NCBI GenBank assembly: GCA_036378675.1
Contig: DASUWA010000016.1
Coordinates: 62,001-126,000, forward strand
Reading direction: 5' to 3'
DNA: 64,000 nt
Origin: Acidimicrobiales bacterium
GTDB lineage: Bacteria; Actinomycetota; Acidimicrobiia; Acidimicrobiales; Palsa-688
Shown here: one piece after another, positions 1-64,000 of the stretch
Layout of the letters: each line of letters begins with the position of its first letter
Position numbering within the stretch: position 1 is the stretch's first letter
Program-made: the position numbers and the translations under genes
The notes under the pieces: generated by a model
What the model was told of the DNA's origin: nothing
Seen by the model: only the letters and a program-made list of their open reading frames with translations
Database searches by the model: none

Positions 1-1294
1 CGTCGTGGTCGGTGAAGTACTGAAACGGCGAGCTCGCAGCCCACTCCTCGCCCTGGAAGATCATCGGGGTGAACGGCGCGGTCAAGAGCAGAGCCGCAGC
101 TATCTTCTGGCGCCCCTCGCCCACTAGCGCGGCCAACCTGTCGCCGGCGGCTCGGTTACCCACCTGGTCGTGGTTCTGGGTGAACACGACGAACCGGTGG
201 CCCGCAAGTCCCACCGGCGAGCGCCCGTGCCGGCGGCCGCGGTGCTCCGACCAAATCCCGTCGTACACCCAGGCCTGGCGAAGCGCCTTCGCGAGGGGGC
301 CGAGCGAACCGAAGTCGGAGTAGTAGCCGACGCGGTCGCCGGTGAGGACGGCGTGGAGTGCGTGGTGCCAATCGTCGGCCCAAACGCCGTCGAGGCCGTA
401 CCCGCCGGCGCCCCGGCTCCGAGCGAGACGCGGATCGTTCCGGTCGCTTTCCGCGATGACGAACAGCGGCCGCCCGAGATGTGTCGCCAACGCGTCGACC
501 TCCACCGCGAGCTCTTCCAGTATGTGACAGGCGGACTCGTCGACGATCGCGTGGACCGCGTCGAGCCGCAGGCCGTCGAAGTGGTATTCCTCGAGCCAGT
601 ACTTCGCGTTGTCGATGACGAACCGCCTGACCTCGTCGCTCCCAGGTCCGTCGAAGTTGACCGCTGCACCCCAGTTGGTCTGGTACCGGCCGGAGAAGTA
701 CGGGCCGAACTCGCGCAAGTAGTTCCCCGACGGCCCGAGATGGTTGTAGACGACGTCGAGCACCGCGCCCATGCCTTTGCAGTGACAAGCATCCACGAAC
801 CGCTTGAGACCGTCCGGCCCGCCATAACCGTGATGCGGGGCGAACAGGTCTACTCCGTCGTACCCCCATCCACGCGTTCCGGGGAACTCCGCGACAGGCA
901 TCAGCTCGACGGCGCTCACGCCGAGAGCGACAAGGTGATCGAGCCGCTGGATCGCCGCATCGAACGTTCCCTCGGGTGTGAAGGTTCCAATATGCAGCTC
1001 GTAGAGAAGCAGCCCGCGCGCCGAGATGCCTTTCCACATTTGGTCCGTCCAGGGGAAGCCGTCGGCGTCAACCAGCGCCGACGGCGCGTGAACCCCATCA
1101 GGTTGGGACCGCGATCTGGGATCGGGCCGCACCGGGCCACCATCAAGGCTGAACCCGTATCGTGTCCCTGGCCCTGCGTAGTCAACTTTCGTCCGCCACC
1201 AATCGCCGGGTGCGCGGCGCATCCCATGACAAGACCCGTCGATGACCAGGTTTACCTGTTGAGCGAACGGCGCCCACACCGAGAACTCGTGCAA
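1..1294 (-). CDS. treZ: malto-oligosyltrehalose trehalohydrolase, 3' end outside window
   Basis: Cytoplasmic GH13-family enzyme that releases trehalose from maltooligosyl-trehalose made by TreY. The reading frame opens with TTG at 1294-1292, directly after the treY stop, and translates as LHEFSVWAPFAQQVNLVIDG, the N-terminal beta-sandwich start of TreZ. Further on come LLLYELHIGTFTPEGTF, the AVLDVVYNHLGPSG strand, the nucleophile region FDGLRLDAVHAI, and near the edge a TQNHDQVGNRA block and FQGEEWAASSPF. About 431 codons are present; the family is usually near 580, so the C-terminus lies left of base 1. Stop-to-start abutment with treY indicates translational coupling. Several long ORFs in other frames across this stretch have the low-complexity Arg/Ser composition of shadows. 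Identification is secure; only the TTG start is inferred. Confidence 0.93.
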   Translation of the reverse strand, partial: MHEFSVWAPFAQQVNLVIDGSCHGMRRAPGDWWRTKVDYAGPGTRYGFSLDGGPVRPDPRSRSQPDGVHAPSALVDADGFPWTDQMWKGISARGLLLYELHIGTFTPEGTFDAAIQRLDHLVALGVSAVELMPVAEFPGTRGWGYDGVDLFAPHHGYGGPDGLKRFVDACHCKGMGAVLDVVYNHLGPSGNYLREFGPYFSGRYQTNWGAAVNFDGPGSDEVRRFVIDNAKYWLEEYHFDGLRLDAVHAIVDESACHILEELAVEVDALATHLGRPLFVIAESDRNDPRLARSRGAGGYGLDGVWADDWHHALHAVLTGDRVGYYSDFGSLGPLAKALRQAWVYDGIWSEHRGRRHGRSPVGLAGHRFVVFTQNHDQVGNRAAGDRLAALVGEGRQKIAAALLLTAPFTPMIFQGEEWAASSPFQYFTDHD

Positions 1295-3931
1295 TCAGCT
1301 GTCCTCCCGTGCGAGCACCGCGACAGGAAAGCGGGCCCACAGAGATCCAACGTCGTTCGTCCCACCGCTCCAACGGTCTCCGGTCAGCAGGTGTCGCCAC
1401 TCGCCGATTGGTATGTCAACGGTCGTGCGTGCGACGTCGGACGTCGCGCGTACGGGCGCAATCACCGCAACGCCTCCACGGTCGTACGCCACTACCGCTT
1501 CTGACGACGGCCCCTCGCATCGGAGCGGCTCGTACATCGTGGACTGGAAGCGGTCGGGGTTGTCGCGCCGGTACTGGAGCAGCCGGTGGATCATCCCGAG
1601 CTTCGAAGCGCCGGCTCCTTCATTAAGGGCTAGCTCCCCGATCGCGCCCGACTTGATCTCGCTCAGTAGCCGGATTCGCGAGTCGAAGTCCACCACACGC
1701 CGGTTGTCCGGGTCGACGAGGCTGAGGTCCCACAGTTCGGTTCCCTGGTAGATGTCGGGGACACCCGGGCACGTGAGGAGAAAGGCGGTTTGCGCAAGGG
1801 AGTTTCGGCGCCCTCTTTCTATGAGGGCGTGGGTGTCCAGAAAGCGTGCGACGTCCGATCGAAAGCGCCCATCTCCTAGCAAGCCCCTGACTACGGTTTC
1901 GAGACCTGTCTCGTACTCCGAATCCGGGTCGCTCCAAGACGTGCGCACCTTCGCCTCGCGTTCCGCCTTCAGCATGAACGACACCGCCCGGTCAACGTCC
2001 AGCGGCCACGCGCCTACCAGTGTTTGGTAGAGCAGGTACTCAGCGTTCCTGTCGCTCCAACCGTCCCTGCGGTATCCGTCCGCAATTTCCGCCCACCGCC
2101 ATACCGCTTGGCTCCACTCGCCAGGGATCTCCGAGATCACGTTCAACCTGGCGCGGACATCACCGCTTCTCTTGGTGTCGTGGGTGGAGAGTGTCAGCAT
2201 CGTCTCTGGCCAAGCTCTCGCCAATCGGGCAGTGGTCTCGTGGAACTCCGCGACAGGCCGCCCGAACGCACCCGGGTCGCCTCCCACCTCGTTCAACGAC
2301 ACCAGCCGGTTGTACCGGTAGAAGGCGGTGTCCTCGACCCCCTTGGCCATCACCGGAGTCGTGAGCTGCTGCAGACGCTCGCAGAACTCGTGTTCCGCGT
2401 CTCCGTCGTGCAGCCCGAGAGCCAGTTCACTGAGGAAGACCAGCAGCTCACCGTCGAGGTCGGGCCGGCGTTCTCTCGTTTCGTCCAACGCGCGCCCGAC
2501 CTGACGTCGATCCTCATGACGCACCGGGTGTCCCGGTCGTACGTAAGTCCGGTAGACGCTGTAGTGGGACACCATTTCCCGCACGGCGTCGCGCAGCTCC
2601 CGGCGGGTGTGGTCGCGGTCGCGGCGGTGCCGCTCGCAGATTTGCGCAAGGAGCGTTGTCTGGCGCTCTACTTCTGCGGCGAGATCCTCCCGCATGACAT
2701 GCATCTTCGCGGCGTGCACGACCTCTGGCCACGGCTCGATCTCGCCGGCGAAGTCGTGGTAGGCGGTTGTCATGGCCGCCTCGTTCTCGGTCGCGACGAA
2801 CAGGTTGTTGATCCGGATGAGGAAGTCGTATCCGGAAGTGCCCGCCACGGGCCAGGCACGGGGCACCTCCTCGTCGGTTTGGAGGATCTTTTCAACGACG
2901 GTGTAGACGCCGCCGGTCCTTTCCCTGAGTCGAACGGTGTAGCCCTCGGGATCTCGCAATCCGTCCACGTGGTCCACTCTCAACCCATCCAGCGTTCCGT
3001 CTTCGACGAGTTGGATGATCAGCCTGTGCGTGTCGGCGAACACGTCCGGATCGTCGACCCGGACGCCTATCAGAGATTCGATATTGAAGAACCGCCGGTA
3101 GTCGATCTCTTCGCTCGCGATCCGCCAGTAAGCGACCCGGTAGTTCTGCCGGCGCAGCAGCTCGTCAAGGCGGTCGGGGTCGGAGTTCACCTCCCGGACC
3201 TCATCCTCCACCGCTCGCGCCACTCCGGTGTCGCGCTCGCAAAGCTCAGACAGTTGCCGGGCGAGTTCGATCTTCCGATCGTGACGCTCTTGGACACCTG
3301 CGCGGTCGGTAACCCGGGCGGGGGGCAGCGACCTCACGCCCTCCGAGATGTCCGCCAACTTGGCGGACCCCGATAACCGAGCCGCTCGACCGAGGACCTC
3401 GTCGACCGTCTTGGGTGAGACCGGCAGCTCGTGTTCGAAGTAGCGCACGACGAACGTTCCACCGGTGCGGACGATCGTGAGCTCGCCTTTCTCCAGCGCC
3501 CGACCGTACTGGTCGCCCAGTATCGGCACGAGAACTGTGTAGGACGAGCGCTCGTCGGCGGCTTCCCAGTCGATGTCGAAGTAGCGGGCGTAGGGGCTCG
3601 ACGGGCCGTTCTCGAGAACGTCCCACCACCATCGGTTCGACTTTGCGTCTGCGGCCATGTGGTTAGGGACGATGTCGAGCACCTGTCCCAGGCCGGCTTG
3701 CCTCAAAGCCCCGACCAAAGAGGCGTGGGCCGCCGCTCCTCCGAGCTCCTCGTTGAACCGGTGAGGGTCCGCCACGTCATACCCGTGGGTGCTTCCCGGA
3801 ACCGCCTGGAAATAGGGAGAGCAGTACAGGTGCGAAACTCCCAGTGAGGACAGGTACTCCGCGATCCGAGCAGCGTCCTCAAAGGTGAAGCCCTTGTTCA
3901 GCTGTACCCGGTAGGTCGAGCTCGGGACCAC
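1295..3931 (-). CDS. treY: malto-oligosyltrehalose synthase
   Basis: GH13_26 enzyme that isomerises the reducing-end alpha-1,4 bond of maltodextrins to alpha-1,1, the first step of the TreY-TreZ trehalose route. The 878-aa product starts at a GTG and begins STYRVQLNKGFTFEDA, followed by LGVSHLYCSPYF and STHGYDV, the family's N-terminal signature. Catalytic-region motifs seen are DGLRVDHVDGL (nucleophile), a VVEKIL segment (acid/base) and TLSTHDTKRSGDVRARL (third acid). Length is at the upper end for the family. It is the upstream gene of a treY-treZ operon and is divergent from pxpA, leaving only about 40 bp for both promoters. Trehalose here would act as an osmolyte or storage sugar. Confidence 0.96.
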   Translation of the reverse strand: MVPSSTYRVQLNKGFTFEDAARIAEYLSSLGVSHLYCSPYFQAVPGSTHGYDVADPHRFNEELGGAAAHASLVGALRQAGLGQVLDIVPNHMAADAKSNRWWWDVLENGPSSPYARYFDIDWEAADERSSYTVLVPILGDQYGRALEKGELTIVRTGGTFVVRYFEHELPVSPKTVDEVLGRAARLSGSAKLADISEGVRSLPPARVTDRAGVQERHDRKIELARQLSELCERDTGVARAVEDEVREVNSDPDRLDELLRRQNYRVAYWRIASEEIDYRRFFNIESLIGVRVDDPDVFADTHRLIIQLVEDGTLDGLRVDHVDGLRDPEGYTVRLRERTGGVYTVVEKILQTDEEVPRAWPVAGTSGYDFLIRINNLFVATENEAAMTTAYHDFAGEIEPWPEVVHAAKMHVMREDLAAEVERQTTLLAQICERHRRDRDHTRRELRDAVREMVSHYSVYRTYVRPGHPVRHEDRRQVGRALDETRERRPDLDGELLVFLSELALGLHDGDAEHEFCERLQQLTTPVMAKGVEDTAFYRYNRLVSLNEVGGDPGAFGRPVAEFHETTARLARAWPETMLTLSTHDTKRSGDVRARLNVISEIPGEWSQAVWRWAEIADGYRRDGWSDRNAEYLLYQTLVGAWPLDVDRAVSFMLKAEREAKVRTSWSDPDSEYETGLETVVRGLLGDGRFRSDVARFLDTHALIERGRRNSLAQTAFLLTCPGVPDIYQGTELWDLSLVDPDNRRVVDFDSRIRLLSEIKSGAIGELALNEGAGASKLGMIHRLLQYRRDNPDRFQSTMYEPLRCEGPSSEAVVAYDRGGVAVIAPVRATSDVARTTVDIPIGEWRHLLTGDRWSGGTNDVGSLWARFPVAVLAREDS

Positions 3932-3972
3932 CGCTGAAGTCTTACCCGCGCCGCAGCTGTAATACTGCGGTC

Positions 3973-4728
3973 GTGGGCAGGTCGATCGATCTGAACGCGG
4001 ATCTCGGGGAGGGCTACCCGACGGACGAGGCCGTGCTGGACGTTGTCAGCAGCGCCTCCATCGCCTGCGGCTTTCACGCAGGCACTCCGCTCGAGATGTT
4101 GAACACCGCCCGATCGGCTGCGTCGAGGGGGGTTGCGCTTGGGGCACATCCGTCGTACTTCGACCGGGAGGGTTTCGGCCGCCGCGACATGGACGTCCCT
4201 CCCGACCAGCTGCTGGCGATCCTGGCGTACCAGATTGGCGCGATGAGTTCTATCGCGGCGGCGGCCGGGAGCGCGTTGACGTTCGTGAAGCCTCACGGCG
4301 GGTTGTACAACCGCGCCGCCGTTGATCCCTCCACCGCCGAGTCAGTCGTCGACGCGGTTCGTCTCGCCGGAAGAGGGAGCCTCGCGCTCTTGTGCCCGGG
4401 AGGGTCCACGTTGGCGCAGAAGGCGGAGTCGGAGGGCCTGCCCTTCTTCCTGGAATCGTTCGCTGACCGCGCATACCGGCCTGACGGAACATTGCTCAGC
4501 CGTTCGGAACCCGGATCGGTGTTGACTGACCCAGATCTGGTCGCCGAGCGAGCGGTGAGGATCGCAACGGAAGGCGCGGTGACCGCTTGCGACGGTACGG
4601 TCCTCCCGATGAAGAGCGACTCCATTTGCGTGCATGGCGACACTCCGGGCGCGCCGACGCTTGCACGCACGATCCGCATGGCACTCGAACAGGCCGGAGT
4701 CGCGGTCAGGTCCTTCACGGCGAGCTGA
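3973..4728 (+). CDS. pxpA: 5-oxoprolinase subunit A (LamB/YcsF family)
   Basis: The 251-aa product belongs to the LamB/YcsF family. It begins with SIDLNADLGEGYPTDEAVLD, then IACGFHAG, GAHPSYFDREGFGRR, VKPHGGLYN and near the end SICVHGDTPGA, all hallmark blocks of the family. PxpA works with PxpB and PxpC in ATP-dependent opening of 5-oxoproline (pyroglutamate) to glutamate, removing a by-product of glutamine and peptide damage. The start is GTG at 3973. The pxpBC gene follows after a 12-bp gap, so the two are almost certainly one operon. The catalytic assignment rests on family knowledge; the motifs are directly visible. Confidence 0.95.
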   Translation: MGRSIDLNADLGEGYPTDEAVLDVVSSASIACGFHAGTPLEMLNTARSAASRGVALGAHPSYFDREGFGRRDMDVPPDQLLAILAYQIGAMSSIAAAAGSALTFVKPHGGLYNRAAVDPSTAESVVDAVRLAGRGSLALLCPGGSTLAQKAESEGLPFFLESFADRAYRPDGTLLSRSEPGSVLTDPDLVAERAVRIATEGAVTACDGTVLPMKSDSICVHGDTPGAPTLARTIRMALEQAGVAVRSFTAS

Positions 4729-4740
4729 TCAAGAACGCAT

Positions 4741-6267
4741 ATGGAAATCGAGGCTGTCGGCGATCGCGCTCTCCTCGTGTACGTCGGACACCTGGATGCA
4801 GTTCACCGTCTTTGGCGCCTCCTGCGGGCCAATCCCCCGCCCGGAACCGAGGAGATAGTCGCAGGCGCAGAGACGGTCCTTGTAATTATGCGAGGAGCCT
4901 CGGACGTGAGTGCGGCGGTGGCGCCGATCACTTCTACTCCAGCAGCCGCGAACGAGACGCTGAAACCGAACCGCTTCGAGATTCCCGTGGCGTACGGAGG
5001 GTTCGACACAGGCGACGTAAGCGCCATCGGCCATCTCACATCCGAGGACGTTGCGCGAAGGCACTCAGAAGTCGAGTACAAGGTCGCATTCCTGGGATTC
5101 TCCCCCGGCTTCGCTTATCTGGCGGGCGGTGACCCGGCGCTTCGGGTGCCGCGCCTGGCGACCCCGCGGACGTCGGTCCCGGCCGGGTCGGTCGCTCTGG
5201 CGTCGGAATTCACGGCGGTATACCCGCAGTCAACGCCCGGCGGGTGGCGCATCATCGGGCGAACTGACGTGAGCATGTTCGATCCCAGCTGTCCCGAGCC
5301 GGCACTTCTCTCACCCGGTGATCTTGTGAGGTTCCAGCCGGTCGACGAGGTAGGACCGCCGCCCGGCTGGCGTTCGCCCGCCCAGCCCTCTGAACGGGAT
5401 CGCTACGTGCGCGTTCTCGAGGCAGGTCCACTTGCCACGATCCAGGACGACGGCCGGATCGGGTGGGCACACGTCGGGGTCCCTCGCGCCGGGGTTGCCG
5501 ACCGACGCTCGGCCCGGCTTGCCAACCGGTTAGTGGGCAACGATCCCTCGGCCCCGCTTCTGGAAGCGACGCTCTCCGGTCCGAACCTCCGCATGGGATG
5601 CGATCGTGCGGTGGCAGTGACCGGAGCCAGGGCCGTCGTAACCGTGGATGGAATGCCGGCCCGACTCGACACCGCGCTACAGCTGCGCTCGGGCAGCGAA
5701 CTACGGATCGGGCGTTACGACGCCGGGGCGCGGATCTACGTTGCGTTTTCAGGCGGGATAGCGATGGATCCGGTCCTCGGCAGCGCATCGACCGACACGT
5801 TGTCCTGGCTGGGCCCGCCTCCGCTTCAGGACGGGGACCAATTGGCGTTGGGCGACGATCACGGCGCACGGCCCGTCGGGCCGTCGGGCGATCGCGAACC
5901 GACACCGGTGCCGCGTCCGGGCGAGGTCATCACCATCCCGGCCCGCAGGGGCCCGGGCGACAAGCGGGTCGGAGAGGCGGGACTCGAGGCGCTCGGGAAC
6001 TCGGTGTTCGACGTGGCCGCCACGAGCGACCGGACCGGAGTTCGCCTCAGCGGACCGCTGGTCTCCGTCGACGTTCGCGACGAGCTGCCATCGCAAGGAA
6101 TGCTGGCTGGGGCGGTTCAGCTACCACCCAACGGCTCGCCGATCGTGCTTCTGCGCAACCATCCGACAACCGGCGGTTATCCGGTCGCCGCCATCGTGAC
6201 CGACGACGGAGTCGACCGGCTGGCGCAGTGCCGGCCCGGTGTACGGATCCGGTTCGCGCTCCAATGA
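4741..6267 (+). CDS. pxpB-pxpC: 5-oxoprolinase subunits B and C fused
   Basis: A 508-aa single-chain fusion of PxpB and PxpC, often annotated as KipI/KipA or allophanate-hydrolase-like. Residues 1-205 are PxpB-like: GDRALLVYVG at the start, then VAFLGFSPGFAYLAG and the TPGGWRIIGRT block. From about residue 222 the PxpC-like half begins with VRVLEAGPLATIQDDGR and continues through GVPRAGVADRRSARLANRLVGN and YVAFSGGI. A proline-rich stretch near residue 210 looks like the linker. Together with pxpA upstream this gives a complete two-gene 5-oxoprolinase. In many bacteria B and C are separate genes, so the fusion guarantees 1:1 stoichiometry here. The gene is convergent with the NlpC/P60 gene downstream. 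Confidence 0.93.
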   Translation: MEIEAVGDRALLVYVGHLDAVHRLWRLLRANPPPGTEEIVAGAETVLVIMRGASDVSAAVAPITSTPAAANETLKPNRFEIPVAYGGFDTGDVSAIGHLTSEDVARRHSEVEYKVAFLGFSPGFAYLAGGDPALRVPRLATPRTSVPAGSVALASEFTAVYPQSTPGGWRIIGRTDVSMFDPSCPEPALLSPGDLVRFQPVDEVGPPPGWRSPAQPSERDRYVRVLEAGPLATIQDDGRIGWAHVGVPRAGVADRRSARLANRLVGNDPSAPLLEATLSGPNLRMGCDRAVAVTGARAVVTVDGMPARLDTALQLRSGSELRIGRYDAGARIYVAFSGGIAMDPVLGSASTDTLSWLGPPPLQDGDQLALGDDHGARPVGPSGDREPTPVPRPGEVITIPARRGPGDKRVGEAGLEALGNSVFDVAATSDRTGVRLSGPLVSVDVRDELPSQGMLAGAVQLPPNGSPIVLLRNHPTTGGYPVAAIVTDDGVDRLAQCRPGVRIRFALQ

Positions 6268-6289
6268 CCTCGCCCGGCTACCCGGACGG

Positions 6290-7402
6290 TCAGCTGCTGA
6301 TATACCTCCGGGCGCCGGCGTACTGAGCCGAGAGGTAGGAGTTCCACAGCGGCACCAACTCCACCCGCCCGCCGGTCTGGGGCGCATCGAGCATCATGCC
6401 GGAGCCCGCATAGACCGCGACATGGTGAACCAACCCACCGGCGGCGAAGAAAACGAGATCCCCTGGTCGAAGGGCGTTCTTCGCAACGGGCGTCCCTTGC
6501 TGCGCCTGGTCGGCTGCGTCGCGCGCCAGCGTCACCCCGAACAGGCGGTAGACCGCGTAGGTCAGGCCGGAGCAGTCGTAGCCGTAAGCCGATGTGCCGG
6601 CCCAGAGATATGGCAATCCCAGAAACTGCTCGGCCTGTCTCAGGACGGGTACGCCGCCGGACGTCACCGGCCCGGTCGAAACATCGGACTTTGATACCTC
6701 GAGCAATCCCTCCGGGGTCGAAACCTCGAACGAGGTCGCCGACGAGCCGACCACCGGGAGCCGGGTGCCATAGGAAAGGCTCAGGTTCCCTGCCCGCGCG
6801 AAAGGAACCTTGATCGTGGCCGTCAGGCCGGATGTCGATGGCCGAGAGAATGTGATCTGGGCGGTGGGAACCCACCCCTCGATCCCGTGGGTGTACACGC
6901 TTCCGGTTTGGTCATTTACAAGAACGTGTGCCCAATCCCCTTCGACATCGAGAACGGTTAGGGGGTCGTCGAGCAGCGCCTGGGTCGCCATCCGCGGCCC
7001 CAGATCGAGCTTCTGGCTGTAGCTCATCGACGCGATCCACTTACCGACCGCCGGTGCGGCTTGAAGCAAGGGCGAGTCGACCGGTCTTACGAAGTCGGGG
7101 CGCTCCCATACGGTCAGCACGGGCACAGCAACCCAAGCCGGTTGCGGGATGCCCGCGGTCTCCGTCTCCGGAATTCGGTCGGCGCCCGGTCGCGTGGCCG
7201 TGCCATCGGGTTGGTTCGGCACGGAAGACCCGGGTGGTGCGACCGGACTCGGCTGGGCAATCGTGCTCGTTCGAACATCCGGGACCGCGGCGACGCCAAC
7301 GCCGGCGCGCGCCAAGCCGTGCGGTGCGACAGCTGCACCGCACGCGGTGAGGGCAGTGAGCAGCACGCCCAAGAAACCGCCTATCGCCCCGCGCCCCCGC
7401 AT
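6290..7402 (-). CDS. NlpC/P60 cell-wall endopeptidase, probable lipoprotein
   Basis: A 370-aa exported peptidoglycan hydrolase. The N-terminus has a short basic start, a hydrophobic stretch and the lipobox-like LTACG at residues 18-22, so a lipid anchor on that Cys is likely. A Pro/Thr-rich linker follows, then an SH3-like region (residues ~140-250 with DWAHVLVND and GIEGWVPTA). The C-terminal NlpC/P60 domain carries the catalytic Cys in YDCSGLTYAVYRLFG, LRPGDLVFF, and the His in GLVHHVAVYAG. Such proteins cut gamma-D-Glu-meso-Dap stem peptides during growth and division. Its 5' end overlaps no real gene; the neighbouring lipase is divergent. Confidence 0.93.
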   Translation of the reverse strand: MRGRGAIGGFLGVLLTALTACGAAVAPHGLARAGVGVAAVPDVRTSTIAQPSPVAPPGSSVPNQPDGTATRPGADRIPETETAGIPQPAWVAVPVLTVWERPDFVRPVDSPLLQAAPAVGKWIASMSYSQKLDLGPRMATQALLDDPLTVLDVEGDWAHVLVNDQTGSVYTHGIEGWVPTAQITFSRPSTSGLTATIKVPFARAGNLSLSYGTRLPVVGSSATSFEVSTPEGLLEVSKSDVSTGPVTSGGVPVLRQAEQFLGLPYLWAGTSAYGYDCSGLTYAVYRLFGVTLARDAADQAQQGTPVAKNALRPGDLVFFAAGGLVHHVAVYAGSGMMLDAPQTGGRVELVPLWNSYLSAQYAGARRYISS

Positions 7403-7463
7403 TTGGTTGCCAACGGTACATGCTGGAAGGACTTTTCGCCGAGCAACAGAAATTGTTCACATC

Positions 7464-8573
7464 GTGGATCGGAGGGAGCATCCGAATACGACCAAACGGC
7501 GCAAGCCCCGGATTCGACCAGGTCTTTTCCTGGTCGCCGCTGCCGGGCTGCTCGGGCTCTTCGCAGGACCAGCGCTCGCTTCCAGCGGGGCTGCTTCGCC
7601 GTCCGCCCCTCCGCCACCTCAGGTTCCGGTTCCTCCGCCGGGGACCGGGGCGTTGAAAGGCTTCGCCACCGAGATCGGCCAGAACGACAACGGCATGCCC
7701 CCGGGGATCGTCAACGCACCGTGCACGCCGGCCGTTGCCCACCCGTATCCCGTGGTTCTGGTGCACGGCACGTTCGCCAACGAGAACCTGACCTGGCAAA
7801 CGCTCGCTCCCCTGCTCTCCGACGCCGGCTACTGCGTCTTCGGGCTGAACTACGGGGCCAACTCGATGACGACTACCTATGGCGACCACTCGTACGGACT
7901 CGACTACATCGAGAACTCTGCCGGTGAGCTCAAGGGGTTCATATCCGACAAGGTGATTCCCGACACGTTCGAGCAGTCCGGAAACGCCGCCGGGTACCCA
8001 GCCGGATCCCATCCGCTCAAGGTCGACGTCGTCGGGCACTCTCAGGGAGGGATGATGCCCAGGTACCTGATCGACAGCACGTCGGACCAGCGTTATCCAG
8101 GACTCGGGGACGCTGCCCAGGTCCACACCCTCGTCGGCCTTGCCCCTTCGAACCACGGCAGCGCAGCGGAAGGACTCGTACCGATCTTCACCGGGCTTTT
8201 CGGGCCCGGCGTGTACAGCTTCCCGACCTCGTTGGGTTGCCCAGCGTGCTCTGAACAGGAAGCGGGGTCGGCGTTTCTCAATGCCCTGAACGGCTATTCG
8301 GACGCATCCGGCGTCAATTACTACGTCATAGAGACGTCCCACGACGAGGTCGTTACGCCCTACCAGTCGGCGTTTCTTCCGGCGACCGAGAACGTGGAGA
8401 ACGTGACGTTACAAGCCCAGTGTCCGACCGATCTCACCGACCACGTCGGAGTCATCTACGATCCCGTCGCTCTTCAAGACGTCATGGCGGCCCTGTCGAA
8501 CAACGGCTCAGCCGCAAGTGCTCTGCCCAGACCGACCTGCCCGGCTACCGTGCTACCGGTCCTGAGCGGCTAA
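7464..8573 (+). CDS. secreted triacylglycerol lipase / esterase (alpha/beta hydrolase)
   Basis: Secreted lipase-like alpha/beta hydrolase. The chosen GTG at 7464 gives a basic head (KRRKPRIRP), a hydrophobic core and a GPALASSG cleavage region, a standard Sec signal. The open frame extends upstream to 7149, but that part is antisense to the NlpC/P60 gene and reads as noncoding. The mature enzyme starts with a proline-rich linker. It then shows PVVLVHGTFANENLTW (oxyanion strand), VVGHSQGGMMPRYL (nucleophile Ser in GHSQG), a candidate Asp/Glu in ETSHDEVVTPY and a late His in LTDHVGVIYD. This layout matches actinobacterial class 2 (LipA/EstA-type) lipases. Two Cys pairs suggest extracellular disulfides. 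The exact start is uncertain, since no strong ribosome binding site precedes the GTG. Confidence 0.88.
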   Translation: MDRREHPNTTKRRKPRIRPGLFLVAAAGLLGLFAGPALASSGAASPSAPPPPQVPVPPPGTGALKGFATEIGQNDNGMPPGIVNAPCTPAVAHPYPVVLVHGTFANENLTWQTLAPLLSDAGYCVFGLNYGANSMTTTYGDHSYGLDYIENSAGELKGFISDKVIPDTFEQSGNAAGYPAGSHPLKVDVVGHSQGGMMPRYLIDSTSDQRYPGLGDAAQVHTLVGLAPSNHGSAAEGLVPIFTGLFGPGVYSFPTSLGCPACSEQEAGSAFLNALNGYSDASGVNYYVIETSHDEVVTPYQSAFLPATENVENVTLQAQCPTDLTDHVGVIYDPVALQDVMAALSNNGSAASALPRPTCPATVLPVLSG

Positions 8574-8621
8574 TTGGTGAGATTCCGTAGGATTTCACCA
8601 GGCGCAGGCCTGACTTAGAAT

Positions 8622-9815
8622 ATGCCAACCACCAACCCGAGCCTCGCGGCATTACCCCAGCTGGTCAGAATCCTCTCCCCGCTCGAGTCGATGGGTGATC
8701 GCGGTGAGCTGGCCAGATCGGTTGCTGAATGGATCCTCGAGACCGTCGCCCTGGGTTGCCGCATACACCTCCGGGAAGGTGACGCGAATCACCTTGTTGT
8801 CGACATGGGCGATCGGCCGTCGCTCGCTGACGAAGTCGTTGACCTGGCCGTCCAGTCCGGCACAACCCAAGTGGTGCCGGTGGGCGAAAAGACGTGGGTC
8901 GTACTGCCCCTGAGCAGTGGGGACAATGTCTTGGGCGCCCTGAGCATCGCCATCGACGGGCCTGCGGAGCGGGTCGAAGCCCGGCAGGTACGAGACCTCG
9001 GGCGGGTAGCAGCCGGGCTCGCGTCGGCGATTACGGAAGCAGCAGCGCACGAGCGGGCAACCCAGATCTCGCAGGCGCTTCAGAAATCTTTGCTTCCGAC
9101 CGCCCTCGCCGTCGGCAGCTGGTTCGACCTGGCTGCTCGCTACGTAGCAGGCACTGCCGACCTGCGAATCGGCGGCGACTGGTACGACTCGAAGGCAATG
9201 ACCGACGGGACGGTAGCCCTTGCAGTCGGCGACGTGGCCGGGCACGGGGTGGAAGCAGCTGCCCAGATGGGCGAGCTTCGGACCGCCATGGCGGCGCTGC
9301 GGCTCGTTCGCAGCGCCCCGGACGACCTGATCTCCGTCGTGCACACGTTGACAGCCGAGATGGGGTACTTCGCCACCGCCCTATGCGCGCGCCTTGATTC
9401 CACCGGGAATCTCCTCTGGGCGTCGGCGGGGCACCTCCCGCCGCTGGTGATCCACGACGACGGGCAGTCGGAGTTTCTCGACATGGAGCAGTCCCCGCCC
9501 CTCGGGGCCGGATATGTCAAGTCCGTGCCGATCAACCGGCACCGGCTGGACCTTGGCGACACAGTCCTGCTGTACACGGACGGGCTGGTCGAGAGACGCG
9601 ACGTGCCTATCGACACGAGTCTGGAGATGCTCGTCGAGCGGATCGGAGGTCGGGACTGGTCGTCTACCGCCGAATTGATCGACGAGGTTGTCCGAAACCG
9701 GGACCAGGCCGAGACCACGGGTGACGACATCGCCGTGTTGGCTGCTCGCTGGCGAGATCACGAATATGCCACCCGGCAAAGCGCCGACGCTCGAGCGCTG
9801 ACAGCCAGCGGCTGA
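8622..9815 (+). CDS. GAF plus PP2C/SpoIIE-type serine phosphatase (RsbU-like)
   Basis: A 397-aa cytoplasmic regulator. Residues ~25-140 form a GAF-like sensor, and a short helix (ATQISQALQKSLLPT) leads into the phosphatase. The phosphatase motifs are RIGGDWYDSK and AVGDVAGHGVEAA (metal-binding Asp residues), ASAGHLPPL, LLYTDGLVERR and the late DDIAVLAAR. Proteins of this type dephosphorylate anti-sigma-factor antagonists with a STAS domain in partner-switching stress pathways. A STAS gene sits at 18472 in the same window, a possible but unproven substrate. No anti-sigma kinase is adjacent. Confidence 0.92.
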   Translation: MPTTNPSLAALPQLVRILSPLESMGDRGELARSVAEWILETVALGCRIHLREGDANHLVVDMGDRPSLADEVVDLAVQSGTTQVVPVGEKTWVVLPLSSGDNVLGALSIAIDGPAERVEARQVRDLGRVAAGLASAITEAAAHERATQISQALQKSLLPTALAVGSWFDLAARYVAGTADLRIGGDWYDSKAMTDGTVALAVGDVAGHGVEAAAQMGELRTAMAALRLVRSAPDDLISVVHTLTAEMGYFATALCARLDSTGNLLWASAGHLPPLVIHDDGQSEFLDMEQSPPLGAGYVKSVPINRHRLDLGDTVLLYTDGLVERRDVPIDTSLEMLVERIGGRDWSSTAELIDEVVRNRDQAETTGDDIAVLAARWRDHEYATRQSADARALTASG

Positions 9816-9823
9816 CCAGACGG

Positions 9824-10174
9824 GTGGCGCGCTCCGAATTCCGGACGATTTTTCCGATCTGTCCGCTTTCCCGAGGCCGTATCCTCCCAGATGTCCCCCC
9901 GGCTGCCGATCAACCGGGTGTGTTGAGAGCCAAGTCCCGTCCGGTCGCCGAAGACGCGACGCTCACCGACTCGAAGGGCCTCACACGCGAGGAGGACGAC
10001 GAGCTGCGCAGGCTCAACTACTTCTTAGAGGTCGGCAGCCTGTCCGATTCCATGCTGGAGCGGATGGTCGAACTGAGGTTGCGCGACCGACGGAAATCCG
10101 TGAGACCACCTCGCGAGTTCGGAGAGGACGACTCGCCGCCCGACGCCGGCCACCGGCTCCGGTGGATCGATTAG
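9824..10174 (+). CDS. small charged protein of unknown function
   Basis: A 116-aa open frame right behind the RsbU-like gene. I do not recognise a family. The C-terminal two thirds (TREEDDELRRLNYFLEVGSLSDSM and on) is charged and helical and looks genuinely coding. The first 32 residues are less convincing, and a GTG at 9920 may be the true start, giving about 84 aa. The 8-bp spacing from the phosphatase suggests co-transcription. Confidence 0.5.
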   Translation: MARSEFRTIFPICPLSRGRILPDVPPAADQPGVLRAKSRPVAEDATLTDSKGLTREEDDELRRLNYFLEVGSLSDSMLERMVELRLRDRRKSVRPPREFGEDDSPPDAGHRLRWID

Positions 10175-10178
10175 GCCG

Positions 10179-10748
10179 CTAGAGCTCTGGGCTTGCCCGC
10201 TGAGCCATTCCCACGCATTCCCCTTCTAGCACGAGGAATTCGAGGCCCAGCTGGCGCGGACGGCCGAACCGATCGTCCCCGTACGGGAAAGGCTCCGTCC
10301 GGCCCGTCGGGTTGAACCCGAGCCTTCGGTACCAGGCGATCAGGTCGGTCCGCTGCTTGATTACCGCCATCTCGAGCCTTTCCGCTCCCCACGACGCGGC
10401 CAACCGGCAGGCCTCAGAAAGCAGCAAGCGCCCCACCCCTGCCCCTTGCAGTTCCGGCCTGACTGCGAACATGCCGAATCGCGCCCGGTCGGAGCGGACG
10501 TGCTCGAGGTGGCAGCAGCCGCACAGTGCCGCGTGCCGTTCGGCAAGGACTATGACGGATCCGGTTCTCCGGACCATGTCCCCCACCTGTTCTGCATCAG
10601 TGCGCTGCCCGTCGAGCAGATCCGCCTCGGTCGTCCATCCCGCCCTGCTCGAGTCGCCTCTGTAGGCAGACTCCACCAGGCGGACCACAGCATCGACGTC
10701 GTCAACCGACGCGAAACGAAAGGCGATCTCAGCGCCTGAATCAGGCAT
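10179..10748 (-). CDS. GNAT-family N-acetyltransferase
   Basis: A 189-aa acetyl-CoA-dependent acetyltransferase. The motif A region reads FGMFAVRPELQGAGVGRLLL, with the Q/RxxGxG/A acetyl-CoA loop, followed by SEACRLAASWGAERLEMAV and the motif B segment LIAWYRRLGFNPTGRTE. The substrate cannot be told from sequence; the family covers small molecules, antibiotics and protein N-termini. It stands alone, convergent with the small gene at 9824. Confidence 0.9.
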   Translation of the reverse strand: MPDSGAEIAFRFASVDDVDAVVRLVESAYRGDSSRAGWTTEADLLDGQRTDAEQVGDMVRRTGSVIVLAERHAALCGCCHLEHVRSDRARFGMFAVRPELQGAGVGRLLLSEACRLAASWGAERLEMAVIKQRTDLIAWYRRLGFNPTGRTEPFPYGDDRFGRPRQLGLEFLVLEGECVGMAQRASPEL

Positions 10749-10802
10749 GGCTCCACCGTATTCGGAAGCGCGAAATCCCCGGCTGTCCCGGGTCGGACCT
10801 AC

Positions 10803-12734
10803 TCAGGTGGCCGTAGGGATCTTCTCTGCCGGGGCACGGTCACCAGATCCACCCAGGATCTCCAGCAACTGGCTGCCGTCGATGGTCTCCTTCTCGAGAA
10901 GGAGCTGCACCACTTTGTCGAGTTCCTCGCGGTGCGCCGACAGCAGCGTCGTCGCCCGGTCCTGCGCATCCCTGAGCAGTCGGGCGACTTCTTCGTCGAT
11001 GGCACGTTGGGTCGACTCGGCGTACGGGCGGGCGGTAAGGCCGCTCTCACCGAGATAACCGGGACCGTCCGACGAGTATCCGATGGGCCCCACCCGGTCG
11101 GACAGGCCCCACTCCCTGACCATTCGCAAAGCCAGCTGCGTGGCGCCGGCCAGGTCGTTCGACGCTCCTGTCGAGGCCTCGCCGATCACAATCAGTTCGG
11201 CGGATCTTCCGCCGAGTCTCACGGCCAGCGAATCGGTCAGGTAGCTCTCGGGATAGAGATGGCGCTCGGATTCAGGGAGTTGCTCCGTCACCCCGAGCGC
11301 CTGACCAGCCGGAAGGATGGTCACCTTGGCGACCGGATCCGCGTGCGGCGACAGCGCGGCGACGATCGCGTGGCCTGTTTCGTGGACGGCCACCGAATAC
11401 TTCTCCTCGGGAAGCAGCGCGTTGGAGCTGTCCCTCCGGCCGAGGAGCACCCGGTCCCTCGCGGCGTCGAAGTCCGCCGCGCTGAGAACGGTCCGGGTGT
11501 CGCGTACGGCGTTGATCGCCGCCTCGTTGATCAGGTTCGCCAGATCGGCACCCGAGAAGCCGGGCGTCCCTCTGGCCACCACGTCGAGATCGACGTCCGG
11601 GCCGACGTGCTTGCCTTTGATGTGGACGTCGAGGATGGCTCGCCTCTCGGCAAGGTTCGGCAAAGGTATCTCGACTGTCCGGTCGAATCGCCCCGGCCTA
11701 AGCAAGGCGGGGTCCAGCGTCTCCGGCCGGTTCGTAGCCGCTATCACCACTACTCCGGTTGCGGGATCGAAGCCGTCCATCTCGGCGAGCAACTGGTTTA
11801 GCGTCTGCTCCCTCTCGTCGTTGGACGCGAAAACGCCACCGCCGCGCTTTCCTCCTATCGCGTCTATCTCGTCGATGAAGATGATCGAGGGAGCTCGTTT
11901 GCGAGCGTCTGCGAACAGGTCACGAACGCGCGACGCCCCAACTCCGACGAACAACTCGACGAAGCTCGATCCGGTTAGCGCGAGGAATGGGACTCCCGCT
12001 TCGCCCGCGACGGCGCGTGCGATCAACGTCTTACCGGTACCGGGCGGGCCCACCATCAAGACGCCCTTGGGACCGACGGCTCCCGCCTGCTCGTATCTCC
12101 CCGGGTTCTGAAGGAAGTCCACCACCTCACGCACTTCGTTCTTGGCGCTCCCGTAGCCGGCGACGTCGGCGAAGGTGGTGGTCGGCTTCTCTTCGTCGTA
12201 GACCTTGGCCCGAGACTGCCCGACACCCATGATCCCGCCGATACCCCCGGAGCCGCCGAGCGCGCTCCTAGTTCGTCGCCCTATCCACACGAAGAAGGCG
12301 ATGAAGAGGACAAAGGGAAGCAGGTCGAGGATTATCGTCGCCGCCGACACACCGTTCGATGCTGTCGTAGCGCTGACGTTGACGTTGTGAGCGGCCAGCA
12401 ACTGGGATAGATCGTTCTGTGGCGGAACCACAGGAATCTCCGACTTGTACTTCTGGCCGTTCGTGAGGGTTCCCGTCACTCCGCCGGACGCGTTGATGGT
12501 GGCGGTCTTGACCTGGTTCGAGGTCACGTGGGTGACGAAGTCCGTGTAGGTCAGCTTCTGCACGGAAGAAGATCTCGATGCCATCGTGTTGCTGATGAGC
12601 ACCAGGGTGATGAACAACCCGATGAGGATGAGCCACGGTCTCCACCTGGGCGGAGGCGGGGGCGCAGGGGCGGGTCGGCGGTCCTGGGGTGGTCCGGAGC
12701 GGGCAGGGCTCGATCGGTGCCTGATCTTCGACAC
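10803..12734 (-). CDS. ftsH: ATP-dependent membrane zinc metalloprotease FtsH
   Basis: A 643-aa membrane protease for misfolded or regulated membrane proteins. A proline-rich cytoplasmic head is followed by the first membrane segment (residues ~33-50, LILIGLFITLVLISN), an extracytoplasmic FtsH_ext domain and a second segment (~132-148). The AAA module has Walker A VGPPGTGKTLIARA, Walker B IIFIDEIDAIG and the second-region block TNRPETLDPALLRPGRFDR. The zinc-binding motif is HETGHA, where most FtsH proteins have HEAGH; the HExxH core is intact. A C-terminal helical region follows. Length is typical. It lies between the GNAT gene and the dehydrogenase, with no obvious operon. Confidence 0.95.
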   Translation of the reverse strand: MSKIRHRSSPARSGPPQDRRPAPAPPPPPRWRPWLILIGLFITLVLISNTMASRSSSVQKLTYTDFVTHVTSNQVKTATINASGGVTGTLTNGQKYKSEIPVVPPQNDLSQLLAAHNVNVSATTASNGVSAATIILDLLPFVLFIAFFVWIGRRTRSALGGSGGIGGIMGVGQSRAKVYDEEKPTTTFADVAGYGSAKNEVREVVDFLQNPGRYEQAGAVGPKGVLMVGPPGTGKTLIARAVAGEAGVPFLALTGSSFVELFVGVGASRVRDLFADARKRAPSIIFIDEIDAIGGKRGGGVFASNDEREQTLNQLLAEMDGFDPATGVVVIAATNRPETLDPALLRPGRFDRTVEIPLPNLAERRAILDVHIKGKHVGPDVDLDVVARGTPGFSGADLANLINEAAINAVRDTRTVLSAADFDAARDRVLLGRRDSSNALLPEEKYSVAVHETGHAIVAALSPHADPVAKVTILPAGQALGVTEQLPESERHLYPESYLTDSLAVRLGGRSAELIVIGEASTGASNDLAGATQLALRMVREWGLSDRVGPIGYSSDGPGYLGESGLTARPYAESTQRAIDEEVARLLRDAQDRATTLLSAHREELDKVVQLLLEKETIDGSQLLEILGGSGDRAPAEKIPTAT

Positions 12735-12843
12735 GCCGGAAGGCTACGCCGCCCGGGGGGCTAACGACGAAAGATCATCCGCTCGGGGCGAACCCCGCCG
12801 GTCGCCCGCCGGCGAAACTCGCTTATCCCCGGGTTCCCCAAAT

Positions 12844-14241
12844 TCACTCGCTGGAGAAAGACGACCCTCGGCCCACCCACACCGTCTTGGCGTTGCAGAA
12901 CTCCTTGATCCCGTGAGCCGACAGCTCACGTCCGTAGCCTGAGGTTCGAACGCCGCCAAAAGGAAGCTCCGGAAAGGACGTGGTGTTCCCGTTGACGAAC
13001 ACCATGCCGGAGTCGATGTCGCGCACAAAACGAGAGCGCTCTTCCTCGTCTTCGGTCCACAGGTTCGAGCCGAGACCGAAGTCGGTCCCGTTGGAAAGTG
13101 CGATGGCCTCGTCGATGCTCGCAACCCGGTAGAGGGTGGCCACGGGGCCGAACACCTCCTCCTGGTGCACGCGCATTTCCGGGGTTATGTCCCCGAGAAC
13201 CGTCGGCGGGTAGTAGTAGCCGGCCCCCTTGAGGGCTTTCCCGCCACAGAGAACCGATGCGCCCTTTCCAATGGCGTCGTCGACCAGCTCGGAGATGTCC
13301 GATAGCTGCTGCTCGGACGCGAGCGGGCCGACGTCTGTCTTCTCGTCCATCGGGTCTCCGACAACCTTCGACGACATCTGCTCGACGAAAAGGTCGCGGA
13401 ACTCCTCGAACACTGCAGCGTGCACGATGAACCTCTTTGCATTGATGCACGACTGACCGTTGTTGAGAAGCCGGGCCGTGGTCGCCACTTCCGCCGCACG
13501 CCGGATGTCTGCGGACGGCATTACCACGAAGGGGTCGCTCCCGCCGAGTTCCAACACGGTCTTCTTGACGTTCCGTCCGGCCGCCGAGGCGACCGCAGAA
13601 CCGGCGGGTCCCGAACCGGTGAGCGTTGCCGCGACCACCCGCCGGTCGTCAAGGAGCGGGCCGACGCGCCTTGCGCTGATCAGAAGGGTCTGAAAGACGC
13701 CGTCCGGGAACCCGGCCCTCTCGAACAGATCCTGCATGAACAGAGCGGTCTGCGGAACGTTCGAGGCGTGCTTCAAAAGCCCGACGTTCCCCGCCATGAG
13801 GGCCGGAACAGCGAAGCGCATCGCTTGCCAAAGCGGGAAGTTCCAGGGCATCACCGCCAACACTGGACCGAGAGGCTGGTAGGTCACGTAGGCCCGCACC
13901 GCGCCGGTGGCCTCCGAGTCTGCGGGCTCGTCTGCGAGGAAGCCCTGTGCGTGATCGGCATAAAACCGGCACGTCCTGGCGCACTTTTGGACCTCCTGAC
14001 GCGCAGCCACGAGGGTCTTCCCCATCTCCTGCGTCATCGTGATCGCGACCGCCTCGAGCTCCGAGTCGAGGATGTCGGCTGCCGCTCGCATCCACCTCGC
14101 CCGATCGGAGAAGTCGGTCAGCCTGTAACCCTCGAAAGCCTTGGCAGCGGCGGTAAGGCGGCGGTCGAGCTCGTCGTCGCTGATCTCGTCGAAGGTCTTG
14201 ATGACCTCGCCGGTCGCGGGGTTGATGGACGCGATCGCCAT
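12844..14241 (-). CDS. gabD: NAD(P)-dependent succinate-semialdehyde dehydrogenase
   Basis: Aldehyde dehydrogenase superfamily. Visible blocks are INPATGEVIKTF at the N-terminus, PWNFPLWQAMRFAVPALMAGN, the catalytic Glu in VLELGGSDPFVV, the catalytic Cys in NNGQSCINAKRFIV, EEVFGPVATLYRV and LPFGGVRTSGYGRE. The pattern resembles actinobacterial GabD1 enzymes that oxidise succinic semialdehyde to succinate, but substrate is inferred. The ATG at 14241 is chosen because it follows a GGGAGAG-type ribosome binding site and begins the conserved MAIASINPATG. The frame stays open upstream to 14322, but that extension looks noncoding. Divergent from the KdpD-like gene. Confidence 0.88.
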   Translation of the reverse strand: MAIASINPATGEVIKTFDEISDDELDRRLTAAAKAFEGYRLTDFSDRARWMRAAADILDSELEAVAITMTQEMGKTLVAARQEVQKCARTCRFYADHAQGFLADEPADSEATGAVRAYVTYQPLGPVLAVMPWNFPLWQAMRFAVPALMAGNVGLLKHASNVPQTALFMQDLFERAGFPDGVFQTLLISARRVGPLLDDRRVVAATLTGSGPAGSAVASAAGRNVKKTVLELGGSDPFVVMPSADIRRAAEVATTARLLNNGQSCINAKRFIVHAAVFEEFRDLFVEQMSSKVVGDPMDEKTDVGPLASEQQLSDISELVDDAIGKGASVLCGGKALKGAGYYYPPTVLGDITPEMRVHQEEVFGPVATLYRVASIDEAIALSNGTDFGLGSNLWTEDEEERSRFVRDIDSGMVFVNGNTTSFPELPFGGVRTSGYGRELSAHGIKEFCNAKTVWVGRGSSFSSE

Positions 14242-14366
14242 GTCTTCACTCTCCCATCCTGAATTCGTGGCCCATGCTGGATTCTTGGTCGTACGGCCGG
14301 TCGGGGGACCCCGCGCGATCACCCTACGTGAAGGCAGTATTAATGCGAAGGGAGGTGCGTCCCGTC

Positions 14367-15446
14367 ATGGCCGGAAGACTGACCACCTATCTCGGAACGG
14401 CCCCAGGCGTCGGCAAGACCTACGCGATGCTGAGGGACGCCCGGCTTCGTTCGGATTCCGGTCAGCGGGTCGTAGTCGGATGGATCGAGCGACACGGTCG
14501 GAGCGAGACAACGGACCAAGGCGCCGACCTCGAGATGATCCAGCCGATGACGACCACCTACCGGGATCACGAGTTCGCCGAACTCGACACCGATGCTGTC
14601 ATCTCGGCGAGGCCGGACCTGGCCGTCGTGGACGAACTCGCGCACAGCTGGCCCGACGGGAGCCGCAAGCGCTGGATGGATGTCGCGAACCTGCTGGACG
14701 CTGGGATCGACGTCTTCACGAGCCTCAACGTAGCCAACCTGCTTTCGGCCAGGGATTACGTGGCACGGATCACCGGAGCCGGCTCTGTCGAGTCGGTACC
14801 GGACGACATCATCAGGTCTGGCGACGTCGTGCTCATCGATCTGCCGCCCGACGCTCTCAGGCGGAGGCTCGCCTCGGGAAAAGTCTTCTCAGCCGAGCAG
14901 GTGGGCGGCGCACTCGGCCAGTACTTTCAGGCCTCGAACCTGGAAGCGCTGAGCGAGCTCGGACGCGCGTGGGTCTCCGGAAACCTCGAGGAGGTGGCCG
15001 GCGATCTGCTGTCTCGGCGAGGGCTGGCGCCGCTCGTGCAGCGCCCCGTCGTCGTAGCCGGCGTTTCCGGATCCTCGTGGGGTGAGACGGTGATCCTTCA
15101 TGCTTCGGAGCTTGCCGCCGACAATCAATCGGATCTTCTGGTGGTGCACGCCAACCTGGCAGATGGAACGCCCAGCCGGCATCCCGAGCTGCTCGCCTAC
15201 TACCGCCAGCTGACTGAAGGCCTCGACGGCACCTACGTCGAAGTCCACGGGGAATCTGCCGCTGGTACCCTCGCCGAACAGACAAAGACACGCGACGTTG
15301 CAGCGTTCGTTGTCGCGAGGCATCGATCGAGGCTCGGCGAGACTCTCCGCGGTTCGGTGGCACGGCGCCTGCGAAGAATGGTTCCCGACGTTCCGGTAGA
15401 AGAGGTCACGGAAAGGGCCGAGACGGCGAACGGTCCCGACGCCTAG
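14367..15446 (+). CDS. truncated KdpD-like sensor: N-terminal KdpD domain plus USP domain, no histidine kinase
   Basis: The 359-aa product carries only the cytoplasmic front of KdpD. The KdpD N-terminal domain has a P-loop (LGTAPGVGKTYAML), VVVGWIERHGR, a Walker B-like LAVVDELAHSW and FTSLNVANLLSARD. A universal-stress-protein-like domain follows from about residue 235. The transmembrane four-helix segment, GAF and kinase domains of full-length KdpD are absent, and no kdpFABC or kdpE lies nearby. The start at 14367 follows AAGGGAGG at good spacing. Stand-alone versions of this kind are thought to sense K+ status or bind nucleotides, possibly c-di-AMP; that is inference here. An intrinsic terminator follows. 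Confidence 0.88.
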   Translation: MAGRLTTYLGTAPGVGKTYAMLRDARLRSDSGQRVVVGWIERHGRSETTDQGADLEMIQPMTTTYRDHEFAELDTDAVISARPDLAVVDELAHSWPDGSRKRWMDVANLLDAGIDVFTSLNVANLLSARDYVARITGAGSVESVPDDIIRSGDVVLIDLPPDALRRRLASGKVFSAEQVGGALGQYFQASNLEALSELGRAWVSGNLEEVAGDLLSRRGLAPLVQRPVVVAGVSGSSWGETVILHASELAADNQSDLLVVHANLADGTPSRHPELLAYYRQLTEGLDGTYVEVHGESAAGTLAEQTKTRDVAAFVVARHRSRLGETLRGSVARRLRRMVPDVPVEEVTERAETANGPDA

Positions 15447-15535
15447 AGGTCCAGATCAGTCACGCTCAGTCAGAATTACTACAGAAAGTGGCTTGATTAT
15501 TACTTTGAGCGCGATTATGATGCAGGTCAAACAGC

Positions 15536-15597
15536 GATCCGCCCGCGGGCCGGGTACACCCCAGCCCCTTCTCCGGCCCGCCGGGCGGATCTTTTTC
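15536..15597 (+). terminator. rho-independent terminator
   Basis: Arms at 15536-15553 and 15573-15591 pair over about 18 bp with a single bulge and are followed by TTTTT at 15592-15596. It ends the KdpD-like transcript about 90 bp downstream of its stop. Confidence 0.85.
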
Positions 15598-15724
15598 GCG
15601 TTCGGGTTTCAATAACTGGCGACGCCCCGTTATACCAGTTGGTATCGATTTGGGCGTCTATTGGAGCGGTTGTTAGCTCGGGGGTCGATGCTTCGAATAT
15701 CTCCATTGGGAAGGAGAGATATTC

Positions 15725-16102
15725 ATGAGCATCGGCCATCCTCGACAAGATCAGCCTCGACAAGAAATGCCACCGGCGGTTTGCCTGCATCCTTCGGTCG
15801 GCACGTGGGTGGTACCCGAGCGCATGAGCCCGCGCCAGAAAGTCGCGGCGGTCGCCAAGGTCCGGTGCCTTGAACATCAACTTCTCGAGGGAAATCGGGT
15901 CAATCGATCTCTTACACGAATAGCGGCGGAATCGATGGTCGCAGAGATCAACGAACTTCGAACGTCTCTCGGATGGCTGGAGATCGATATCAACGGACAG
16001 TGGCGCTGGCCTCACGATCGGGGCGGTCAGCGCGAGGTTGATGGCCTCGCTCAACTCGTCGCGGTTGCTGCTTCCGACATTCCGCCGCTCGACGTCGCGT
16101 AA
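15725..16102 (+). CDS. small protein of unknown function
   Basis: A 125-aa open frame starting ATG behind a strong GGGAAGGAGAG ribosome binding site at ~15710. The product is charged, with a helical centre (MSPRQKVAAVAKVRCLEHQLLEG) and a short Trp-containing stretch (SLGWLEIDINGQWRW). I recognise no domain. A 175-aa frame on the other strand (15527-16054) overlaps it fully; the + strand frame is preferred because of its ribosome binding site and because the minus frame runs through the terminator hairpin. Confidence 0.5.
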   Translation: MSIGHPRQDQPRQEMPPAVCLHPSVGTWVVPERMSPRQKVAAVAKVRCLEHQLLEGNRVNRSLTRIAAESMVAEINELRTSLGWLEIDINGQWRWPHDRGGQREVDGLAQLVAVAASDIPPLDVA

Positions 16103-16246
16103 ACGAACTCTATTTTGCCCAACATTATCGCCGCTATCTAGTTGCGGATTGGCCGTCGATCCGGTAGAGATTTAACGGCGAATGCATCAAGGGTCGTTCC
16201 GTCTGGGCACCGGCAGCTCAGGCCAAACCGGGCAGGAGAGCGAGTT

Positions 16247-16894
16247 ATGCGGGGTTCGGTGCAATCCGGGTGGATGGCGAGGGCGCACGACCGGCCCGAG
16301 CATGAAAATGCTCTCGCCTACGTCGAGCGCGTTGTCACCGACCCTCGTAGGGTGGCCGCAGTCCGCCGGATGGTGCCTCTCTATCGCCCCCCGAGCGATC
16401 GCTTCGACCGTCTGACTCGGCTCGCGGCCCACCTTCTTGTGGCTCCGGTGTCGCTTCTCACGCTCGTGGACGCCGATCGCGAGTTCTTCGTCAGCTCGTA
16501 CGGACTCGACGATCCGATCCGTTCGGAGCGTGAGGCACCTTTGGAGTATTCGCTTTGTCCTCTGGCCGTCGCGACGGCCCGCCCCGTGATCGTCGGAGAT
16601 TTCGCTGCCGACCCGGCTCTCGCCAAACACCCGGCCGCCCTCAAGTTCGGAATTCGGGCGTACGCAGCCATCCCGTTGCTCACACCGGACAACTGGGGCG
16701 TGGGCACGCTGTCTGTAATCGACTTCGTACCGAGAGACTGGACGGACGACCAACTGGCGAACCTGGACATGCTTGCTTCGATCTGCATGGACGAGATCCG
16801 ATTTTCTTGCCTTGATCGTCAGTCGGAGCTGAACAGCCGCTGGGGTGCGAGCGTGGGCAGTCAAGCGGGGCGTTCGCCGACCAACTGGAGTTAA
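16247..16894 (+). CDS. single GAF-domain protein
   Basis: About 215 aa from the ATG at 16247, which follows GGCAGGAGAG; the open frame extends back to 16142 without a ribosome binding site. Residues ~50-195 form one GAF domain: FDRLTRLAAHLLVAPVSLLT, DREFFVSSYGL, EYSLCPLAVATARPVIVGDF, and a closing AYAAIPLL with GVGTLSVIDF. This subtype usually accompanies kinases or phosphatases in two-component and partner-switching systems. Here it stands alone with no output domain, so it may act as a ligand-binding accessory. Convergent with ppk2. Confidence 0.85.
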   Translation: MRGSVQSGWMARAHDRPEHENALAYVERVVTDPRRVAAVRRMVPLYRPPSDRFDRLTRLAAHLLVAPVSLLTLVDADREFFVSSYGLDDPIRSEREAPLEYSLCPLAVATARPVIVGDFAADPALAKHPAALKFGIRAYAAIPLLTPDNWGVGTLSVIDFVPRDWTDDQLANLDMLASICMDEIRFSCLDRQSELNSRWGASVGSQAGRSPTNWS

Positions 16895-16897
16895 CCC

Positions 16898-17812
16898 TCA
16901 ACCGTTCATATCCTTGGCGAGGGCGTCTCGGACCGATGCCATGTCTTGGCGAACCTCGTCCGCCACCTCCGGGTAGCGCGGGTCGATGTCCGCAAGGGTG
17001 CTGATCAGCACCGCCGCAGTCGCAAGCCGTGTGAACCACTTATGGTCGGCCGGCACCACGTACCACGGAGCCCACTCAGTGCTTGTGTGGTTCAGCATCT
17101 CCCCGAAGGCACGCTGGTAGTCGTCCCAAAAATGACGTTCGCGAACGTCGCTGGGTGAGAACTTCCAGTTCTTAGACGGATCGTCTATCCGTCTCAAGAA
17201 GCGCTCGGCCTGCTCCTCCTTGGACAGATTGAGGAATACCTTGATGACCCGGATGCCGTTATCGACCAGATGACGTTCCCAGTCGTTGATCTGGCGAAAG
17301 CGGCGCTTCCAGATCGTCTCGTCGATGCCGGAGTCCGGCAATCGCTCCGATTTCAGCAGCTCGGGGTGAACTCGAACGACGAGGACTTCCTCGTAATGCG
17401 AGCGATTGAAGATCCCGATCCGACCGCGTTCGGGAAGCTTCGCCTGATAACGCCACAAGAAGTCCCGGTTCAGTTCCTCCGCCGACGGCTCCTTGAAGCC
17501 GCGCACCTCGACACCTTGAGGATTGACGCCGCTCATCACATGCTTGATCGTGCTGTCCTTTCCTGCTGCGTCGAGCCCTTGCAGGACGAGGAGCACGCCG
17601 AAGACGTCTTGGGCAGCCAGTCGGTCTTGGTAGTCGACGAGTAGCGCAAGGCCCTCCCCCATGCGTGAGGCCCCGTCCTCGGCAACCATCCCTCCGGTGT
17701 AACGAGGGTCATAGTCCCTCTGAAGCTGAACACGGCTTCCCGGGTCGACTCTCAACTGTTTTACGAGGTCGAATATGAACTCCAGCTCTGGCTTCATGGC
17801 ACACTCTGCCAC
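16898..17812 (-). CDS. ppk2: polyphosphate kinase 2 family phosphotransferase
   Basis: Cytoplasmic PPK2-family enzyme, 304 aa, which moves phosphate between polyphosphate and nucleotides. The P-loop reads VLQGLDAAGKDSTIKHVM (Walker A GLDAAGKDS). Later come GRIGIFNRSHYEEVLVVRVHPE with the family's FNRSHYE motif, IKVFLNLSKEEQAERFLRR (lid-like), and APWYVVPADHKWFTR. Single-domain PPK2s phosphorylate NDP or NMP; which class this is cannot be decided by eye. A second Met at residue 6 (MKPELEF) could be the start. Polyphosphate use fits the stress theme of this stretch. Confidence 0.93.
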   Translation of the reverse strand: MAECAMKPELEFIFDLVKQLRVDPGSRVQLQRDYDPRYTGGMVAEDGASRMGEGLALLVDYQDRLAAQDVFGVLLVLQGLDAAGKDSTIKHVMSGVNPQGVEVRGFKEPSAEELNRDFLWRYQAKLPERGRIGIFNRSHYEEVLVVRVHPELLKSERLPDSGIDETIWKRRFRQINDWERHLVDNGIRVIKVFLNLSKEEQAERFLRRIDDPSKNWKFSPSDVRERHFWDDYQRAFGEMLNHTSTEWAPWYVVPADHKWFTRLATAAVLISTLADIDPRYPEVADEVRQDMASVRDALAKDMNG

Positions 17813-17843
17813 CGGGTGCGCGCCGTAGAAAGATGCTCGCTAG

Positions 17844-18401
17844 CTACCCACCGCCGGTCGGGATGCCAAGGCGTTCGATCACTTCGGCGTTTGGGAGGTC
17901 GGCGAGCAGTCGACCTGGTAGGAGAAGCTTCGAGCGGCGGAGGCCCGATCCAGTCAGCACCACCTCGGTTTCGACGACGCTGCGGTCAACCAGAACCGGC
18001 CAATGCTTAGGCAGCCCGATCGGGTTGATGCCTCCGTACTCCATGCCCGAGATCTCCACCGCCCTATCCATCGGCAGAAAGGACGCCTTACGCACATCGA
18101 GCCGACGCCGGACAACGTTGTTGATATCGGCCCGGGAAGTGAACAGAACCACGCACGCAGCGAAGCGCTCTATCCCTTCGCGCTTTCCGGCGACGATCAC
18201 ACAGTTGGCCAGGGTGTTCGGCGGGAGTGCATAAGCCTGCTGCGAGTTGGCGGTATCCGACAGGTCAGGGTCGATCTCAACGACGCCGACCTGCCCGAGC
18301 AAGCCGAGCTCTCCGAGAGCCGAAAGCGTAGGCTCAGCGAGTAGGTCCGGGCGCTGGGAGGCCGGCGTTGTAGTCAGGTTGCCGAGGCGGAAAGCACCCA
18401 T
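17844..18401 (-). CDS. YbaK/EbsC-type aminoacyl-tRNA deacylase
   Basis: A 185-aa protein of the YbaK/prolyl-tRNA-editing fold. The late motif EISGMEYGGINPIGLPKHWPV matches the GG(I/V)xPxG block that forms the active-site loop, and ANCVIVAGKR and AACVVLFTSRADIN form the core strands. The usual role is hydrolysing mischarged aminoacyl-tRNA such as Cys- or Ala-tRNAPro. Some actinobacterial members have unknown targets, so specificity is open. Confidence 0.86.
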   Translation of the reverse strand: MGAFRLGNLTTTPASQRPDLLAEPTLSALGELGLLGQVGVVEIDPDLSDTANSQQAYALPPNTLANCVIVAGKREGIERFAACVVLFTSRADINNVVRRRLDVRKASFLPMDRAVEISGMEYGGINPIGLPKHWPVLVDRSVVETEVVLTGSGLRRSKLLLPGRLLADLPNAEVIERLGIPTGGG

Positions 18402-18471
18402 TTAGATCAGGATTGCATGACGGACCCGGTTCGTTCCAATGCTCGAATCCCCCACGTGAAAGAATCGGCGG

Positions 18472-18828
18472 GTGCCGTCCGGCTGCGCCGACCAAGATCC
18501 CCCTCCGAGCACCGAAGGAATCGTTAAGTCGTGCGAGATGCACGAATCCGCAGCGACCGTCGTGCTCGAGGGTCAGGTGGACCTGGTTTCCGCGGAAGAA
18601 TTCGAGGAGTGCCTCAAGCGGTGCCACGACGCCGGGTGCTCGTTCATCACTGTCGACATGAGCTTGGTCACTTTCCTTGACTCCGTCGGGTTGCGCGTCC
18701 TGCTATCCCCGCTCCGCTACCTCCCGTTGGAAAGCCTCGTGGTGCGGGCACCCTCTCCGCAGGTGAAACGGCTGCTGCAGCTGACCGGACTGGAATACCT
18801 CATCGCCAGCGGGCCGCCCAATGACTAA
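18472..18828 (+). CDS. STAS-domain anti-sigma-factor antagonist
   Basis: A 118-aa STAS protein: VVLEGQVDLVSAEEFEECL, then the conserved ITVDMSLVTFLDSVGLRVL containing the phosphorylatable Ser of the DSVG motif, and a closing helix QVKRLLQLTGLE. Such proteins bind anti-sigma kinases when unphosphorylated and are reactivated by RsbU-like phosphatases; one of these is encoded at 8622. No kinase or sigma gene is adjacent, so partnership is inference. The start is uncertain within about 20 residues. Confidence 0.88.
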   Translation: MPSGCADQDPPPSTEGIVKSCEMHESAATVVLEGQVDLVSAEEFEECLKRCHDAGCSFITVDMSLVTFLDSVGLRVLLSPLRYLPLESLVVRAPSPQVKRLLQLTGLEYLIASGPPND

Positions 18829-18848
18829 CCGAATGGGGTACGACGAGT

Positions 18849-18879
18849 AGAACCCGGCCCCACCCCTGGACCGGGTTCT
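18849..18879. repeat. AGAACCCGG hairpin, copy 1
   Basis: Perfect 9-bp inverted repeat, arms 18849-18857 and 18871-18879, with a C-rich 13-nt loop ending CCCCTGGA. It lies between the STAS gene and the oxidoreductase. No T-run follows. A near-identical hairpin occurs at 26662-26691. Confidence 0.75.
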
Positions 18880-19029
18880 CCCGCTGTTGAGTCTGGAACT
18901 GCTTCAGATGAACGCTCTCCATTGAGCGACCCATCGATGTCCATTCGACCATGCGTACCTAAAGCGCCAAGCAACCGGGTCTCAAACGATTCGCTACCGA
19001 TTATCAACGGCACATCATCCGCTGCCAGC

Positions 19030-20418
19030 TCATGCGGTCGTCATGACCTGGGGCGGCTGAGCTGAAGATTCGTTGGCCGCTATGTGGCGACGGAGAGTCT
19101 TGAGCGTGGTCGCGTAGATCTCGGAGAAGCTGGGAAAGGGTTGGATCGTGTCTCGGAGCACCGCGAGTGGCACTTTGGCGCGGATCGCCAAGGTGGCCTG
19201 TTGCATCCATTCACCGGCCTCAGGTCCGAGCGCATAGGCACCGGTCAGGCGAACACCATCGCTGAGCAAGGTCATAAAGCCGTTGGACTCCGCATACCGG
19301 TGCGTATATGTAGCGGTCCTGGACACCTCAGAAACGGGAGAGGTGGCGTTGAAGGGCGCCTCGACGGCACCTGTCGCTGCGGCCTGCGGATCCGTATACG
19401 TCACACGTGGCACAGCGTCGTAATTGGCGTCTCGAGGCTCGCCCAGGATGTTCGAGGCGACGACCTCGCCTTGGTACTCGCCGACATGCGTGAACGGGAA
19501 GATTCCCACGACGTCACCGATGGCCCACACCCGATCGGCTGCTTGCAAGCGGCTGTCCACCTTGATTCCTTGCGGACTGGTCTTCACGCCGACGTTCTCG
19601 AGCCCGATTCCGTCCAATCGTGGGCGTCTTCCTGTAGCGACGAGGAGCCGATCACCGATCAGCTCGCGGCCGTCGCCAAGCTGGAGAACGTAGTCGTCGC
19701 CATCCCGGCGGGCCCCAATCGTGTTTACGCCCGTGAGTACTCCGATTCCGTCCCGTCGCAGTACTTCACCGAGTCCCTGGCCCAACGGTGCGGGCTCGCG
19801 GGGCAGCAGGTGGTCTGCGGATTCGACCAAGTCAACCTCGCCTCCAAGCCGCCGAACGGCCTGGGCGAGTTCCACTCCAGCCGACCCACCCCCAAGCACG
19901 AGCAGCCTGCGTGGTACCTCTTTCATGCCTGTCGCATCCCGGGTACCCCACAAGCCGTCCAGGTCGCGAAGACCAGGGATAGGCGGGATCGCGGGATCGG
20001 ATCCGGTCGCCACGACCAGGTGATGCGCCGTATGCAGGACCCCGTCCACCTCGATCTGGCCGAGTCCCGTGATCAGTCCGGTTCCGCGTAGCAAGTCGAT
20101 GCCCCGGTCAGCCAGCCAGCGCTCTTGGCCGGCGTCTGAGTAATTCGAGACCATGAAGTCGCGCCAGTCCAACGCCGCGTTGACGTCAATCGAAGCCTTT
20201 TGATCCAGGTCGAGGGCTGCCTGGACTGCCTCTCCAGGGCGCAGCAGGGTCTTCGACGGGATGCATGCCCAATACGAGCATTCACCGCCGACCAAGTCAC
20301 GCTCGACTACAGCGACGCGAAGACCGCCGTCCGCCAGCGCGCCCGCGCAATGCTCGCCCGGAGCGCCCCCGCCGAGGACGATCACGTCGTAGTCGTATCT
20401 CGCGTTCCCGCCGGTCAT
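19030..20418 (-). CDS. FAD-dependent pyridine nucleotide-disulfide oxidoreductase (dihydrolipoamide dehydrogenase-like)
   Basis: A 462-aa flavoprotein. The FAD-binding GxGxxG appears as [21 protein letters not shown], with the redox-active disulfide in [18 protein letters not shown]. The NAD(P) Rossmann motif is [17 protein letters not shown], and [21 protein letters not shown] is the second FAD contact. The C-terminal dimerisation domain ends with [16 protein letters not shown]; the usual HxHPT active-site block of lipoamide dehydrogenases reads QPFPSFSE here, so lipoamide is probably not the substrate. It may act on another disulfide, quinone or metal. Divergent from the LuxR regulator. Confidence 0.88.
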
Positions 20419-20557
20419 GGGCGTCCTCCGGGTATCAACGTGTAGTTACGGTCGCACTCGGGGCGGGGGGGTCGCACCCGTCGGTCACCCTGGTCCTCCC
20501 CGGGTTCGGGATAAATCCGTGGGCGCCGTAGAGTTGCCCAGGGGAACGGGTGATCAT

Positions 20558-23299
20558 GTGACCGGCATAACTCCGATCTTTGGCAGGGGCGGAGAACTGG
20601 CGTCGCTGAACCATCTCCTCGACCAGGTGCGGAACGGTCGAAGCGCCGCCCTAGTGGTTCGGGGCGAGCCAGGAATCGGAAAGACTGCATTGCTCGCGCG
20701 GCTCGTCGAGAATGCGTCCGACTTTCGTATCCTGCGAGCCGTCGGGGTGGAATCGGAGATGGAGCTGCCCTTCGCCGGTCTGCACGAGCTGTGCGGTTCG
20801 ATGTTGGGACGGTTGGAGCTGCTCCCGGGGCCGCAACGGGAGGCTCTCAGTGTCGCGTTCGGCCTCAGCTGGGGACCTAGCCCGGACCGGTTCTTGGTAG
20901 CACTCGGCGCGCTGAGCCTGTTGTCGGACGCCTCTGAAGGGAAGCCCCTTCTCTGCGTCGTCGACGATGCACATTGGCTCGACCAAGCTTCGGCTCAGGT
21001 ACTCGGATTCGTTGGCCGGCGACTCGTTGCAGAACCGATAGTGATCGTTTTTGCTGCCGGGACACCTTTCCCACGGCCAGACCACCTGGCCGGCCTGCCG
21101 GAGCTGTTCATCCCAGGTCTGGATGCTGAAGCTGCGCACGCCCTCTTGACGACGGTTACCTCGGTGACGCTCGACGACAAGGTCGAAACAAGAATCATCG
21201 AGGAGACACACGGAAACCCTCTTGCCCTAATCGAGCTGTGTCGGGGGCTGAGTGAAGCGGAGCTCCGAGGCGGATTCGCACTCCCCCATAGCGTCGACCT
21301 TCCCCAGAGGATTCAGGAGCAGTATTTGGGGCGCCTTCTGGAGCTTCCCGACCAGGCGCAGCTTGTCGTTCTGCTGGCGGCCGCGGATCCGCTTGGCGAC
21401 TCGGGCTTGGTTCTCCGGGCCGCTCAGGCGCTCGCTCTGAATTCCAAGATGGTCAGTCTCGCAACTGACTCGGGCCTGCTCGAAATCGGTTCCAGCGTCC
21501 GGTTCCACCATCCGCTGGTGCGCTCGGCCGTGTACGGAGCTGCCGACGACGGCGCTCGCAGGATCGCGCACCGGGCACTTGCATCGGCGACGGATCCAGC
21601 CGTCGATCCTGATCGGCGCGCCTGGCATCGATCGCTCGCCGCTGAAGGACCCGATGAAGACATCGCCGAAGAGCTGATCAGTTCGGCTGATCGCGCGATG
21701 CGCCGCGGCGGAGTATCTGTCGCTGCCGCCTTTTGGGAACGAGCCGCTTCCCTAACCCCGGACGTTGCACAGCGGGCGTACCGATCCTTGGCAGCCGGAG
21801 AAGCTAAGTACGCGGCTGGAGATTTCGACGCAGTCCAGTCCCTCTTGGTCGCGGCCGACATAGGGCCTGACGACAAGTTTCGCAACGCGCTTGTTCAACG
21901 CTTACGAGCAGAGATCGCGTTTACCCTCAAGAGGCGCAGCGATGCACCCCCGTTACTGTTGGCTGCAGCCCAGGAACTGGAGACGATGGACCAGGGACTG
22001 GCCGAGCGCACCTACTTGGAAGCTCTGGTAGCCGCGATATACGCCGGCCGGTTCGGTGGGACGGAAGTGATCGAGGTAATCGCGCGACGCATGGCGGCTG
22101 CACCGACCGAGCCAAGTTCTACCGACCACACGCGAACACTACTTCGAGGTCTGGGCTTGCGACTCTCGGAAGGTTACGCCGCCGGTGCACCAGCCCTTCG
22201 GGAGGCGCTCGATTCGTTCAAGGATCATCCGAAGCAACTTGACTGGCACTTTGTCGCCTACAACCTCGTCTCGATGGATCTCTGGGACGATCAGGCGTGG
22301 TGGGACGTCGCGGGCGGACAGATCGAACTGGCCAGGACGAACGGCACGTTGAGTTGGCTTCCCTTCGCGCTGGACTATCTCGCCGAGCTGAACGTGCAGG
22401 CGGGTGAATTGGCCCAGGCCGAAGCCCTGCTCGCGGAGGCAGAGCGCATACAGCCGGGCATCCGAGCAACCACGCTTCCACGTGTCCCGTTGCTCTTGTC
22501 CGCATGGCGAGGGGATCTCCAAGGGGTGGAGGCATCGTCGAATGTGATAACCGCCGACGCGCCCGCTCGGGGCGACGGAAGTGCGCTGACATACGTCGAC
22601 TACGCCACTGCTGTCCTCCACAACGGCCTGGGCAACTATCAGCTCGCAGCATCGGCCGCTGAAGGCGCTCGAGCAGTTCAAGAACTCGTCGTTTCGCCTT
22701 GGGCTCTGGTTGAACTGGTAGAGGCGGCGTCGCGGAGCGGTCAAAGGGCCAATGCCACCGTGGCTGCAAGGGGTTTAACGAAGATGGCGGAAGCGACTGG
22801 AAGCGACTGGGCACGGGGTGTAGCGGCACGTTGTGCGGCCCTGGTCTCCGACGCCAGCCGGGCTGAGACGCTATTCCGCGAAGCGTTAGAACTTCTCAGC
22901 AGAACCCGCATGCGATCGCACCTTGCCCGTGCTCAGCTCAACTATGGAGAATGGCTTCGGCGGGCCAACCGGAGGATCGACGCTCGCGATCAGCTTCGCC
23001 CGGCCTTTGAAACGTTTGCTTCGATCGGTGCGCAAGGGTTCGCAGAGCGAGCTCGCCGCGAGATGCTCGCCACGGGCGAGAAGGTTCGCAAGCGCAATGG
23101 TGTCACATCCAACAATCTGACCCCGCAAGAGGAACAGATCGCCGAACTGGCAAGGCAAGGAAAGACAAACCCAGAGATCGGCGCACAGATGTTCATCGGA
23201 GCGCGAACTGTCGAGTGGCACCTCCGTAAGATCTTCGCCAAGCTCGCTATCAGCTCGCGACGGGAGTTGGATGAGGCCTTGAAGCATCGGCCCACGTGA
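20558..23299 (+). CDS. LAL-type LuxR-family transcriptional regulator with AAA ATPase
   Basis: About 913 aa from the GTG at 20558. The frame opens at 20417, but the first 47 codons cover the divergent promoter region and look noncoding. An N-terminal FGRGGELASLNHLLD leads into the AAA module: Walker A VRGEPGIGKTALLARL and Walker B-like LLCVVDDAHWLDQAS. A long TPR-like helical middle follows. The C-terminal LuxR HTH is NNLTPQEEQIAELARQGKTN through GARTVEWHLRKIFAKL. LAL regulators sense a ligand and control catabolic or secondary-metabolite genes. The downstream nitronate monooxygenase overlaps its stop codon, so that gene is the most likely target or co-regulated partner. Confidence 0.93.
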   Translation: MTGITPIFGRGGELASLNHLLDQVRNGRSAALVVRGEPGIGKTALLARLVENASDFRILRAVGVESEMELPFAGLHELCGSMLGRLELLPGPQREALSVAFGLSWGPSPDRFLVALGALSLLSDASEGKPLLCVVDDAHWLDQASAQVLGFVGRRLVAEPIVIVFAAGTPFPRPDHLAGLPELFIPGLDAEAAHALLTTVTSVTLDDKVETRIIEETHGNPLALIELCRGLSEAELRGGFALPHSVDLPQRIQEQYLGRLLELPDQAQLVVLLAAADPLGDSGLVLRAAQALALNSKMVSLATDSGLLEIGSSVRFHHPLVRSAVYGAADDGARRIAHRALASATDPAVDPDRRAWHRSLAAEGPDEDIAEELISSADRAMRRGGVSVAAAFWERAASLTPDVAQRAYRSLAAGEAKYAAGDFDAVQSLLVAADIGPDDKFRNALVQRLRAEIAFTLKRRSDAPPLLLAAAQELETMDQGLAERTYLEALVAAIYAGRFGGTEVIEVIARRMAAAPTEPSSTDHTRTLLRGLGLRLSEGYAAGAPALREALDSFKDHPKQLDWHFVAYNLVSMDLWDDQAWWDVAGGQIELARTNGTLSWLPFALDYLAELNVQAGELAQAEALLAEAERIQPGIRATTLPRVPLLLSAWRGDLQGVEASSNVITADAPARGDGSALTYVDYATAVLHNGLGNYQLAASAAEGARAVQELVVSPWALVELVEAASRSGQRANATVAARGLTKMAEATGSDWARGVAARCAALVSDASRAETLFREALELLSRTRMRSHLARAQLNYGEWLRRANRRIDARDQLRPAFETFASIGAQGFAERARREMLATGEKVRKRNGVTSNNLTPQEEQIAELARQGKTNPEIGAQMFIGARTVEWHLRKIFAKLAISSRRELDEALKHRPT

Positions 23300-24333
23300 C
23301 CCCGTCGACTCCATTCGAATACCTGAAAGTGAGCAACCCGGTTCTGGCCGCTCCCATGTCCGGCGGTCCTAGCAGCCCCGCTCTCGTGGAGGCGGCATTC
23401 TCTGCAGGAAGCCTCGGATTCTTGGCCGCTGGATACAAGACAGCCGAAGAACTCGCCGAGCAGATCGCGACTCTTCGGTCTCGTTCGGTTCCATTCGGAG
23501 TAAACCTGTTCGTGCCTAACGTCGTGCCGGTCGATCGGGTCGAGTTCCGTCGCTACGCCGAGGTCGTTCAACCCGAGGCCGACCGGTATGGTCTCGACTT
23601 GACCGGGGCGACGCCCGTCGAGGACGACGACTTCTGGCAGGCGAAGATCGACCTGCTCACCAGCAAACCGGTTCCGGTGGTCGGATTCACATTCGGCATG
23701 CCTAGTCGGGCAGTGATCGATGCCCTCCATCGGGCAGGAAGCACTCTCGTCCAGACCGTGACCTCAGTGCAGGAGGCGCAAATGGCGGGCGATTCTGGGA
23801 TCGACATCCTTACCGTTCAGAGCTTCGAAGCGGGAGGCCACTGGGGGACGCTGACGCCGCAGCAACCACCCCCTACGATCCAGCTAGTCGACCTGGTTCG
23901 CCAGGTTCGCTCGACGGTTGCGTTGCCGTTCCTTGCTGCCGGTGGCATCGCGACGGCTGCCGGGGCCGCAGCGGTCCTTGCTGCGGGAGCCGCAGGCGTC
24001 CTTGTGGGCACCGTGCTTCTCGGAACCGAAGAAAGCTCCGCTTCCCCATTGCAGAAGGCTGCTCTGCTCGGAACCGGAGGCCCGCAGACGGTTGTTACCA
24101 AGGCCTTCACTGGGCGACCGGCTCGAGCCCTGCCGAACCTTTTTACCGATCGTTACGACACACTTGCGCCTTCGGGTTACCCAGCCATTCATCACTTGAC
24201 CAGCCCGATTCGCCGCGCCGCGACCGCTGCTCAGGACCCGGATCGGGTCAACCTGTGGGCTGGAACCGGCCATACCCACGCCCGGTCCGAATCAGCGAGA
24301 GTGACCCTCGCGCGGCTTGCCGAGCTCACCTAG
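23296..24333 (+). CDS. nitronate monooxygenase (2-nitropropane dioxygenase family)
   Basis: A 345-aa FMN-dependent TIM-barrel enzyme that oxidises alkyl nitronates to carbonyls and nitrite. Motifs: NPVLAAPMSGGPSSPALVEA at the N-terminus, GFLAAGYKTAEEL, PFGVNLFVP, the FMN-phosphate region EAGGHWGT, then LPFLAAGGIATAAGAAAVLAAGAAGVLVGT. The GTG start overlaps the regulator's TGA by 4 bp (GTGA), which implies translational coupling. The physiological substrate in actinobacteria is often a toxic nitro compound such as propionate 3-nitronate; that is family knowledge. Confidence 0.92.
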   Translation: MTPSTPFEYLKVSNPVLAAPMSGGPSSPALVEAAFSAGSLGFLAAGYKTAEELAEQIATLRSRSVPFGVNLFVPNVVPVDRVEFRRYAEVVQPEADRYGLDLTGATPVEDDDFWQAKIDLLTSKPVPVVGFTFGMPSRAVIDALHRAGSTLVQTVTSVQEAQMAGDSGIDILTVQSFEAGGHWGTLTPQQPPPTIQLVDLVRQVRSTVALPFLAAGGIATAAGAAAVLAAGAAGVLVGTVLLGTEESSASPLQKAALLGTGGPQTVVTKAFTGRPARALPNLFTDRYDTLAPSGYPAIHHLTSPIRRAATAAQDPDRVNLWAGTGHTHARSESARVTLARLAELT

Positions 24334-24337
24334 CCAA

Positions 24338-25570
24338 TCAGAGCGCGTTGCGGTGACTCGGTTGCTGGTCCGCTCGACTCCGACCGCCGTTCCCCGCAGC
24401 AAACCGGGGGATGCTCGCGACAACTCCTCCTGCAACCGCGAGGAAGGCAAGGCCCAAACGCAATCCGAGACCCTCGGATACAGTGCCGACAACCGCCGGC
24501 CCGGCAACCAATCCCAGATACCCGATCGCCGACATCGCCCCCACGCGCGGACCCGGGCGATCGGTGCCGCTGGCGGCGCGAGCGACAAAGAGTGGCCAGC
24601 ACATTGATATGCCTCCAGCGGCTGCAATCAGTCCGACCGCTGCCATGCCAGGGCTGCCGCTAGCTGCCATCAGAGCCGCCCCTGCTGCAGCTGTACCAGC
24701 CCCGACCGAGATCCCGCGCATCGGCCCCTGGCGTCCCACCCTTTCCCCCAAGGTCAGCCTCGCGGAAGCAGCGACAAGGTAGGCGGTAGCAGCTCCGCCG
24801 GCACCAACAAGAAGCCCAGAGTGAAGGCGGGTCCGCAGAAACAGCACTCCCCACAGCTCAACCCCTCCCTCCACCATCGCGGCGACAGCGAAGCCGATCG
24901 CCAGTAGAACCAGACCGTTGCGGCGCAACACAGCAATTGCCCCGGTCAGCGGAACGACCTCACCTCGGTCAGATGCCGGAAGGGTCGCACGCCAGCACCA
25001 AAGAGCAAGGGTTGAAGCGAGAAGCCCACTGCCCACCCACAGAGGGCGCCAGCCGAACCCGCTGCCAAGCAGGGCGCCCGCTGCGACGGCGCCAATCGCC
25101 GCGCCCGCGTTGAACCGGCCGTGGAACCGGACCAAGTAGCCGGGTGTGCCCGCGAGAGTCGACGACGCGGCGACATTCATGACGACATCCACCAGGCCCC
25201 CTGCGCATACGACTGCTGCCAGGGCTGCAGCCAGTTGGACGGTGCCATGCAAGAAAGCACCGACGATCAGCAGTGAGCCCCAGGAAACCAAGGCTCCTGC
25301 CAGGACCGGTGACGTGCCCCAGCGCTCGGCGGCCGGTCCCCCAGCGGCATTGCCAAGGGCGCCGCCGAGAAGCGAGAGTGAAAGAAGGGCTCCGAATGCA
25401 CCGTTGCCGAGTTTCAGGGACCGCTCGAAGTCGGCAGCTGTCACAGCCCAGCCGCCCCAAAACCCACCGAAGAGCAGAAACGCTGCTGTTACCGGCGCAA
25501 GTTGACCCTCGCCCGGCACGAGCAACGGTCTGGCATGGGAACTCTGAGAATTCAACTGGGAGGACGCCAT
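24338..25570 (-). CDS. major facilitator superfamily transporter
   Basis: A 410-aa membrane protein with about 12 predicted hydrophobic segments. The first pair ([33 protein letters not shown]) is followed by the loop [14 protein letters not shown], matching the MFS motif A position. The overall pattern resembles small-molecule exporters of the FucP/YbjJ-like branch. Substrate unknown. It is convergent with the nitronate monooxygenase and divergent from the alpha/beta hydrolase. Confidence 0.9.
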
Positions 25571-25789
25571 CTCAGTTCACGTTCGTCTGTCACGGTGCCG
25601 ATTGACCACACCCTAACGATGACTCTGACCCGGCCATCCATTCCGGGACGACAATTTCCAGACGGTGACGGACGTTCACCGCAGACAACCCGGGGACTGC
25701 CCCGGGAGTCCCACTGGGGCGATCAAACGCTGCGATCGTCAACATGCAGACATCGGGCACGATCGAGGTGCCCCGAAAGGAGTTGGCGA

Positions 25790-26611
25790 ATGAGTTTCAT
25801 CAAGACCCCGGACGGCACCGAGATCTACTACAAGGACTGGGGCTCCGGACCGGTTGTAACCTTCTCGCACGGCTGGCCTTTGAGCGCCGATGCGTGGGAC
25901 GGTCAGATGCTGTTCTTGGTTCAGAACGGCTGCCGGGTAGTCGCCCACGACCGTCGCGGCCACGGTCGATCGAGCCAACCCTCGACCGGCAATGACATGG
26001 ACACTTACGCTGACGATCTGGCCGCAGTCATCGAGGCACTGAACCTACGAGACGCCACCCTGATTGGCCACTCGACGGGAGGAGGGGAAGTAGCGCGTTA
26101 CATCGGCAGGCACGGCACAGGCCGCGTAGCGAAGGCCGTGCTTCTCTCAGCAGTTCCGCCGCTCATGTTGAAAACCGACGCCAACCCTGAGGGACTTCCC
26201 ATGAAGGTCTTCGATGACATTCGCTCGGGTGTCGCTTCTGATCGGTCCCAGTTCTACAAAGAGCTCGCGGTCCAGTTCTATGGCGCCAATCGCAGCGGCT
26301 CAAACGTTTCCCAAGGCATCCTGGATCAGTTCTGGCTATGGAGCATGCAAGCCGGAGCCATCAACGCCTACGAGTGCGTCAAAGCATTCTCGGAGACCGA
26401 CTTCACAGAGGACCTCAAGAAGTTCGACGTACCTGCGCTGGTGATGCACGGAGAAGACGACCAGATAGTCCCGGTCCACGACTCCGCGCGTAAATCGGCC
26501 CGACTGATTCCCGGAGCGAAGGAGATCTACTACCCGGGAGCTCCTCACGGCTTGACCGCCACCCTTCAAGACCAGGTCAACGCCGACCTTCTGGCGTTCA
26601 TCCGAAGCTAG
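25790..26611 (+). CDS. alpha/beta hydrolase of the non-heme chloroperoxidase / arylesterase type
   Basis: 273 aa from the ATG at 25790, which has AAAGGAG seven bases upstream; the open frame begins at 25502 but that extension overlaps the divergent MFS gene. The start [20 protein letters not shown] is diagnostic for this subfamily. The nucleophile is Ser in [15 protein letters not shown], the acid lies in [12 protein letters not shown], and the His is in [11 protein letters not shown]. Members are called bromoperoxidases for a perhydrolase side reaction; the natural reaction is probably ester hydrolysis. Arginine and phosphate-rich surfaces typical of membrane enzymes are absent, so it is cytoplasmic. 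Confidence 0.93.
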
Positions 26612-26661
26612 GCCGCTCGGCCGACTCGGAGATCTGACCCGCTCGAGCCCGGTTACGCGAA

Positions 26662-26691
26662 AGAACCCGGCCCGCCCCTGGACCGGGTTCT
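26662..26691. repeat. AGAACCCGG hairpin, copy 2
   Basis: Perfect 9-bp inverted repeat, arms 26662-26670 and 26683-26691, with a C-rich 12-nt loop ending CCCCTGGA as in copy 1 at 18849. It lies about 50 bp after the hydrolase stop. It could act as a terminator, but no T-run follows. Confidence 0.75.
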
Positions 26692-26840
26692 AACTTCCTG
26701 CAGCCCCCTGGTTCGGTCGACTCCATCAATCCGAGACGACCAACTCCCAGCTATTAGACCAGGCCTAGGTCAAACGCACGGCAATCGATACCCAACCGTT
26801 ACACAACGTGATACATGCCCTAACCGCGCCCGGACGCGAA

Positions 26841-26879
26841 GGAACCCGGCCCCCCTTGGCGAACTGGGAACCGGGTACC
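26841..26879. repeat. diverged ACCCGG hairpin, copy 3
   Basis: Arms 26841-26849 (GGAACCCGG) and 26871-26879 pair with one mismatch around a loop that opens with six C. It resembles the two AGAACCCGG hairpins but is less regular. Confidence 0.5.
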
Positions 26880-27034
26880 TCGCACCGAACCCGATATCGG
26901 TAACTGTCGGCATGCTACGGCCGATAACGCGCGCATTTTGTCGAGATTCTCGGAATTCGCATGCAATGTCCGTTTAGGACGAGTGATGCGCTTGGCGGCC
27001 GGTCGCATCGCTCCGCCGACCTAGGTCCTGGGAA

Positions 27035-27256
27035 CTAGGGCCGGTTTGCCTGGTGGAGAGCGTCCTTCACAGCGAGGATGTGCTCTCTCATCTGGGTCGC
27101 CACATCGTCAGCGGTGTCCGAACTCAAAAGATCCTTGGCAGCGCCGATAGCGGACGCCGCCACCATATCGGCGAGGGTCTCGACGATCAGTGTCAGCTCG
27201 AACACCGCCCGGCGGAGGGTGTTGACCCGTTCTGTTAGATCAGTCGTGCCGTCCAT
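27035..27256 (-). CDS. small helical protein of unknown function
   Basis: A 73-aa frame starting ATG with CGGAG nine bases upstream. The product is a single heptad-rich helical protein (RVNTLRRAVFELTLIVETLADMV and beyond), acidic, with no Cys. I recognise no family; it resembles small coiled-coil accessory proteins. Two short frames on the opposite strand overlap it, but the minus frame has the better ribosome binding site and composition. Confidence 0.5.
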   Translation of the reverse strand: MDGTTDLTERVNTLRRAVFELTLIVETLADMVAASAIGAAKDLLSSDTADDVATQMREHILAVKDALHQANRP

Positions 27257-27299
27257 GGTTCTCCGAGCCTAGGTTCTGGGCCGGGGGTCGGTGCCCAGA

Positions 27300-27424
27300 C
27301 ACCAGGCGAGGAAAAATCTGAAAAGAGCTAAAGCCCGGCGGCAAACCCGCCGACAACCATGACAGCTTGCAGTCTGCTCGCTTCGAAGAGCCCCTCCCTC
27401 CCCTCACAGCTGGGAGGGGTTTTT
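27300..27424 (+). ncRNA. candidate small RNA or leader ending in an intrinsic terminator
   Basis: An A-rich stretch at ~27310-27330 is followed by a 6-bp hairpin with CGGCGG/CCGCCG arms near 27338-27353. A short unpaired segment follows, then the terminator at 27391-27424. No open frame of note is enclosed on the + strand. It could be a riboswitch-like attenuator or a free small RNA; I could not match it to a known class. Confidence 0.35.
27391..27424 (+). terminator. rho-independent terminator
   Basis: Arms CCCCTCCC (27391-27398) and GGGAGGGG (27412-27419) are followed directly by TTTTT (27420-27424). No protein gene on the + strand ends within 700 bp upstream, which argues for an untranslated transcript. 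Confidence 0.8.
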
Positions 27425-27503
27425 CGCGCCCGGGACTCGTTAACGCAAACGCTGCGATCCGCGATTACGGGAGGGGCGATGCTAGAAGTACCCGCCGAGG
27501 AAG

Positions 27504-27573
27504 GGGCTGAGGCGGATTTCGCAGCCCGGTCGCCCCGGACCTGGTCTCCCCTTCGCCTGGGGAGGCCGGGTCC
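27504..27573. other. two consecutive stable hairpins
   Basis: First hairpin arms are 27504-27509 and 27522-27527. The second has a 15-bp stem with two G-U pairs, arms 27537-27551 and 27559-27573, and a 7-nt loop. No T-run follows, so this is structured RNA or DNA rather than a terminator. Confidence 0.6.
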
Positions 27574-27908
27574 ATGTTGCCGACCACAAGATGCGTGGGA
27601 GGCCTTCTCTAGTCCTCGCCGGCATCTGGTTGAACTCTCATTCATCCATTTTCTGCGGCTGCACAGATAAGCCCCACCGCGGTGGAGCCCCGGTACCCAG
27701 GGCAATTGGGAAACCGGGACTCCGTCGCCGCTCGGCGCGGCACACCTCACGGTAAAAGTCCTCGTGCCAATGCGGCCGAAATAATGACCCTCCGGACAGA
27801 AGAGGGACTGCATCCGGCCCCACCTTCACACGACTAGGACTTTTGTCCCAAAAGGTGTATTCTCCGCGTTCACAGATGTAACGCAACAACAAACCTGGGC
27901 TGAAGGCG

Positions 27909-28091
27909 GTGATGTCCGTGCCGGTGAGGACGGAAACCCGTTTGGGTGAGTTGGCGGCAGTACGTCGGCAGCTCGAATCGATGGTCCATTCACGGCTCCT
28001 CGTGCCGTTTAGCGAACAGGACGAGCAGAGGTACCGAGAGCTAACAGCCCGTGAGAAGGATCTCTTGAACGGTTCTTCGCGAACTGAATAG
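27909..28091 (+). CDS. 60-aa protein of unknown function
   Basis: Short frame starting GTG/ATG at 27909-27912 behind GAAGGCG. The product is charged and helical (LGELAAVRRQLESMVHSRLL; QRYRELTAREKDLL), like small regulatory or coiled-coil proteins in actinobacteria. No family recognised. The preceding AT-richer stretch with TGTATTCT (27856-27863) could carry a promoter. Confidence 0.5.
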   Translation: MMSVPVRTETRLGELAAVRRQLESMVHSRLLVPFSEQDEQRYRELTAREKDLLNGSSRTE

Positions 28092-28239
28092 CCGGCACTG
28101 ACCTTCGTAACTCGGATTCATCGTTGGTTGGTGTGGTTAAAGGCTAGGGCTCGGTCGTCGCCCGGGCCCACCACGACCAACGTGCGCCGTCCCCCGGCGA
28201 TTGTGCGGGCGGGGCCGTGAGCTGGAGTACCGTGCCTCC

Positions 28240-28923
28240 GTGACTCAGGTCGAAGACCGGGTGACCTTGGAGCCGAACGAGATCATGCTGCTCGGCCAGG
28301 TGATCGCGTGGGTCCGGGATGTGGTCGGCGGCCCTCACCCACGCAAGCCGTCCAAGCCGATCTGCCCGCTGGCAGAGCGTTCAGTGTCGGAAGACCTGAT
28401 GCGCGTCGAGTGGCATCGGGGCGTCGTCGACGCAACTTCGTCGGCATCGGCTGTCCATGCGGCGGTCTCTATGCTCAGCCAGCAAGTGGCGGCTGACCAC
28501 TACCGATCGGTGATGCTCGTTTTCCCCAACCTGACCGACGTGAGCGTCGACGAGGTTAGAACTGCTACTCACGATGCAGTTGTCACCGAAGGACTGATGC
28601 AGGGGTATTTCGGGTGGCCGGACAGTCCTTATGACGACACGGGCTACCCGTGTCCTCCGGTGCCTTGCGTTGTGCTGCGTCCCCTCGACGTCCATGACGT
28701 CGCGCTGTTCATGCGCCCCGACGCGTACCGCCCGGCTCGACTGCGCGGCTACGTGAAGCTCTTCGCCGGTGACTTCATCTCTGGTGCCGTCGCTGACACC
28801 AAGCTGCGGCGGGTTCTGGCCGCCGCAGCGGTTAACAAGGCGGATGTGGTCGCAGCCGGCTGCGAGGACGCGGGAGCTGATTACGAAGCGCTGCTCGGGG
28901 CGCTCGGGGTCACCCCCCGATAA
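28240..28923 (+). CDS. conserved-looking protein of unknown function
   Basis: About 227 aa from a GTG at 28240; the frame is open from 28201 with a TTG. The protein looks well conserved and soluble. It has a Cys-Pro motif region (PICPLAERSV), LVFPNLTDVSV, a GYPCPPVPCVVLRPLDVHDVALFM block and a FMRPDAYRP segment. The Cys-rich PCPP/PC pattern may bind metal. I cannot assign a family. It stands alone before the phospholipase. Confidence 0.6.
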   Translation: MTQVEDRVTLEPNEIMLLGQVIAWVRDVVGGPHPRKPSKPICPLAERSVSEDLMRVEWHRGVVDATSSASAVHAAVSMLSQQVAADHYRSVMLVFPNLTDVSVDEVRTATHDAVVTEGLMQGYFGWPDSPYDDTGYPCPPVPCVVLRPLDVHDVALFMRPDAYRPARLRGYVKLFAGDFISGAVADTKLRRVLAAAAVNKADVVAAGCEDAGADYEALLGALGVTPR

Positions 28924-29044
28924 GAAGCCATCGGGGACACCACGTCGGCACAAGAGCCGAGCCCCGTCAGCGTTCACGGCTGCGACACCCCTTGTTCATG
29001 GTTCGGGATAGGCGTTGCCCATGCCGCCGTCGTATTAGTTAGCT

Positions 29045-30592
29045 ATGAATCGCCGCTCGTTCTTGCGAGGTGCCGCCGCCCTTGGCGGGTTGACCTCGAT
29101 CGGTGCTCTGTCACCCGTGTTAGCCGATACCAGGCGGACGCAACGCACAGCCAGCTCTGAGCCCGAACCGTTGCTGTCCCTGCCGCCGGCCGAGGCTCCG
29201 ATCGACACCATCGTCATTCTGATGATGGAGAACAGGTCTTTCGACCACTACTTCGGCTGGCTTCCCCTAGACGAAGCGTATATGGAGGCAGGTCGTAGTC
29301 GTTACGGCACCGGGTTCTCGGTGGCCGGCAACAACCTTCAGTCGTATGTCGCGCCCGACGGCAAGACGTACCGGACTTATCACCTCGGACCACAGCAGCC
29401 GCTCGACGACCCGGCCCGTGGTTGTGGCCATCCAGATCCTGGGCACGGCTGGTATGAGGGACGCGTCCAGAGGGACCAGGGATTCCTAGCCCATAACACC
29501 GGTAACGACATTTTCGCCATCGGTTACTTCCAGGCGACCGACTTGCCCGTGTACACAGCGCTGGTGCGCGCCTTCACCACCTTTGACCACTATCACGCTG
29601 CGATCATGAGCTCGACATATCCGAACCGGCTCTACTTGTTGTCGGCCCAGACTGATGGCCTCAAAGACCCACCCCTGCCGATCCAACAGCTCGGATTTCA
29701 TTGGCCGTGCATAATGGACCGGCTTACGACCGCCGGAGTCTCTTGGCGCAACTACGCCCAAGATCTTCCTACCGCTGCATTCTTCGGGACGCGCCAACTA
29801 CCAAACGTTCGCCCCCTCGGAGCCTTTCTGGACGATGCGGCCGCTGCCACACTGCCGCAGGTGTCCTTTGTCGACCCGGGATTTATGAGCGGTTATCGGA
29901 CGGACGACCACCCCCTCGGTGATCACCGCGTCGCCCAAGCGTTCGTTGGCACGATATTCTCGGCGTTCCATGCTTCCCCACAATGGCGGCGGGGGGCGAT
30001 GTTCGTTACCTACGACGAGTGGGGCGGCTTCTTCGATCACGTTCCGCCCCCATCTGTATATGACGACCGAGCCAGCACGGTTGACGCCGAGAACTTCGGA
30101 CAGCTCGGATTCCGGGTTCCAATGCTTCTACTCTCGCCTTATGCGCGTCCGGGTTTCGTCGACCACCGACTGTATGAGCACACTTCAGTGTTGCGTTTTC
30201 TCGAGTGGCGATTCCTGGGCGCACCTCCAGAAGGGCCGGGTACAGCCGATGGGCGGTCACGGTGGTGGCTTACTGGACGGGACCGTTACGCGAACAACAT
30301 CGGTGCGTCGATGGTTGCTACGCCGGACACCGACGCCCGCCTCGATCCCGCGAGCATCATCCCCGACGTGTCCGCAGCTTGCGTAGGACGGACCTTCCAG
30401 GACGTCCCCGTTGCCGACCAGATCGAGCAGATGGTCATCCCGCAACCGAAGCCTGACTCCCCGACAACTTCATCGGAGTTCGGCGTTACCGGCGTGTCAG
30501 CGATGCAGCGCGCCCTTGAGGCTGGGTACTTTGATCGTCTCGGGTACCAGGTCAAGCCATCGTTGACTTTGGCCCAGCTCACTGGCCGGTAG
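29045..30592 (+). CDS. Tat-exported phosphoesterase, phospholipase C type
   Basis: A 515-aa secreted enzyme. A twin-arginine signal (MNRRSFLRGAAALGG) directs Tat export. The catalytic start is TIVILMMENRSFDHYFGW, the acidic-phosphatase/PLC hallmark, followed by GCGHPDPGHGW, FATTFDHYHAAIMSSTYPNR-type residues around position 180, and FVTYDEWGGFFDHVPPP with late metal ligands. HTSVLRFLEWRFL closes the fold. Actinobacterial members cleave phosphatidylcholine or sphingomyelin for phosphate or lipid scavenging. The C-terminal ~100 aa are less conserved. Immediately downstream begin recombination remnants, so it marks the edge of ordinary chromosome. Confidence 0.92.
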   Translation: MNRRSFLRGAAALGGLTSIGALSPVLADTRRTQRTASSEPEPLLSLPPAEAPIDTIVILMMENRSFDHYFGWLPLDEAYMEAGRSRYGTGFSVAGNNLQSYVAPDGKTYRTYHLGPQQPLDDPARGCGHPDPGHGWYEGRVQRDQGFLAHNTGNDIFAIGYFQATDLPVYTALVRAFTTFDHYHAAIMSSTYPNRLYLLSAQTDGLKDPPLPIQQLGFHWPCIMDRLTTAGVSWRNYAQDLPTAAFFGTRQLPNVRPLGAFLDDAAAATLPQVSFVDPGFMSGYRTDDHPLGDHRVAQAFVGTIFSAFHASPQWRRGAMFVTYDEWGGFFDHVPPPSVYDDRASTVDAENFGQLGFRVPMLLLSPYARPGFVDHRLYEHTSVLRFLEWRFLGAPPEGPGTADGRSRWWLTGRDRYANNIGASMVATPDTDARLDPASIIPDVSAACVGRTFQDVPVADQIEQMVIPQPKPDSPTTSSEFGVTGVSAMQRALEAGYFDRLGYQVKPSLTLAQLTGR

Positions 30593-30631
30593 TTGCTACT
30601 TGGCGACACTCGCGCTCCAGCCCGGAGTTCG

Positions 30632-30745
30632 CTCAAAGTCGTCTCCGAGCGCCTCGGTCACGCCAGCATCTCGGTGCTGCGGACATCTGCAGCAGATGCT
30701 CGCGGGATGCAGACCGACACTGCTGAGCATCGCATGGACATTCCC
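30632..30745 (+). pseudogene. tyrosine recombinase C-terminal remnant
   Basis: In one frame the translation reads LKVVSERLGHASISV, matching the well-known conserved block of phage-type integrases that precedes the catalytic Tyr. It is followed out of frame by GHLQQMLAG and back in frame by GMQTDTAE, which resembles the usual C-terminal helix. Two small compensating indels have removed the nucleophilic Tyr. No upstream catalytic domain remains; the PLC gene abuts it. Confidence 0.7.
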
Positions 30746-30751
30746 GGAGGC

Positions 30752-30835
30752 GGTGGTATAGCCGGTCCACTGGTAGCCATCCCACCAGCGCAGATCACGC
30801 GTTTCCGCCGGGGTCGTCGTACCATCCCGGCCACT
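30752..30835 (-). pseudogene. broken DUF2510 domain remnant
   Basis: On the minus strand PGWYDDPGG is followed one frame over by LRWWDGYQWTGYTT. Together they form a DUF2510 motif of the PGWYxDP...LRWWDGxQWT kind found at the ends of actinobacterial membrane proteins. The frameshift and a TGA between the halves break it. Confidence 0.6.
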
Positions 30836-31130
30836 GGGGGAACCTGGGCCTGCCGAGTTGATCGCTGTGCCCCCCACCCCTCCAGTCGCCGGCGCGTTCT
30901 CCCGGTCGGCATCCGGCACCGGAGTTCCCGGGCCTGCTTGGCGTCACGCGGGTTAGGGGCTGCCCCTGTCCGCCATGACGCGATTCCCCCATTCCTACTG
31001 CCGCAGTTGGAACTGGTCCAAACCCGGGTGGAAGGCCAGCGCCAAAGGGCCACGAACCGTTGACCCCCAGAACTCTCAGCCGTACATTACGACCTTCGGG
31101 ACACAAAAGGTGCCGAGCTCCGTGTTCGGG

Positions 31131-31991
31131 ATGGGGTGGAACGTGGGTCGGATCGCAGGGCTGGTTGCCATCGTTTTGTTCGGAGGTGCAGCATCGGGCT
31201 TCTCCCCACCACTAAAGGCTTTAGACGACGCCACGTCGACCGGCAGTCCATCGATCGCCCAGGCGCCGTCCACGACCACCAGTCAGCCACCTACACCCGC
31301 CGACCAGTCCCCCACCGCGCCCCCACTGTTGACGACGACCACAACTCAGCCGCCCAGCGCTGACCTATCGATCAGCGTGTCCCAGCCCGAGGACGACTTG
31401 TACACCTTCGTTGTCAATAACTCGGGATCTTCGACAGCAGCCGCTCCGGTGAAGTTGTCGATTCAATTCCAACCGAGCGAGTCGTTCTTCGCCGGCTCCG
31501 GAGACGGCTGGTCGTGCGACAGTTCGAGCGGCAGTCAGGCCACTTGTACCCACCCGGCGCTGGCCACCCAAACGTCGTCCCAGGTCAATATCGCAGTGAC
31601 CCGGGGCGAGAAGTGCTCCCCGTACATTGTCATTGCCACGGTCTCGAGTCCCACCCCTGACCCGACTTCACAGGACAATCAGGCGAGCACCAACCCGTGC
31701 GCGCAGGGCCCTGGAGTTACTCCGGTCAGTCCCAACGCCCTCAAGACGCCGACCGGCGGGCCAGCCAGCTCCGTGCCGCCTTCGCCGACGACTGCCACCG
31801 CGCCCGCGCATATCGATGCGCAGACGTTGGCGACACGCTCTTCGGCAGCGACGACTCGCTCGTTGGCGGCGACCGGATCCGACAACCGAGCTCTCCTCGT
31901 CGGTCTCGGCCTCATCATCGTCGGCATCTCCGCAGTCGGATTCTCAAACTGCTTCCCACTCAGGCGAACACAAAGGACAGCCGGGCGCTGA
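31131..31991 (+). CDS. secreted surface protein with LAxTG sorting signal
   Basis: About 286 aa from the ATG at 31131 (the frame opens at 30975, through remnants). It has a hydrophobic signal (IAGLVAIVLFGGAASG) and a Thr/Pro-rich linker with many Thr runs. A DUF11-like beta domain follows (SADLSISVSQPEDDLYTFVVNNSGS; GWSCDSSSGSQATCTHPA with a likely disulfide), then a second low-complexity stalk. The C-terminus has LAATGSDN, a hydrophobic helix (ALLVGLGLIIVGISAVGF) and basic residues. That is a class E (LAxTG) sortase signal, so covalent attachment to peptidoglycan is expected. The kinase gene follows within 15-30 bp, suggesting a shared operon. Confidence 0.82.
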   Translation: MGWNVGRIAGLVAIVLFGGAASGFSPPLKALDDATSTGSPSIAQAPSTTTSQPPTPADQSPTAPPLLTTTTTQPPSADLSISVSQPEDDLYTFVVNNSGSSTAAAPVKLSIQFQPSESFFAGSGDGWSCDSSSGSQATCTHPALATQTSSQVNIAVTRGEKCSPYIVIATVSSPTPDPTSQDNQASTNPCAQGPGVTPVSPNALKTPTGGPASSVPPSPTTATAPAHIDAQTLATRSSAATTRSLAATGSDNRALLVGLGLIIVGISAVGFSNCFPLRRTQRTAGR

Positions 31992-32004
31992 CACCGGGAA
32001 GAAG

Positions 32005-33852
32005 TTGACCAGGTTTGCACAGGTGAACTCCGACTACGAACTCCTGGTCGAAGCCTTGCCCGCGTACGACGTGGGTGGCGAGCTTGGGCGCGGGGCTTGG
32101 GGGAGAGTCTTCGCCGGCCGGCACCGCCATCTTGATCGGAACGTCGCAATCAAGCAGTTGCCGCCGGCGTTCGGTGCCGACCCCACCATTCGGGCTCGCT
32201 TTCTGGCCGAGGCGCGCCTGCTCGCCTCGCTCGATCACCCGCACATCGTCCCGATCTACGACTACGTCGAGTTCAGAGGCCTCTGCGTCCTCGTCATGGA
32301 ACGTCTGAGCCTGGGCACCGTCGTGCAGCGGGCCCAGATGAACGGCTTCACCCAGCCGGCGTCAGTGGCCATTGGCCTCGCAACCGCAGCGGGCCTGCAC
32401 CACGCCCATCAGCGCGGCGTCCTGCACCGAGACGTCAAACCCCAGAACCTCATGTTCTCTAGCACGAGTACCGTCAAGGTCACCGACTTCGGTATTGCCA
32501 AGGTCATCGGCGGTGCCAACACCGTAGCGACACGGGCCGGCTACGTCATGGGTACCCCTGCGTACATCGCGCCGGAACAGGCCCAAGCGAAGCAGTTAAC
32601 GCCGGCCACCGACGTCTACGCAGCCGCCACGGTGGTCTACGAGCTCCTCTCCGGTCGGCTGCCCTACTCCGACGAAGGTGACGCTGTAACCATGCTCTAC
32701 CGCCACGTCCACGAGGATCCTGAGCCCCTCGGCGCCGCGAACCCCGATGTCCCCGGGCAGCTAGCCGGGGCGGTCGATCGGGCACTGGTCCGGGATCCCC
32801 GTGATCGCTATGCATCGGCCGAGGAATTCGGTATAGCGATAGCCCGTGCGGCGTCCTCGTCGTGGGGCCCCAGTTGGCTGGACACCAGCGGTATCACGGT
32901 TGTGGTAGCGCGATCAATGCTCGCCGAAGTGGCCGGCTCGAGCCCGGCCGAAGCAGCACCAGAAACGCGCCGAAAGCTAGGGGCGATAACGGTACTCAAC
33001 CGTCGACCCGCACGTCGCGAATCACGGCAGCCGGTCGACGTCGCCCTCACCGATCTTGTACCCGCCGGCGAGCTGATCGCCGACCGCGCCCGGCCGGGAC
33101 GACGCATCTCAAGGTGGCAGGTCATTGGCGCGGTCACAACAGTGGCGATTGGAGCGCTCGTGGTCGCGCTAGTCGTCGTTGGTCGAACGGACCGTCCTTC
33201 CAGGACAGCCCAAACTCACACGGCGTCGATCATCTTTTCGGACAATTTCACGGACCGCAACAGCGGGTGGGGAACGCTCAACAGTCCGGCCGAGGTCACC
33301 CAGTACACGACCGATCATCACTACCGGATTGACGCGAGGGTTCCCGAGCAGGTGGTTTATGTCGACAGCGAATTCTCCGGCGGCGCTGTCCGGCCGCAGC
33401 TAACTGACATTGGCGACGCCTCAGTCGAGGTGGGCGCGCGCCAGGTATCGGGGGGGCAGGGGGTGTTCGGATTGCTCTGCCGCGGCCGAGGTCTGGGACA
33501 GCCGTACTACTTCGGCGCTGCGGGCACCGACGGCTTCTGGGGGTTGTACAAGTACACGTACGACACGCAGGGGACGGGCGACGCCACGACGCTCAACAAG
33601 GGGGACATCCCATCTCTGGCGACGCCGCCAGGCGCAACGCCCCGTCTCGATCGACTCCGGCTCGATTGCGCCGGGCGAGCCGGCGCCACCGTCACGCTGC
33701 GGCTCTACGAGAACGGCGTGCTCGTCGGGGAGGCCCAGGACCCGAATGGCCTGCCGACGGGCCGCGTCGGGATGCTTGTCGATTCCGAATCATCAGGAGA
33801 CCTCGCCGTGGATTTCGACTCGTTCACCGTCCGCCGGCTGGTCAGTGGGTGA
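32005..33852 (+). CDS. transmembrane Ser/Thr protein kinase with extracellular sensor domain
   Basis: About 615 aa from the TTG at 32005 (GGGAAG upstream); a GTG at 32023 is an alternative. The kinase domain has a glycine loop GELGRGAWGRVFAG, catalytic Lys in VAIKQLPP, HRDVKPQNLMF, the DFG in VTDFGIAKV, and GTPAYIAPEQ with APE. A linker leads to one membrane helix (IGAVTTVAIGALVVALVVVG, position ~33120-33180). The extracellular part begins IIFSDNFTDRNSGWGT and resembles a concanavalin-like sugar-binding fold. Unlike PknB there are no PASTA repeats. The long frame upstream of the start (from 31627) overlaps the surface-protein gene in another frame and is not real. Confidence 0.9.
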   Translation: MTRFAQVNSDYELLVEALPAYDVGGELGRGAWGRVFAGRHRHLDRNVAIKQLPPAFGADPTIRARFLAEARLLASLDHPHIVPIYDYVEFRGLCVLVMERLSLGTVVQRAQMNGFTQPASVAIGLATAAGLHHAHQRGVLHRDVKPQNLMFSSTSTVKVTDFGIAKVIGGANTVATRAGYVMGTPAYIAPEQAQAKQLTPATDVYAAATVVYELLSGRLPYSDEGDAVTMLYRHVHEDPEPLGAANPDVPGQLAGAVDRALVRDPRDRYASAEEFGIAIARAASSSWGPSWLDTSGITVVVARSMLAEVAGSSPAEAAPETRRKLGAITVLNRRPARRESRQPVDVALTDLVPAGELIADRARPGRRISRWQVIGAVTTVAIGALVVALVVVGRTDRPSRTAQTHTASIIFSDNFTDRNSGWGTLNSPAEVTQYTTDHHYRIDARVPEQVVYVDSEFSGGAVRPQLTDIGDASVEVGARQVSGGQGVFGLLCRGRGLGQPYYFGAAGTDGFWGLYKYTYDTQGTGDATTLNKGDIPSLATPPGATPRLDRLRLDCAGRAGATVTLRLYENGVLVGEAQDPNGLPTGRVGMLVDSESSGDLAVDFDSFTVRRLVSG

Positions 33853-33868
33853 CCATGACGTACGAGAA

Positions 33869-34507
33869 TCACCGGTTCGTCTGAACATCGTGGGCGGTAA
33901 CGGCGCGCATCCGGAGGGCCTCCTGGGCCAGCCGGACCCGTCGCGACCCGGCGGAGGTGTCGATCCCGAATTTGTCGTAGAGGTTGAGGAGGTGCGATTT
34001 GACCGCCGCCTCACTGACGACGAGCTCTTGGGCAATCTCGCGAACGCTGGCAGGCTGAGCAAACTCAGCACCGCTCAACAGCGAACGGCATAGCGCGATC
34101 AGAACGTCGCGTTCACGTCCCGTCAGGTTCGGTGGACGCTCCGGGGCCAGCGTCTCCCGTCCGCTGAGTGGCGAATCGCCCCGCAGAACCAAACGCGACG
34201 AGCCAACCAAGATCTCGTCACCGGGCTGCACCGCCCGTTCTCCGGCTATGCGCTGACCGTTGATAAAAGTCCCGTTAGCGGACCCGAGGTCACGCACGCA
34301 CCAGCCGCTCGCGTAACGAACTATCGCTGCATGGACCCGAGACACTGTGCTGTCGGAGCTGAGCACCACGTCGTTCGAGTTGGCCCGCCCTACTACAACC
34401 GGACGATCGCCATCGAGCGGCAGGAGCTCGGCTCGATGGGCGACCCACACCTCAAGGTACGCACCCAATCCCCTCTCACCTCCGAGAGGAGCATATTTGC
34501 CGAGCAC
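33869..34507 (-). CDS. FHA domain fused to a LuxR-like helix-turn-helix
   Basis: A 212-aa regulator. The N-terminal FHA domain has VVVGRANSNDVVLSSDSTVSRVHAAI and WCVRDLGSANGTFINGQRI, with the phosphothreonine-binding Arg, Ser, His and Asn. After a linker the C-terminal HTH reads LTGRERDVLIALCRSLLS and VREIAQELVVSEAAVKSHLLNLYDKFGI. FHA domains bind phospho-Thr peptides, so this protein is probably read out by the convergent kinase gene whose stop lies 16 bp away. The direct target genes are unknown; the secreted protein at 34681 is a candidate. Confidence 0.88.
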   Translation of the reverse strand: MLGKYAPLGGERGLGAYLEVWVAHRAELLPLDGDRPVVVGRANSNDVVLSSDSTVSRVHAAIVRYASGWCVRDLGSANGTFINGQRIAGERAVQPGDEILVGSSRLVLRGDSPLSGRETLAPERPPNLTGRERDVLIALCRSLLSGAEFAQPASVREIAQELVVSEAAVKSHLLNLYDKFGIDTSAGSRRVRLAQEALRMRAVTAHDVQTNR

Positions 34508-34680
34508 CGTCGAGTGCGCTGTGTCTACGTCGACGGGTGACGAAATGGCGGGGAAATCCCCACCTCGAGGGTGGCCAATCTCCGCTACCAGAGAGATTCC
34601 GGCTGAGCCCGCCCGAGCGGATCATAAGACGAGTCCGACGATCGTCGGAACCAAGAAATCCAAACGAAAGGATCAGTCCA

Positions 34681-35652
34681 GTGAACTTCAAGAAGATCAA
34701 TCGCGCTCTCGCCGGCGGCTTGGTCACCCTCGCAGGGTTCGGAACCCTGTTCGCTGCGGAGGCCGGTGCCGCTCATGCGGCCGTGCCTTATCCCGTTTAC
34801 AGGTACGTCGGGCCTACGATCAACGTCGATCAGAGCCCCGGCAGCGTGCCCTACGAGCAGGCCAGGATCTCCGGCTCCAACTTCACACCCAACAACCCGA
34901 TCTGGTTTGGTGTCAAAGACACGGTAACCGGAACCTGGTACGGCGGCTGGACGAGCTCTGACAGCAACGGGTCGTTCGTCGCCACTACCACCAACGTGCC
35001 CCCGAGCAGCCGATGCCATCAGATGGTCGCTCACGCCGACATCGGCCAGGGCTATACGACGGGCGCGGCGCGAGATGTCACCTTCACCGACATCTGCCCC
35101 AACGTCGCCGTCAACCCCAATCCCTCGGCGCAGTCGAGTCCGATCGGCTTTGGCCAGGTCGAGCTGAGCGGCACGGGATACACGCCCGGTGGCTGGGTGT
35201 GGTGGGGCGTTCAGGACACGACCAACGGTACCTGGTACGACAGCGCTTGGACTACCGCTACCAGCGTCGGTTACTTCCAGATCGTCACCTCGAAGCTCCC
35301 AGCAACGAGCTGCGGGCATCAGATGACGGCAGACGCCGCCGACTGGAGCACTAACTTCACCAACGGCCTCAACACTCCTAAGGACCAGTACTTCACGCTG
35401 TCGTGCGCTCCGACTCTCTCCGTCGACAACAGCGGAGTCGTGACCGGGACGCACTACACAACCAACGGTGGCGTCGAGATCTTTTTGACGGGCTTGGACG
35501 GCCAGTCGCCGTCTGGTCCGTACTACACGGCGTCGCCCGATGGGACGATTTCCTACCACCTCGGCTTCTACCCGGAGTGCGAAACCGTCCAGGCCAAAGA
35601 TCTGGTCACCGGCAGGATGTCGCAGGTGTACACCGCAGCTTGCATTCCGTAA
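34681..35652 (+). CDS. secreted protein with two homologous extracellular repeats
   Basis: About 323 aa from the GTG at 34681, with AAAGGATC upstream; the frame opens at 34537 without a ribosome binding site. The signal peptide runs FKKINRALAGGLVTLAGFG to AGAAHA. Two repeats of about 95 aa follow: one with ISGSNFTPNNPIWFGVKDT and SSRCHQMVAHAD, the next with LSGTGYTPGGWVWWGVQDT and TSCGHQMTADAAD. A third, shorter copy starts GVVTGTHYTTNGGVEIFL. Each full repeat has one conserved Cys near CHQM/CGHQM and two Trp motifs. The function is unknown; it looks like an extracellular matrix or carbohydrate-binding protein. Confidence 0.78.
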   Translation: MNFKKINRALAGGLVTLAGFGTLFAAEAGAAHAAVPYPVYRYVGPTINVDQSPGSVPYEQARISGSNFTPNNPIWFGVKDTVTGTWYGGWTSSDSNGSFVATTTNVPPSSRCHQMVAHADIGQGYTTGAARDVTFTDICPNVAVNPNPSAQSSPIGFGQVELSGTGYTPGGWVWWGVQDTTNGTWYDSAWTTATSVGYFQIVTSKLPATSCGHQMTADAADWSTNFTNGLNTPKDQYFTLSCAPTLSVDNSGVVTGTHYTTNGGVEIFLTGLDGQSPSGPYYTASPDGTISYHLGFYPECETVQAKDLVTGRMSQVYTAACIP

Positions 35653-35682
35653 CCGACGGCGAAGTTGAATCAAACAAACGGG

Positions 35683-35710
35683 GACCGGACCACAACGTGG
35701 TGGTCCGGTC
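35683..35710 (+). terminator. strong hairpin terminator
   Basis: Arms 35683-35693 and 35700-35710 give 11 perfect base pairs with a 6-nt loop, about 30 bp after the secreted-protein stop. Only a weak T/C run follows (TCTCG), so termination may be bidirectional or factor-assisted. Confidence 0.7.
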
Positions 35711-36443
35711 TCTCGCGTCCCGATTGACATCTGACCGCGATCTTGGGAACCGCCGCGCGACAGGCGTCGCTACACAACTACGCTTGGGGAAGTCGGACTC
35801 TCCCGAAGTCGGTGACAGCTGGAAATACTCAATCCAAGAAATCGGCCTTGAAGAGCACTCATGACGACTTGTGTCTCCGTTCCTGGCGTCATGCTGCCCT
35901 TTCTCGCCCTCCAACAGGCAGTATTTGATCAAGTTGTGATCACGAAGACCGCTCCTCCGTCGCTGGCGGACCGAATTTCGACCTGGGCTGCTCCTTCGTC
36001 ATTCGCCCCAGACGTTCTCCGTCCAAAGCTTCTCGAGTTCATCGGGGTCCGGTGATTCCGAGGACTCGAACGTCACGTAACCCTTAGTCCTCAGACCTGA
36101 ATCTGAAAGGGTTTCTCGTTTTCTGGAGCCCTTTGAAATGACTTGACAGGGCTTCAGCGAGTTGGCGGATGGTCGTGGGCACCTGCAACAGCGTGGTCTT
36201 CCCATTCCAGTCCGCAACTCGGCCCACCGGTCATGGATCTAGGCACCGCGGAGCAAGTTGGAGACCTCATAGCCAAAGGCTTCGCCGGAAATGTCTTTCT
36301 TGTCACCGACGATTGCCGGAAGTGCTACGGGGAACTCACATCGCGGGGCTACCCCCCGGGGAACAGCATTCGACTCACCGAAGTACGACAACTCGCTTAG
36401 GCGACCAGGCCCCTAGTCGACGCGTCTTACTTCCTTACAACTC
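35711..36443. other. 733-bp region with fragments of uncertain coding
   Basis: Two short frames look partly protein-like: + strand 36233-36400 (listed) and the C-terminal part of a minus-strand frame near 35999-36120 that ends PDELEKLWTENVWGE. Neither has a clear start. The region is probably gene debris. Confidence 0.45.
36233..36400 (+). CDS. possible 55-aa protein or gene fragment
   Basis: From ATG at 36233 the product reads as a compact globular fragment (TAEQVGDLIAKGFAGNVFLV, DDCRKCYGELTSRGY). No ribosome binding site is evident and no family recognised. Confidence 0.3.
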   Translation: MDLGTAEQVGDLIAKGFAGNVFLVTDDCRKCYGELTSRGYPPGNSIRLTEVRQLA

Positions 36444-36938
36444 TCACCACAGTTTCGCTTGAGCCCATCGGTCACCGACCTGCCACTCGCTGGCCCAGTG
36501 CTCGATGTACGCCTCATCGAGGTCGTGGCCAGCCATGAGAATGGAAGCGATGTCGGCACGGTCACGGGCACGCCACGCGAGCAGCTTGAAAACGATCACA
36601 TCTTCTGCAGTTATGGTGCCGTCGATAGCTCGGTCGAGCGCCGATCGCTGGAACTCCGTCTGGGCCGCCATGATGTCAACCCGAACTCCCTTCCCCCTTA
36701 CGAGAACAAGGTATGGTTCCGAATCACGTGGCTCGGCCATGGCCTTAACCTCATAGCCGTCGGCCTCGAGCCGGCCGGGTATGTCCCCCATCTCGCGAAT
36801 CAGAAAGTCGACATCGGTAGTTTCGCGGGGCCGGCTCCGATATCGGAGAGCCGCCAGCGCACCGATCAGGGCGACCTCCCCGCCAAGGGACCTCAGGTAG
36901 TCAGCGAACTCGGCGGAGTAGTCCGAGGGCTCGCGCAC
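36444..36938 (-). CDS. nucleotidyltransferase-fold protein (AbiEii/MNT-like)
   Basis: A 164-aa protein with a nucleotidyltransferase core: VALIGALAALRYRSRPRETT followed by the DxD metal motif in TDVDFLI, then LVRGKGVRVDIMAA. This pattern occurs in AbiEii-type toxins and in MNT antitoxins that NMP- or AMP-ylate RNA or proteins. The small gene upstream overlaps its start by 38 bp, so the two are probably an operon and possibly a toxin-antitoxin pair. Substrate and polarity of the pair are unknown. Confidence 0.75.
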   Translation of the reverse strand: MREPSDYSAEFADYLRSLGGEVALIGALAALRYRSRPRETTDVDFLIREMGDIPGRLEADGYEVKAMAEPRDSEPYLVLVRGKGVRVDIMAAQTEFQRSALDRAIDGTITAEDVIVFKLLAWRARDRADIASILMAGHDLDEAYIEHWASEWQVGDRWAQAKLW

Positions 36939-37134
36939 GTTCGTAAAACTCCGGCTCCGTTTCCTCCTCCCACCATTCCTTCAATGGAGGGATCCCGTGA
37001 TCAACCCGCCACTGGTTGGCCGCGCCTTCTACCGACTCGCGCCACTCGGGCGTCCCCTCGTCGTTATTCTCAATGCGGCGTAGCCCGGCCACCTGGCGCT
37101 GCCATCTCTGGCGGTCCTCGACCGAAACGGTCAT
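36901..37134 (-). CDS. small partner of the nucleotidyltransferase
   Basis: About 77 aa from an ATG at 37134 (the frame opens at 37188). The product is polar and helical: VSVEDRQRWQRQVAGLRRIE, then GIPPLKEWWEEETEPEFYERA. No recognised domain. It overlaps the nucleotidyltransferase by 38 bp and fits the small first gene of a toxin-antitoxin module. Confidence 0.55.
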   Translation of the reverse strand: MTVSVEDRQRWQRQVAGLRRIENNDEGTPEWRESVEGAANQWRVDHGIPPLKEWWEEETEPEFYERARALGLLRRVR

Positions 37135-37383
37135 GATTCCAAGATTACGGGACGTGGTCACTCCCCCACGCGAACCCGAGACATCCAAGTCCCTAATCGA
37201 TGCATCAAGGGCGCAAGTTCCGGTGAGCAGATTTGTGGTCGGGGTTTCTGCGCCAAACCTACGGCCTGCGGCTCACTTACAGTTCTAGGACCTAGGAGAC
37301 ACAGCCCTCAATCCGGGCCTGCGGCCATGCGCGGTCTGCTCCTCGCTCGACTGGCATTCTCACCGATTCAGCCATCGAAATCA

Positions 37384-37407
37384 GATTATAGCACTTCAGC
37401 TATAATC
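37384..37407. promoter_or_regulatory. palindromic operator and promoter of the XRE-nucleotidyltransferase module
   Basis: GATTATAGC (37384-37392) and GCTATAATC (37399-37407) form a perfect 9-bp palindrome with a 6-bp spacer. A further half-site TGCTATA lies at ~37415, over the -10-like TATACT. The site is about 27 bp upstream of the HTH gene, the usual place for an autorepressed toxin-antitoxin promoter. The AT-rich makeup contrasts with the surrounding DNA. Confidence 0.75.
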
Positions 37408-37433
37408 GCATTTCTGCTATACTTACAGCCGAG

Positions 37434-37766
37434 GTGTCGTGCGTGCTTGCTAGTCAGTTGATTCGTGAGGCGCGCCGTCGTGGCGGCCTGTCTCAGGCCG
37501 AGATGGCCCGTCGCCTAGCCACTACCCAGTCCGTTATCGCCCGACTCGAGGCGGGGAAGACGGAGCCAAGTCTTGAACGGGTTCGTGAAATTGTCGAGGC
37601 AGCGGGACTAACTCTTCGGTTCGAACTCGTGAACGCAGACGTCAACTCAGCTGATTGGGCTGCGATAGCCCGCAACCTGACACTTGGCCCAGAGGAGCGC
37701 TGGGATAAGGCTGTCGCTTCTGCTCGGTTCGTCCAAGCGGGCAGGCGGGCGCCGTCCCGGCGATGA
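37434..37766 (+). CDS. XRE-family helix-turn-helix antitoxin-like regulator
   Basis: A 110-aa protein. Residues 7-60 form an XRE HTH (LIREARRRGGLSQAEMARRL, TTQSVIARLEAGKTEPSLERV), followed by LTLRFELVN and an acidic tail. It starts GTG at 37434; a second GTG at 37443 is possible. Its gene ends 4 bp inside the nucleotidyltransferase gene (ATGA overlap), and a perfect palindrome lies just upstream. This HTH plus nucleotidyltransferase order is a recurrent two-gene module in actinobacteria. The protein probably represses its own promoter. Confidence 0.85.
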   Translation: MSCVLASQLIREARRRGGLSQAEMARRLATTQSVIARLEAGKTEPSLERVREIVEAAGLTLRFELVNADVNSADWAAIARNLTLGPEERWDKAVASARFVQAGRRAPSRR

Positions 37767-38251
37767 CTTTCGATCCAACCGAGATCATCCGTGTCCTGGA
37801 TTCCCACGGCGTACGTTACGTGCTGATAGGGGGCATGGCAGCCGCGCTGCATGGAGCGGACTACGTCACAAGCGACTTAGACATCACACCCGCTCAGGAG
37901 ATCGAGAACCTTGAGCGGCTATCTGCCGCTCTCACCGACCTTGAGGCGCGAATCCGCGTCGACGAACATCCCGAAGGTTTGCCATTCGCCCACGATGGAC
38001 AGACCCTCGCCGCCGCAGGGGTCTTGAATCTCGTGACGCGCGCTGGCGACCTCGACATCTCCTTCGTTCCGTCGGGAACGTCTGGCTACACAGACCTACG
38101 TCGGGATGCTGTCAACGTCACGATCCACGGAACCACGCTGGCGGTTGCAAGTCTCGCCGACGTCGTCCGCTCGAAAGAAGCCGCAGGCCGCAGCAAGGAC
38201 CGAGCTGCCCTCCCGATGCTCCGGAAGCTCCTGGAACAACTCGGTCGCTGA
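37763..38251 (+). CDS. nucleotidyltransferase-fold protein, toxin-antitoxin-like
   Basis: A 162-aa protein with YVLIGGMAAALHGADYVTSDLDITP, a GG-x-AA strand-turn and DxD metal pair typical of the nucleotidyltransferase superfamily, then RAGDLDISFVPSGTSGY with the third acidic residue. DVVRSKEAAGRSKDRAALP resembles the C-terminal helix in MNT/AbiEii-like proteins. It overlaps the XRE gene by 4 bp. The adjacent module at 36444 is of the same fold but oppositely oriented and only distantly similar. Whether it modifies tRNA, protein or nothing is not visible. Confidence 0.8.
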   Translation: MTFDPTEIIRVLDSHGVRYVLIGGMAAALHGADYVTSDLDITPAQEIENLERLSAALTDLEARIRVDEHPEGLPFAHDGQTLAAAGVLNLVTRAGDLDISFVPSGTSGYTDLRRDAVNVTIHGTTLAVASLADVVRSKEAAGRSKDRAALPMLRKLLEQLGR

Positions 38252-38420
38252 CGGGTCCCCCACGTTGCGATAACTCGTGTCGGAGGGGGACTTGTCCGTT
38301 ATCGACAGGCGAGACCGTGTTCCAACTGGGGTGATCCTCGCTCCGCTACCCACCACCGCGCTGCTGTTTGACGTGACTGGCTCGACCGCGGCCCGCGGCC
38401 TTCGGAGCCCGAACTGGGCC

Positions 38421-38543
38421 TGACCCGGTTTGACGGACATCCACTAAGTGGGGCGTGGCCCCGGAAAGGATGTCCAAAATGGAGACGGTGGAACGGAAGA
38501 GTCCTCGCCCCCGACGGTCCTTCACTGACGAGTGTCGACGGCA
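38421..38543 (+). mobile_element. left-end remnant of an IS3-family element
   Basis: A terminal-repeat-like TGACCCGG starts at 38421. The orfA start follows at 38479: ATG then ETVERKSPRPRRSFTDEC, the usual IS3 OrfA N-terminus, cut off at ~38543. Everything further right belongs to another element. Confidence 0.65.
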
Positions 38544-38544
38544 C

Positions 38545-38880
38545 GTGAAAACTGACCCCCTATCGGATTCGAAGACTGACCCCCTGGTGGGTCCACCAAC
38601 TAGATGGTTTGGACTTCGAGCCTGGCGTCATGGTCGAAGCCGGGGGTCAGGACTGGTGATTGCTGTGGGGGATTGGGCTGAGATCCGCCGACTGCATCGG
38701 GCGGAAGGCATGGGTATCAAGGCGATCTGTCGCCATTTGGGTTTGGCGAGGAACACGGTGCGCGAGGCGCTGCGCTCGGACGCCCCGCCGCATACTGCGT
38801 CAGGTGCTCGCCTCGCCTGCGGAGACACTCCCGATTCGTCCAGGAGAAATGACCGCACCAACGGACCTTCTGGACCCCTG
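38545..38880 (+). mobile_element. IS21-family remnant inserted in the IS3 fragment
   Basis: Two copies of an ACTGACCCCCT-like terminal subrepeat (38545-38560 and 38571-38586) mark the left end. Then comes the istA start: GTG at 38656, with VGDWAEIRRLHRAEGMGIKA and RHLGLARNTVREALRSDAPP, the N-terminal HTH of an IstA transposase. The frame then degrades and no istB is present. Confidence 0.65.
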
Positions 38881-38937
38881 ACTACCTCAGGCTCGCGGCC
38901 GAACCCAGCGGGCGGAAGGTACCCACGGTGGATTACG

Positions 38938-38970
38938 GACTAAACCTTCTGGTGGTGTGGCGACTTAATC
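38938..38970 (+). promoter_or_regulatory. conserved bipartite promoter element of the left ECF-PASTA operon
   Basis: GACTAAACCTT (38938-38948) and CTTAATC (38964-38970) occur with the same 26-bp start-to-start spacing as at 60231-60263, and both lie exactly 22 bp before the sigma start codon. The intervening bases differ. This is the expected form of an autoregulated ECF promoter; its recognition is inferred. Confidence 0.65.
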
Positions 38971-38985
38971 CTGAGTAGGTGCGCC

Positions 38986-39465
38986 GTGTCGGATTTCGAG
39001 GCTTTCTTCGCCCAGGAGTATCAGTCAGTGACCCGGGCGTTGGCGCTCGCGTTCGGTGACCGCCGGACGGCGGAGAACGCATCCCAAGAGGGGTTCAGTC
39101 GAGCATTAGCGCGATGGGGTCTCGTTCAGACGATGGAGCACCCCGCAGCCTGGGTCTACGTCGCTGCGCTCCGCTACGAACGCCGCCGAGCGTTCAGGGA
39201 TCGGATACCGCTTCTCAGCGCTGCTCGACGCGAGCGGGACGAAGCCGAAGAAATCACTAACCGAATACTGGTCCTGACCCTCTTGAACCTTCTGACCCCT
39301 CGGCAGAGAAGGGCGGTCGTCTTGCGCTATCTCGCTGACCTATCGCTCGAGGACGTGGCAAAAGCTCTCGGCTGCAAGGTCGGAACGGTCAAAGCCACCT
39401 TGCACCAGTCGCTAGGCGTACTCGGCCAAGCAATCGGGAGGAGCCGGAGCGATGCAAACCTCTGA
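38986..39465 (+). CDS. ECF-type RNA polymerase sigma factor, left copy
   Basis: A 159-aa sigma-70 family protein of ECF size. Region 2: FEAFFAQEYQSVTRALALAFGDRR, QEGFSRALARW, and HPAAWVYVAALRYERRRAFRDR. Region 4: LLTPRQRRAVVLRYLADLSLEDVAKALGCKV with the HTH GTVKATLHQSL. The start is GTG at 38986. The next gene overlaps its end by 14 bp. The copy at 60279 is about 70% identical by eye, shares the start-codon context and the same overlap, so the two operons are paralogous. A PASTA membrane protein rather than a classical anti-sigma follows, suggesting control by cell-wall signals. Confidence 0.9.
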   Translation: MSDFEAFFAQEYQSVTRALALAFGDRRTAENASQEGFSRALARWGLVQTMEHPAAWVYVAALRYERRRAFRDRIPLLSAARRERDEAEEITNRILVLTLLNLLTPRQRRAVVLRYLADLSLEDVAKALGCKVGTVKATLHQSLGVLGQAIGRSRSDANL

Positions 39466-40417
39466 TTTACGCACACTCCTCCAGCAAGGGGCCGATGCAC
39501 TCGACGTTCCGACACAGGATTCCCGAGGCCGCGTAGCTGTTCGCGCTCGTCGGCTACGCAGGCGACGCCGGGCAGCCCAGATACTTCTGGCGGGCGTCCT
39601 TGCGGGTAGCGCTGCGGTCGGAGCGCTGGTCGCGCTCGGTCACGGTCGTACTGGCACGCAGACGGTGACGGTGACAGGCTCGATTAGCTCCGTTCCGCCT
39701 AAACCCTCCAACTTCTCGGCCAGTCCCACGGTTGTGAAAATGCTTCACAATTACGCCCACCCGGGTAGCTGGATTTCGGGGGTCTCGAGGGTGCAGCTAA
39801 AGGAGACCGCGTTCGGTGCCTACGCTTCTTGGGCGGCGTCGCAGGGGTATCCGCCGGGAACCATGAAGATCGGGAGCCCACCCGATATCCCTGTCTTCAA
39901 CTCCGACACTCCCATCTACGTCATCTTCCAGGTCGGCCCCAACAACTGCGCGGTCATCCACGGGTGCACCAACGGCCATACCGACTGGGTGGTCACCGTC
40001 TTGTTGGTGAGCGATCTTCGAGGTCCTGAAGAACTGATCGCCTCCGGCCCCACCGCCCCGATGCTCGAGTCGTTCTCGTCAATGCCAGGCCCCGAAGCGG
40101 ATCTCGACACCGCGACGGGTCAGATCACCAGCAGCCCATCGCCAGTAGGACCGCTCCCCACCACCGTCACTCCGCCGACCAGCTCGTCGCTGGTCAGTAT
40201 CCCGCGCCTCGTCGACGAGTCGGTGGGGACTGCCCGAACGACGCTGGAATCCTTGGGATTCGTAGTGGCGGTCGAATACTCGACAACCACCGTGGCGCCC
40301 CAGGGCGACGTGATTGCTGAAACCCCGGCCGCAGGAACGATCGCTCCGGCGGGCGCCCACGTGTCACTTACCGTTTCGGCGGGGCCGCCTCCGGTGTCCA
40401 CCACATCGGCTCGTTAG
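39452..40417 (+). CDS. membrane protein with C-terminal PASTA domain, presumed sigma partner, left copy
   Basis: A 321-aa single-pass protein. A ~40-aa cytoplasmic head (SDLRTLLQQGADALDVP, then an Arg-rich block) precedes the membrane helix (AAQILLAGVLAGSAAVGALVAL). The extracellular part holds a domain of ~150 aa with NCAVIHGCTNGHTDW (likely disulfide) and a Pro/Thr linker. The C-terminus is a PASTA domain: VSIPRLVDESVGTARTTLES through GAHVSLTVSAGPP. PASTA domains bind muropeptides or peptidoglycan. The short head is where a sigma factor could be held; this role is inferred from the 14-bp overlap with the sigma gene and the conserved pairing with 60745-61707. Confidence 0.82.
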   Translation: MQTSDLRTLLQQGADALDVPTQDSRGRVAVRARRLRRRRRAAQILLAGVLAGSAAVGALVALGHGRTGTQTVTVTGSISSVPPKPSNFSASPTVVKMLHNYAHPGSWISGVSRVQLKETAFGAYASWAASQGYPPGTMKIGSPPDIPVFNSDTPIYVIFQVGPNNCAVIHGCTNGHTDWVVTVLLVSDLRGPEELIASGPTAPMLESFSSMPGPEADLDTATGQITSSPSPVGPLPTTVTPPTSSSLVSIPRLVDESVGTARTTLESLGFVVAVEYSTTTVAPQGDVIAETPAAGTIAPAGAHVSLTVSAGPPPVSTTSAR

Positions 40418-40575
40418 TGGCGCGGTCGAGGTTATGGGACACTCGCTCCTTGTGGACCACCGTGAGCCTGGAGCCGAACAAGCCGTCAAGAGGTCGGCGC
40501 GATAGCGGGTGTCGTCCGTGTGGTAACAATCTGCTTAGCCGAGAGACGGTTCGTCGGCTGGAAAGGGGCAGTCGC

Positions 40576-41478
40576 ATGAGCTTCGTGACCACCTCAACGT
40601 TCTTCTCGCCGATCCTGGGGATCTTGTTGGCCGTGGCCGTCCTGACTGTGATCGTTGTGGTTATCGCCTCCGCGGTCCGCGCTGGCCGGGCCCATGCGGT
40701 CGCGTACTTCGTCTTCGGCCTCAGCTTGGTCACCCTGGCAACAGCAGTCAGCATGGCAGGTGTCGTAACCCATTCCGTGAGCGAGTTGGTGGGGCCTGCG
40801 CCTCAGAGCATCGACACCGGCACCAGCGGCTTCCCTTGCCCGCCCCCTTCCGGTTCAACGTCACCTTCAACGCCTCCCCCGAACACCCTCCCATCGCCTG
40901 GTAGCGCCCTCCGACCGCCTGCCGCAGTCCCCGGATCGAACGGCGCGTCAGGTCTGAGCGCGTTCTGCCAATCCATTGAGAACGCACAAGCATCCTCTGG
41001 TGATGGCGGCATCGTCAGCGGCTCGACGACAGACTTGGTTGCGCCCACGGATGACACGAATCATTTCATTTCCGTTTCGGTCCTAGCGGGCCTATTCGGG
41101 GTGGCAGCAGCAATTGGTTACTTGCTGCTGTGGCGTCGAGGGCGGACCATGGTTATGGAAATCGGGTTAGATCAACCCCCGCTAGGTCGGCTACCCGTCA
41201 CCTATGGGTACCTGATCGCCGGACTTGCCGTCCTGTCCCTGCTGGTATTCGCTCCCCTCGCAGCAGACAATATCTTTCGTGCGATCGCACCGGGGGTGAA
41301 CGAAACCTCGGGCCACGCTGACGGAGTGAGAAACCTCATCACCTTCCTGGTGCTCAGCGGACTCACGGCCGTCATCCTCCTCTACCACCTTCGCTACCTC
41401 AGCTCGCTCGGCGTTACCTGGTCGCCCGGCCGGATCGAAGCGGAACCAGACGACCCCGAGTCGCGAACCGAATCCTGA
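40576..41478 (+). CDS. multi-pass membrane protein of unknown function
   Basis: About 300 aa from the ATG at 40576, with GAAAGGGG just upstream; the frame is open from 40417. Four to five hydrophobic segments: one at the N-terminus (ILGILLAVAVLTVIVVVIASAV), one at AYFVFGLSLVTLATAVSMAG, and three in the C-terminal half. Between them is a Pro/Ser-rich loop with Cys (CPPPSGSTS and CQSIENAQ). It lies 160 bp after the PASTA gene and has no counterpart in the right-hand paralogous operon. Unrecognised. Confidence 0.68.
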   Translation: MSFVTTSTFFSPILGILLAVAVLTVIVVVIASAVRAGRAHAVAYFVFGLSLVTLATAVSMAGVVTHSVSELVGPAPQSIDTGTSGFPCPPPSGSTSPSTPPPNTLPSPGSALRPPAAVPGSNGASGLSAFCQSIENAQASSGDGGIVSGSTTDLVAPTDDTNHFISVSVLAGLFGVAAAIGYLLLWRRGRTMVMEIGLDQPPLGRLPVTYGYLIAGLAVLSLLVFAPLAADNIFRAIAPGVNETSGHADGVRNLITFLVLSGLTAVILLYHLRYLSSLGVTWSPGRIEAEPDDPESRTES

Positions 41479-41679
41479 CCGCTCTCGCTGTCCTTATCGG
41501 CGATCGGCAGTGAACGACCGCGCGGATGGCGCTTCGTGAACATCAGGGCGAGCTTTCATCGCACGGCCCATTCCAGAACTCGAGCCAGCCGACCCGTACG
41601 GTAGGACAGCGTGGCAGATCGAAGCTCCATCGAGTGGACCCAGGCAACGTGGAATCCGACGACCGGCTGCGATCGCAGG

Positions 41680-41735
41680 TGGTGTCGGAGGGGGGACTTG
41701 AACCCCCACGGGATTGCTCCCACTAGCCCCTCAAT
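41680..41735 (-). tRNA. 3' fragment of tRNA-Leu(GAG), probable attachment-site scar
   Basis: Reading the minus strand, the anticodon loop TTGAGGG is followed by GCTAG, a long variable arm with GGGAGCAATCCC, the T arm GGGGGTTCAAGTCCCCC (41691-41707), acceptor strand CTCCGAC, discriminator A and encoded CCA (41680-41682). The matching 5' half is absent: the sequence before the loop (CCGGA) cannot pair with GCTAG and no D arm exists. Precisely such 3' segments, anticodon to CCA, are copied by tyrosine-recombinase islands. GTTGACA repeats at 41855-41875 resemble recombinase arm sites. Confidence 0.8.
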
Positions 41736-41871
41736 CCGGCCCGGCTCATAAGGTCTGGGAGGGTTCAGAGAGTTTGGGCAGGTCAACTCAACTGAGAGTC
41801 TCGACCGTTTTAAGTCTGGTGAGGTTGTCAGAGGGTGCCGCGGTCAAGTTGCGTTGACAAATCCGTTGACA

Positions 41872-42540
41872 TCACTCGCCAGACAATGGCCGAACGAACC
41901 GCCGTTGCTGGCTTGTATATGGCGGTCCGACCAGGGTCGATCCGCCGGACGGATAGCTGTCACCCTGAAGCGTTAGCAGGACCGTCCCGTCCCAGTGATG
42001 GTCGTCGCGGACCCCCGTATCGGCCGCCGCGGTCGAAGTGATGCGCACGCTCACGAAAGTCGAGTCCGGCTCGAAGCCCGCAACCTCGCTCCCTGGGCAG
42101 TAGTGGGTCCAGTCGGCGTTTCGGTGCTGGCCCTCGGGCACCATGATCGGCCCGGAGCGGCCAGAGAACGTGATGGACCCGCGCTCAGACTCGCGGAAAG
42201 CGTTGACCATCGCCGGTCCGGGTCCGTGGTTGAATATCGCGAATTGAACTGTCAGCCTCATTCCGGTCGCGTAAAAGTCCTCCCTGCTGAGATGACCAAG
42301 CCCTGTTCCATCTGACCGCACGAATGGTTGGGGCGTCACTTCGACTGTCAGGATTGGGGTGCGACCAACCGCGACTAGCTGCTGGTTGACGTCAATCTCT
42401 CGCTTGGTTGCCTCAACGAGCCCGCGCGTCAGGACCACATAGACAGCGGTCACAGCGACCAGCACGAGGGCGGCGAAGAACTGGAGCGCCCCTGAATGGA
42501 CGTCCAGCCAGCGAAGGAACCCATGCCCGGCCGCGACCAC
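41872..42540 (-). CDS. membrane-anchored protein of unknown function
   Basis: A 222-aa protein with one N-terminal membrane helix (FFAALVLVAVTAVYVVLTRGLV) followed by a coiled segment (ATKREIDVNQQLVAVG) and a beta-rich cytoplasmic domain (TPILTVEVTPQPF; LTVQFAIFNHGPGPAMVNAF; FVSVRITSTA). The NHGxGPA pattern is common in phage-island and actinobacterial membrane orphans. It lies just inside the tRNA scar. Function unknown. Confidence 0.6.
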   Translation of the reverse strand: MVAAGHGFLRWLDVHSGALQFFAALVLVAVTAVYVVLTRGLVEATKREIDVNQQLVAVGRTPILTVEVTPQPFVRSDGTGLGHLSREDFYATGMRLTVQFAIFNHGPGPAMVNAFRESERGSITFSGRSGPIMVPEGQHRNADWTHYCPGSEVAGFEPDSTFVSVRITSTAAADTGVRDDHHWDGTVLLTLQGDSYPSGGSTLVGPPYTSQQRRFVRPLSGE

Positions 42541-42701
42541 CGATGCGATGGTAAATCGGGCGCGTGGACCAGCCGCGGATGGTTAGTTGGGTGTGCCTCT
42601 ATAGAACGGTCCGAATCGCTGTCAGTCGCTCCGACAGTTCATTGACTGCACGGTGGGTCGGCTCCCACGCAGCTCGGGTCAGTGTCCCGTGGACCCAACC
42701 G

Positions 42702-43343
42702 CTAATTCCCACGACGAGGAGGATCAGGAGCCGATGGCGATCGCAACGACAGGAGCCTCATAATCGCCTGCTCGGCATTCGCCATATCGAGCGCGGTCTG
42801 CTTGGCAGTGCGCTGAACGACGGCCTCTGTTCCGGGTCCAGCCATTGCGAGGTAGGCGTTGAACCGCTCGCCCGAAAGAAATCCCTGCGTCAAGAGAGAT
42901 TGCTCATCGACTCCTCTGATCCGCCCGGACGCCAGAAGTCGGTGAGTGAACTCGGTTGAGAGTGCGAACAGGGGTGTCCGTTGGAGCGCCTCGACGTTGA
43001 CTCTCAACTCCTGTCGCGCCGACTCCATCATGTCGAGGTCGGCTGCCTCGCTCTCCTGTTGCTGGGCCTTTCTCTGTGCGGCGAGCTGTCCTTGAATCTC
43101 CCGAGCGCTGGCTTTTACCTGTCGGTCCGTGGCGAGCAGAACGGCTACGGCGCCGATTACTGCCGCACCGAATGGAACGGCAACCTGTGTCACCCAATCG
43201 AAGTCCTGATGTATCTGGATTATTTCGGAGTGCAAGCCGACATCGTGACAGACCAGCCGAAGCCCCAGACCCGCTACCCGGTCGCGGCCTGGTCCCTTCC
43301 AGTCGTCCGGTTGCCTGGCACCCGACATCGTCGCCAGCAGCAC
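42702..43343 (-). CDS. membrane protein with coiled coil, unknown function
   Basis: Up to 213 aa; a GTG at 43253 is a more plausible start, giving 183 aa. A single membrane helix (VTQVAVPFGAAVIGAVAVLLA) is followed by a coiled-coil stalk (VKASAREIQGQLAAQRKAQQ) and a helical domain with RTPLFALSTEFTHRLLASGR. No family recognised. It shares strand and topology with the 41872 protein and could form a pair with it. Confidence 0.55.
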   Translation of the reverse strand: MLLATMSGARQPDDWKGPGRDRVAGLGLRLVCHDVGLHSEIIQIHQDFDWVTQVAVPFGAAVIGAVAVLLATDRQVKASAREIQGQLAAQRKAQQQESEAADLDMMESARQELRVNVEALQRTPLFALSTEFTHRLLASGRIRGVDEQSLLTQGFLSGERFNAYLAMAGPGTEAVVQRTAKQTALDMANAEQAIMRLLSLRSPSAPDPPRRGN

Positions 43344-43396
43344 CCGGAATCAACGGGACAAGAGTGGTCAGTACGCGACAGACCTCGGACCGGATT

Positions 43397-43663
43397 TCAA
43401 CAGCTGGGAGCTTCTCGCCCCGGCAGTGATTGGGTCCCCTTGACCAGATCAGCGGCGTCGCAGCCCAGCGCTTTGGCAAGGCGGGCGATGAGGTCGAGGC
43501 TGGGGTTGCGGTCGCCAGTCTCGAGGGAGCCGATGTAGGTCCGGTGCAGTCCAGCTTTGTGCGCAAGCCCTTCCTGGGACAGGTCGAGGGCGAGCCGCCG
43601 TTGCCGCACCCGATCACCGAATAATCGCTGACGAGGCGTGACGCCCTTCCCGGTTCCGGCCAC
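43397..43663 (-). CDS. XRE-family transcriptional regulator
   Basis: An 88-aa protein consisting of an HTH_XRE domain: FGDRVRQRRLALDLSQEGLA, HKAGLHRTYIGSLETGDRNP, SLDLIARLAKALGC. The short tail ends with a Cys. It is divergent from the next gene and may be the repressor of the accessory block, as in integrative elements and phage-derived islands. Confidence 0.85.
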   Translation of the reverse strand: MAGTGKGVTPRQRLFGDRVRQRRLALDLSQEGLAHKAGLHRTYIGSLETGDRNPSLDLIARLAKALGCDAADLVKGTQSLPGREAPSC

Positions 43664-43724
43664 CCAGACAGTCGAGAGGACCTCCTACTCGGGGTCGACA
43701 GAATCGGGGTAACATCCCCTGCCC

Positions 43725-44318
43725 ATGCCCACTGGACCCATCCGACACCCCGGCGAAGGTCCGAAAACCGCCAAGGACACGCCTGACGTCGAACATATGG
43801 GGGTCATAAAAGCGCAGGTGGTGGAGAGGGAGCCCAGGATTACAGCTTTGAGGGAGGAACTGGAGCGGGAAACGCGCGATCAGGGCGTCGACATGGCGCT
43901 CCTTTCCTCCTGGGGCCTGAGCTACCGGCGAATCGCTGCCATAGCTGGCGTAGTTCCTCAGACCGTCATCAACCGCGTCACGGGCGTGCGACCAGAGCAA
44001 GTCTCCGCGGTTCAGTCAGCGGGGGTTGCCGCGACGGTCCGTGTCGAGCCTGTGCGGACAAAGACACATCGAACCATCGACATCAACGGGTCGGACAAGC
44101 GGCCCAAGTTCTTCACCGTCGGAGAGGTCGCTGAAGCCCTGAAAATGTCCACCAAGACAGTTCGACGGCGGATAGCCGACGGATCGCTCAAGGCTGCGCG
44201 GATCGGCAGCTCGATCCGAATAGCCGAGGCCGACCTGTTGGAGTTCATGGAAAAGTCCCGCGGCAGGCCCCATACGAATCCCAAGCTGCGGATCATCAAG
44301 AAGAGAAAGCAGCCGTAG
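43725..44318 (+). CDS. protein with excisionase-type helix-turn-helix
   Basis: A 197-aa protein with two DNA-binding-like parts. The first (SYRRIAAIAGVVPQTVINRVTG) resembles a resolvase-like HTH. The C-terminal domain (FFTVGEVAEALKMSTKTVRR, IADGSLKAARIGSSIRIAEAD, LLEFME) is the excisionase/MerR-like winged HTH. A Met at 43797 may be the true start. Such proteins act as recombination directionality factors or regulators in mobile elements, in keeping with the adjacent tRNA scar. No integrase gene is found beside it. Confidence 0.72.
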   Translation: MPTGPIRHPGEGPKTAKDTPDVEHMGVIKAQVVEREPRITALREELERETRDQGVDMALLSSWGLSYRRIAAIAGVVPQTVINRVTGVRPEQVSAVQSAGVAATVRVEPVRTKTHRTIDINGSDKRPKFFTVGEVAEALKMSTKTVRRRIADGSLKAARIGSSIRIAEADLLEFMEKSRGRPHTNPKLRIIKKRKQP

Positions 44319-44336
44319 GTACCAATCAGTGCCGCT

Positions 44337-44996
44337 GTGACGCAGCCACATGAGGTTCACAAGCCCGTTGGTGATCCCGCTCTCCCCCACGAACCGTCGA
44401 AGCGGGACATCCGACGGCAGCATGACGCCGAGAATGTGCGGGACTCGGTACGACGGATGCACTACCACCAGCACACGGTTGGAGAGCAAGCCGGGGCCTA
44501 CATGTCGCATTGCCACGATGACGACGGTCCTGGTCATGTGCATCCTCCGCGCCAGGTCTTCCCCGTCAGAGCCGACGGTGGCTATCTCGAGGAGAGTGGC
44601 CCGTCACTGGGTCGAGAGGCGCCTGAGGAACTCAGGGCCCATGTCACCCGAGTTCTCCTACGGTTCCTAAGCGCATCGCGGACACCTGATCACCAGGTGA
44701 TGCGGTGGAGCCTCCGGCTCTTCTGCGGGCACGTCGTGGAGGCGACCGCCCACATCAGCTACGAGACGGTCCAGCAGGCGTTCCATGGCAGCCACCGCTG
44801 TGCGGAGTGCGGACTCGATCCTGCCGTCATCGTTGCGGCGAAACCGGTCGGCCGGGTCGCTCAGCCACCCGTTCCCGTGAAGACCGGGCCGGACTCCCCC
44901 AGGTTGAGCCAGCTGCAAGCACGGCTCAAGACCGCCGAAGCGAAGGTTGCAGCGCTCAGTGAGGAGATCGAGCAACTGGAGCACCCGGAGCCCTAA
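44337..44996 (+). CDS. small metal-binding-like protein with coiled-coil tail
   Basis: The 219-aa frame is open from 44337, but the convincing part is about 99 aa from ATG 44700 (or GTG 44697). RLFCGHVVEATAHI and SHRCAECGLDP give a CxH...CxxC zinc-site pattern. The tail (LSQLQARLKTAEAKVAALSE and on) is a coiled coil. No family name. The region before 44700 is His-rich and less regular, and the minus frame on top of it is probably a shadow. Confidence 0.5.
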   Translation: MTQPHEVHKPVGDPALPHEPSKRDIRRQHDAENVRDSVRRMHYHQHTVGEQAGAYMSHCHDDDGPGHVHPPRQVFPVRADGGYLEESGPSLGREAPEELRAHVTRVLLRFLSASRTPDHQVMRWSLRLFCGHVVEATAHISYETVQQAFHGSHRCAECGLDPAVIVAAKPVGRVAQPPVPVKTGPDSPRLSQLQARLKTAEAKVAALSEEIEQLEHPEP

Positions 44997-45040
44997 GCCC
45001 TTTCCGGTCGAGCCGTGGCCGTCTCAGGCCATATGGATAA

Positions 45041-45595
45041 TGGGGAGATGGCCCACCTTCTGATCACCCGCGTGCCGGGGCCGGCAAGTCGTTCTTCTGT
45101 CGCTGGCTAACTCGCGAACACGAATACCTTCATATTAAGACTGAGCACTCCCCGCGGGCACCGCAGTCCAAGCACTGCTCGATCCGACACCGGGAAATGT
45201 GAAGCCGGCGGCCGAGGCGCTCAAGAGTCGAGGGCCGAACGTCGTACTCGAGTGAGGATTCGCCCCGTCACAACTCGGTAAGGTTCGCAAGGTCATCCGC
45301 TCAGGGTTTGATCACTGGTGGTTCGGCGGGGATGGGGCCGCCGCAAGGCTCGCCTTCCTCCACCGCGGTGCACAACGCTCAGAAGCGAGCATCCAGGAGC
45401 TCGCCGACAGCGTCGTGGAGCGCCGGCGTCGAGCTGGCGAGGCGGGAGGTGTCGGAGGACGAGCTGCCTGCCTCCGCGTCGACACCGACAACAAGCGAGC
45501 CTGGATCATTGAGCTCTGCTGTTCGATCATGGTGGGGTCGGCCATCAAGAGCCGCAACTTCTGCATCCCGATCGCCTTGAGGTCGAGTTCATCGT
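45041..45595 (+). pseudogene. broken genes: P-loop fragment and a second frameshifted fragment
   Basis: Frame 45041-45202 reads AGAGKSFFCRWLTREHEYLHI, a Walker A P-loop with no start and an early stop. A second stretch, 45256-45597, reads GFDHWWFGGDGAAARLAFLH and QELADSVVERRRRAGE, then shifts frame and ends with PDRLEVEFIV and a stop. Neither stretch has a start codon or ribosome binding site. They may be pieces of one decayed ATPase gene or of two genes. Confidence 0.5.
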
Positions 45596-46495
45596 CTAGG
45601 CGGATGGGCGCTGCCAGCGAGGTTTACCGTCCTCATCCCACGGGCTCCACATGTCCCGACCGTCATTCGACGGGCGTTCCTCAAGCCACATCTTCCCGTA
45701 GAAGCGATCGAGTTGGTAGCAGAGCCGGTCAAACCTGTCCCGGCTCTGTGTGGTGGACTTGAGGCTCACTGGTGCAGCCACAGGGACAAGGACGTCCGCT
45801 GCGGCGGTCTCCTGCGTTGCCTCAGACTTGAATGCCCCGAGGGCCGCCTTCTTGGCGAGTAACAGTTCGACGTCCGCCAGTTTCCGGTTCGGTACAGGGT
45901 CGCGGCCACGTCGAACGGCGAACTCCTGGGCGGTTTGTAGGAATAGGTCGCCGGGGCTCTTCCCGCTGGTCTCATCAGGGAACGCCTCCTTGACCGTCGG
46001 CCAGGGGCTCTCTGGAGGCCAGGCGTCGTCGAGGTGGGCGAGCTCCTCCCAAGGAGCGAACTCCGCGCCGTCGAGAGTCACCGCACCGCCGGCCGAGGCC
46101 GTACCTCGCTGGAGGAGGTAGAGCAGCTGCACGTAACGCTGTTCGGTGAGCTCTACCGGAGCGAAAGCCGTAGCAATCTTGTTCAGCGGCCAGAGTCGGA
46201 ACGCCCACGGGTGGTTGGGGGGATGGGTGAACTGGATCGCCAAGGCCGGCAGCTTCTCGTGCACCGACCCAGCCACGACCTTGAACTGCAACCCGCTCAA
46301 GTCGAGCTCGCCGTCCTCGACCGACTTGTACTCGGCGGCGACGGACAAGTCCCCGCCCGGGGTCTCCAGCAGAAGCTTCCGACCTGTCGCGGTGCGTATC
46401 TCGTCCCGGTCGTAAACGTAGAGATTGCGCGGCCACTGGTCGCGATGGCGTTCCCTTAGCGCCCTCTCTGCCATAGCACCGGCGGCCCCTGCCAT
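45596..46495 (-). CDS. uncharacterised protein of about 300 aa
   Basis: From the ATG at 46495, which has TTGGGGAG upstream; the frame is open to 46600. The N-terminal half looks like a small-molecule or nuclease-like fold with RNLYVYDRDEIRTATGRKLLLE, GDLSVAAEYKSVEDGELDL and FTHPPNHPWAFRLWPLN. The AEYKSVE segment and ExK-like pairs could be read as a nuclease core, but I cannot fit a full PD-(D/E)xK pattern. The C-terminal part is helical (VELLLAKKAALGAFKSEATQ). No family recognised. The predicted start agrees with a normal ribosome binding site, so the gene is probably functional. Confidence 0.65.
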   Translation of the reverse strand: MAGAAGAMAERALRERHRDQWPRNLYVYDRDEIRTATGRKLLLETPGGDLSVAAEYKSVEDGELDLSGLQFKVVAGSVHEKLPALAIQFTHPPNHPWAFRLWPLNKIATAFAPVELTEQRYVQLLYLLQRGTASAGGAVTLDGAEFAPWEELAHLDDAWPPESPWPTVKEAFPDETSGKSPGDLFLQTAQEFAVRRGRDPVPNRKLADVELLLAKKAALGAFKSEATQETAAADVLVPVAAPVSLKSTTQSRDRFDRLCYQLDRFYGKMWLEERPSNDGRDMWSPWDEDGKPRWQRPSA

Positions 46496-46707
46496 AGTGC
46501 TCCCCAAGTGTACGACTGGGGTGCGACGTGAGAGCGTTTGGTCGGTCCTGGTTTTGACGGGCAGCGAAAGTTGGGCTTGCAAAAGCGGAAAAACGAGCAC
46601 CTCCGTTTGCAGAGGCTCTGAAGACCCCGGCAGTGGGGCCTACGGGCAGGCGATCCGGGAAGGAGTGCGGGGAAGGCCGACTTCTCCCTGGGCTCTGAGT
46701 TTGCGAT

Positions 46708-46962
46708 TCAGAGTGCGAGAGGGCGGGTCCAGTCACTCGTCAGCAGCTGGACGACTCCCCAGCGTCCTGGATCTGGCGCAGCGGCTCCATCGAGGAAGAC
46801 ATTGCTTCTCGCGCCCACTCGGGCGGAGAAGTAGTAACTACTAGAGGCCGAATCCAAGACTGTTGGGTCCAGGAGATCATTGTCCCGAGCGGGGATTGAG
46901 GCACTTCCGAAAAGAGGATCAGGATCAACTAGGCCCAGCGATGCCGTCCTGACTGTTCGCAA
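46708..46962 (-). CDS. possible short protein or fragment
   Basis: 84-aa frame with partly protein-like composition (DPDPLFGSASIPARDND, SYYFSARVGARSNVFLDG). No ribosome binding site or family recognised. It lies in a region with no other gene between 46496 and 47167. Confidence 0.3.
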   Translation of the reverse strand: MRTVRTASLGLVDPDPLFGSASIPARDNDLLDPTVLDSASSSYYFSARVGARSNVFLDGAAAPDPGRWGVVQLLTSDWTRPLAL

Positions 46963-47167
46963 CTGCCCTCGTGCCTTGATGCAACTTTGGCCGTTATCAA
47001 CTGTGCCTCTATTAGTAACTCGTTCACGCGTTCCTTGGGTACTGTCGCACCGCCCAGATGAGCAGCGCTCGGCTCGATATGGTCGAGTTGTGCTCGCTTA
47101 CAACGCCGCGGGGGATCCGGTCCGCTCGAATGAGAATCCCAGGGTGTGGTCACCCTTTCGTGGCCAC

Positions 47168-47605
47168 ATGGTGCCGGACGCCAACGAAGACAGGAGGTCG
47201 AGAGCCACCGGCCAAGAAGAAAGAGCCAGCCCGCTCACACCAATTGAGACCGCGGGCGAAGGCGGGTGGCACGACGACCAACGCCTATTCCGTGACTATC
47301 TATTCTGTGACGAGACGGTCCGTCTCTACGGCATCGGTGCCTTGGCGGCGGCCACCGGCAAGAAGGCCTCAACGATTCGGAAGTGGATCGAGACGCGCGT
47401 CATCCTCGACAGCGGTTTCCGAACCCCGGGGATACGTGGAACCCTGGGTGACGCCGGTCGCCGCTTGTGGACCGGGGAGCAGATCGACGCCATCGTCAAG
47501 ATCGGCTCCGACGAGGGCGTTGTGGGTGTCCGCCGGCCGAGGCGGATGTCGGACACAAACTTCCCCGAACGATTGCGCACTCTGTGGATCCAGAACAACT
47601 GGTAA
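47168..47605 (+). CDS. helix-turn-helix protein (MerR/excisionase-like)
   Basis: About 145 aa from the ATG at 47168; the frame is open from 46880, but that upstream part is unconvincing. The core reads VRLYGIGALAAATGKKASTI, RKWIETRVILDSGFRTPGIR, DAGRRLWTGEQIDAIVKI: a winged HTH with a recognition helix followed by an RxLWTxEQ turn, as in actinophage and island regulators. It is the last + strand gene before the defence cluster and may regulate it or belong to the island's own machinery. Confidence 0.65.
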   Translation: MVPDANEDRRSRATGQEERASPLTPIETAGEGGWHDDQRLFRDYLFCDETVRLYGIGALAAATGKKASTIRKWIETRVILDSGFRTPGIRGTLGDAGRRLWTGEQIDAIVKIGSDEGVVGVRRPRRMSDTNFPERLRTLWIQNNW

Positions 47606-47638
47606 CCACCAGTTCGATGGGGGAGTTCTCCCTCCGCT

Positions 47639-47926
47639 TTAAACCCGTCCCCGTGATTTCGGAAAACAGCCCAGGCACGGTAGATGCCGTGAGCCGATAG
47701 CGACTTCCAGGTTCATTGGAACGATGTCGCCTCTGGATCCGCCTCGCTCCTCAACTTTGTCCTGCCCTCTAAGCAGCATTTCGCAAGACGGATGTGCATG
47801 GAATGCGGTTGACCCACTCGATACGTAAACGGTCGGGGGATAAGGCTTGGGCTTGCATCGTTGGCAGTAAGGCAGATTGTCGTCGTCACACAACCGACCC
47901 GCTGCCCACTCTTTCTCAGTCAGCAT
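47639..47926 (-). CDS. Cys-rich small protein
   Basis: A 95-aa protein with Cys/His pairs: LPYCQRCKPKPYPPT, FHAHPSCEMLLRGQ and LPCLGCFPKSRG. Two CxxC motifs (CQRC and CLGC) and a C-terminal CF suggest a zinc-binding fold, perhaps a single-module Ada- or HNH-adjacent ribbon. No family recognised. It is divergent from the helicase gene 289 bp away. Confidence 0.5.
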   Translation of the reverse strand: MLTEKEWAAGRLCDDDNLPYCQRCKPKPYPPTVYVSSGSTAFHAHPSCEMLLRGQDKVEERGGSRGDIVPMNLEVAIGSRHLPCLGCFPKSRGRV

Positions 47927-48214
47927 GGTTCACACGACTCGCCGCGCCAACAGACTGCCAAGCTCCAACCGAATGAACATCTGCCCCTCCAAATATCAAC
48001 TGTCGCCTACTACCGGCGTCGACAGGTTGTCACCGCACCTTGAACTTCGGGTAGCAAGTACCTCCCATTTTGCTCAGCGGCCCTAGGGGCCGAACTCGCT
48101 CAGTCAGCTTTCCCAAAACCGGCGCAAAGGCGACAATCACCTCATTTTTCCTGCTTCCGTCGAACTGTCCCACCCTCCTGCAATACTGATCGTCGTGAGT
48201 GCGGGGCAGACGCG

Positions 48215-51200
48215 GTGCCGGCGAGGTTAGAGGAGCTCGTTCCTGACGCTGTCGTGAGGGGCCTGATTCCTGGCGAGGCCGTGACGGTTGTGGCTGTTCG
48301 GTGGGCCGGTACTCGCAGCCGCGTTGTCACCTATCGGACCACGAGCGGTCGGGTGGATGAACAGGTCGTCTACCGAGACCAGGAGGACTTTCTCGGACTC
48401 GAGGCCGGCGCTAGTCGCCAATGGTCATTTACGGGCGATCCGGCTTTGTTCCGGCTGGTCGCTGAAGCGCGACGGATTCGACTGGCCTACCTGTTCGATC
48501 CCAGGCTCGCGGTCCACCTCTCACTAATCGAGCCTCTCCCCCACCAGATCACCGCGGTCTACGGGGAGATGCTGCCGCGCCAGCCCTTGCGGTTCTGTCT
48601 CGCTGACGACCCCGGAGCCGGCAAGACGATCATGGCCGGCCTCTACATCAAGGAGCTCATGCTTCGAGGGGATCTCCAGAGGTGCCTGGTAGTTGCTCCC
48701 GGTGGTCTGGTAGCTCAGTGGCAGGACGAGTTGTATGAGAAGTTCGGCCTCAGCTTCGACATCTTGACCAAGGACCTAATTGAGGCGTCCCGTACCGGTG
48801 ATCCGTTCTTCGAGCGACCGCTGCTTCTCGCGCGACTTGACCACCTATCTCGCCGGGACGATCTCGTCGAGCATCTGGCCGCGTCGGACTGGGACTTGGT
48901 GGTTGTCGACGAAGCTCATCGGATGGCCGCTCACTATTTCGGCAATGAGGTCAAAGAAACCAAGCGATACCGGCTCGGCAAAGCCCTGGGGGCCGTTGCT
49001 CGCCACTTGTTGCTTATGACCGCCACTCCCCATGCAGGGAAAGAGGAAGATTTCCAGTTGTTCATGGCCCTCCTCGACGCTGACCGCTTCGAGGGCAAAC
49101 AGCGAGACGGAGTCCACACGGCCGACACATCCGACCTGATGCGTCGGATGGTTAAGGAGAAGCTCCTCCGCTTCGATGGTCGGCCCCTGTTTCCCGAACG
49201 GAGGGCCTACACGGTCGACTACGAGCTGACGGACGCTGAAATGCTGCTCTACGCCGAGGTCACCGACTACGTGGCCGAGGAGATGGGCCGGGCGGATCGT
49301 CTGAAAGACGAAGGTGAGGGCCGGCGGGGTAACCGGGTCGGATTCGCGGTTACAGTTCTGCAACGTCGCTTGGCGTCGAGTCCCGAGGCGATCTACCAAT
49401 CCTTGGCGCGGCGGCGGAAGCGGCTTGAGGACCGAGCGCGGGAGGCCAAGGCACAGACCAGGGTGGCGTCCATCCTCGCCAATCAGCAGCTGGCAGTAGA
49501 TATAGAAGACCTTGACGAGGACATCGAAGATCTCGAAGGTGAAGAGCTCGAGGAGCTGGAGGAGCAGCTGGTTGACGAGGCAACGAGCGCCCGCACTCTC
49601 GCCGAACTGGAAGCTGAAATCGCCACGCTCACCCGGCTGGAGGGCCGAGCCGACGCCGTCAGGAAGTCCGGCGTGGACAAGAAGTGGACTCAGCTGCTGA
49701 CGGTGCTGGGCGACGAACCGGAGATGTTCGACCACAGCGGTGCGCGCCGGAAGCTGATCGTGTTCACCGAGCACCGCGACACCCTCAACTACCTGGTCAC
49801 CAAACTGAGCTCTTATCTCGGCAAGGCCGAAGCCGTGGTAGCGATTCACGGGGGAGTGCCCCGAGAACAGCGCCGTGTGATCCAGGAACGATTTACACAG
49901 GACCCCGACTGCACCATCCTCGTCGCGACAGATGCCGCGGGAGAAGGACTCAACCTTCAGCGCGCTCATCTGCTGGTCAACTACGACCTGCCCTGGAACC
50001 CGAACAGGATCGAGCAGCGATTCGGTCGGGTCCACCGCATCGGCCAGACCGAGGTCTGTCACCTCTGGAACCTGGTCGCCACCGAAACCCGTGAGGGTCA
50101 GGTGTATGCACGGCTCCTCGACAAGCTGAGCGAGATGCGTGAATCGCTCGGCAAGGACCAGGTCTTCGACGTACTCGGCGACGCCCTGCCCGGCAGCGAA
50201 CTCAAGGACCTACTCATCCAGGCCATCCGCTACGGCGACCGCCCAGAAGTCAAAGCCCAACTCGACGAGGTTATCGACGGCAGGGTCGGTGAGGGACTGG
50301 CCGAACTGGTGCAGCAGCATGCCCTCAGCTCGGAAATCATCAGCACCGCCGATCTCGAACGAATACGAGCTGACATGCTCGAAGCCGAAGCCCGCAAACT
50401 TCAACCCGGATATGTCCACGCCTGGTTTGCACAAGCCTTCGGCAATCTCGGTGGTCGGATGTCAGACCGGGAGAGCAGCAGATATGAAGTCACCTTCGTT
50501 CCCGCCGAGATACGGCACCGCGACCGGCTCATCGGTAACACCGTTCCCGTGCTCCCCCGTTATCAGCGCGTCACTTTCGACAAGGCTCTCATTCGCCAAG
50601 AAGGCGTACCCCTAGCCGAGCTCGTCGCACCCGGCCATCCGCTACTAGAGGCCGTTCTCGACATCATCACCGAGCGCCACAGCATGCTTCTAGAGGAAGG
50701 AGCGGTACTGGTTGATCCCTCGGAGACTCGACGGGAACCTGCGGTGCTCGTCTTCCTTGAGCATGCGGTCACCGACGCTCGCACGGACCCTGGCGGTAAT
50801 CGGCGTACCGTCTCGCGCCGGTTCCAATTCGTCGAGATAACTGATTCCGGTGAACTCCGGCCCGCTGGCTATGCCCCATACCTCGACGCGAGAGCACCCA
50901 CAGAGGACGAGGCGAGCCGCATCAAGGAACTCCTCCCCAAAATGACCTGGCTAGGCGGCGACATCGAAAGCCGCGCCTTGGACTACGGCATAGACACCCT
51001 TGCCTCCGAACATCTTGCCGAGGTGCGCCAGAACACACTGGAGCGTGTCGAGAAGGTCAAGGCTGCTGTCCAGGCCCGCCTTACCAGGGAAATCACGTAC
51101 TGGGACCACCGGGCTAGCGACCTCCAACTCCAAGCCGACGCCGGGAAAACGCCTCGGATGAATCCCGACCGGGCTGCTTCCCGAGCCGACGAACTACAAC

Positions 51201-51736
51201 GTCGCAAACAGACGCGGCTGGGCGAACTCGACAGGGAGGCCCAGCTGGCCTCCCAACCCCCTGTTGTCGTTGGAGCAGCGCTGGTACTCCCTGCTCGACT
51301 CCTTGCGGGCGGCACTCCGGTCGGACATCGACCCCCGACCATTGACACCGAAGAAGTCGAGCGACGAGCCGTAGACGCCGTCCTACGGATCGAAGCAGAA
51401 GCTGGCAGGACCGCGAAGGAGATGCCGCATTTCAATCCGGGATACGACGTTCGGTCCACCGCGCAGGACGGAACGATCACCTTCCTCGAGGTGAAGGGCC
51501 GGGTGTCCAGCGCGAGGACCTTCGTCGTCACGCAGAACGAGCTCCGGTTCGCCGCGAACATCCCCGATGCTTACGTCCTCGCGATGGTCGATGTTTCCGA
51601 GGACGGGCCTGACCATGACCGAGTCAGGTATCTGATGAAGCCGTTTGGTGCCGATGTCAGACTGCCGTTCGATACCACCTCAACCACCCTCGCCTGGACG
51701 CCGTACTGGCAACGGGCCACACCGCAGGACATCTGA
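48215..51736 (+). CDS. SNF2-family helicase with C-terminal DUF3883-like domain (defence helicase)
   Basis: A 1173-aa protein. The helicase core starts after ~110 aa: Q-like region SLIEPLPHQ, Walker A ADDPGAGKTIMAGLYIKEL (~131-139), the DEAH box VVVDEAHRMA, motif III LLMTATPHAGKEEDF, a long coiled-coil insert (~400-490, Glu-rich: DIEDLDEDIEDLEGEELEE), then motifs V/VI ATDAAGEGLNLQRAHLLVNY and QRFGRVHRIGQ. The C-terminal ~90 aa (FNPGYDVRSTAQDGTITFLE, then VKGRVSS and VTQNELRFA) resemble the DUF3883 nuclease-like fold seen in defence helicases such as DrmD. The start is GTG at 48215, and its stop overlaps the methylase ATG (TGATG). DNA translocation on foreign or unmodified DNA is inferred. Confidence 0.9.
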   Translation: MPARLEELVPDAVVRGLIPGEAVTVVAVRWAGTRSRVVTYRTTSGRVDEQVVYRDQEDFLGLEAGASRQWSFTGDPALFRLVAEARRIRLAYLFDPRLAVHLSLIEPLPHQITAVYGEMLPRQPLRFCLADDPGAGKTIMAGLYIKELMLRGDLQRCLVVAPGGLVAQWQDELYEKFGLSFDILTKDLIEASRTGDPFFERPLLLARLDHLSRRDDLVEHLAASDWDLVVVDEAHRMAAHYFGNEVKETKRYRLGKALGAVARHLLLMTATPHAGKEEDFQLFMALLDADRFEGKQRDGVHTADTSDLMRRMVKEKLLRFDGRPLFPERRAYTVDYELTDAEMLLYAEVTDYVAEEMGRADRLKDEGEGRRGNRVGFAVTVLQRRLASSPEAIYQSLARRRKRLEDRAREAKAQTRVASILANQQLAVDIEDLDEDIEDLEGEELEELEEQLVDEATSARTLAELEAEIATLTRLEGRADAVRKSGVDKKWTQLLTVLGDEPEMFDHSGARRKLIVFTEHRDTLNYLVTKLSSYLGKAEAVVAIHGGVPREQRRVIQERFTQDPDCTILVATDAAGEGLNLQRAHLLVNYDLPWNPNRIEQRFGRVHRIGQTEVCHLWNLVATETREGQVYARLLDKLSEMRESLGKDQVFDVLGDALPGSELKDLLIQAIRYGDRPEVKAQLDEVIDGRVGEGLAELVQQHALSSEIISTADLERIRADMLEAEARKLQPGYVHAWFAQAFGNLGGRMSDRESSRYEVTFVPAEIRHRDRLIGNTVPVLPRYQRVTFDKALIRQEGVPLAELVAPGHPLLEAVLDIITERHSMLLEEGAVLVDPSETRREPAVLVFLEHAVTDARTDPGGNRRTVSRRFQFVEITDSGELRPAGYAPYLDARAPTEDEASRIKELLPKMTWLGGDIESRALDYGIDTLASEHLAEVRQNTLERVEKVKAAVQARLTREITYWDHRASDLQLQADAGKTPRMNPDRAASRADELQRRKQTRLGELDREAQLASQPPVVVGAALVLPARLLAGGTPVGHRPPTIDTEEVERRAVDAVLRIEAEAGRTAKEMPHFNPGYDVRSTAQDGTITFLEVKGRVSSARTFVVTQNELRFAANIPDAYVLAMVDVSEDGPDHDRVRYLMKPFGADVRLPFDTTSTTLAWTPYWQRATPQDI

Positions 51737-54468
51737 TGGCCACCAAGCTCATAGAAGTCGCTCTGCCCCTCGACCTCATCAACAAAGAAGCAGCCCGCGA
51801 AAAGTCAATCCGCCAAGGGCACCCTTCCACACTGCACCTTTGGTGGGCCCGCAGACCCCTTGCCGCCTGTCGTGCCGTCCTATTCGCTCAGCTAGTGGAC
51901 GATCCGTCGGCGCACCCCGAACGATTTCCAACAGAAGAAGCCCAAGACGCCGAACGGCAGCGCCTGTTTCGAATCATCGAGCGCCTCGTTCCTTGGGAGG
52001 CGTCTACTGACGAGAAGCTGCTTGAGGAAGCTCGGGCCGAGATAAGAAAGTGTTATCCAGAGGCTGTTCCTCGCATCATGGACCCTTTCTGCGGAGGTGG
52101 CTCCATCCCGCTTGAGGCCCAACGTCTAGGTGTTGAGGTAGACGCCAGCGATCTCAATCCCGTTGCGGTTCTGATCACTAAAGCCCTGACCGAGATTCCC
52201 AACCGGTTCTCTGGACGTGCTCCCGTCCATCCGATGGATCACGATCGCTTACGTTTGGAAGGCTGGACGGGTTCCGCCGGTCTAGCCGACGATGTTCGCT
52301 GGTACGGCAACTGGATGCGAGGCCAAGCAGAAGAGCGAATCGGTCATCTCTATCCCAAGGCCAACCTCCCAGACGGTAGACAAGCGAAGGTCATCGCCTG
52401 GCTTTGGGCTCGCACAGTTACTTGTCAGAACCCCGCCTGCGGAGCTCTGGTTCCTCTGGCCCGTTCCTTCTGGCTCAATACGAAAGCAGGAACCGAAACC
52501 TGGGTGAACCCTATTCGTGATGTCACCACCAACCGCATTCGCTTTGACATTGGTCACGGAAAGTCCGGTCCACCCGTTGAAGGGACAGTAACCCGAACTG
52601 GGGCGGTTTGCCTTTTCTGCAATAGTCCTACGTCGCTCCCTTACATACGCTCCGAAGGCAAGGCGGGACGCTTGGGAGCACAACTGATGGCTGTGGTCAC
52701 TGAAGGCAATCGCAAGCGGGAGTATCTACCTCCGGATCCGAACCAAGAATCTGCGGGCTTACTAGACCGGCCGAATGGTGCTCCGGATACCGAGCTTCCA
52801 GAACAGGCTTTGGGCTTTAGGGTTCAGTTGTATGGGATGACAGGCCACTCGGACCTTTTCACGAACCGACAACTCACGACCCTTTGTACGCTGACCGACT
52901 TGGTTTCCGAGGCTCGGGCGCTAATTCTCACGGATTCCGGCGGAGACCACGACTATGCGAACGCTGTAGCTACATACCTGGCATTCGTATGCAGTTCCAT
53001 TGCAGATGATTTGTCCACGATTGTGACCTGGCGGTCAGGGCACGGGACAGGCGCTACCCGTAGCACATTTGCACGCCAAGCCCTTCCTATGACATGGGAC
53101 TTTGCGGAGGCGAATCCCTTTGCCTCCGCAGCTGGCGATTTAGGAACCTCCGCAGAAGCTCAGGCCAAAACGATCGAACGGCTTCCAGCCAAGGGATCCG
53201 TATGCGTAAGACAAGCGGACGCGATGTCGGTTGACTTCACCGGACATGTTCTGGCTACGGATCCCCCTTACTACGACAACATTGGTTATGCCGACCTAAG
53301 TGACTACTTCTATGTCTGGCTTCGGCGCTCGCTTCATACGGCTTACCCGGACCTCTTTAGCACGCTTCTCACTCCGAAGACTGAGGAACTCATAGCGAGT
53401 CCTTTCCGACATAGCGGAAGTCGAGACTTGGCGGAAGCACACTTCGAGCAAGGATTCGCGCGAGTTTTCTCTAAAGCGGCGTCGGGGAGCGACACCGATA
53501 CGCCGATGATCGTCTTCTATGCATTCAAACAGAGTGAGGCGGATGCTGAGGAAGAAGGATTATCCGGGACACGGCAAGCCGTTGCATCCACCGGGTGGGA
53601 GAAGATGTTGACGGCGCTCTTGGGGGCTGGGCTCTCTGTGACCGCAACATGGCCAATGCGAACGGAACGAGGGTCTCGTTCGGTCGGTATAGGAACGAAC
53701 GCTCTTGCTTCGTCCATCATCCTCGCGTGCCGCTCCAGGTCCCTCGACGCCGGAGTGACCGACAGGCGCGGGTTTCAACAAGCCCTGCGAGGCCGATTGC
53801 GAGAAGACTTGCGCATTCTTCAGTCCGGCGGAATCGCACCCGTTGACCTTGCTCAGGCCGCTATTGGCCCCGGCATGGCCGTCTTCTCTCGATATGAACG
53901 AGTAATCGAACCGGATGGACGGTCAATGAGCGTGCGTCGGGCACTCCAGCTAATAAACCAGGTGCTGGATGAGGTGACTGCGGAGCAAGAGGGCGAGTTT
54001 GACGAGGACACCCGCTGGGCGATCGCCTGGTTCTCAGAACATGGCATGGACGATGGCTCGTACGGACGCGCGGATGACCTGAGCCGTGCAAAGAACGTCT
54101 CCGTCGATGGCCTTGTGAGAGCTGGGATCGTCAAGTCCGGCGGCGGTAAGGTCCGTCTGCTCGACCGATCAGAACTTGACGCCGCGTGGGACCCCAGGAC
54201 CGATCCGCGGTTGACCGTTTGGGAGGTGACGCAACACCTTATTCGCCGTCTCATGGACGATAGTGAGGCGTCTGCCGCGGAACTCCTGGCTCGAGTGGGG
54301 GGACTCGGGGATGCGGCTCGTGACCTAGCGTACAGGCTCTTCCAGATTGCGGAGTCGAAGAAGTGGGCGAAGGAAGCCAGCCCATACAACGCCCTGGCAG
54401 CGGCGTGGCCGGAGTTGTCGAGGCTTGCCGCAGCTGGGCCGATGGGCCAAGGATCGTTGAACGTCTAG
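51736..54468 (+). CDS. DUF1156-type DNA adenine methyltransferase with zinc ribbon
   Basis: A 910-aa class beta/gamma-like N6-adenine methylase. The N-terminal DUF1156 signature is KSIRQGHPSTLHLWWARRPL at residues ~24-41, followed by the SAM-binding motif I DPFCGGGSIPLEA (116-128). The catalytic motif is DPPYYDNIGYADLSDYFY (509 onward), and a zinc ribbon lies between them (CQNPACG ... CLFCN). The order and size match large adenine methylases of helicase-methylase-ATPase clusters. It probably marks self DNA so that the system acts only on unmodified DNA. The gene is translationally coupled to the helicase, and its product may depend on the other subunits for target choice. Confidence 0.9.
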   Translation: MATKLIEVALPLDLINKEAAREKSIRQGHPSTLHLWWARRPLAACRAVLFAQLVDDPSAHPERFPTEEAQDAERQRLFRIIERLVPWEASTDEKLLEEARAEIRKCYPEAVPRIMDPFCGGGSIPLEAQRLGVEVDASDLNPVAVLITKALTEIPNRFSGRAPVHPMDHDRLRLEGWTGSAGLADDVRWYGNWMRGQAEERIGHLYPKANLPDGRQAKVIAWLWARTVTCQNPACGALVPLARSFWLNTKAGTETWVNPIRDVTTNRIRFDIGHGKSGPPVEGTVTRTGAVCLFCNSPTSLPYIRSEGKAGRLGAQLMAVVTEGNRKREYLPPDPNQESAGLLDRPNGAPDTELPEQALGFRVQLYGMTGHSDLFTNRQLTTLCTLTDLVSEARALILTDSGGDHDYANAVATYLAFVCSSIADDLSTIVTWRSGHGTGATRSTFARQALPMTWDFAEANPFASAAGDLGTSAEAQAKTIERLPAKGSVCVRQADAMSVDFTGHVLATDPPYYDNIGYADLSDYFYVWLRRSLHTAYPDLFSTLLTPKTEELIASPFRHSGSRDLAEAHFEQGFARVFSKAASGSDTDTPMIVFYAFKQSEADAEEEGLSGTRQAVASTGWEKMLTALLGAGLSVTATWPMRTERGSRSVGIGTNALASSIILACRSRSLDAGVTDRRGFQQALRGRLREDLRILQSGGIAPVDLAQAAIGPGMAVFSRYERVIEPDGRSMSVRRALQLINQVLDEVTAEQEGEFDEDTRWAIAWFSEHGMDDGSYGRADDLSRAKNVSVDGLVRAGIVKSGGGKVRLLDRSELDAAWDPRTDPRLTVWEVTQHLIRRLMDDSEASAAELLARVGGLGDAARDLAYRLFQIAESKKWAKEASPYNALAAAWPELSRLAAAGPMGQGSLNV

Positions 54469-54483
54469 GCGGAGGGACGAGAG

Positions 54484-57400
54484 ATGGCAATAAGTAATCG
54501 TGATCGGGTTGGGCGGGCTCTTGAGCTCGTCGGTGTGGGCCTTGGCCCGTATGTGGGCCGGCGAATGACTAAGAGGACACCAGTGGGCGGTAACTGGACA
54601 GCCGCATACCCCGGTGAGAACGTCAACACCGATACTTCCATTCTCATCACGGTGATCTTGGACCACTGGCAGGACGTGTTCCGTGAGGAGTTGAAGACCA
54701 CCGGCCGGAACCTGGTCGGCGAGGTCAGGGACTGGCGCAACAAGTGGGCCCATCATGAGGCGTTCTCTCACGACGACGCCTACAGAGCACTCGATTCAGC
54801 CGAACGCCTGCTCGCGTTGATCGACGCCAAGGAGGCGGCGCAGGTCGGTAAGTCCAAGAACGAGGTCATGCGCGCCAAGTACGAGGCCGAGGCCAAGAGC
54901 GCCACCCCGAGTTCAGCAGCTCTTTTCGCCGAGCCAGCGGGGGGTCTACATCCCTGGCGGGATGTCGTCGTCCCTCATGACGACGTTGCGAAGGGTAAGT
55001 ATGACGTTGCGGAGTTCGCCGCCAATCTCTACCAGGTGGCGAGGGGTGAGGGCCTGGCGGAGTACACCGACCCGGTCGAGTTCTTCCGCCGTACCTACCT
55101 GACCGTCGGGCTCCGTTCACTTCTAACCCAGGCAGCGCATCGGATCACAGGATCGGCGGGGGCACCGGTGGTCAATCTCCAGACCAACTTCGGCGGCGGC
55201 AAGACCCACTCCATGATCGCGCTGCACCATCTTTTCGGCGGCCTTCAGCCGAGCGACTTCCCACAGGAGCTTCAGGAGCTTTTGGGTGCGGCTGGAGTGG
55301 CGACGTTGCCGTCGGTCACTCGAGCTGTGGTGGTCGGCACTCAACTCTCTCCGGGCCAGCCGGAGAAGAAGGGGGACGGCACCGAGGTACGAACGATCTG
55401 GGGCGAGATTGCCTGGCGGCTGGGCGGCAAGGACGCCTTCGAGATGGTCGCCGAGGCCGACCGCACGGCCACCAGCCCTGGCGCTGCCATCGAAGACGTT
55501 CTCCGCATCTGCTCACCATGCCTGATCCTCGTCGACGAGTGGGTGGCCTATGCCCGTCAGATGTTCGAGACTCGAGAGCTGCTCCCTGGTGGTCTCTTCG
55601 AGACACAGTTCTCCTTCGCCCAGACCCTGGCCGACGCCGCCATCGCAGTACCAGGGGCGCTTCTCGTCGTCTCCCTTCCTGTCTCGGACGACCCGGCCCG
55701 ACCTGGGGTCAGCCCCATCGGTTCGGAAGCAGAGGTCGGGGGTGCCGCGGGACAGGAGGCTGCTCGCCGACTCGGAAACGTCATCGGACGCACAGAGGCG
55801 TCGTGGAGACCTGCCTCGGCGGAGGAAAGTTTCGAGATTGTTCGCCGGAGGCTGTTCCAGCCGATCCCCACTGACCAGATCAAACACCGTGACGCAACTG
55901 CGAGAGCTTTCGGCGAGTTCTACCGAACACAGTCAGCTGAGTTTCCTGGCGACGCTCGGGAACCCGCCTACGTGGATCGGATCAAGTCGGCGTACCCGAT
56001 TCATCCTGAGTTGTTCAGCCGCCTGTATGAGGATTGGTCAGCCCTAGAGGGATTCCAGCGGACTCGCGGTGTCCTGCGTCTTATGGCCGCCGTCATCTCA
56101 GCCTTGTGGGCAGCCGGGGACAAGTCCCCGCTGATCTTGCCGGCCAATGTCCCGCTTGACGATCCTGCCGTCGAGTCGGAGTTGACCCGCAACCTTGACC
56201 ACGCGTGGCAGCCAATTATCGACTCCGACGTGGACGGCCCCAACTCGGTGCCGAGAAAGGTGGACAACGACTTCCCAAACCTTGGCCGCTACAGCGCCGC
56301 CCGCCGGGCTGCACGAACTGTCTTCCTGGCCTCGGCACCGCGTTCGGCGTCGCCCAACCTGGGCGTGGAACTTCAAAGGATCAAGCTGGGCTGCTCGCTG
56401 CCCGGCGAGGCAGTGGCCACCTACGGGGATGCCCTCAACCGGCTGACTGACCGTTCATCCTTCCTCTACGTCGAGGGTGCCCGGTTCTGGTACGGCACCC
56501 AAGCCTCGGTCGCCAGACGGGCCCGTGACCTGATCGAGCAATACCTGTCAACACGGCGGGAAGAGCTACATGCCCACATCGTGAAGCTGCTTGAGCCGCT
56601 CAAAGCAGAGCGAGGTGAGTTCGCTGGGGTCCATGTTTGTCCGGACAATGCCACCGACGTGCCTGACGAAGCAGAGTGCCGCCTCGTAGTCCTCTCGCCC
56701 GCCACCCCGCACGTCAACAGAGACAACGACTCACAGGCCATGGTGGCAGCTAAGGCGTTGCTCGAACAGCGCTCGTCCGGGGCACGCCATTACCGCAACA
56801 TGCTCATCTTTCTGGCCGCTGACCAACGCCGCCTCGAGGAACTCGAACGAGGTACTGCTGAATCCCTGGCCTGGACCGAGATACGCCAACGATGGGAGGA
56901 ACTGGGTCTCGACGCCTTTGGGCGCAACCAGGCGGAGTCGAAGAAGAACGACGCCAACAACGCTGTAGCACTCCGCTTGGCCGAGACATTCCACTGGGCG
57001 CTGATACCGCATCAGCCCGATCCCACAGGGCCCATCGAGTGGGACACCACCAAGACCGACGGTCCGCTTGGGCCCGCGGCTCGGGCCAGCCGAAAGCTCA
57101 TTAACGACGGCTCCCTCAACGTGGCCTACGCAACTGAGTTGTTGCGGGGACTCCTCGGAGAAGGTGGTCCCTTGGCGACCGTGTGGGACAACGGTCATGT
57201 CTCAGTTAACGAGGTATGGGATGCCTTCGCCAGGTACCCCTACCTTCCCCGCCTCAGAGACATCAACGTCCTCACCCGTACCGTCGCGCAGGGGCCGGCC
57301 TCGATCACCTGGGAGCAGCACGGATTCGCCGTCGCCGAAGCGTTCGACGACAAGAACTCGCGATTCGTCGGACTTGTTACGGGCGCGGCCACCGACCACG

Positions 57401-57786
57401 TGACCGGCACGACCCTGATCGTGCGACCGGACCTCGCAGCCGCACAACTCGCTCGGGAAGCCGTCGTTACAGGTGCGACGTCTTCGGGAACAGTAGGCCC
57501 GGACCCTCGACCCTCAACGGAACAACTGGTGCCTGAGCCTGCCGATGAGAAGTTGCGGAGGTTCTATGCCATCGCTCATCTCGACTCCGAGCGGTACCAA
57601 CGTGACTTCTCTAAGATTGCCCAGGAGATAGTGACCAACCTCGCGGCTCACCTCGGAACGGCTCTGGACATCAGCGTGGAGATCCGAGCCACCAACGACG
57701 ATGGCTTTCCAGACAACGTCATCCGCACGGTGAACGAGAACGCCACAACGCTGAAACTCGATCAGTTCGGCTTCGAGAAGGACTGA
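54484..57786 (+). CDS. DUF499-type AAA ATPase with N-terminal HEPN-like domain
   Basis: An 1100-aa protein. The N-terminal ~100 aa are helical and include RNKWAHHEAFS (RxxxxH at residues 85-90), matching a Swt1-type HEPN motif, often an RNase. The DUF499 ATPase follows: Walker A TNFGGGKTHSMIALHH (GGGKT ~237-241), Walker B-like LILVDEWVAYARQ (~347-357), and a helical C-terminal half. The start has GGAGGGA seven bases upstream, 15 bp after the methylase stop. In related clusters this protein is a core component. The RNase activity of the HEPN part is inference, but the R-H pair and its surroundings are visible. Confidence 0.88.
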   Translation: MAISNRDRVGRALELVGVGLGPYVGRRMTKRTPVGGNWTAAYPGENVNTDTSILITVILDHWQDVFREELKTTGRNLVGEVRDWRNKWAHHEAFSHDDAYRALDSAERLLALIDAKEAAQVGKSKNEVMRAKYEAEAKSATPSSAALFAEPAGGLHPWRDVVVPHDDVAKGKYDVAEFAANLYQVARGEGLAEYTDPVEFFRRTYLTVGLRSLLTQAAHRITGSAGAPVVNLQTNFGGGKTHSMIALHHLFGGLQPSDFPQELQELLGAAGVATLPSVTRAVVVGTQLSPGQPEKKGDGTEVRTIWGEIAWRLGGKDAFEMVAEADRTATSPGAAIEDVLRICSPCLILVDEWVAYARQMFETRELLPGGLFETQFSFAQTLADAAIAVPGALLVVSLPVSDDPARPGVSPIGSEAEVGGAAGQEAARRLGNVIGRTEASWRPASAEESFEIVRRRLFQPIPTDQIKHRDATARAFGEFYRTQSAEFPGDAREPAYVDRIKSAYPIHPELFSRLYEDWSALEGFQRTRGVLRLMAAVISALWAAGDKSPLILPANVPLDDPAVESELTRNLDHAWQPIIDSDVDGPNSVPRKVDNDFPNLGRYSAARRAARTVFLASAPRSASPNLGVELQRIKLGCSLPGEAVATYGDALNRLTDRSSFLYVEGARFWYGTQASVARRARDLIEQYLSTRREELHAHIVKLLEPLKAERGEFAGVHVCPDNATDVPDEAECRLVVLSPATPHVNRDNDSQAMVAAKALLEQRSSGARHYRNMLIFLAADQRRLEELERGTAESLAWTEIRQRWEELGLDAFGRNQAESKKNDANNAVALRLAETFHWALIPHQPDPTGPIEWDTTKTDGPLGPAARASRKLINDGSLNVAYATELLRGLLGEGGPLATVWDNGHVSVNEVWDAFARYPYLPRLRDINVLTRTVAQGPASITWEQHGFAVAEAFDDKNSRFVGLVTGAATDHVTGTTLIVRPDLAAAQLAREAVVTGATSSGTVGPDPRPSTEQLVPEPADEKLRRFYAIAHLDSERYQRDFSKIAQEIVTNLAAHLGTALDISVEIRATNDDGFPDNVIRTVNENATTLKLDQFGFEKD

Positions 57787-57878
57787 GTCCGAGAGTCCAC
57801 AAATGTCCGCGTGCGGCGCGGATCACATGACGGGCCCGCCGTCGATCCATCACTCGACCAAGTCGGGGAGATGTACTT

Positions 57879-59984
57879 ATGCCCTCCGGTAACTACCTCG
57901 GACAGTATGACTTTCAGGTGGTCATCGCTCCGGCCCGCGTCGGCTACTTGATTCGGGCATCTAGCGACACCGGATTTCGCAGGGCCGTCGCCGAGGCATG
58001 TACGAGGTGGGGTGGTATCACTGAGCCGATTGTGCCCGTTCGCTCCGGCGGTCGGACAGAGCCCTTCTGGAGACAGGTGCTGGAGTTCGCGAACGTCGAT
58101 TCCTTGGTGAATGTAGATGTCGCGACAGCTGATGCCGGAGCTGTCGCACGACGTTTGAACATCGAATGCGTCCCTATGGCACAAATCGATCAGGCCGCCG
58201 CTGGTCAGTTCACCGCTAACCCGTCTGCCGTGGCCGACCCTGCACCACCCTCACCCTGGGCCTATGCAGACCCGACGCTCGAGACATGGGCGGTCACTTC
58301 CGCCGGAACATTCACCACTGCCGCGATCGCGGACAACGAGTCGACTAACCAACCGCTTACGGCAGTGAAGATGCCTGACCAGGTTGCTAGGGCACAGATA
58401 TCGAGGGCGACCGCGATCCACCGAACGGCAGTTCAACTCGGTGAGATATTTGCACAGCCCGGGACATGGCCTTCACCGGCAATCTTTTGGTTCATCGGGC
58501 GTGGCTCGTTTCGTGACAATGTGATGTTCTGGAACTGCCGTGCCCTCAGCTCGCTACGCTTCAATCCGGTGCCGATGATCCTGGTGCCGGAACATGATGT
58601 CGATTACTGGGTGAACTTCGGCAAGCAGGCCATCTCTCTCCTCCAGAATCGGCCAGACGAGTTCGCCCCCGACGCTTTGTTTTGCAGTCTGACGGTACCC
58701 TCCGACCGCTTACGTACGATCGCCGAGTCCTGGGGGTTACGAGAAGAACGTGAGGAACCGCGAACGGCGCACCGATCGCCGCCACCGCCCCCAAGACTTC
58801 CCCCCTTCACCTATAAGGTCGACATCGATCCGCGGTTTGCGTTCGTCTTCCGTCGGCGGTATGGAATCAGAACCGAGGTTCCCACCCAGGTCTTCTCCTC
58901 GACTACGGACATAGCATTTGATAATCCCGCTGACTGTCGAGGATTCGGCAGGACGAAAGTGGGGCTGAGCTCTGACTTGTTTAGGCGATACCCCAAACGA
59001 CCACCGGTCGCGCAACTGCTCCATCCGAATGGGCATTGGCGCGACGACTCACTCGAGTTGTTCTCTCAGTTCATACCGGCCTACCGATTCACCATCAACG
59101 TTCCTCGGCTCGAGACAGTCGTCACTGCGGTCTTGAGTCAGACCACCTCATCCTGGAGTCTCTCTGACAAAGGCCGCATAGGGTCGAGCATCGACTTGCA
59201 AGGACTCTCCTCGGCCCTTCTCAAACCTGGCCTCCACGAGGTGGTGCGTTCGCTCACGACTCGACGTGCCCGACAGCTGTTTGCCGAGCTGCGGTCACTC
59301 GTTCAGACCGCTGACGACGAACGTCTTGCCCAGACAGTCGCTGACATTGGTGGTCGTATCGAACGGCGGAGCCTAAGCGCAACTCAAGTCGAGGGCGTTC
59401 CAGCAAGCCAGCGCGCTCGACTGCTCGAAGAGCTCATCAGTTTGACATGGGCGGAGCGAGGGCTACGAATCTCTTGCCCGCACTGTGGAATCACGAGTTT
59501 CGTGTCTCTTTCGGAGGTCACCACGGATGCAAGATGCCCTGGATGTCTGCGTCCGGCGGCGTACCACGCAACGAACAGCGGCCCCACGGTGTTCTACCGC
59601 TTGAACGCCTTGATCGACAGGGCGAGCGATCAGGGCGTGCTTGGGCACCTAGCAGCTGTCGCGGCCTTGAAAGCGATCGATCCCGAGTCGCATGTCTTGC
59701 CGGGTATCAACGTGACGCTTACGAACGGGGCATCCGGCGAGGTTGACCTCTTCGGAGTGTTCCAGGGCAACGTGATCGCCGGAGAGGTCAAGCTCAGTGG
59801 GAATCAGTTCTCGCCAGGACAGGTTGATCGAGATGTTCGGCTCTCCAAGTCACTGGGAGCGGACCTACACGCAATGGCTTGGTTCGGAGAGGTACCAGAA
59901 GGGACACTCGATCGAGCGAGCCGGTTGGCGACTAAGAACAAATTGGGCTTGCAACTGTTGCCACTCGACGAGCTCCGTCGGTAG
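57879..59984 (+). CDS. 701-aa protein with zinc ribbon and PD-(D/E)xK-like nuclease core, fourth gene of the defence cluster
   Basis: No family recognised for the full length. The ATG at 57879 follows GGGGAG. The N-terminal ~300 aa are alpha/beta and Trp/Phe-rich (GYLIRASSDTGFRRAVAEAC; PSPAIFWFIGRGSFRDNVMF). A Pro/Arg linker sits near residues 300-312, then a second alpha/beta region (TYKVDIDPRFAFVFRRRYG). From ~533 a zinc ribbon CPHC...CPGC (Cys 533, 536, 553, 556) precedes a nuclease-like segment: D623 in GEVDLFGVF and E636-x-K638 in IAGEVKL, spaced as in PD-(D/E)xK cores, then a conserved Q/R-rich strand. The cluster context (92 bp after the DUF499 gene, same strand) suggests an effector or target-recognition subunit. 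Confidence 0.72.
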   Translation: MPSGNYLGQYDFQVVIAPARVGYLIRASSDTGFRRAVAEACTRWGGITEPIVPVRSGGRTEPFWRQVLEFANVDSLVNVDVATADAGAVARRLNIECVPMAQIDQAAAGQFTANPSAVADPAPPSPWAYADPTLETWAVTSAGTFTTAAIADNESTNQPLTAVKMPDQVARAQISRATAIHRTAVQLGEIFAQPGTWPSPAIFWFIGRGSFRDNVMFWNCRALSSLRFNPVPMILVPEHDVDYWVNFGKQAISLLQNRPDEFAPDALFCSLTVPSDRLRTIAESWGLREEREEPRTAHRSPPPPPRLPPFTYKVDIDPRFAFVFRRRYGIRTEVPTQVFSSTTDIAFDNPADCRGFGRTKVGLSSDLFRRYPKRPPVAQLLHPNGHWRDDSLELFSQFIPAYRFTINVPRLETVVTAVLSQTTSSWSLSDKGRIGSSIDLQGLSSALLKPGLHEVVRSLTTRRARQLFAELRSLVQTADDERLAQTVADIGGRIERRSLSATQVEGVPASQRARLLEELISLTWAERGLRISCPHCGITSFVSLSEVTTDARCPGCLRPAAYHATNSGPTVFYRLNALIDRASDQGVLGHLAAVAALKAIDPESHVLPGINVTLTNGASGEVDLFGVFQGNVIAGEVKLSGNQFSPGQVDRDVRLSKSLGADLHAMAWFGEVPEGTLDRASRLATKNKLGLQLLPLDELRR

Positions 59985-60230
59985 CAAAGGGGCTCGGCGC
60001 ATAAGCACGCCGCGTTCGTTCGGGTACTGTCAGCCTCTCGCGCGCGTGGGTAGCAAAGGAAATTTGCTGCTGCCATTGCCTACTATCGTCGGTTAAGGGG
60101 GTGGTATAGCTGGGCTAGCCAGGAGGCCGATTCGCGAATTTCGTGCCGACGCCCGTCTCACCCCCGCTCGCCCCGGCGGGCCCGACTGCCCGCCCTAGCC
60201 CTGGTTGGGAGCCTGGAAAATCGCGACAGC

Positions 60231-60263
60231 GACTAAACCTTTTCGGGTCCATGTGGCTTAATC
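60231..60263 (+). promoter_or_regulatory. conserved bipartite promoter element of the right ECF-PASTA operon
   Basis: GACTAAACCTT (60231-60241) and CTTAATC (60257-60263) repeat the element at 38938-38970 with the same internal spacing and the same 22-bp distance to the start codon. The bases between the boxes differ, which points to selection on the boxes themselves. Confidence 0.65.
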
Positions 60264-60278
60264 ACGAGTGGGTGCAGT

Positions 60279-60758
60279 GTGTTGGATTTCGAGGCGTTCT
60301 TCGCACGGGAGTACGAGCCGGTGACCAGGGCGCTGACTCTCGCGCTCGGCGACCGGCGGTCAGCTGAGGATGCCGCCCAGGAAGGTTTCGCCCGTGCTCT
60401 CAACAGCTGGTCTCGGGTGAAGGATATGGACAGACCAGCCGCGTGGGTGTACGTGGTTGCGATGCGGCATGAGCGCCGTCGGACGTTGAGGGATCGGATG
60501 CCGCTGCCCGTCCACAGGCGGGCGCGACGGGACGAGCCGGCGGAGGTTGAGAACCGAGTCCTGGTGACCGCCTTGTTGAGCCAGCTGACGCCTCGCCAGC
60601 GAATGGCGGTGGTGTTGCGCTATCACGCCGATCTCTCGCTCCAGGAGGTTGCGAAGGCCCTCGGCTGCAGAGTCGGAACGGCCAAGGCCACGCTGCACCA
60701 GTCGCTCACGCGGTTGAACAACGCGATCGAGAGGGACGGCAGCGATGCAAGACTCTGA
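60279..60758 (+). CDS. ECF-type RNA polymerase sigma factor, right copy
   Basis: A 159-aa paralogue of the protein at 38986, the same length to the residue. Region 2 has FEAFFAREYEPVTRALTLALG, AAQEGFARALNSW and RPAAWVYVVAMRHERRR; region 4 has QLTPRQRMAVVLRYHADLSL and CRVGTAKATLHQSL. GTG start; 14-bp overlap with the PASTA gene exactly as in the left copy. Differences cluster in the middle (RARRDEPAEVENR), so the two sigmas may have different partners or promoters. Confidence 0.9.
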   Translation: MLDFEAFFAREYEPVTRALTLALGDRRSAEDAAQEGFARALNSWSRVKDMDRPAAWVYVVAMRHERRRTLRDRMPLPVHRRARRDEPAEVENRVLVTALLSQLTPRQRMAVVLRYHADLSLQEVAKALGCRVGTAKATLHQSLTRLNNAIERDGSDARL

Positions 60759-61707
60759 CCTCAGGACACTTCTTCAGCACGCAGCTGAAGCCGTCGATGC
60801 TCCACCGATAGATGTCAGGGATCGAGTCTTTGCGCGTGCTGGGGGCATCCGTAGGCGTCGTCGGATCCGTCGGGCGGTCTTGACCATCGGCCTTGCCGGC
60901 AGCGCCACCGGAGCCTTACTGACCGTATTGCCGGACAGCAGGCCATCCCAGACGGTTACCGTCACATCACCGCACGACTTGTTGCCCCGGTTCGCCGCGT
61001 TCGCGAATCCGCCGGAGGTTGTGAGGCTTCTTCATGACTATGCCGGGCCGGGCGGTTTCATTTCGGGCGTGACAAGAGTGGAGCTCAAACAGACAACGTG
61101 GGGCGCCTATGCGTCCTGGGCGACCACCGCTCTGGGCTCGCCGCCAGGATCGATGAAGATTGGTAACCCTCCGGAACCACTCTTCACATCGGAGACCGAG
61201 GTCTACGTGATCTTGCAGTTGGGGAACGAGAGCTGCATCAATACGTCGGATTGCCCTGGCAGCCATCGAAACTGGGTGGTAAATGTCATTCCCCTCAGTG
61301 CTCCCCCGGGCGAAGATGAACAAGCCGTCATCTCCGGGCCCACTAATCCCGTGCCGGCTTCGTTCTCTTCTATTCCAGGTCCCGACGCCGACCTGGACGT
61401 CTCGACCGGTCACATCACCAGCACGGCGAGCCTGACAGGTTCTGCGCCTGGCTCCAGGTCGGGATCCTCCACCACCATCGGTGTCAGAATCCCCGTCGTC
61501 GCAGGCGAGTCGGCTGCCACGGCCCGCGGGGTGCTGCAGTCGCTGGGATTCGTCGTAACCCTTCAATACTCCGCCAGCACTGTGGTTCCCCAAGGAGACG
61601 TGATCGCTCTCACCCCGCCGTCTGGAACAACAACCATCCCCGGTGCAGCCGTAACCCTTCTAGTCTCTTCCGGACCTCCAGCCTCAGGGACTCCGGCCAA
61701 GGGTTGA
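60745..61707 (+). CDS. membrane protein with C-terminal PASTA domain, presumed sigma partner, right copy
   Basis: A 320-aa homologue of the left copy. Cytoplasmic head DSDLRTLLQHAAEAVDAPP, Arg block, membrane helix (IRRAVLTIGLAGSATGALLTVL), extracellular domain with NESCINTSDCPGSHRNW (disulfide position conserved), and a PASTA domain VRIPVVAGESAATARGVLQS to AAVTLLVSSGPP. The sequences are homologous throughout, with more divergence in the linker. The downstream membrane gene of the left operon is missing here; a scarred region follows instead. Confidence 0.82.
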   Translation: MQDSDLRTLLQHAAEAVDAPPIDVRDRVFARAGGIRRRRRIRRAVLTIGLAGSATGALLTVLPDSRPSQTVTVTSPHDLLPRFAAFANPPEVVRLLHDYAGPGGFISGVTRVELKQTTWGAYASWATTALGSPPGSMKIGNPPEPLFTSETEVYVILQLGNESCINTSDCPGSHRNWVVNVIPLSAPPGEDEQAVISGPTNPVPASFSSIPGPDADLDVSTGHITSTASLTGSAPGSRSGSSTTIGVRIPVVAGESAATARGVLQSLGFVVTLQYSASTVVPQGDVIALTPPSGTTTIPGAAVTLLVSSGPPASGTPAKG

Positions 61708-61790
61708 CACCGTTCGACAAGCCGATTCGAGCGCCATGCCATCGGATCTCCGAGCGCTGCCGACTACGCTCTCGCCATCCGTACCCGGCT

Positions 61791-61814
61791 GTAATCGGAT
61801 GCGCTCACGTTCTG
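61791..61814. repeat. 24-bp direct repeat, copy 1
   Basis: GTAATCGGATGCGCTCACGT... occurs here and again, one base different, at 63329-63352, in the same orientation. It abuts the T-arm-like sequence at 61827. The pair encloses two minus-strand genes. Confidence 0.7.
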
Positions 61815-61826
61815 CGCCGGGGCGGG

Positions 61827-61843
61827 CCGGGATTCGAACCCGG
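61827..61843 (-). other. tRNA T-arm-like scar, not a complete tRNA
   Basis: CCGGG, a 7-nt loop ATTCGAA and CCCGG form a T-arm on the minus strand, and GC-rich acceptor-like bases follow. I could not build an anticodon stem or a D arm upstream, so this is a fragment or degenerate remnant. Confidence 0.5.
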
Positions 61844-62022
61844 CGTAGGCCTCACCGCCCGTAACCCGAGGGCTAGTCCGAAGTTCCTCTTCGGCTTCCG
61901 CCGCCGGCGAGTCCACCGTAAGGCGTCTCCGACAACGTCGTTCGCAATAACGCATCAACTCGGGAGCAATGGTTCACGCCGCAACTGAACCAGACCGCGC
62001 GCGTTCTGCGTCAGGGGAGGCG

Positions 62023-62298
62023 TCAGGTGTCCGTCTCGGACTCCCGACCGGCAGCTTCGGCCACCTCCGCGGCTTCAGTTAGTCCGGCTGCGAGCAGGCC
62101 CGCTTGGCCTGGGTCCATGAACAAGATCCCCGTTCGTCGTCCGTCGGGAAGCTCCTTCCAAAAGCCCGCCGCAGGAGTGACCCGAAGTACTACAGATCCT
62201 CCGGCTCTGCCAGCGTCATCCAGCTCATAGCCGACCGCATTGACGACCACCCCGCCGTCGAGGTACTCGCCTTCCCACAAGGTGCTCGGTTGCTCCAC
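62023..62298 (-). CDS. small beta-rich protein of unknown function
   Basis: A 91-aa acidic protein with beta strands and a late helix: LWEGEYLDGGVVVNAVGYEL, GGSVVLRVTPAAGFWKELPD, GILFMDPGQAGLLAAGL. No family recognised. The composition is even and GC-rich, and it looks real. Lies between the repeat copies. Confidence 0.55.
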   Translation of the reverse strand: MEQPSTLWEGEYLDGGVVVNAVGYELDDAGRAGGSVVLRVTPAAGFWKELPDGRRTGILFMDPGQAGLLAAGLTEAAEVAEAAGRESETDT

Positions 62299-62450
62299 AG
62301 TACGACGCTAGGCCGACGGCGGTCGTCACCTCCGAAGAAAGCCGATGCCGATTACTTCGCCCTCGACGGCCCCCGCTCGGACCGTTCCGGTTGGTTATTG
62401 CGCTGACGTCCTGCGTCGTCACGCCGGCCGTCACCCCTCAGCAGCGGTTT

Positions 62451-63131
62451 CTATGGGGTCGGTGTTCCCAAAACCATTGACCACCGAGTCCCGGCAGGTG
62501 CCTCGACGGTCAAGTCGAAGCTGCCGCCACTTGGGATGTTGGCGACGATCGACCCCGTAGGGCCCCCAATGGAGACATGTACCACCTCGCCCTGAGCCGC
62601 TGGGGCAAGATAGACGTTCGTGTCGTCGGGGCCCGCATACCCCGCCCGCAAGGTGGTCGTGATCGCCCCTTGTACCTGCCCGCTGGGAAGGTTCACTCTT
62701 ATCGTGTGGGGTCCGGTTCCCCGGTAACCGGCGAGCGGTCTCATTCCTGGGGGACCGAAGAACGGGTCGCTGCTCAGGTCGTGACCGGACATAGGCCGCA
62801 CGTCGGGCCAGGCTCCGTTCGGCGCGACGAGTGTTTGCTCGCTGTAGGAGTCAGGGGCGGATTCGGAGGCGGTTGAGCTCTTGGACGCCCGCATCACTAT
62901 CCCACCGACGTCCCCTCCGATCAGGACTAAGCCCACGGACAGCCCGACAACTAGTCCGACCAGCCGCCAACCGCTCGCGAACCTTTGGTCGCCTTGCTGT
63001 CTCCATTTGATCCGCTGCGCAGCCCAAACGATCAGCGCGACGCCGACGGCGGGAATGAGGATCTCACCGAAGATCTGACCAGCCCGGTACGCGCTGTCGT
63101 GCTCCACGGCTACGAACAGACTTGTCGACAT
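62451..63131 (-). CDS. two-helix membrane protein with beta-rich extracellular domain
   Basis: A 226-aa protein. Two N-terminal membrane helices (EILIPAVGVALIVWAAQRI; LVGLVVGLSVGLVLIGGDVGG) precede a Ser-rich linker and a C-terminal beta domain (HTIRVNLPSGQVQGAITTTL; VYLAPAAQGEVVHVSIGGP; GTRWSMVLG). No known family. Regular GC3 and a plausible start support coding. Confidence 0.65.
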   Translation of the reverse strand: MSTSLFVAVEHDSAYRAGQIFGEILIPAVGVALIVWAAQRIKWRQQGDQRFASGWRLVGLVVGLSVGLVLIGGDVGGIVMRASKSSTASESAPDSYSEQTLVAPNGAWPDVRPMSGHDLSSDPFFGPPGMRPLAGYRGTGPHTIRVNLPSGQVQGAITTTLRAGYAGPDDTNVYLAPAAQGEVVHVSIGGPTGSIVANIPSGGSFDLTVEAPAGTRWSMVLGTPTP

Positions 63132-63328
63132 GCCCTGCCCCCGATCAAACGCCAGCCCCAGATGATCGCGCTCGATGTGACCGCCCCTCCCTGCGTTGTT
63201 GAATAGTTGATGAAGCCGTTCGCAGGTCTTGCACGAACGGTTTTATCGGCGCTCGATTCGCCAGCCATTCCGGCCTCGCCGCACTAGCGCTGATCGCCGA
63301 TTACCGAGAAGGGAGAGCTGGCCTGGCC

Positions 63329-63352
63329 GTAATCAGATGCGCTCACGTTCTG
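63329..63352. repeat. 24-bp direct repeat, copy 2
   Basis: Matches 61791-61814 at 23 of 24 bases, in the same orientation. The 1.5 kb between copies holds two genes with no mobility functions. Surrounding bases differ, so the repeat ends are sharp. Confidence 0.7.
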
Positions 63353-63384
63353 ACGCGACATCCACCCACGCTTAGACCGTCTGC

Positions 63385-63600
63385 TTGACTGGTGGCGTGG
63401 ACCGCGACCGCCCACCGATGACTCCCAAGCAACAACAGCAGGTTGTGATCTTTGGGTGGATCGCCGCGGTGCTGGTGGGTCTGTTGTCAGCCGCGGCCAT
63501 CTCGCATGGCAGCCTCCGTACGGTCGCTGCAATCATCGGATTGCCGTTGCTGGTAGCCCTGTTCGTGATCGCACGACGATCGGGCATGACTCGACGCTAA
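63385..63600 (+). CDS. small two-helix membrane protein
   Basis: 71 aa from 63385; ATG at 63418 (60 aa) may be the real start. Two hydrophobic segments (VVIFGWIAAVLVGLLSAAAI; TVAAIIGLPLLVALFVIARR) with short basic ends. No strong ribosome binding site is visible. Confidence 0.5.
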   Translation: MTGGVDRDRPPMTPKQQQQVVIFGWIAAVLVGLLSAAAISHGSLRTVAAIIGLPLLVALFVIARRSGMTRR

Positions 63601-63641
63601 CTTCGGTCAAGCCAAGGCCATCTGTCCCCGATAATGGTCGC

Positions 63642-64000
63642 GTGGACCTCCTATGGGATCTGTTTGCGGGATTCCTCGTTGACTTCCTACCGTTCGAGTT
63701 TGGGGAGACACGCACGATACGCAGGTACAGGCAGGGACGGCGCATCATCTTTCAAGGACGCGTCGAGGGGCTCAGACCAAATCTTCCTATCGCCGGGTAC
63801 TTAGCGGTCCAAGACGGTCAGCTGTGGGTGACTGACCGGAAGGCCGAAGGGGGGAACATCCTTCCGGTTCCCGGTCCCAAACCGCAATCGGCTCTTACCG
63901 AGCACACAGCCACCCTTAGAGGCGAGCCTTGGAGCGTCTCGTATGAAAGCGATCAGGGCACGATCAGGATCATCCCCACAACCAGAAATCGAATACTGCT
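63642..64000 (+). CDS. unidentified gene running off the right edge
   Basis: Open from a GTG at 63642 through the window end, 119 codons. The translation begins VDLLWDLFAGFLVDFLPFEFGE, then an Arg-rich segment and beta-strand-like pieces (IIFQGRVEGL; LAVQDGQLWVTDR; SWSVSYESDQG-like). No family recognised from this part. The frame chosen is the only one without early stops. Confidence 0.55.
   Translation, partial: MDLLWDLFAGFLVDFLPFEFGETRTIRRYRQGRRIIFQGRVEGLRPNLPIAGYLAVQDGQLWVTDRKAEGGNILPVPGPKPQSALTEHTATLRGEPWSVSYESDQGTIRIIPTTRNRIL

Follow-up and report, generated by a model that had tools for sequence, protein, structure and literature searches.

The fragment and the genes beside it

The window, the whole 64,000-nucleotide stretch of DNA analyzed here, comes from a genome of the Acidimicrobiaceae (G000; 4.14 Mb in 75 contigs, 97% complete) and carries on its minus strand the 3' part of a tRNA-Leu(GAG) gene, which runs from the anticodon loop to CCA and lacks its 5' half (Table 1). 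Read from 41734 to 41680, the fragment matches the 87-nt intact tRNA-Leu(GAG) gene of the same genome over 55 bases, at positions 33 to 87. Retained are GAG in the anticodon loop, the 3' strand of the anticodon stem, a paired variable arm, the T arm, the 3' acceptor strand, and CCA; the D arm and the 5' acceptor strand are absent from the sequence 5' of the fragment, which is not tRNA. Two blocks, TTGAGGGGCTAGTG (14 bases) and CGTGGGGGTTCAAGTCCCCCCTCCGACACCA (31 bases), are identical in the fragment and the intact gene, and the sole differences fall in the variable-arm stem-loop, which reads GGGAGCAATCCC in the fragment and CCCGCAAGGG in the intact gene.

ARAGORN found no tRNA gene in the window, an Rfam search with the fragment returned just a subthreshold chance match, and no virus contigs holding its core were found. 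A 25-base probe from the 3' part, allowing up to two mismatches, matched exactly two sites in the 4.14-Mb genome, the fragment and the intact gene, so the genome holds no decoy copies. The sequence-only reading of this DNA, which had described a tRNA-Leu(GAG) piece without its 5' half and had named several decoy copies as a finding that would count against an attachment site, is borne out on both points; the perfect match to 41680-41735 that it proposed to look for at the other end proved to be one of 89% identity with a differing variable arm.

Table 1. Features of the probable integrated element within the window
Feature	Position	Strand	Evidence
3' part of tRNA-Leu(GAG), very probable attR-type junction of an integrated element	41680..41734	-	89% identity to the only intact tRNA-Leu(GAG), E 4.3e-14; identical 14- and 31-base blocks
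Probable element end, from fragment to arm-like repeats, in place of tRNA 5' half	41735..41851	.	No tRNA similarity upstream of anticodon loop
Tandem arm-type repeat TGTCAACGGATTTGTCAACG, likely integrase arm sites	41852..41871	-	Motif also 60 bp past intact tRNA, same orientation
Probable element part inside window	41735..64000	.	Arm-site side of fragment; no intact tRNA on rest of C16
Excisionase-type HTH protein, candidate directionality factor or regulator	43725..44318	+	TIGR01764 excise, E 4.3e-12; phrog_66 excisionase, E 4.9e-9
HmaA, helicase with NO VEIN C-terminal domain	48215..51736	+	PADLOC HmaA, 1495 bits
HmaB, DUF1156 adenine methylase	51736..54468	+	PADLOC HmaB, 1037 bits
HmaC, DUF499 ATPase with N-terminal HEPN_Swt1 domain	54484..57786	+	PADLOC HmaC, 917 bits; HEPN_Swt1, E 4.6e-25

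On the arm-site side of the fragment, HmaA, HmaB, and HmaC are adjacent at 48215-57786 and constitute a predicted Hma defense system. Directly 3' of HmaC, at 57879-59984, lies a gene for a 701-residue protein with no Pfam, PADLOC, or NCBIfam match, possibly a fourth part of the Hma operon. A gene pair encoding a sigma factor and a PASTA-domain protein occurs twice, once outside the element (38986-40417) and once inside it (60279-61707), and the two pairs are 67% and 51% identical. The window belongs to contig C16, which extends 21.8 kb past its right edge; the element would continue to that contig end, and this remaining 21.8 kb contains no tRNA. Also in the element region are a remnant of a serine recombinase (G000:C16:129352-129957; L007:3352-3957) and a gene for a 2913-residue protein with laminin-G-like domains (L007:8132-16873). 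PHROGs searches with ten element proteins recognized integrase, excisionase, and HTH types only. No conjugation, replication, or virion genes were recognized among the element proteins scanned, and neither an FtsK-like translocase nor a replication initiator was found among the larger proteins scanned from the C14 end and the right part of C16.

The intact gene and the two ends of the probable element

The only intact tRNA-Leu(GAG) gene of the genome lies on the plus strand of another contig (C14:41791-41877), 4.7 kb short of the contig end, and forms a unique pair with the fragment (C16:103680-103734). On its 5' side are ordinary genes for an enoyl-CoA hydratase, a hydrolase, and a TMEM175 channel, which adjoin the same tRNA in several genera of the family. 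On its 3' side, within the DNA of the presumed element and before the contig stops, are three genes without clear function, a tyrosine integrase gene, a gene for an HTH protein, and two small excisionase-like open reading frames (ORFs). The integrase (382 residues; L006:9144-10292, minus strand; 2.3 kb beyond the tRNA) has the domains Arm-DNA-bind_4 (PF14657), SAM_3 (PF14659), and Phage_integrase (PF00589; E 4.8e-22) and retains the catalytic motifs HxLRH and GHSS...Y. An integrase gene just within one end of the element, and an intact tRNA at that end with a 3' fragment in the same orientation at the other, are the arrangement of a tyrosine-integrase tRNA element, although we infer the linkage of the two ends.

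A second feature ties these ends together. The tandem motif TGTCAACGGAT(T)TGTCAACG is present at both in matching orientations; its C14 copy (TGTCAACGGATTGTCAACG) begins 60 bp past the intact tRNA, and its C16 copy (TGTCAACGGATTTGTCAACG) lies 117 bp outside the fragment. The string TGTCAACGGA has one occurrence in C16 (147.8 kb) and one in the part of C14 that was read (31.6 kb), and among 108 loci the pattern TGTCAACGGATN{0,2}TGTCAACG is present only at these two ends (and copies of them) and in G004, the genome with the closest integrase fragment (72% identity), where the motif again sits just beyond a tRNA-Leu 3' end block. A further relative, G063, whose integrase is 57% identical and located after its own tRNA-Leu(GAG), has beside that tRNA a tandem repeat of its own that shares the 11-bp period and lies at a similar distance. 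Judged at the sequence level, the repeats at both ends, as expected of a tyrosine-integrase tRNA element, are likely integrase arm sites. Because the motif is shared, the C14 end and the DNA to the right of the fragment most likely belong to a single element as its two ends; this element would be uninterrupted and at least 49 kb long (at least 4.7 kb on C14 plus 44.1 kb on C16). The ends of C14 and C16 do not overlap, which leaves the middle of the element outside both contigs and its contiguity inferred.

We therefore consider it very probable that an element has integrated in the single tRNA-Leu(GAG) gene and that the fragment marks its far junction (attR). The central proposal of the earlier reading, that the truncated tRNA marks the attachment site of an integrative element, gains support from the intact gene, the adjoining integrase, and the shared arm motif, and its assignment of the defense cluster to the element agrees with the position of the Hma system on the element side of the fragment. 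That reading had placed an intact tRNA-Leu to the right of the window; a complete copy was sought in the genome, and one exists, is unique, and fits the strand logic, but it lies on C14 rather than on C16. An intact gene bordered by unrelated DNA would have spoken against integration, and what follows the gene on C14 is the integrase.

In the mechanism that we propose, the tyrosine integrase would recombine attP of the element with attB in the tRNA gene, most likely by a crossover that spans the anticodon loop (7 bases), with the stem of that loop providing the core sites. The 5' half of the tRNA would stay at one end, where an element-borne 3' half would complete it; the product would be the intact C14 gene, with arm sites and the int/xis module beyond it. 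At the other end would remain the displaced 3' half, 41680-41734, with the second arm-site cluster of the element, at 41852-41871, before it. In pSAM2-type elements the crossover likewise falls in the anticodon.

Use of the same tRNA in relatives

Across 198 genomes of the order we found 28 other homologs of the integrase (E 1e-50). Related integrases target tRNA genes, often tRNA-Leu: a tRNA gene is present at 19 of the 28 loci, and in 11 of those it is a tRNA-Leu, with various anticodons. In seven genomes (G000, G007, G012, G027, G028, G029, and G050), 3' fragments of tRNA-Leu(GAG) start at tRNA position 29 to 34, in the anticodon stem or loop, which points to crossover there. In G012 the intact tRNA, the integrase, and the fragment are on one contig, with the tRNA and the fragment 7.3 kb apart. 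The DNA just before the tRNA-Leu fragments of G027 and G050, which belong to different families, is alike (TGGTCACGGCAGGT; L043 before 1236, L044 after 8967), and this likeness suggests that related elements use the tRNA-Leu(GAG) site across families. No empty site was seen in a close relative, and synteny of the genes to the left of the fragment is not conserved among family members, which left nothing with which to compare the restored chromosome.

In several relatives (L049, L053, L054, L082, L083, L089, L090, and L042), an ORF antisense to tRNA-Leu(GAG) converges on the tRNA and ends inside its T loop, with the C-terminal sequence VGGGT and a TGA stop codon 16 nt within the tRNA. We considered that this tRNA-adjacent gene might be a conserved host gene and rejected the idea; wherever it is long enough to recognize, its sequence is that of a large serine recombinase. 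Serine integration into tRNA genes has been termed rare, with tRNA-Leu cases reported in Mycobacterium (PMC3218068). In G004 a serine-recombinase element (L054:1920-8221) lies between the tRNA and the tyrosine-integrase element, and the tRNA block left behind begins at AAGTCCCCCC, in the T loop, which suggests that this is the serine crossover point. In relatives, tRNA-Leu(GAG) is a hotspot shared by unrelated integrases of the tyrosine and serine types.

A possible mosaic tRNA and alternative readings

The variable arms of the fragment and of the intact gene are both self-paired, so their difference is not simple decay, and the 89% identity means that the displaced half and its counterpart in the intact gene have different origins. 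In nearly all relatives the intact gene has CCCGCAAGGG or TCCGCAAGGA. The arm of the fragment, GGGAGCAATCCC, is found in genus g10 (in G021, and in the fragment of G028; both belong to the family of G000) and in G063 (g3), and a related arm, GGGCGCAAGCCC, is found in g3, g4, and g16. In an rpoB tree, g3, g4, g10, and g16 form one clade (100/100), and G000 is sister to G007, which has TCCGCAAGGA, outside that clade (100/98); the rows of G018, G023, and G003 were apparently in the wrong frame and had very long branches, with the placement of G000 unaffected. Since the fragment arm matches that of another clade, one of the two tRNA halves in this genome was probably imported from another lineage, as far as sequence comparison can tell.

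Which half was imported would depend on the point of crossover. Crossover in the anticodon loop would make the displaced half the previous version of the chromosome's own gene, perhaps left by an earlier element. Crossover in the T loop would mean that the variable arm of the fragment arrived with the present element and that the resident tRNA was never altered. This variant of our reading is possible, though we lean against it: GGGAGCAATCCC occurs (in g10 and in G063 of g3) within a clade that stands apart from G000 in the rpoB tree and the 3' half of the intact gene is the commonest type in the order, but the start of all seven fragments falls in the anticodon stem or loop, and in G027 and G012 it is the fragment rather than the intact gene that resembles the native version of close relatives. 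A broader idea may be entertained, speculative and on balance doubtful, namely, that one integrative element after another replaces the 3' half of the family's only tRNA-Leu(GAG) (variable arm, T arm, and CCA) with that of another genus, leaving the previous half at the far end. If this is true, the halves left behind document past hosts, and the tRNA, an essential one, is a mosaic.

In a different history, two or more elements would have accreted at the tRNA: an older one on C16 would have the fragment as its junction, and the C14 integrase would belong to a newer, different one whose far junction lies elsewhere. This would fit the foreign variable arm and the serine-recombinase remnant within the element region. 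Relatives show the site to be a hotspot, elements being stacked in G004 and probably in G012, and C14 and C16 do not join. We nevertheless judge accretion improbable, since the same arm motif stands at both ends and has no further copy on C16 or in the stretch of C14 that was read, and the genome holds a single fragment, although at 97% completeness a contig may be missing. The reading of the fragment as a tRNA-Leu pseudogene, a decayed duplicate unconnected with integration, can be given hardly any credence, for although broken tRNA genes occur and its variable arm is not identical to that of the resident gene, the cut falls exactly at the anticodon loop, the variable and T arms are intact and paired, the arm motif is common to the fragment side and the integrase-bearing end, and six other genomes share the cut point.

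Comparison with known systems

Under the preferred reading, of one element integrated in the tRNA gene, a 55-base scar is mapped as the end of an element, for which a partner, an integrase, and arm sites are predicted, and an Hma defense system is placed on a probable mobile element in the Acidimicrobiaceae. The mismatched tRNA halves would be a rare sequence record of the source lineage of an att site. This type of structure is well known (PMC3218068, PMC8371274), and the event is an ordinary one with an unusually clear, slightly mosaic junction; what is new is this member, its defense cargo in the Acidimicrobiaceae, and the lineage mismatch of the two tRNA halves.

The closest known system is that of the AICEs (pSAM2 type), actinobacterial integrative elements residing in tRNA genes, which a 2011 survey reported to be absent from the Acidimicrobidae (PMC3218068). 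The present element differs from AICEs in its probable length of at least 49 kb and its defense cargo, and no AICE translocase or replication gene was seen in the parts scanned here. The Hma genes resemble the described system (PADLOC; PMC8565338) in comprising HmaA, HmaB, and HmaC in order (917 to 1495 bits) and differ in that HmaC carries its HEPN_Swt1 domain upstream of the model-covered region and is followed by the matchless 701-aa protein. Like genomic and defense islands whose tyrosine integrases target tRNA genes, the element has int/xis genes at one end, arm-type repeats, anti-phage cargo, and an att core that would lie over the anticodon loop (the three tRNA positions preferred for integration are summarized in PMC8371274); unlike those islands, its intact and displaced tRNA halves differ in the variable arm.
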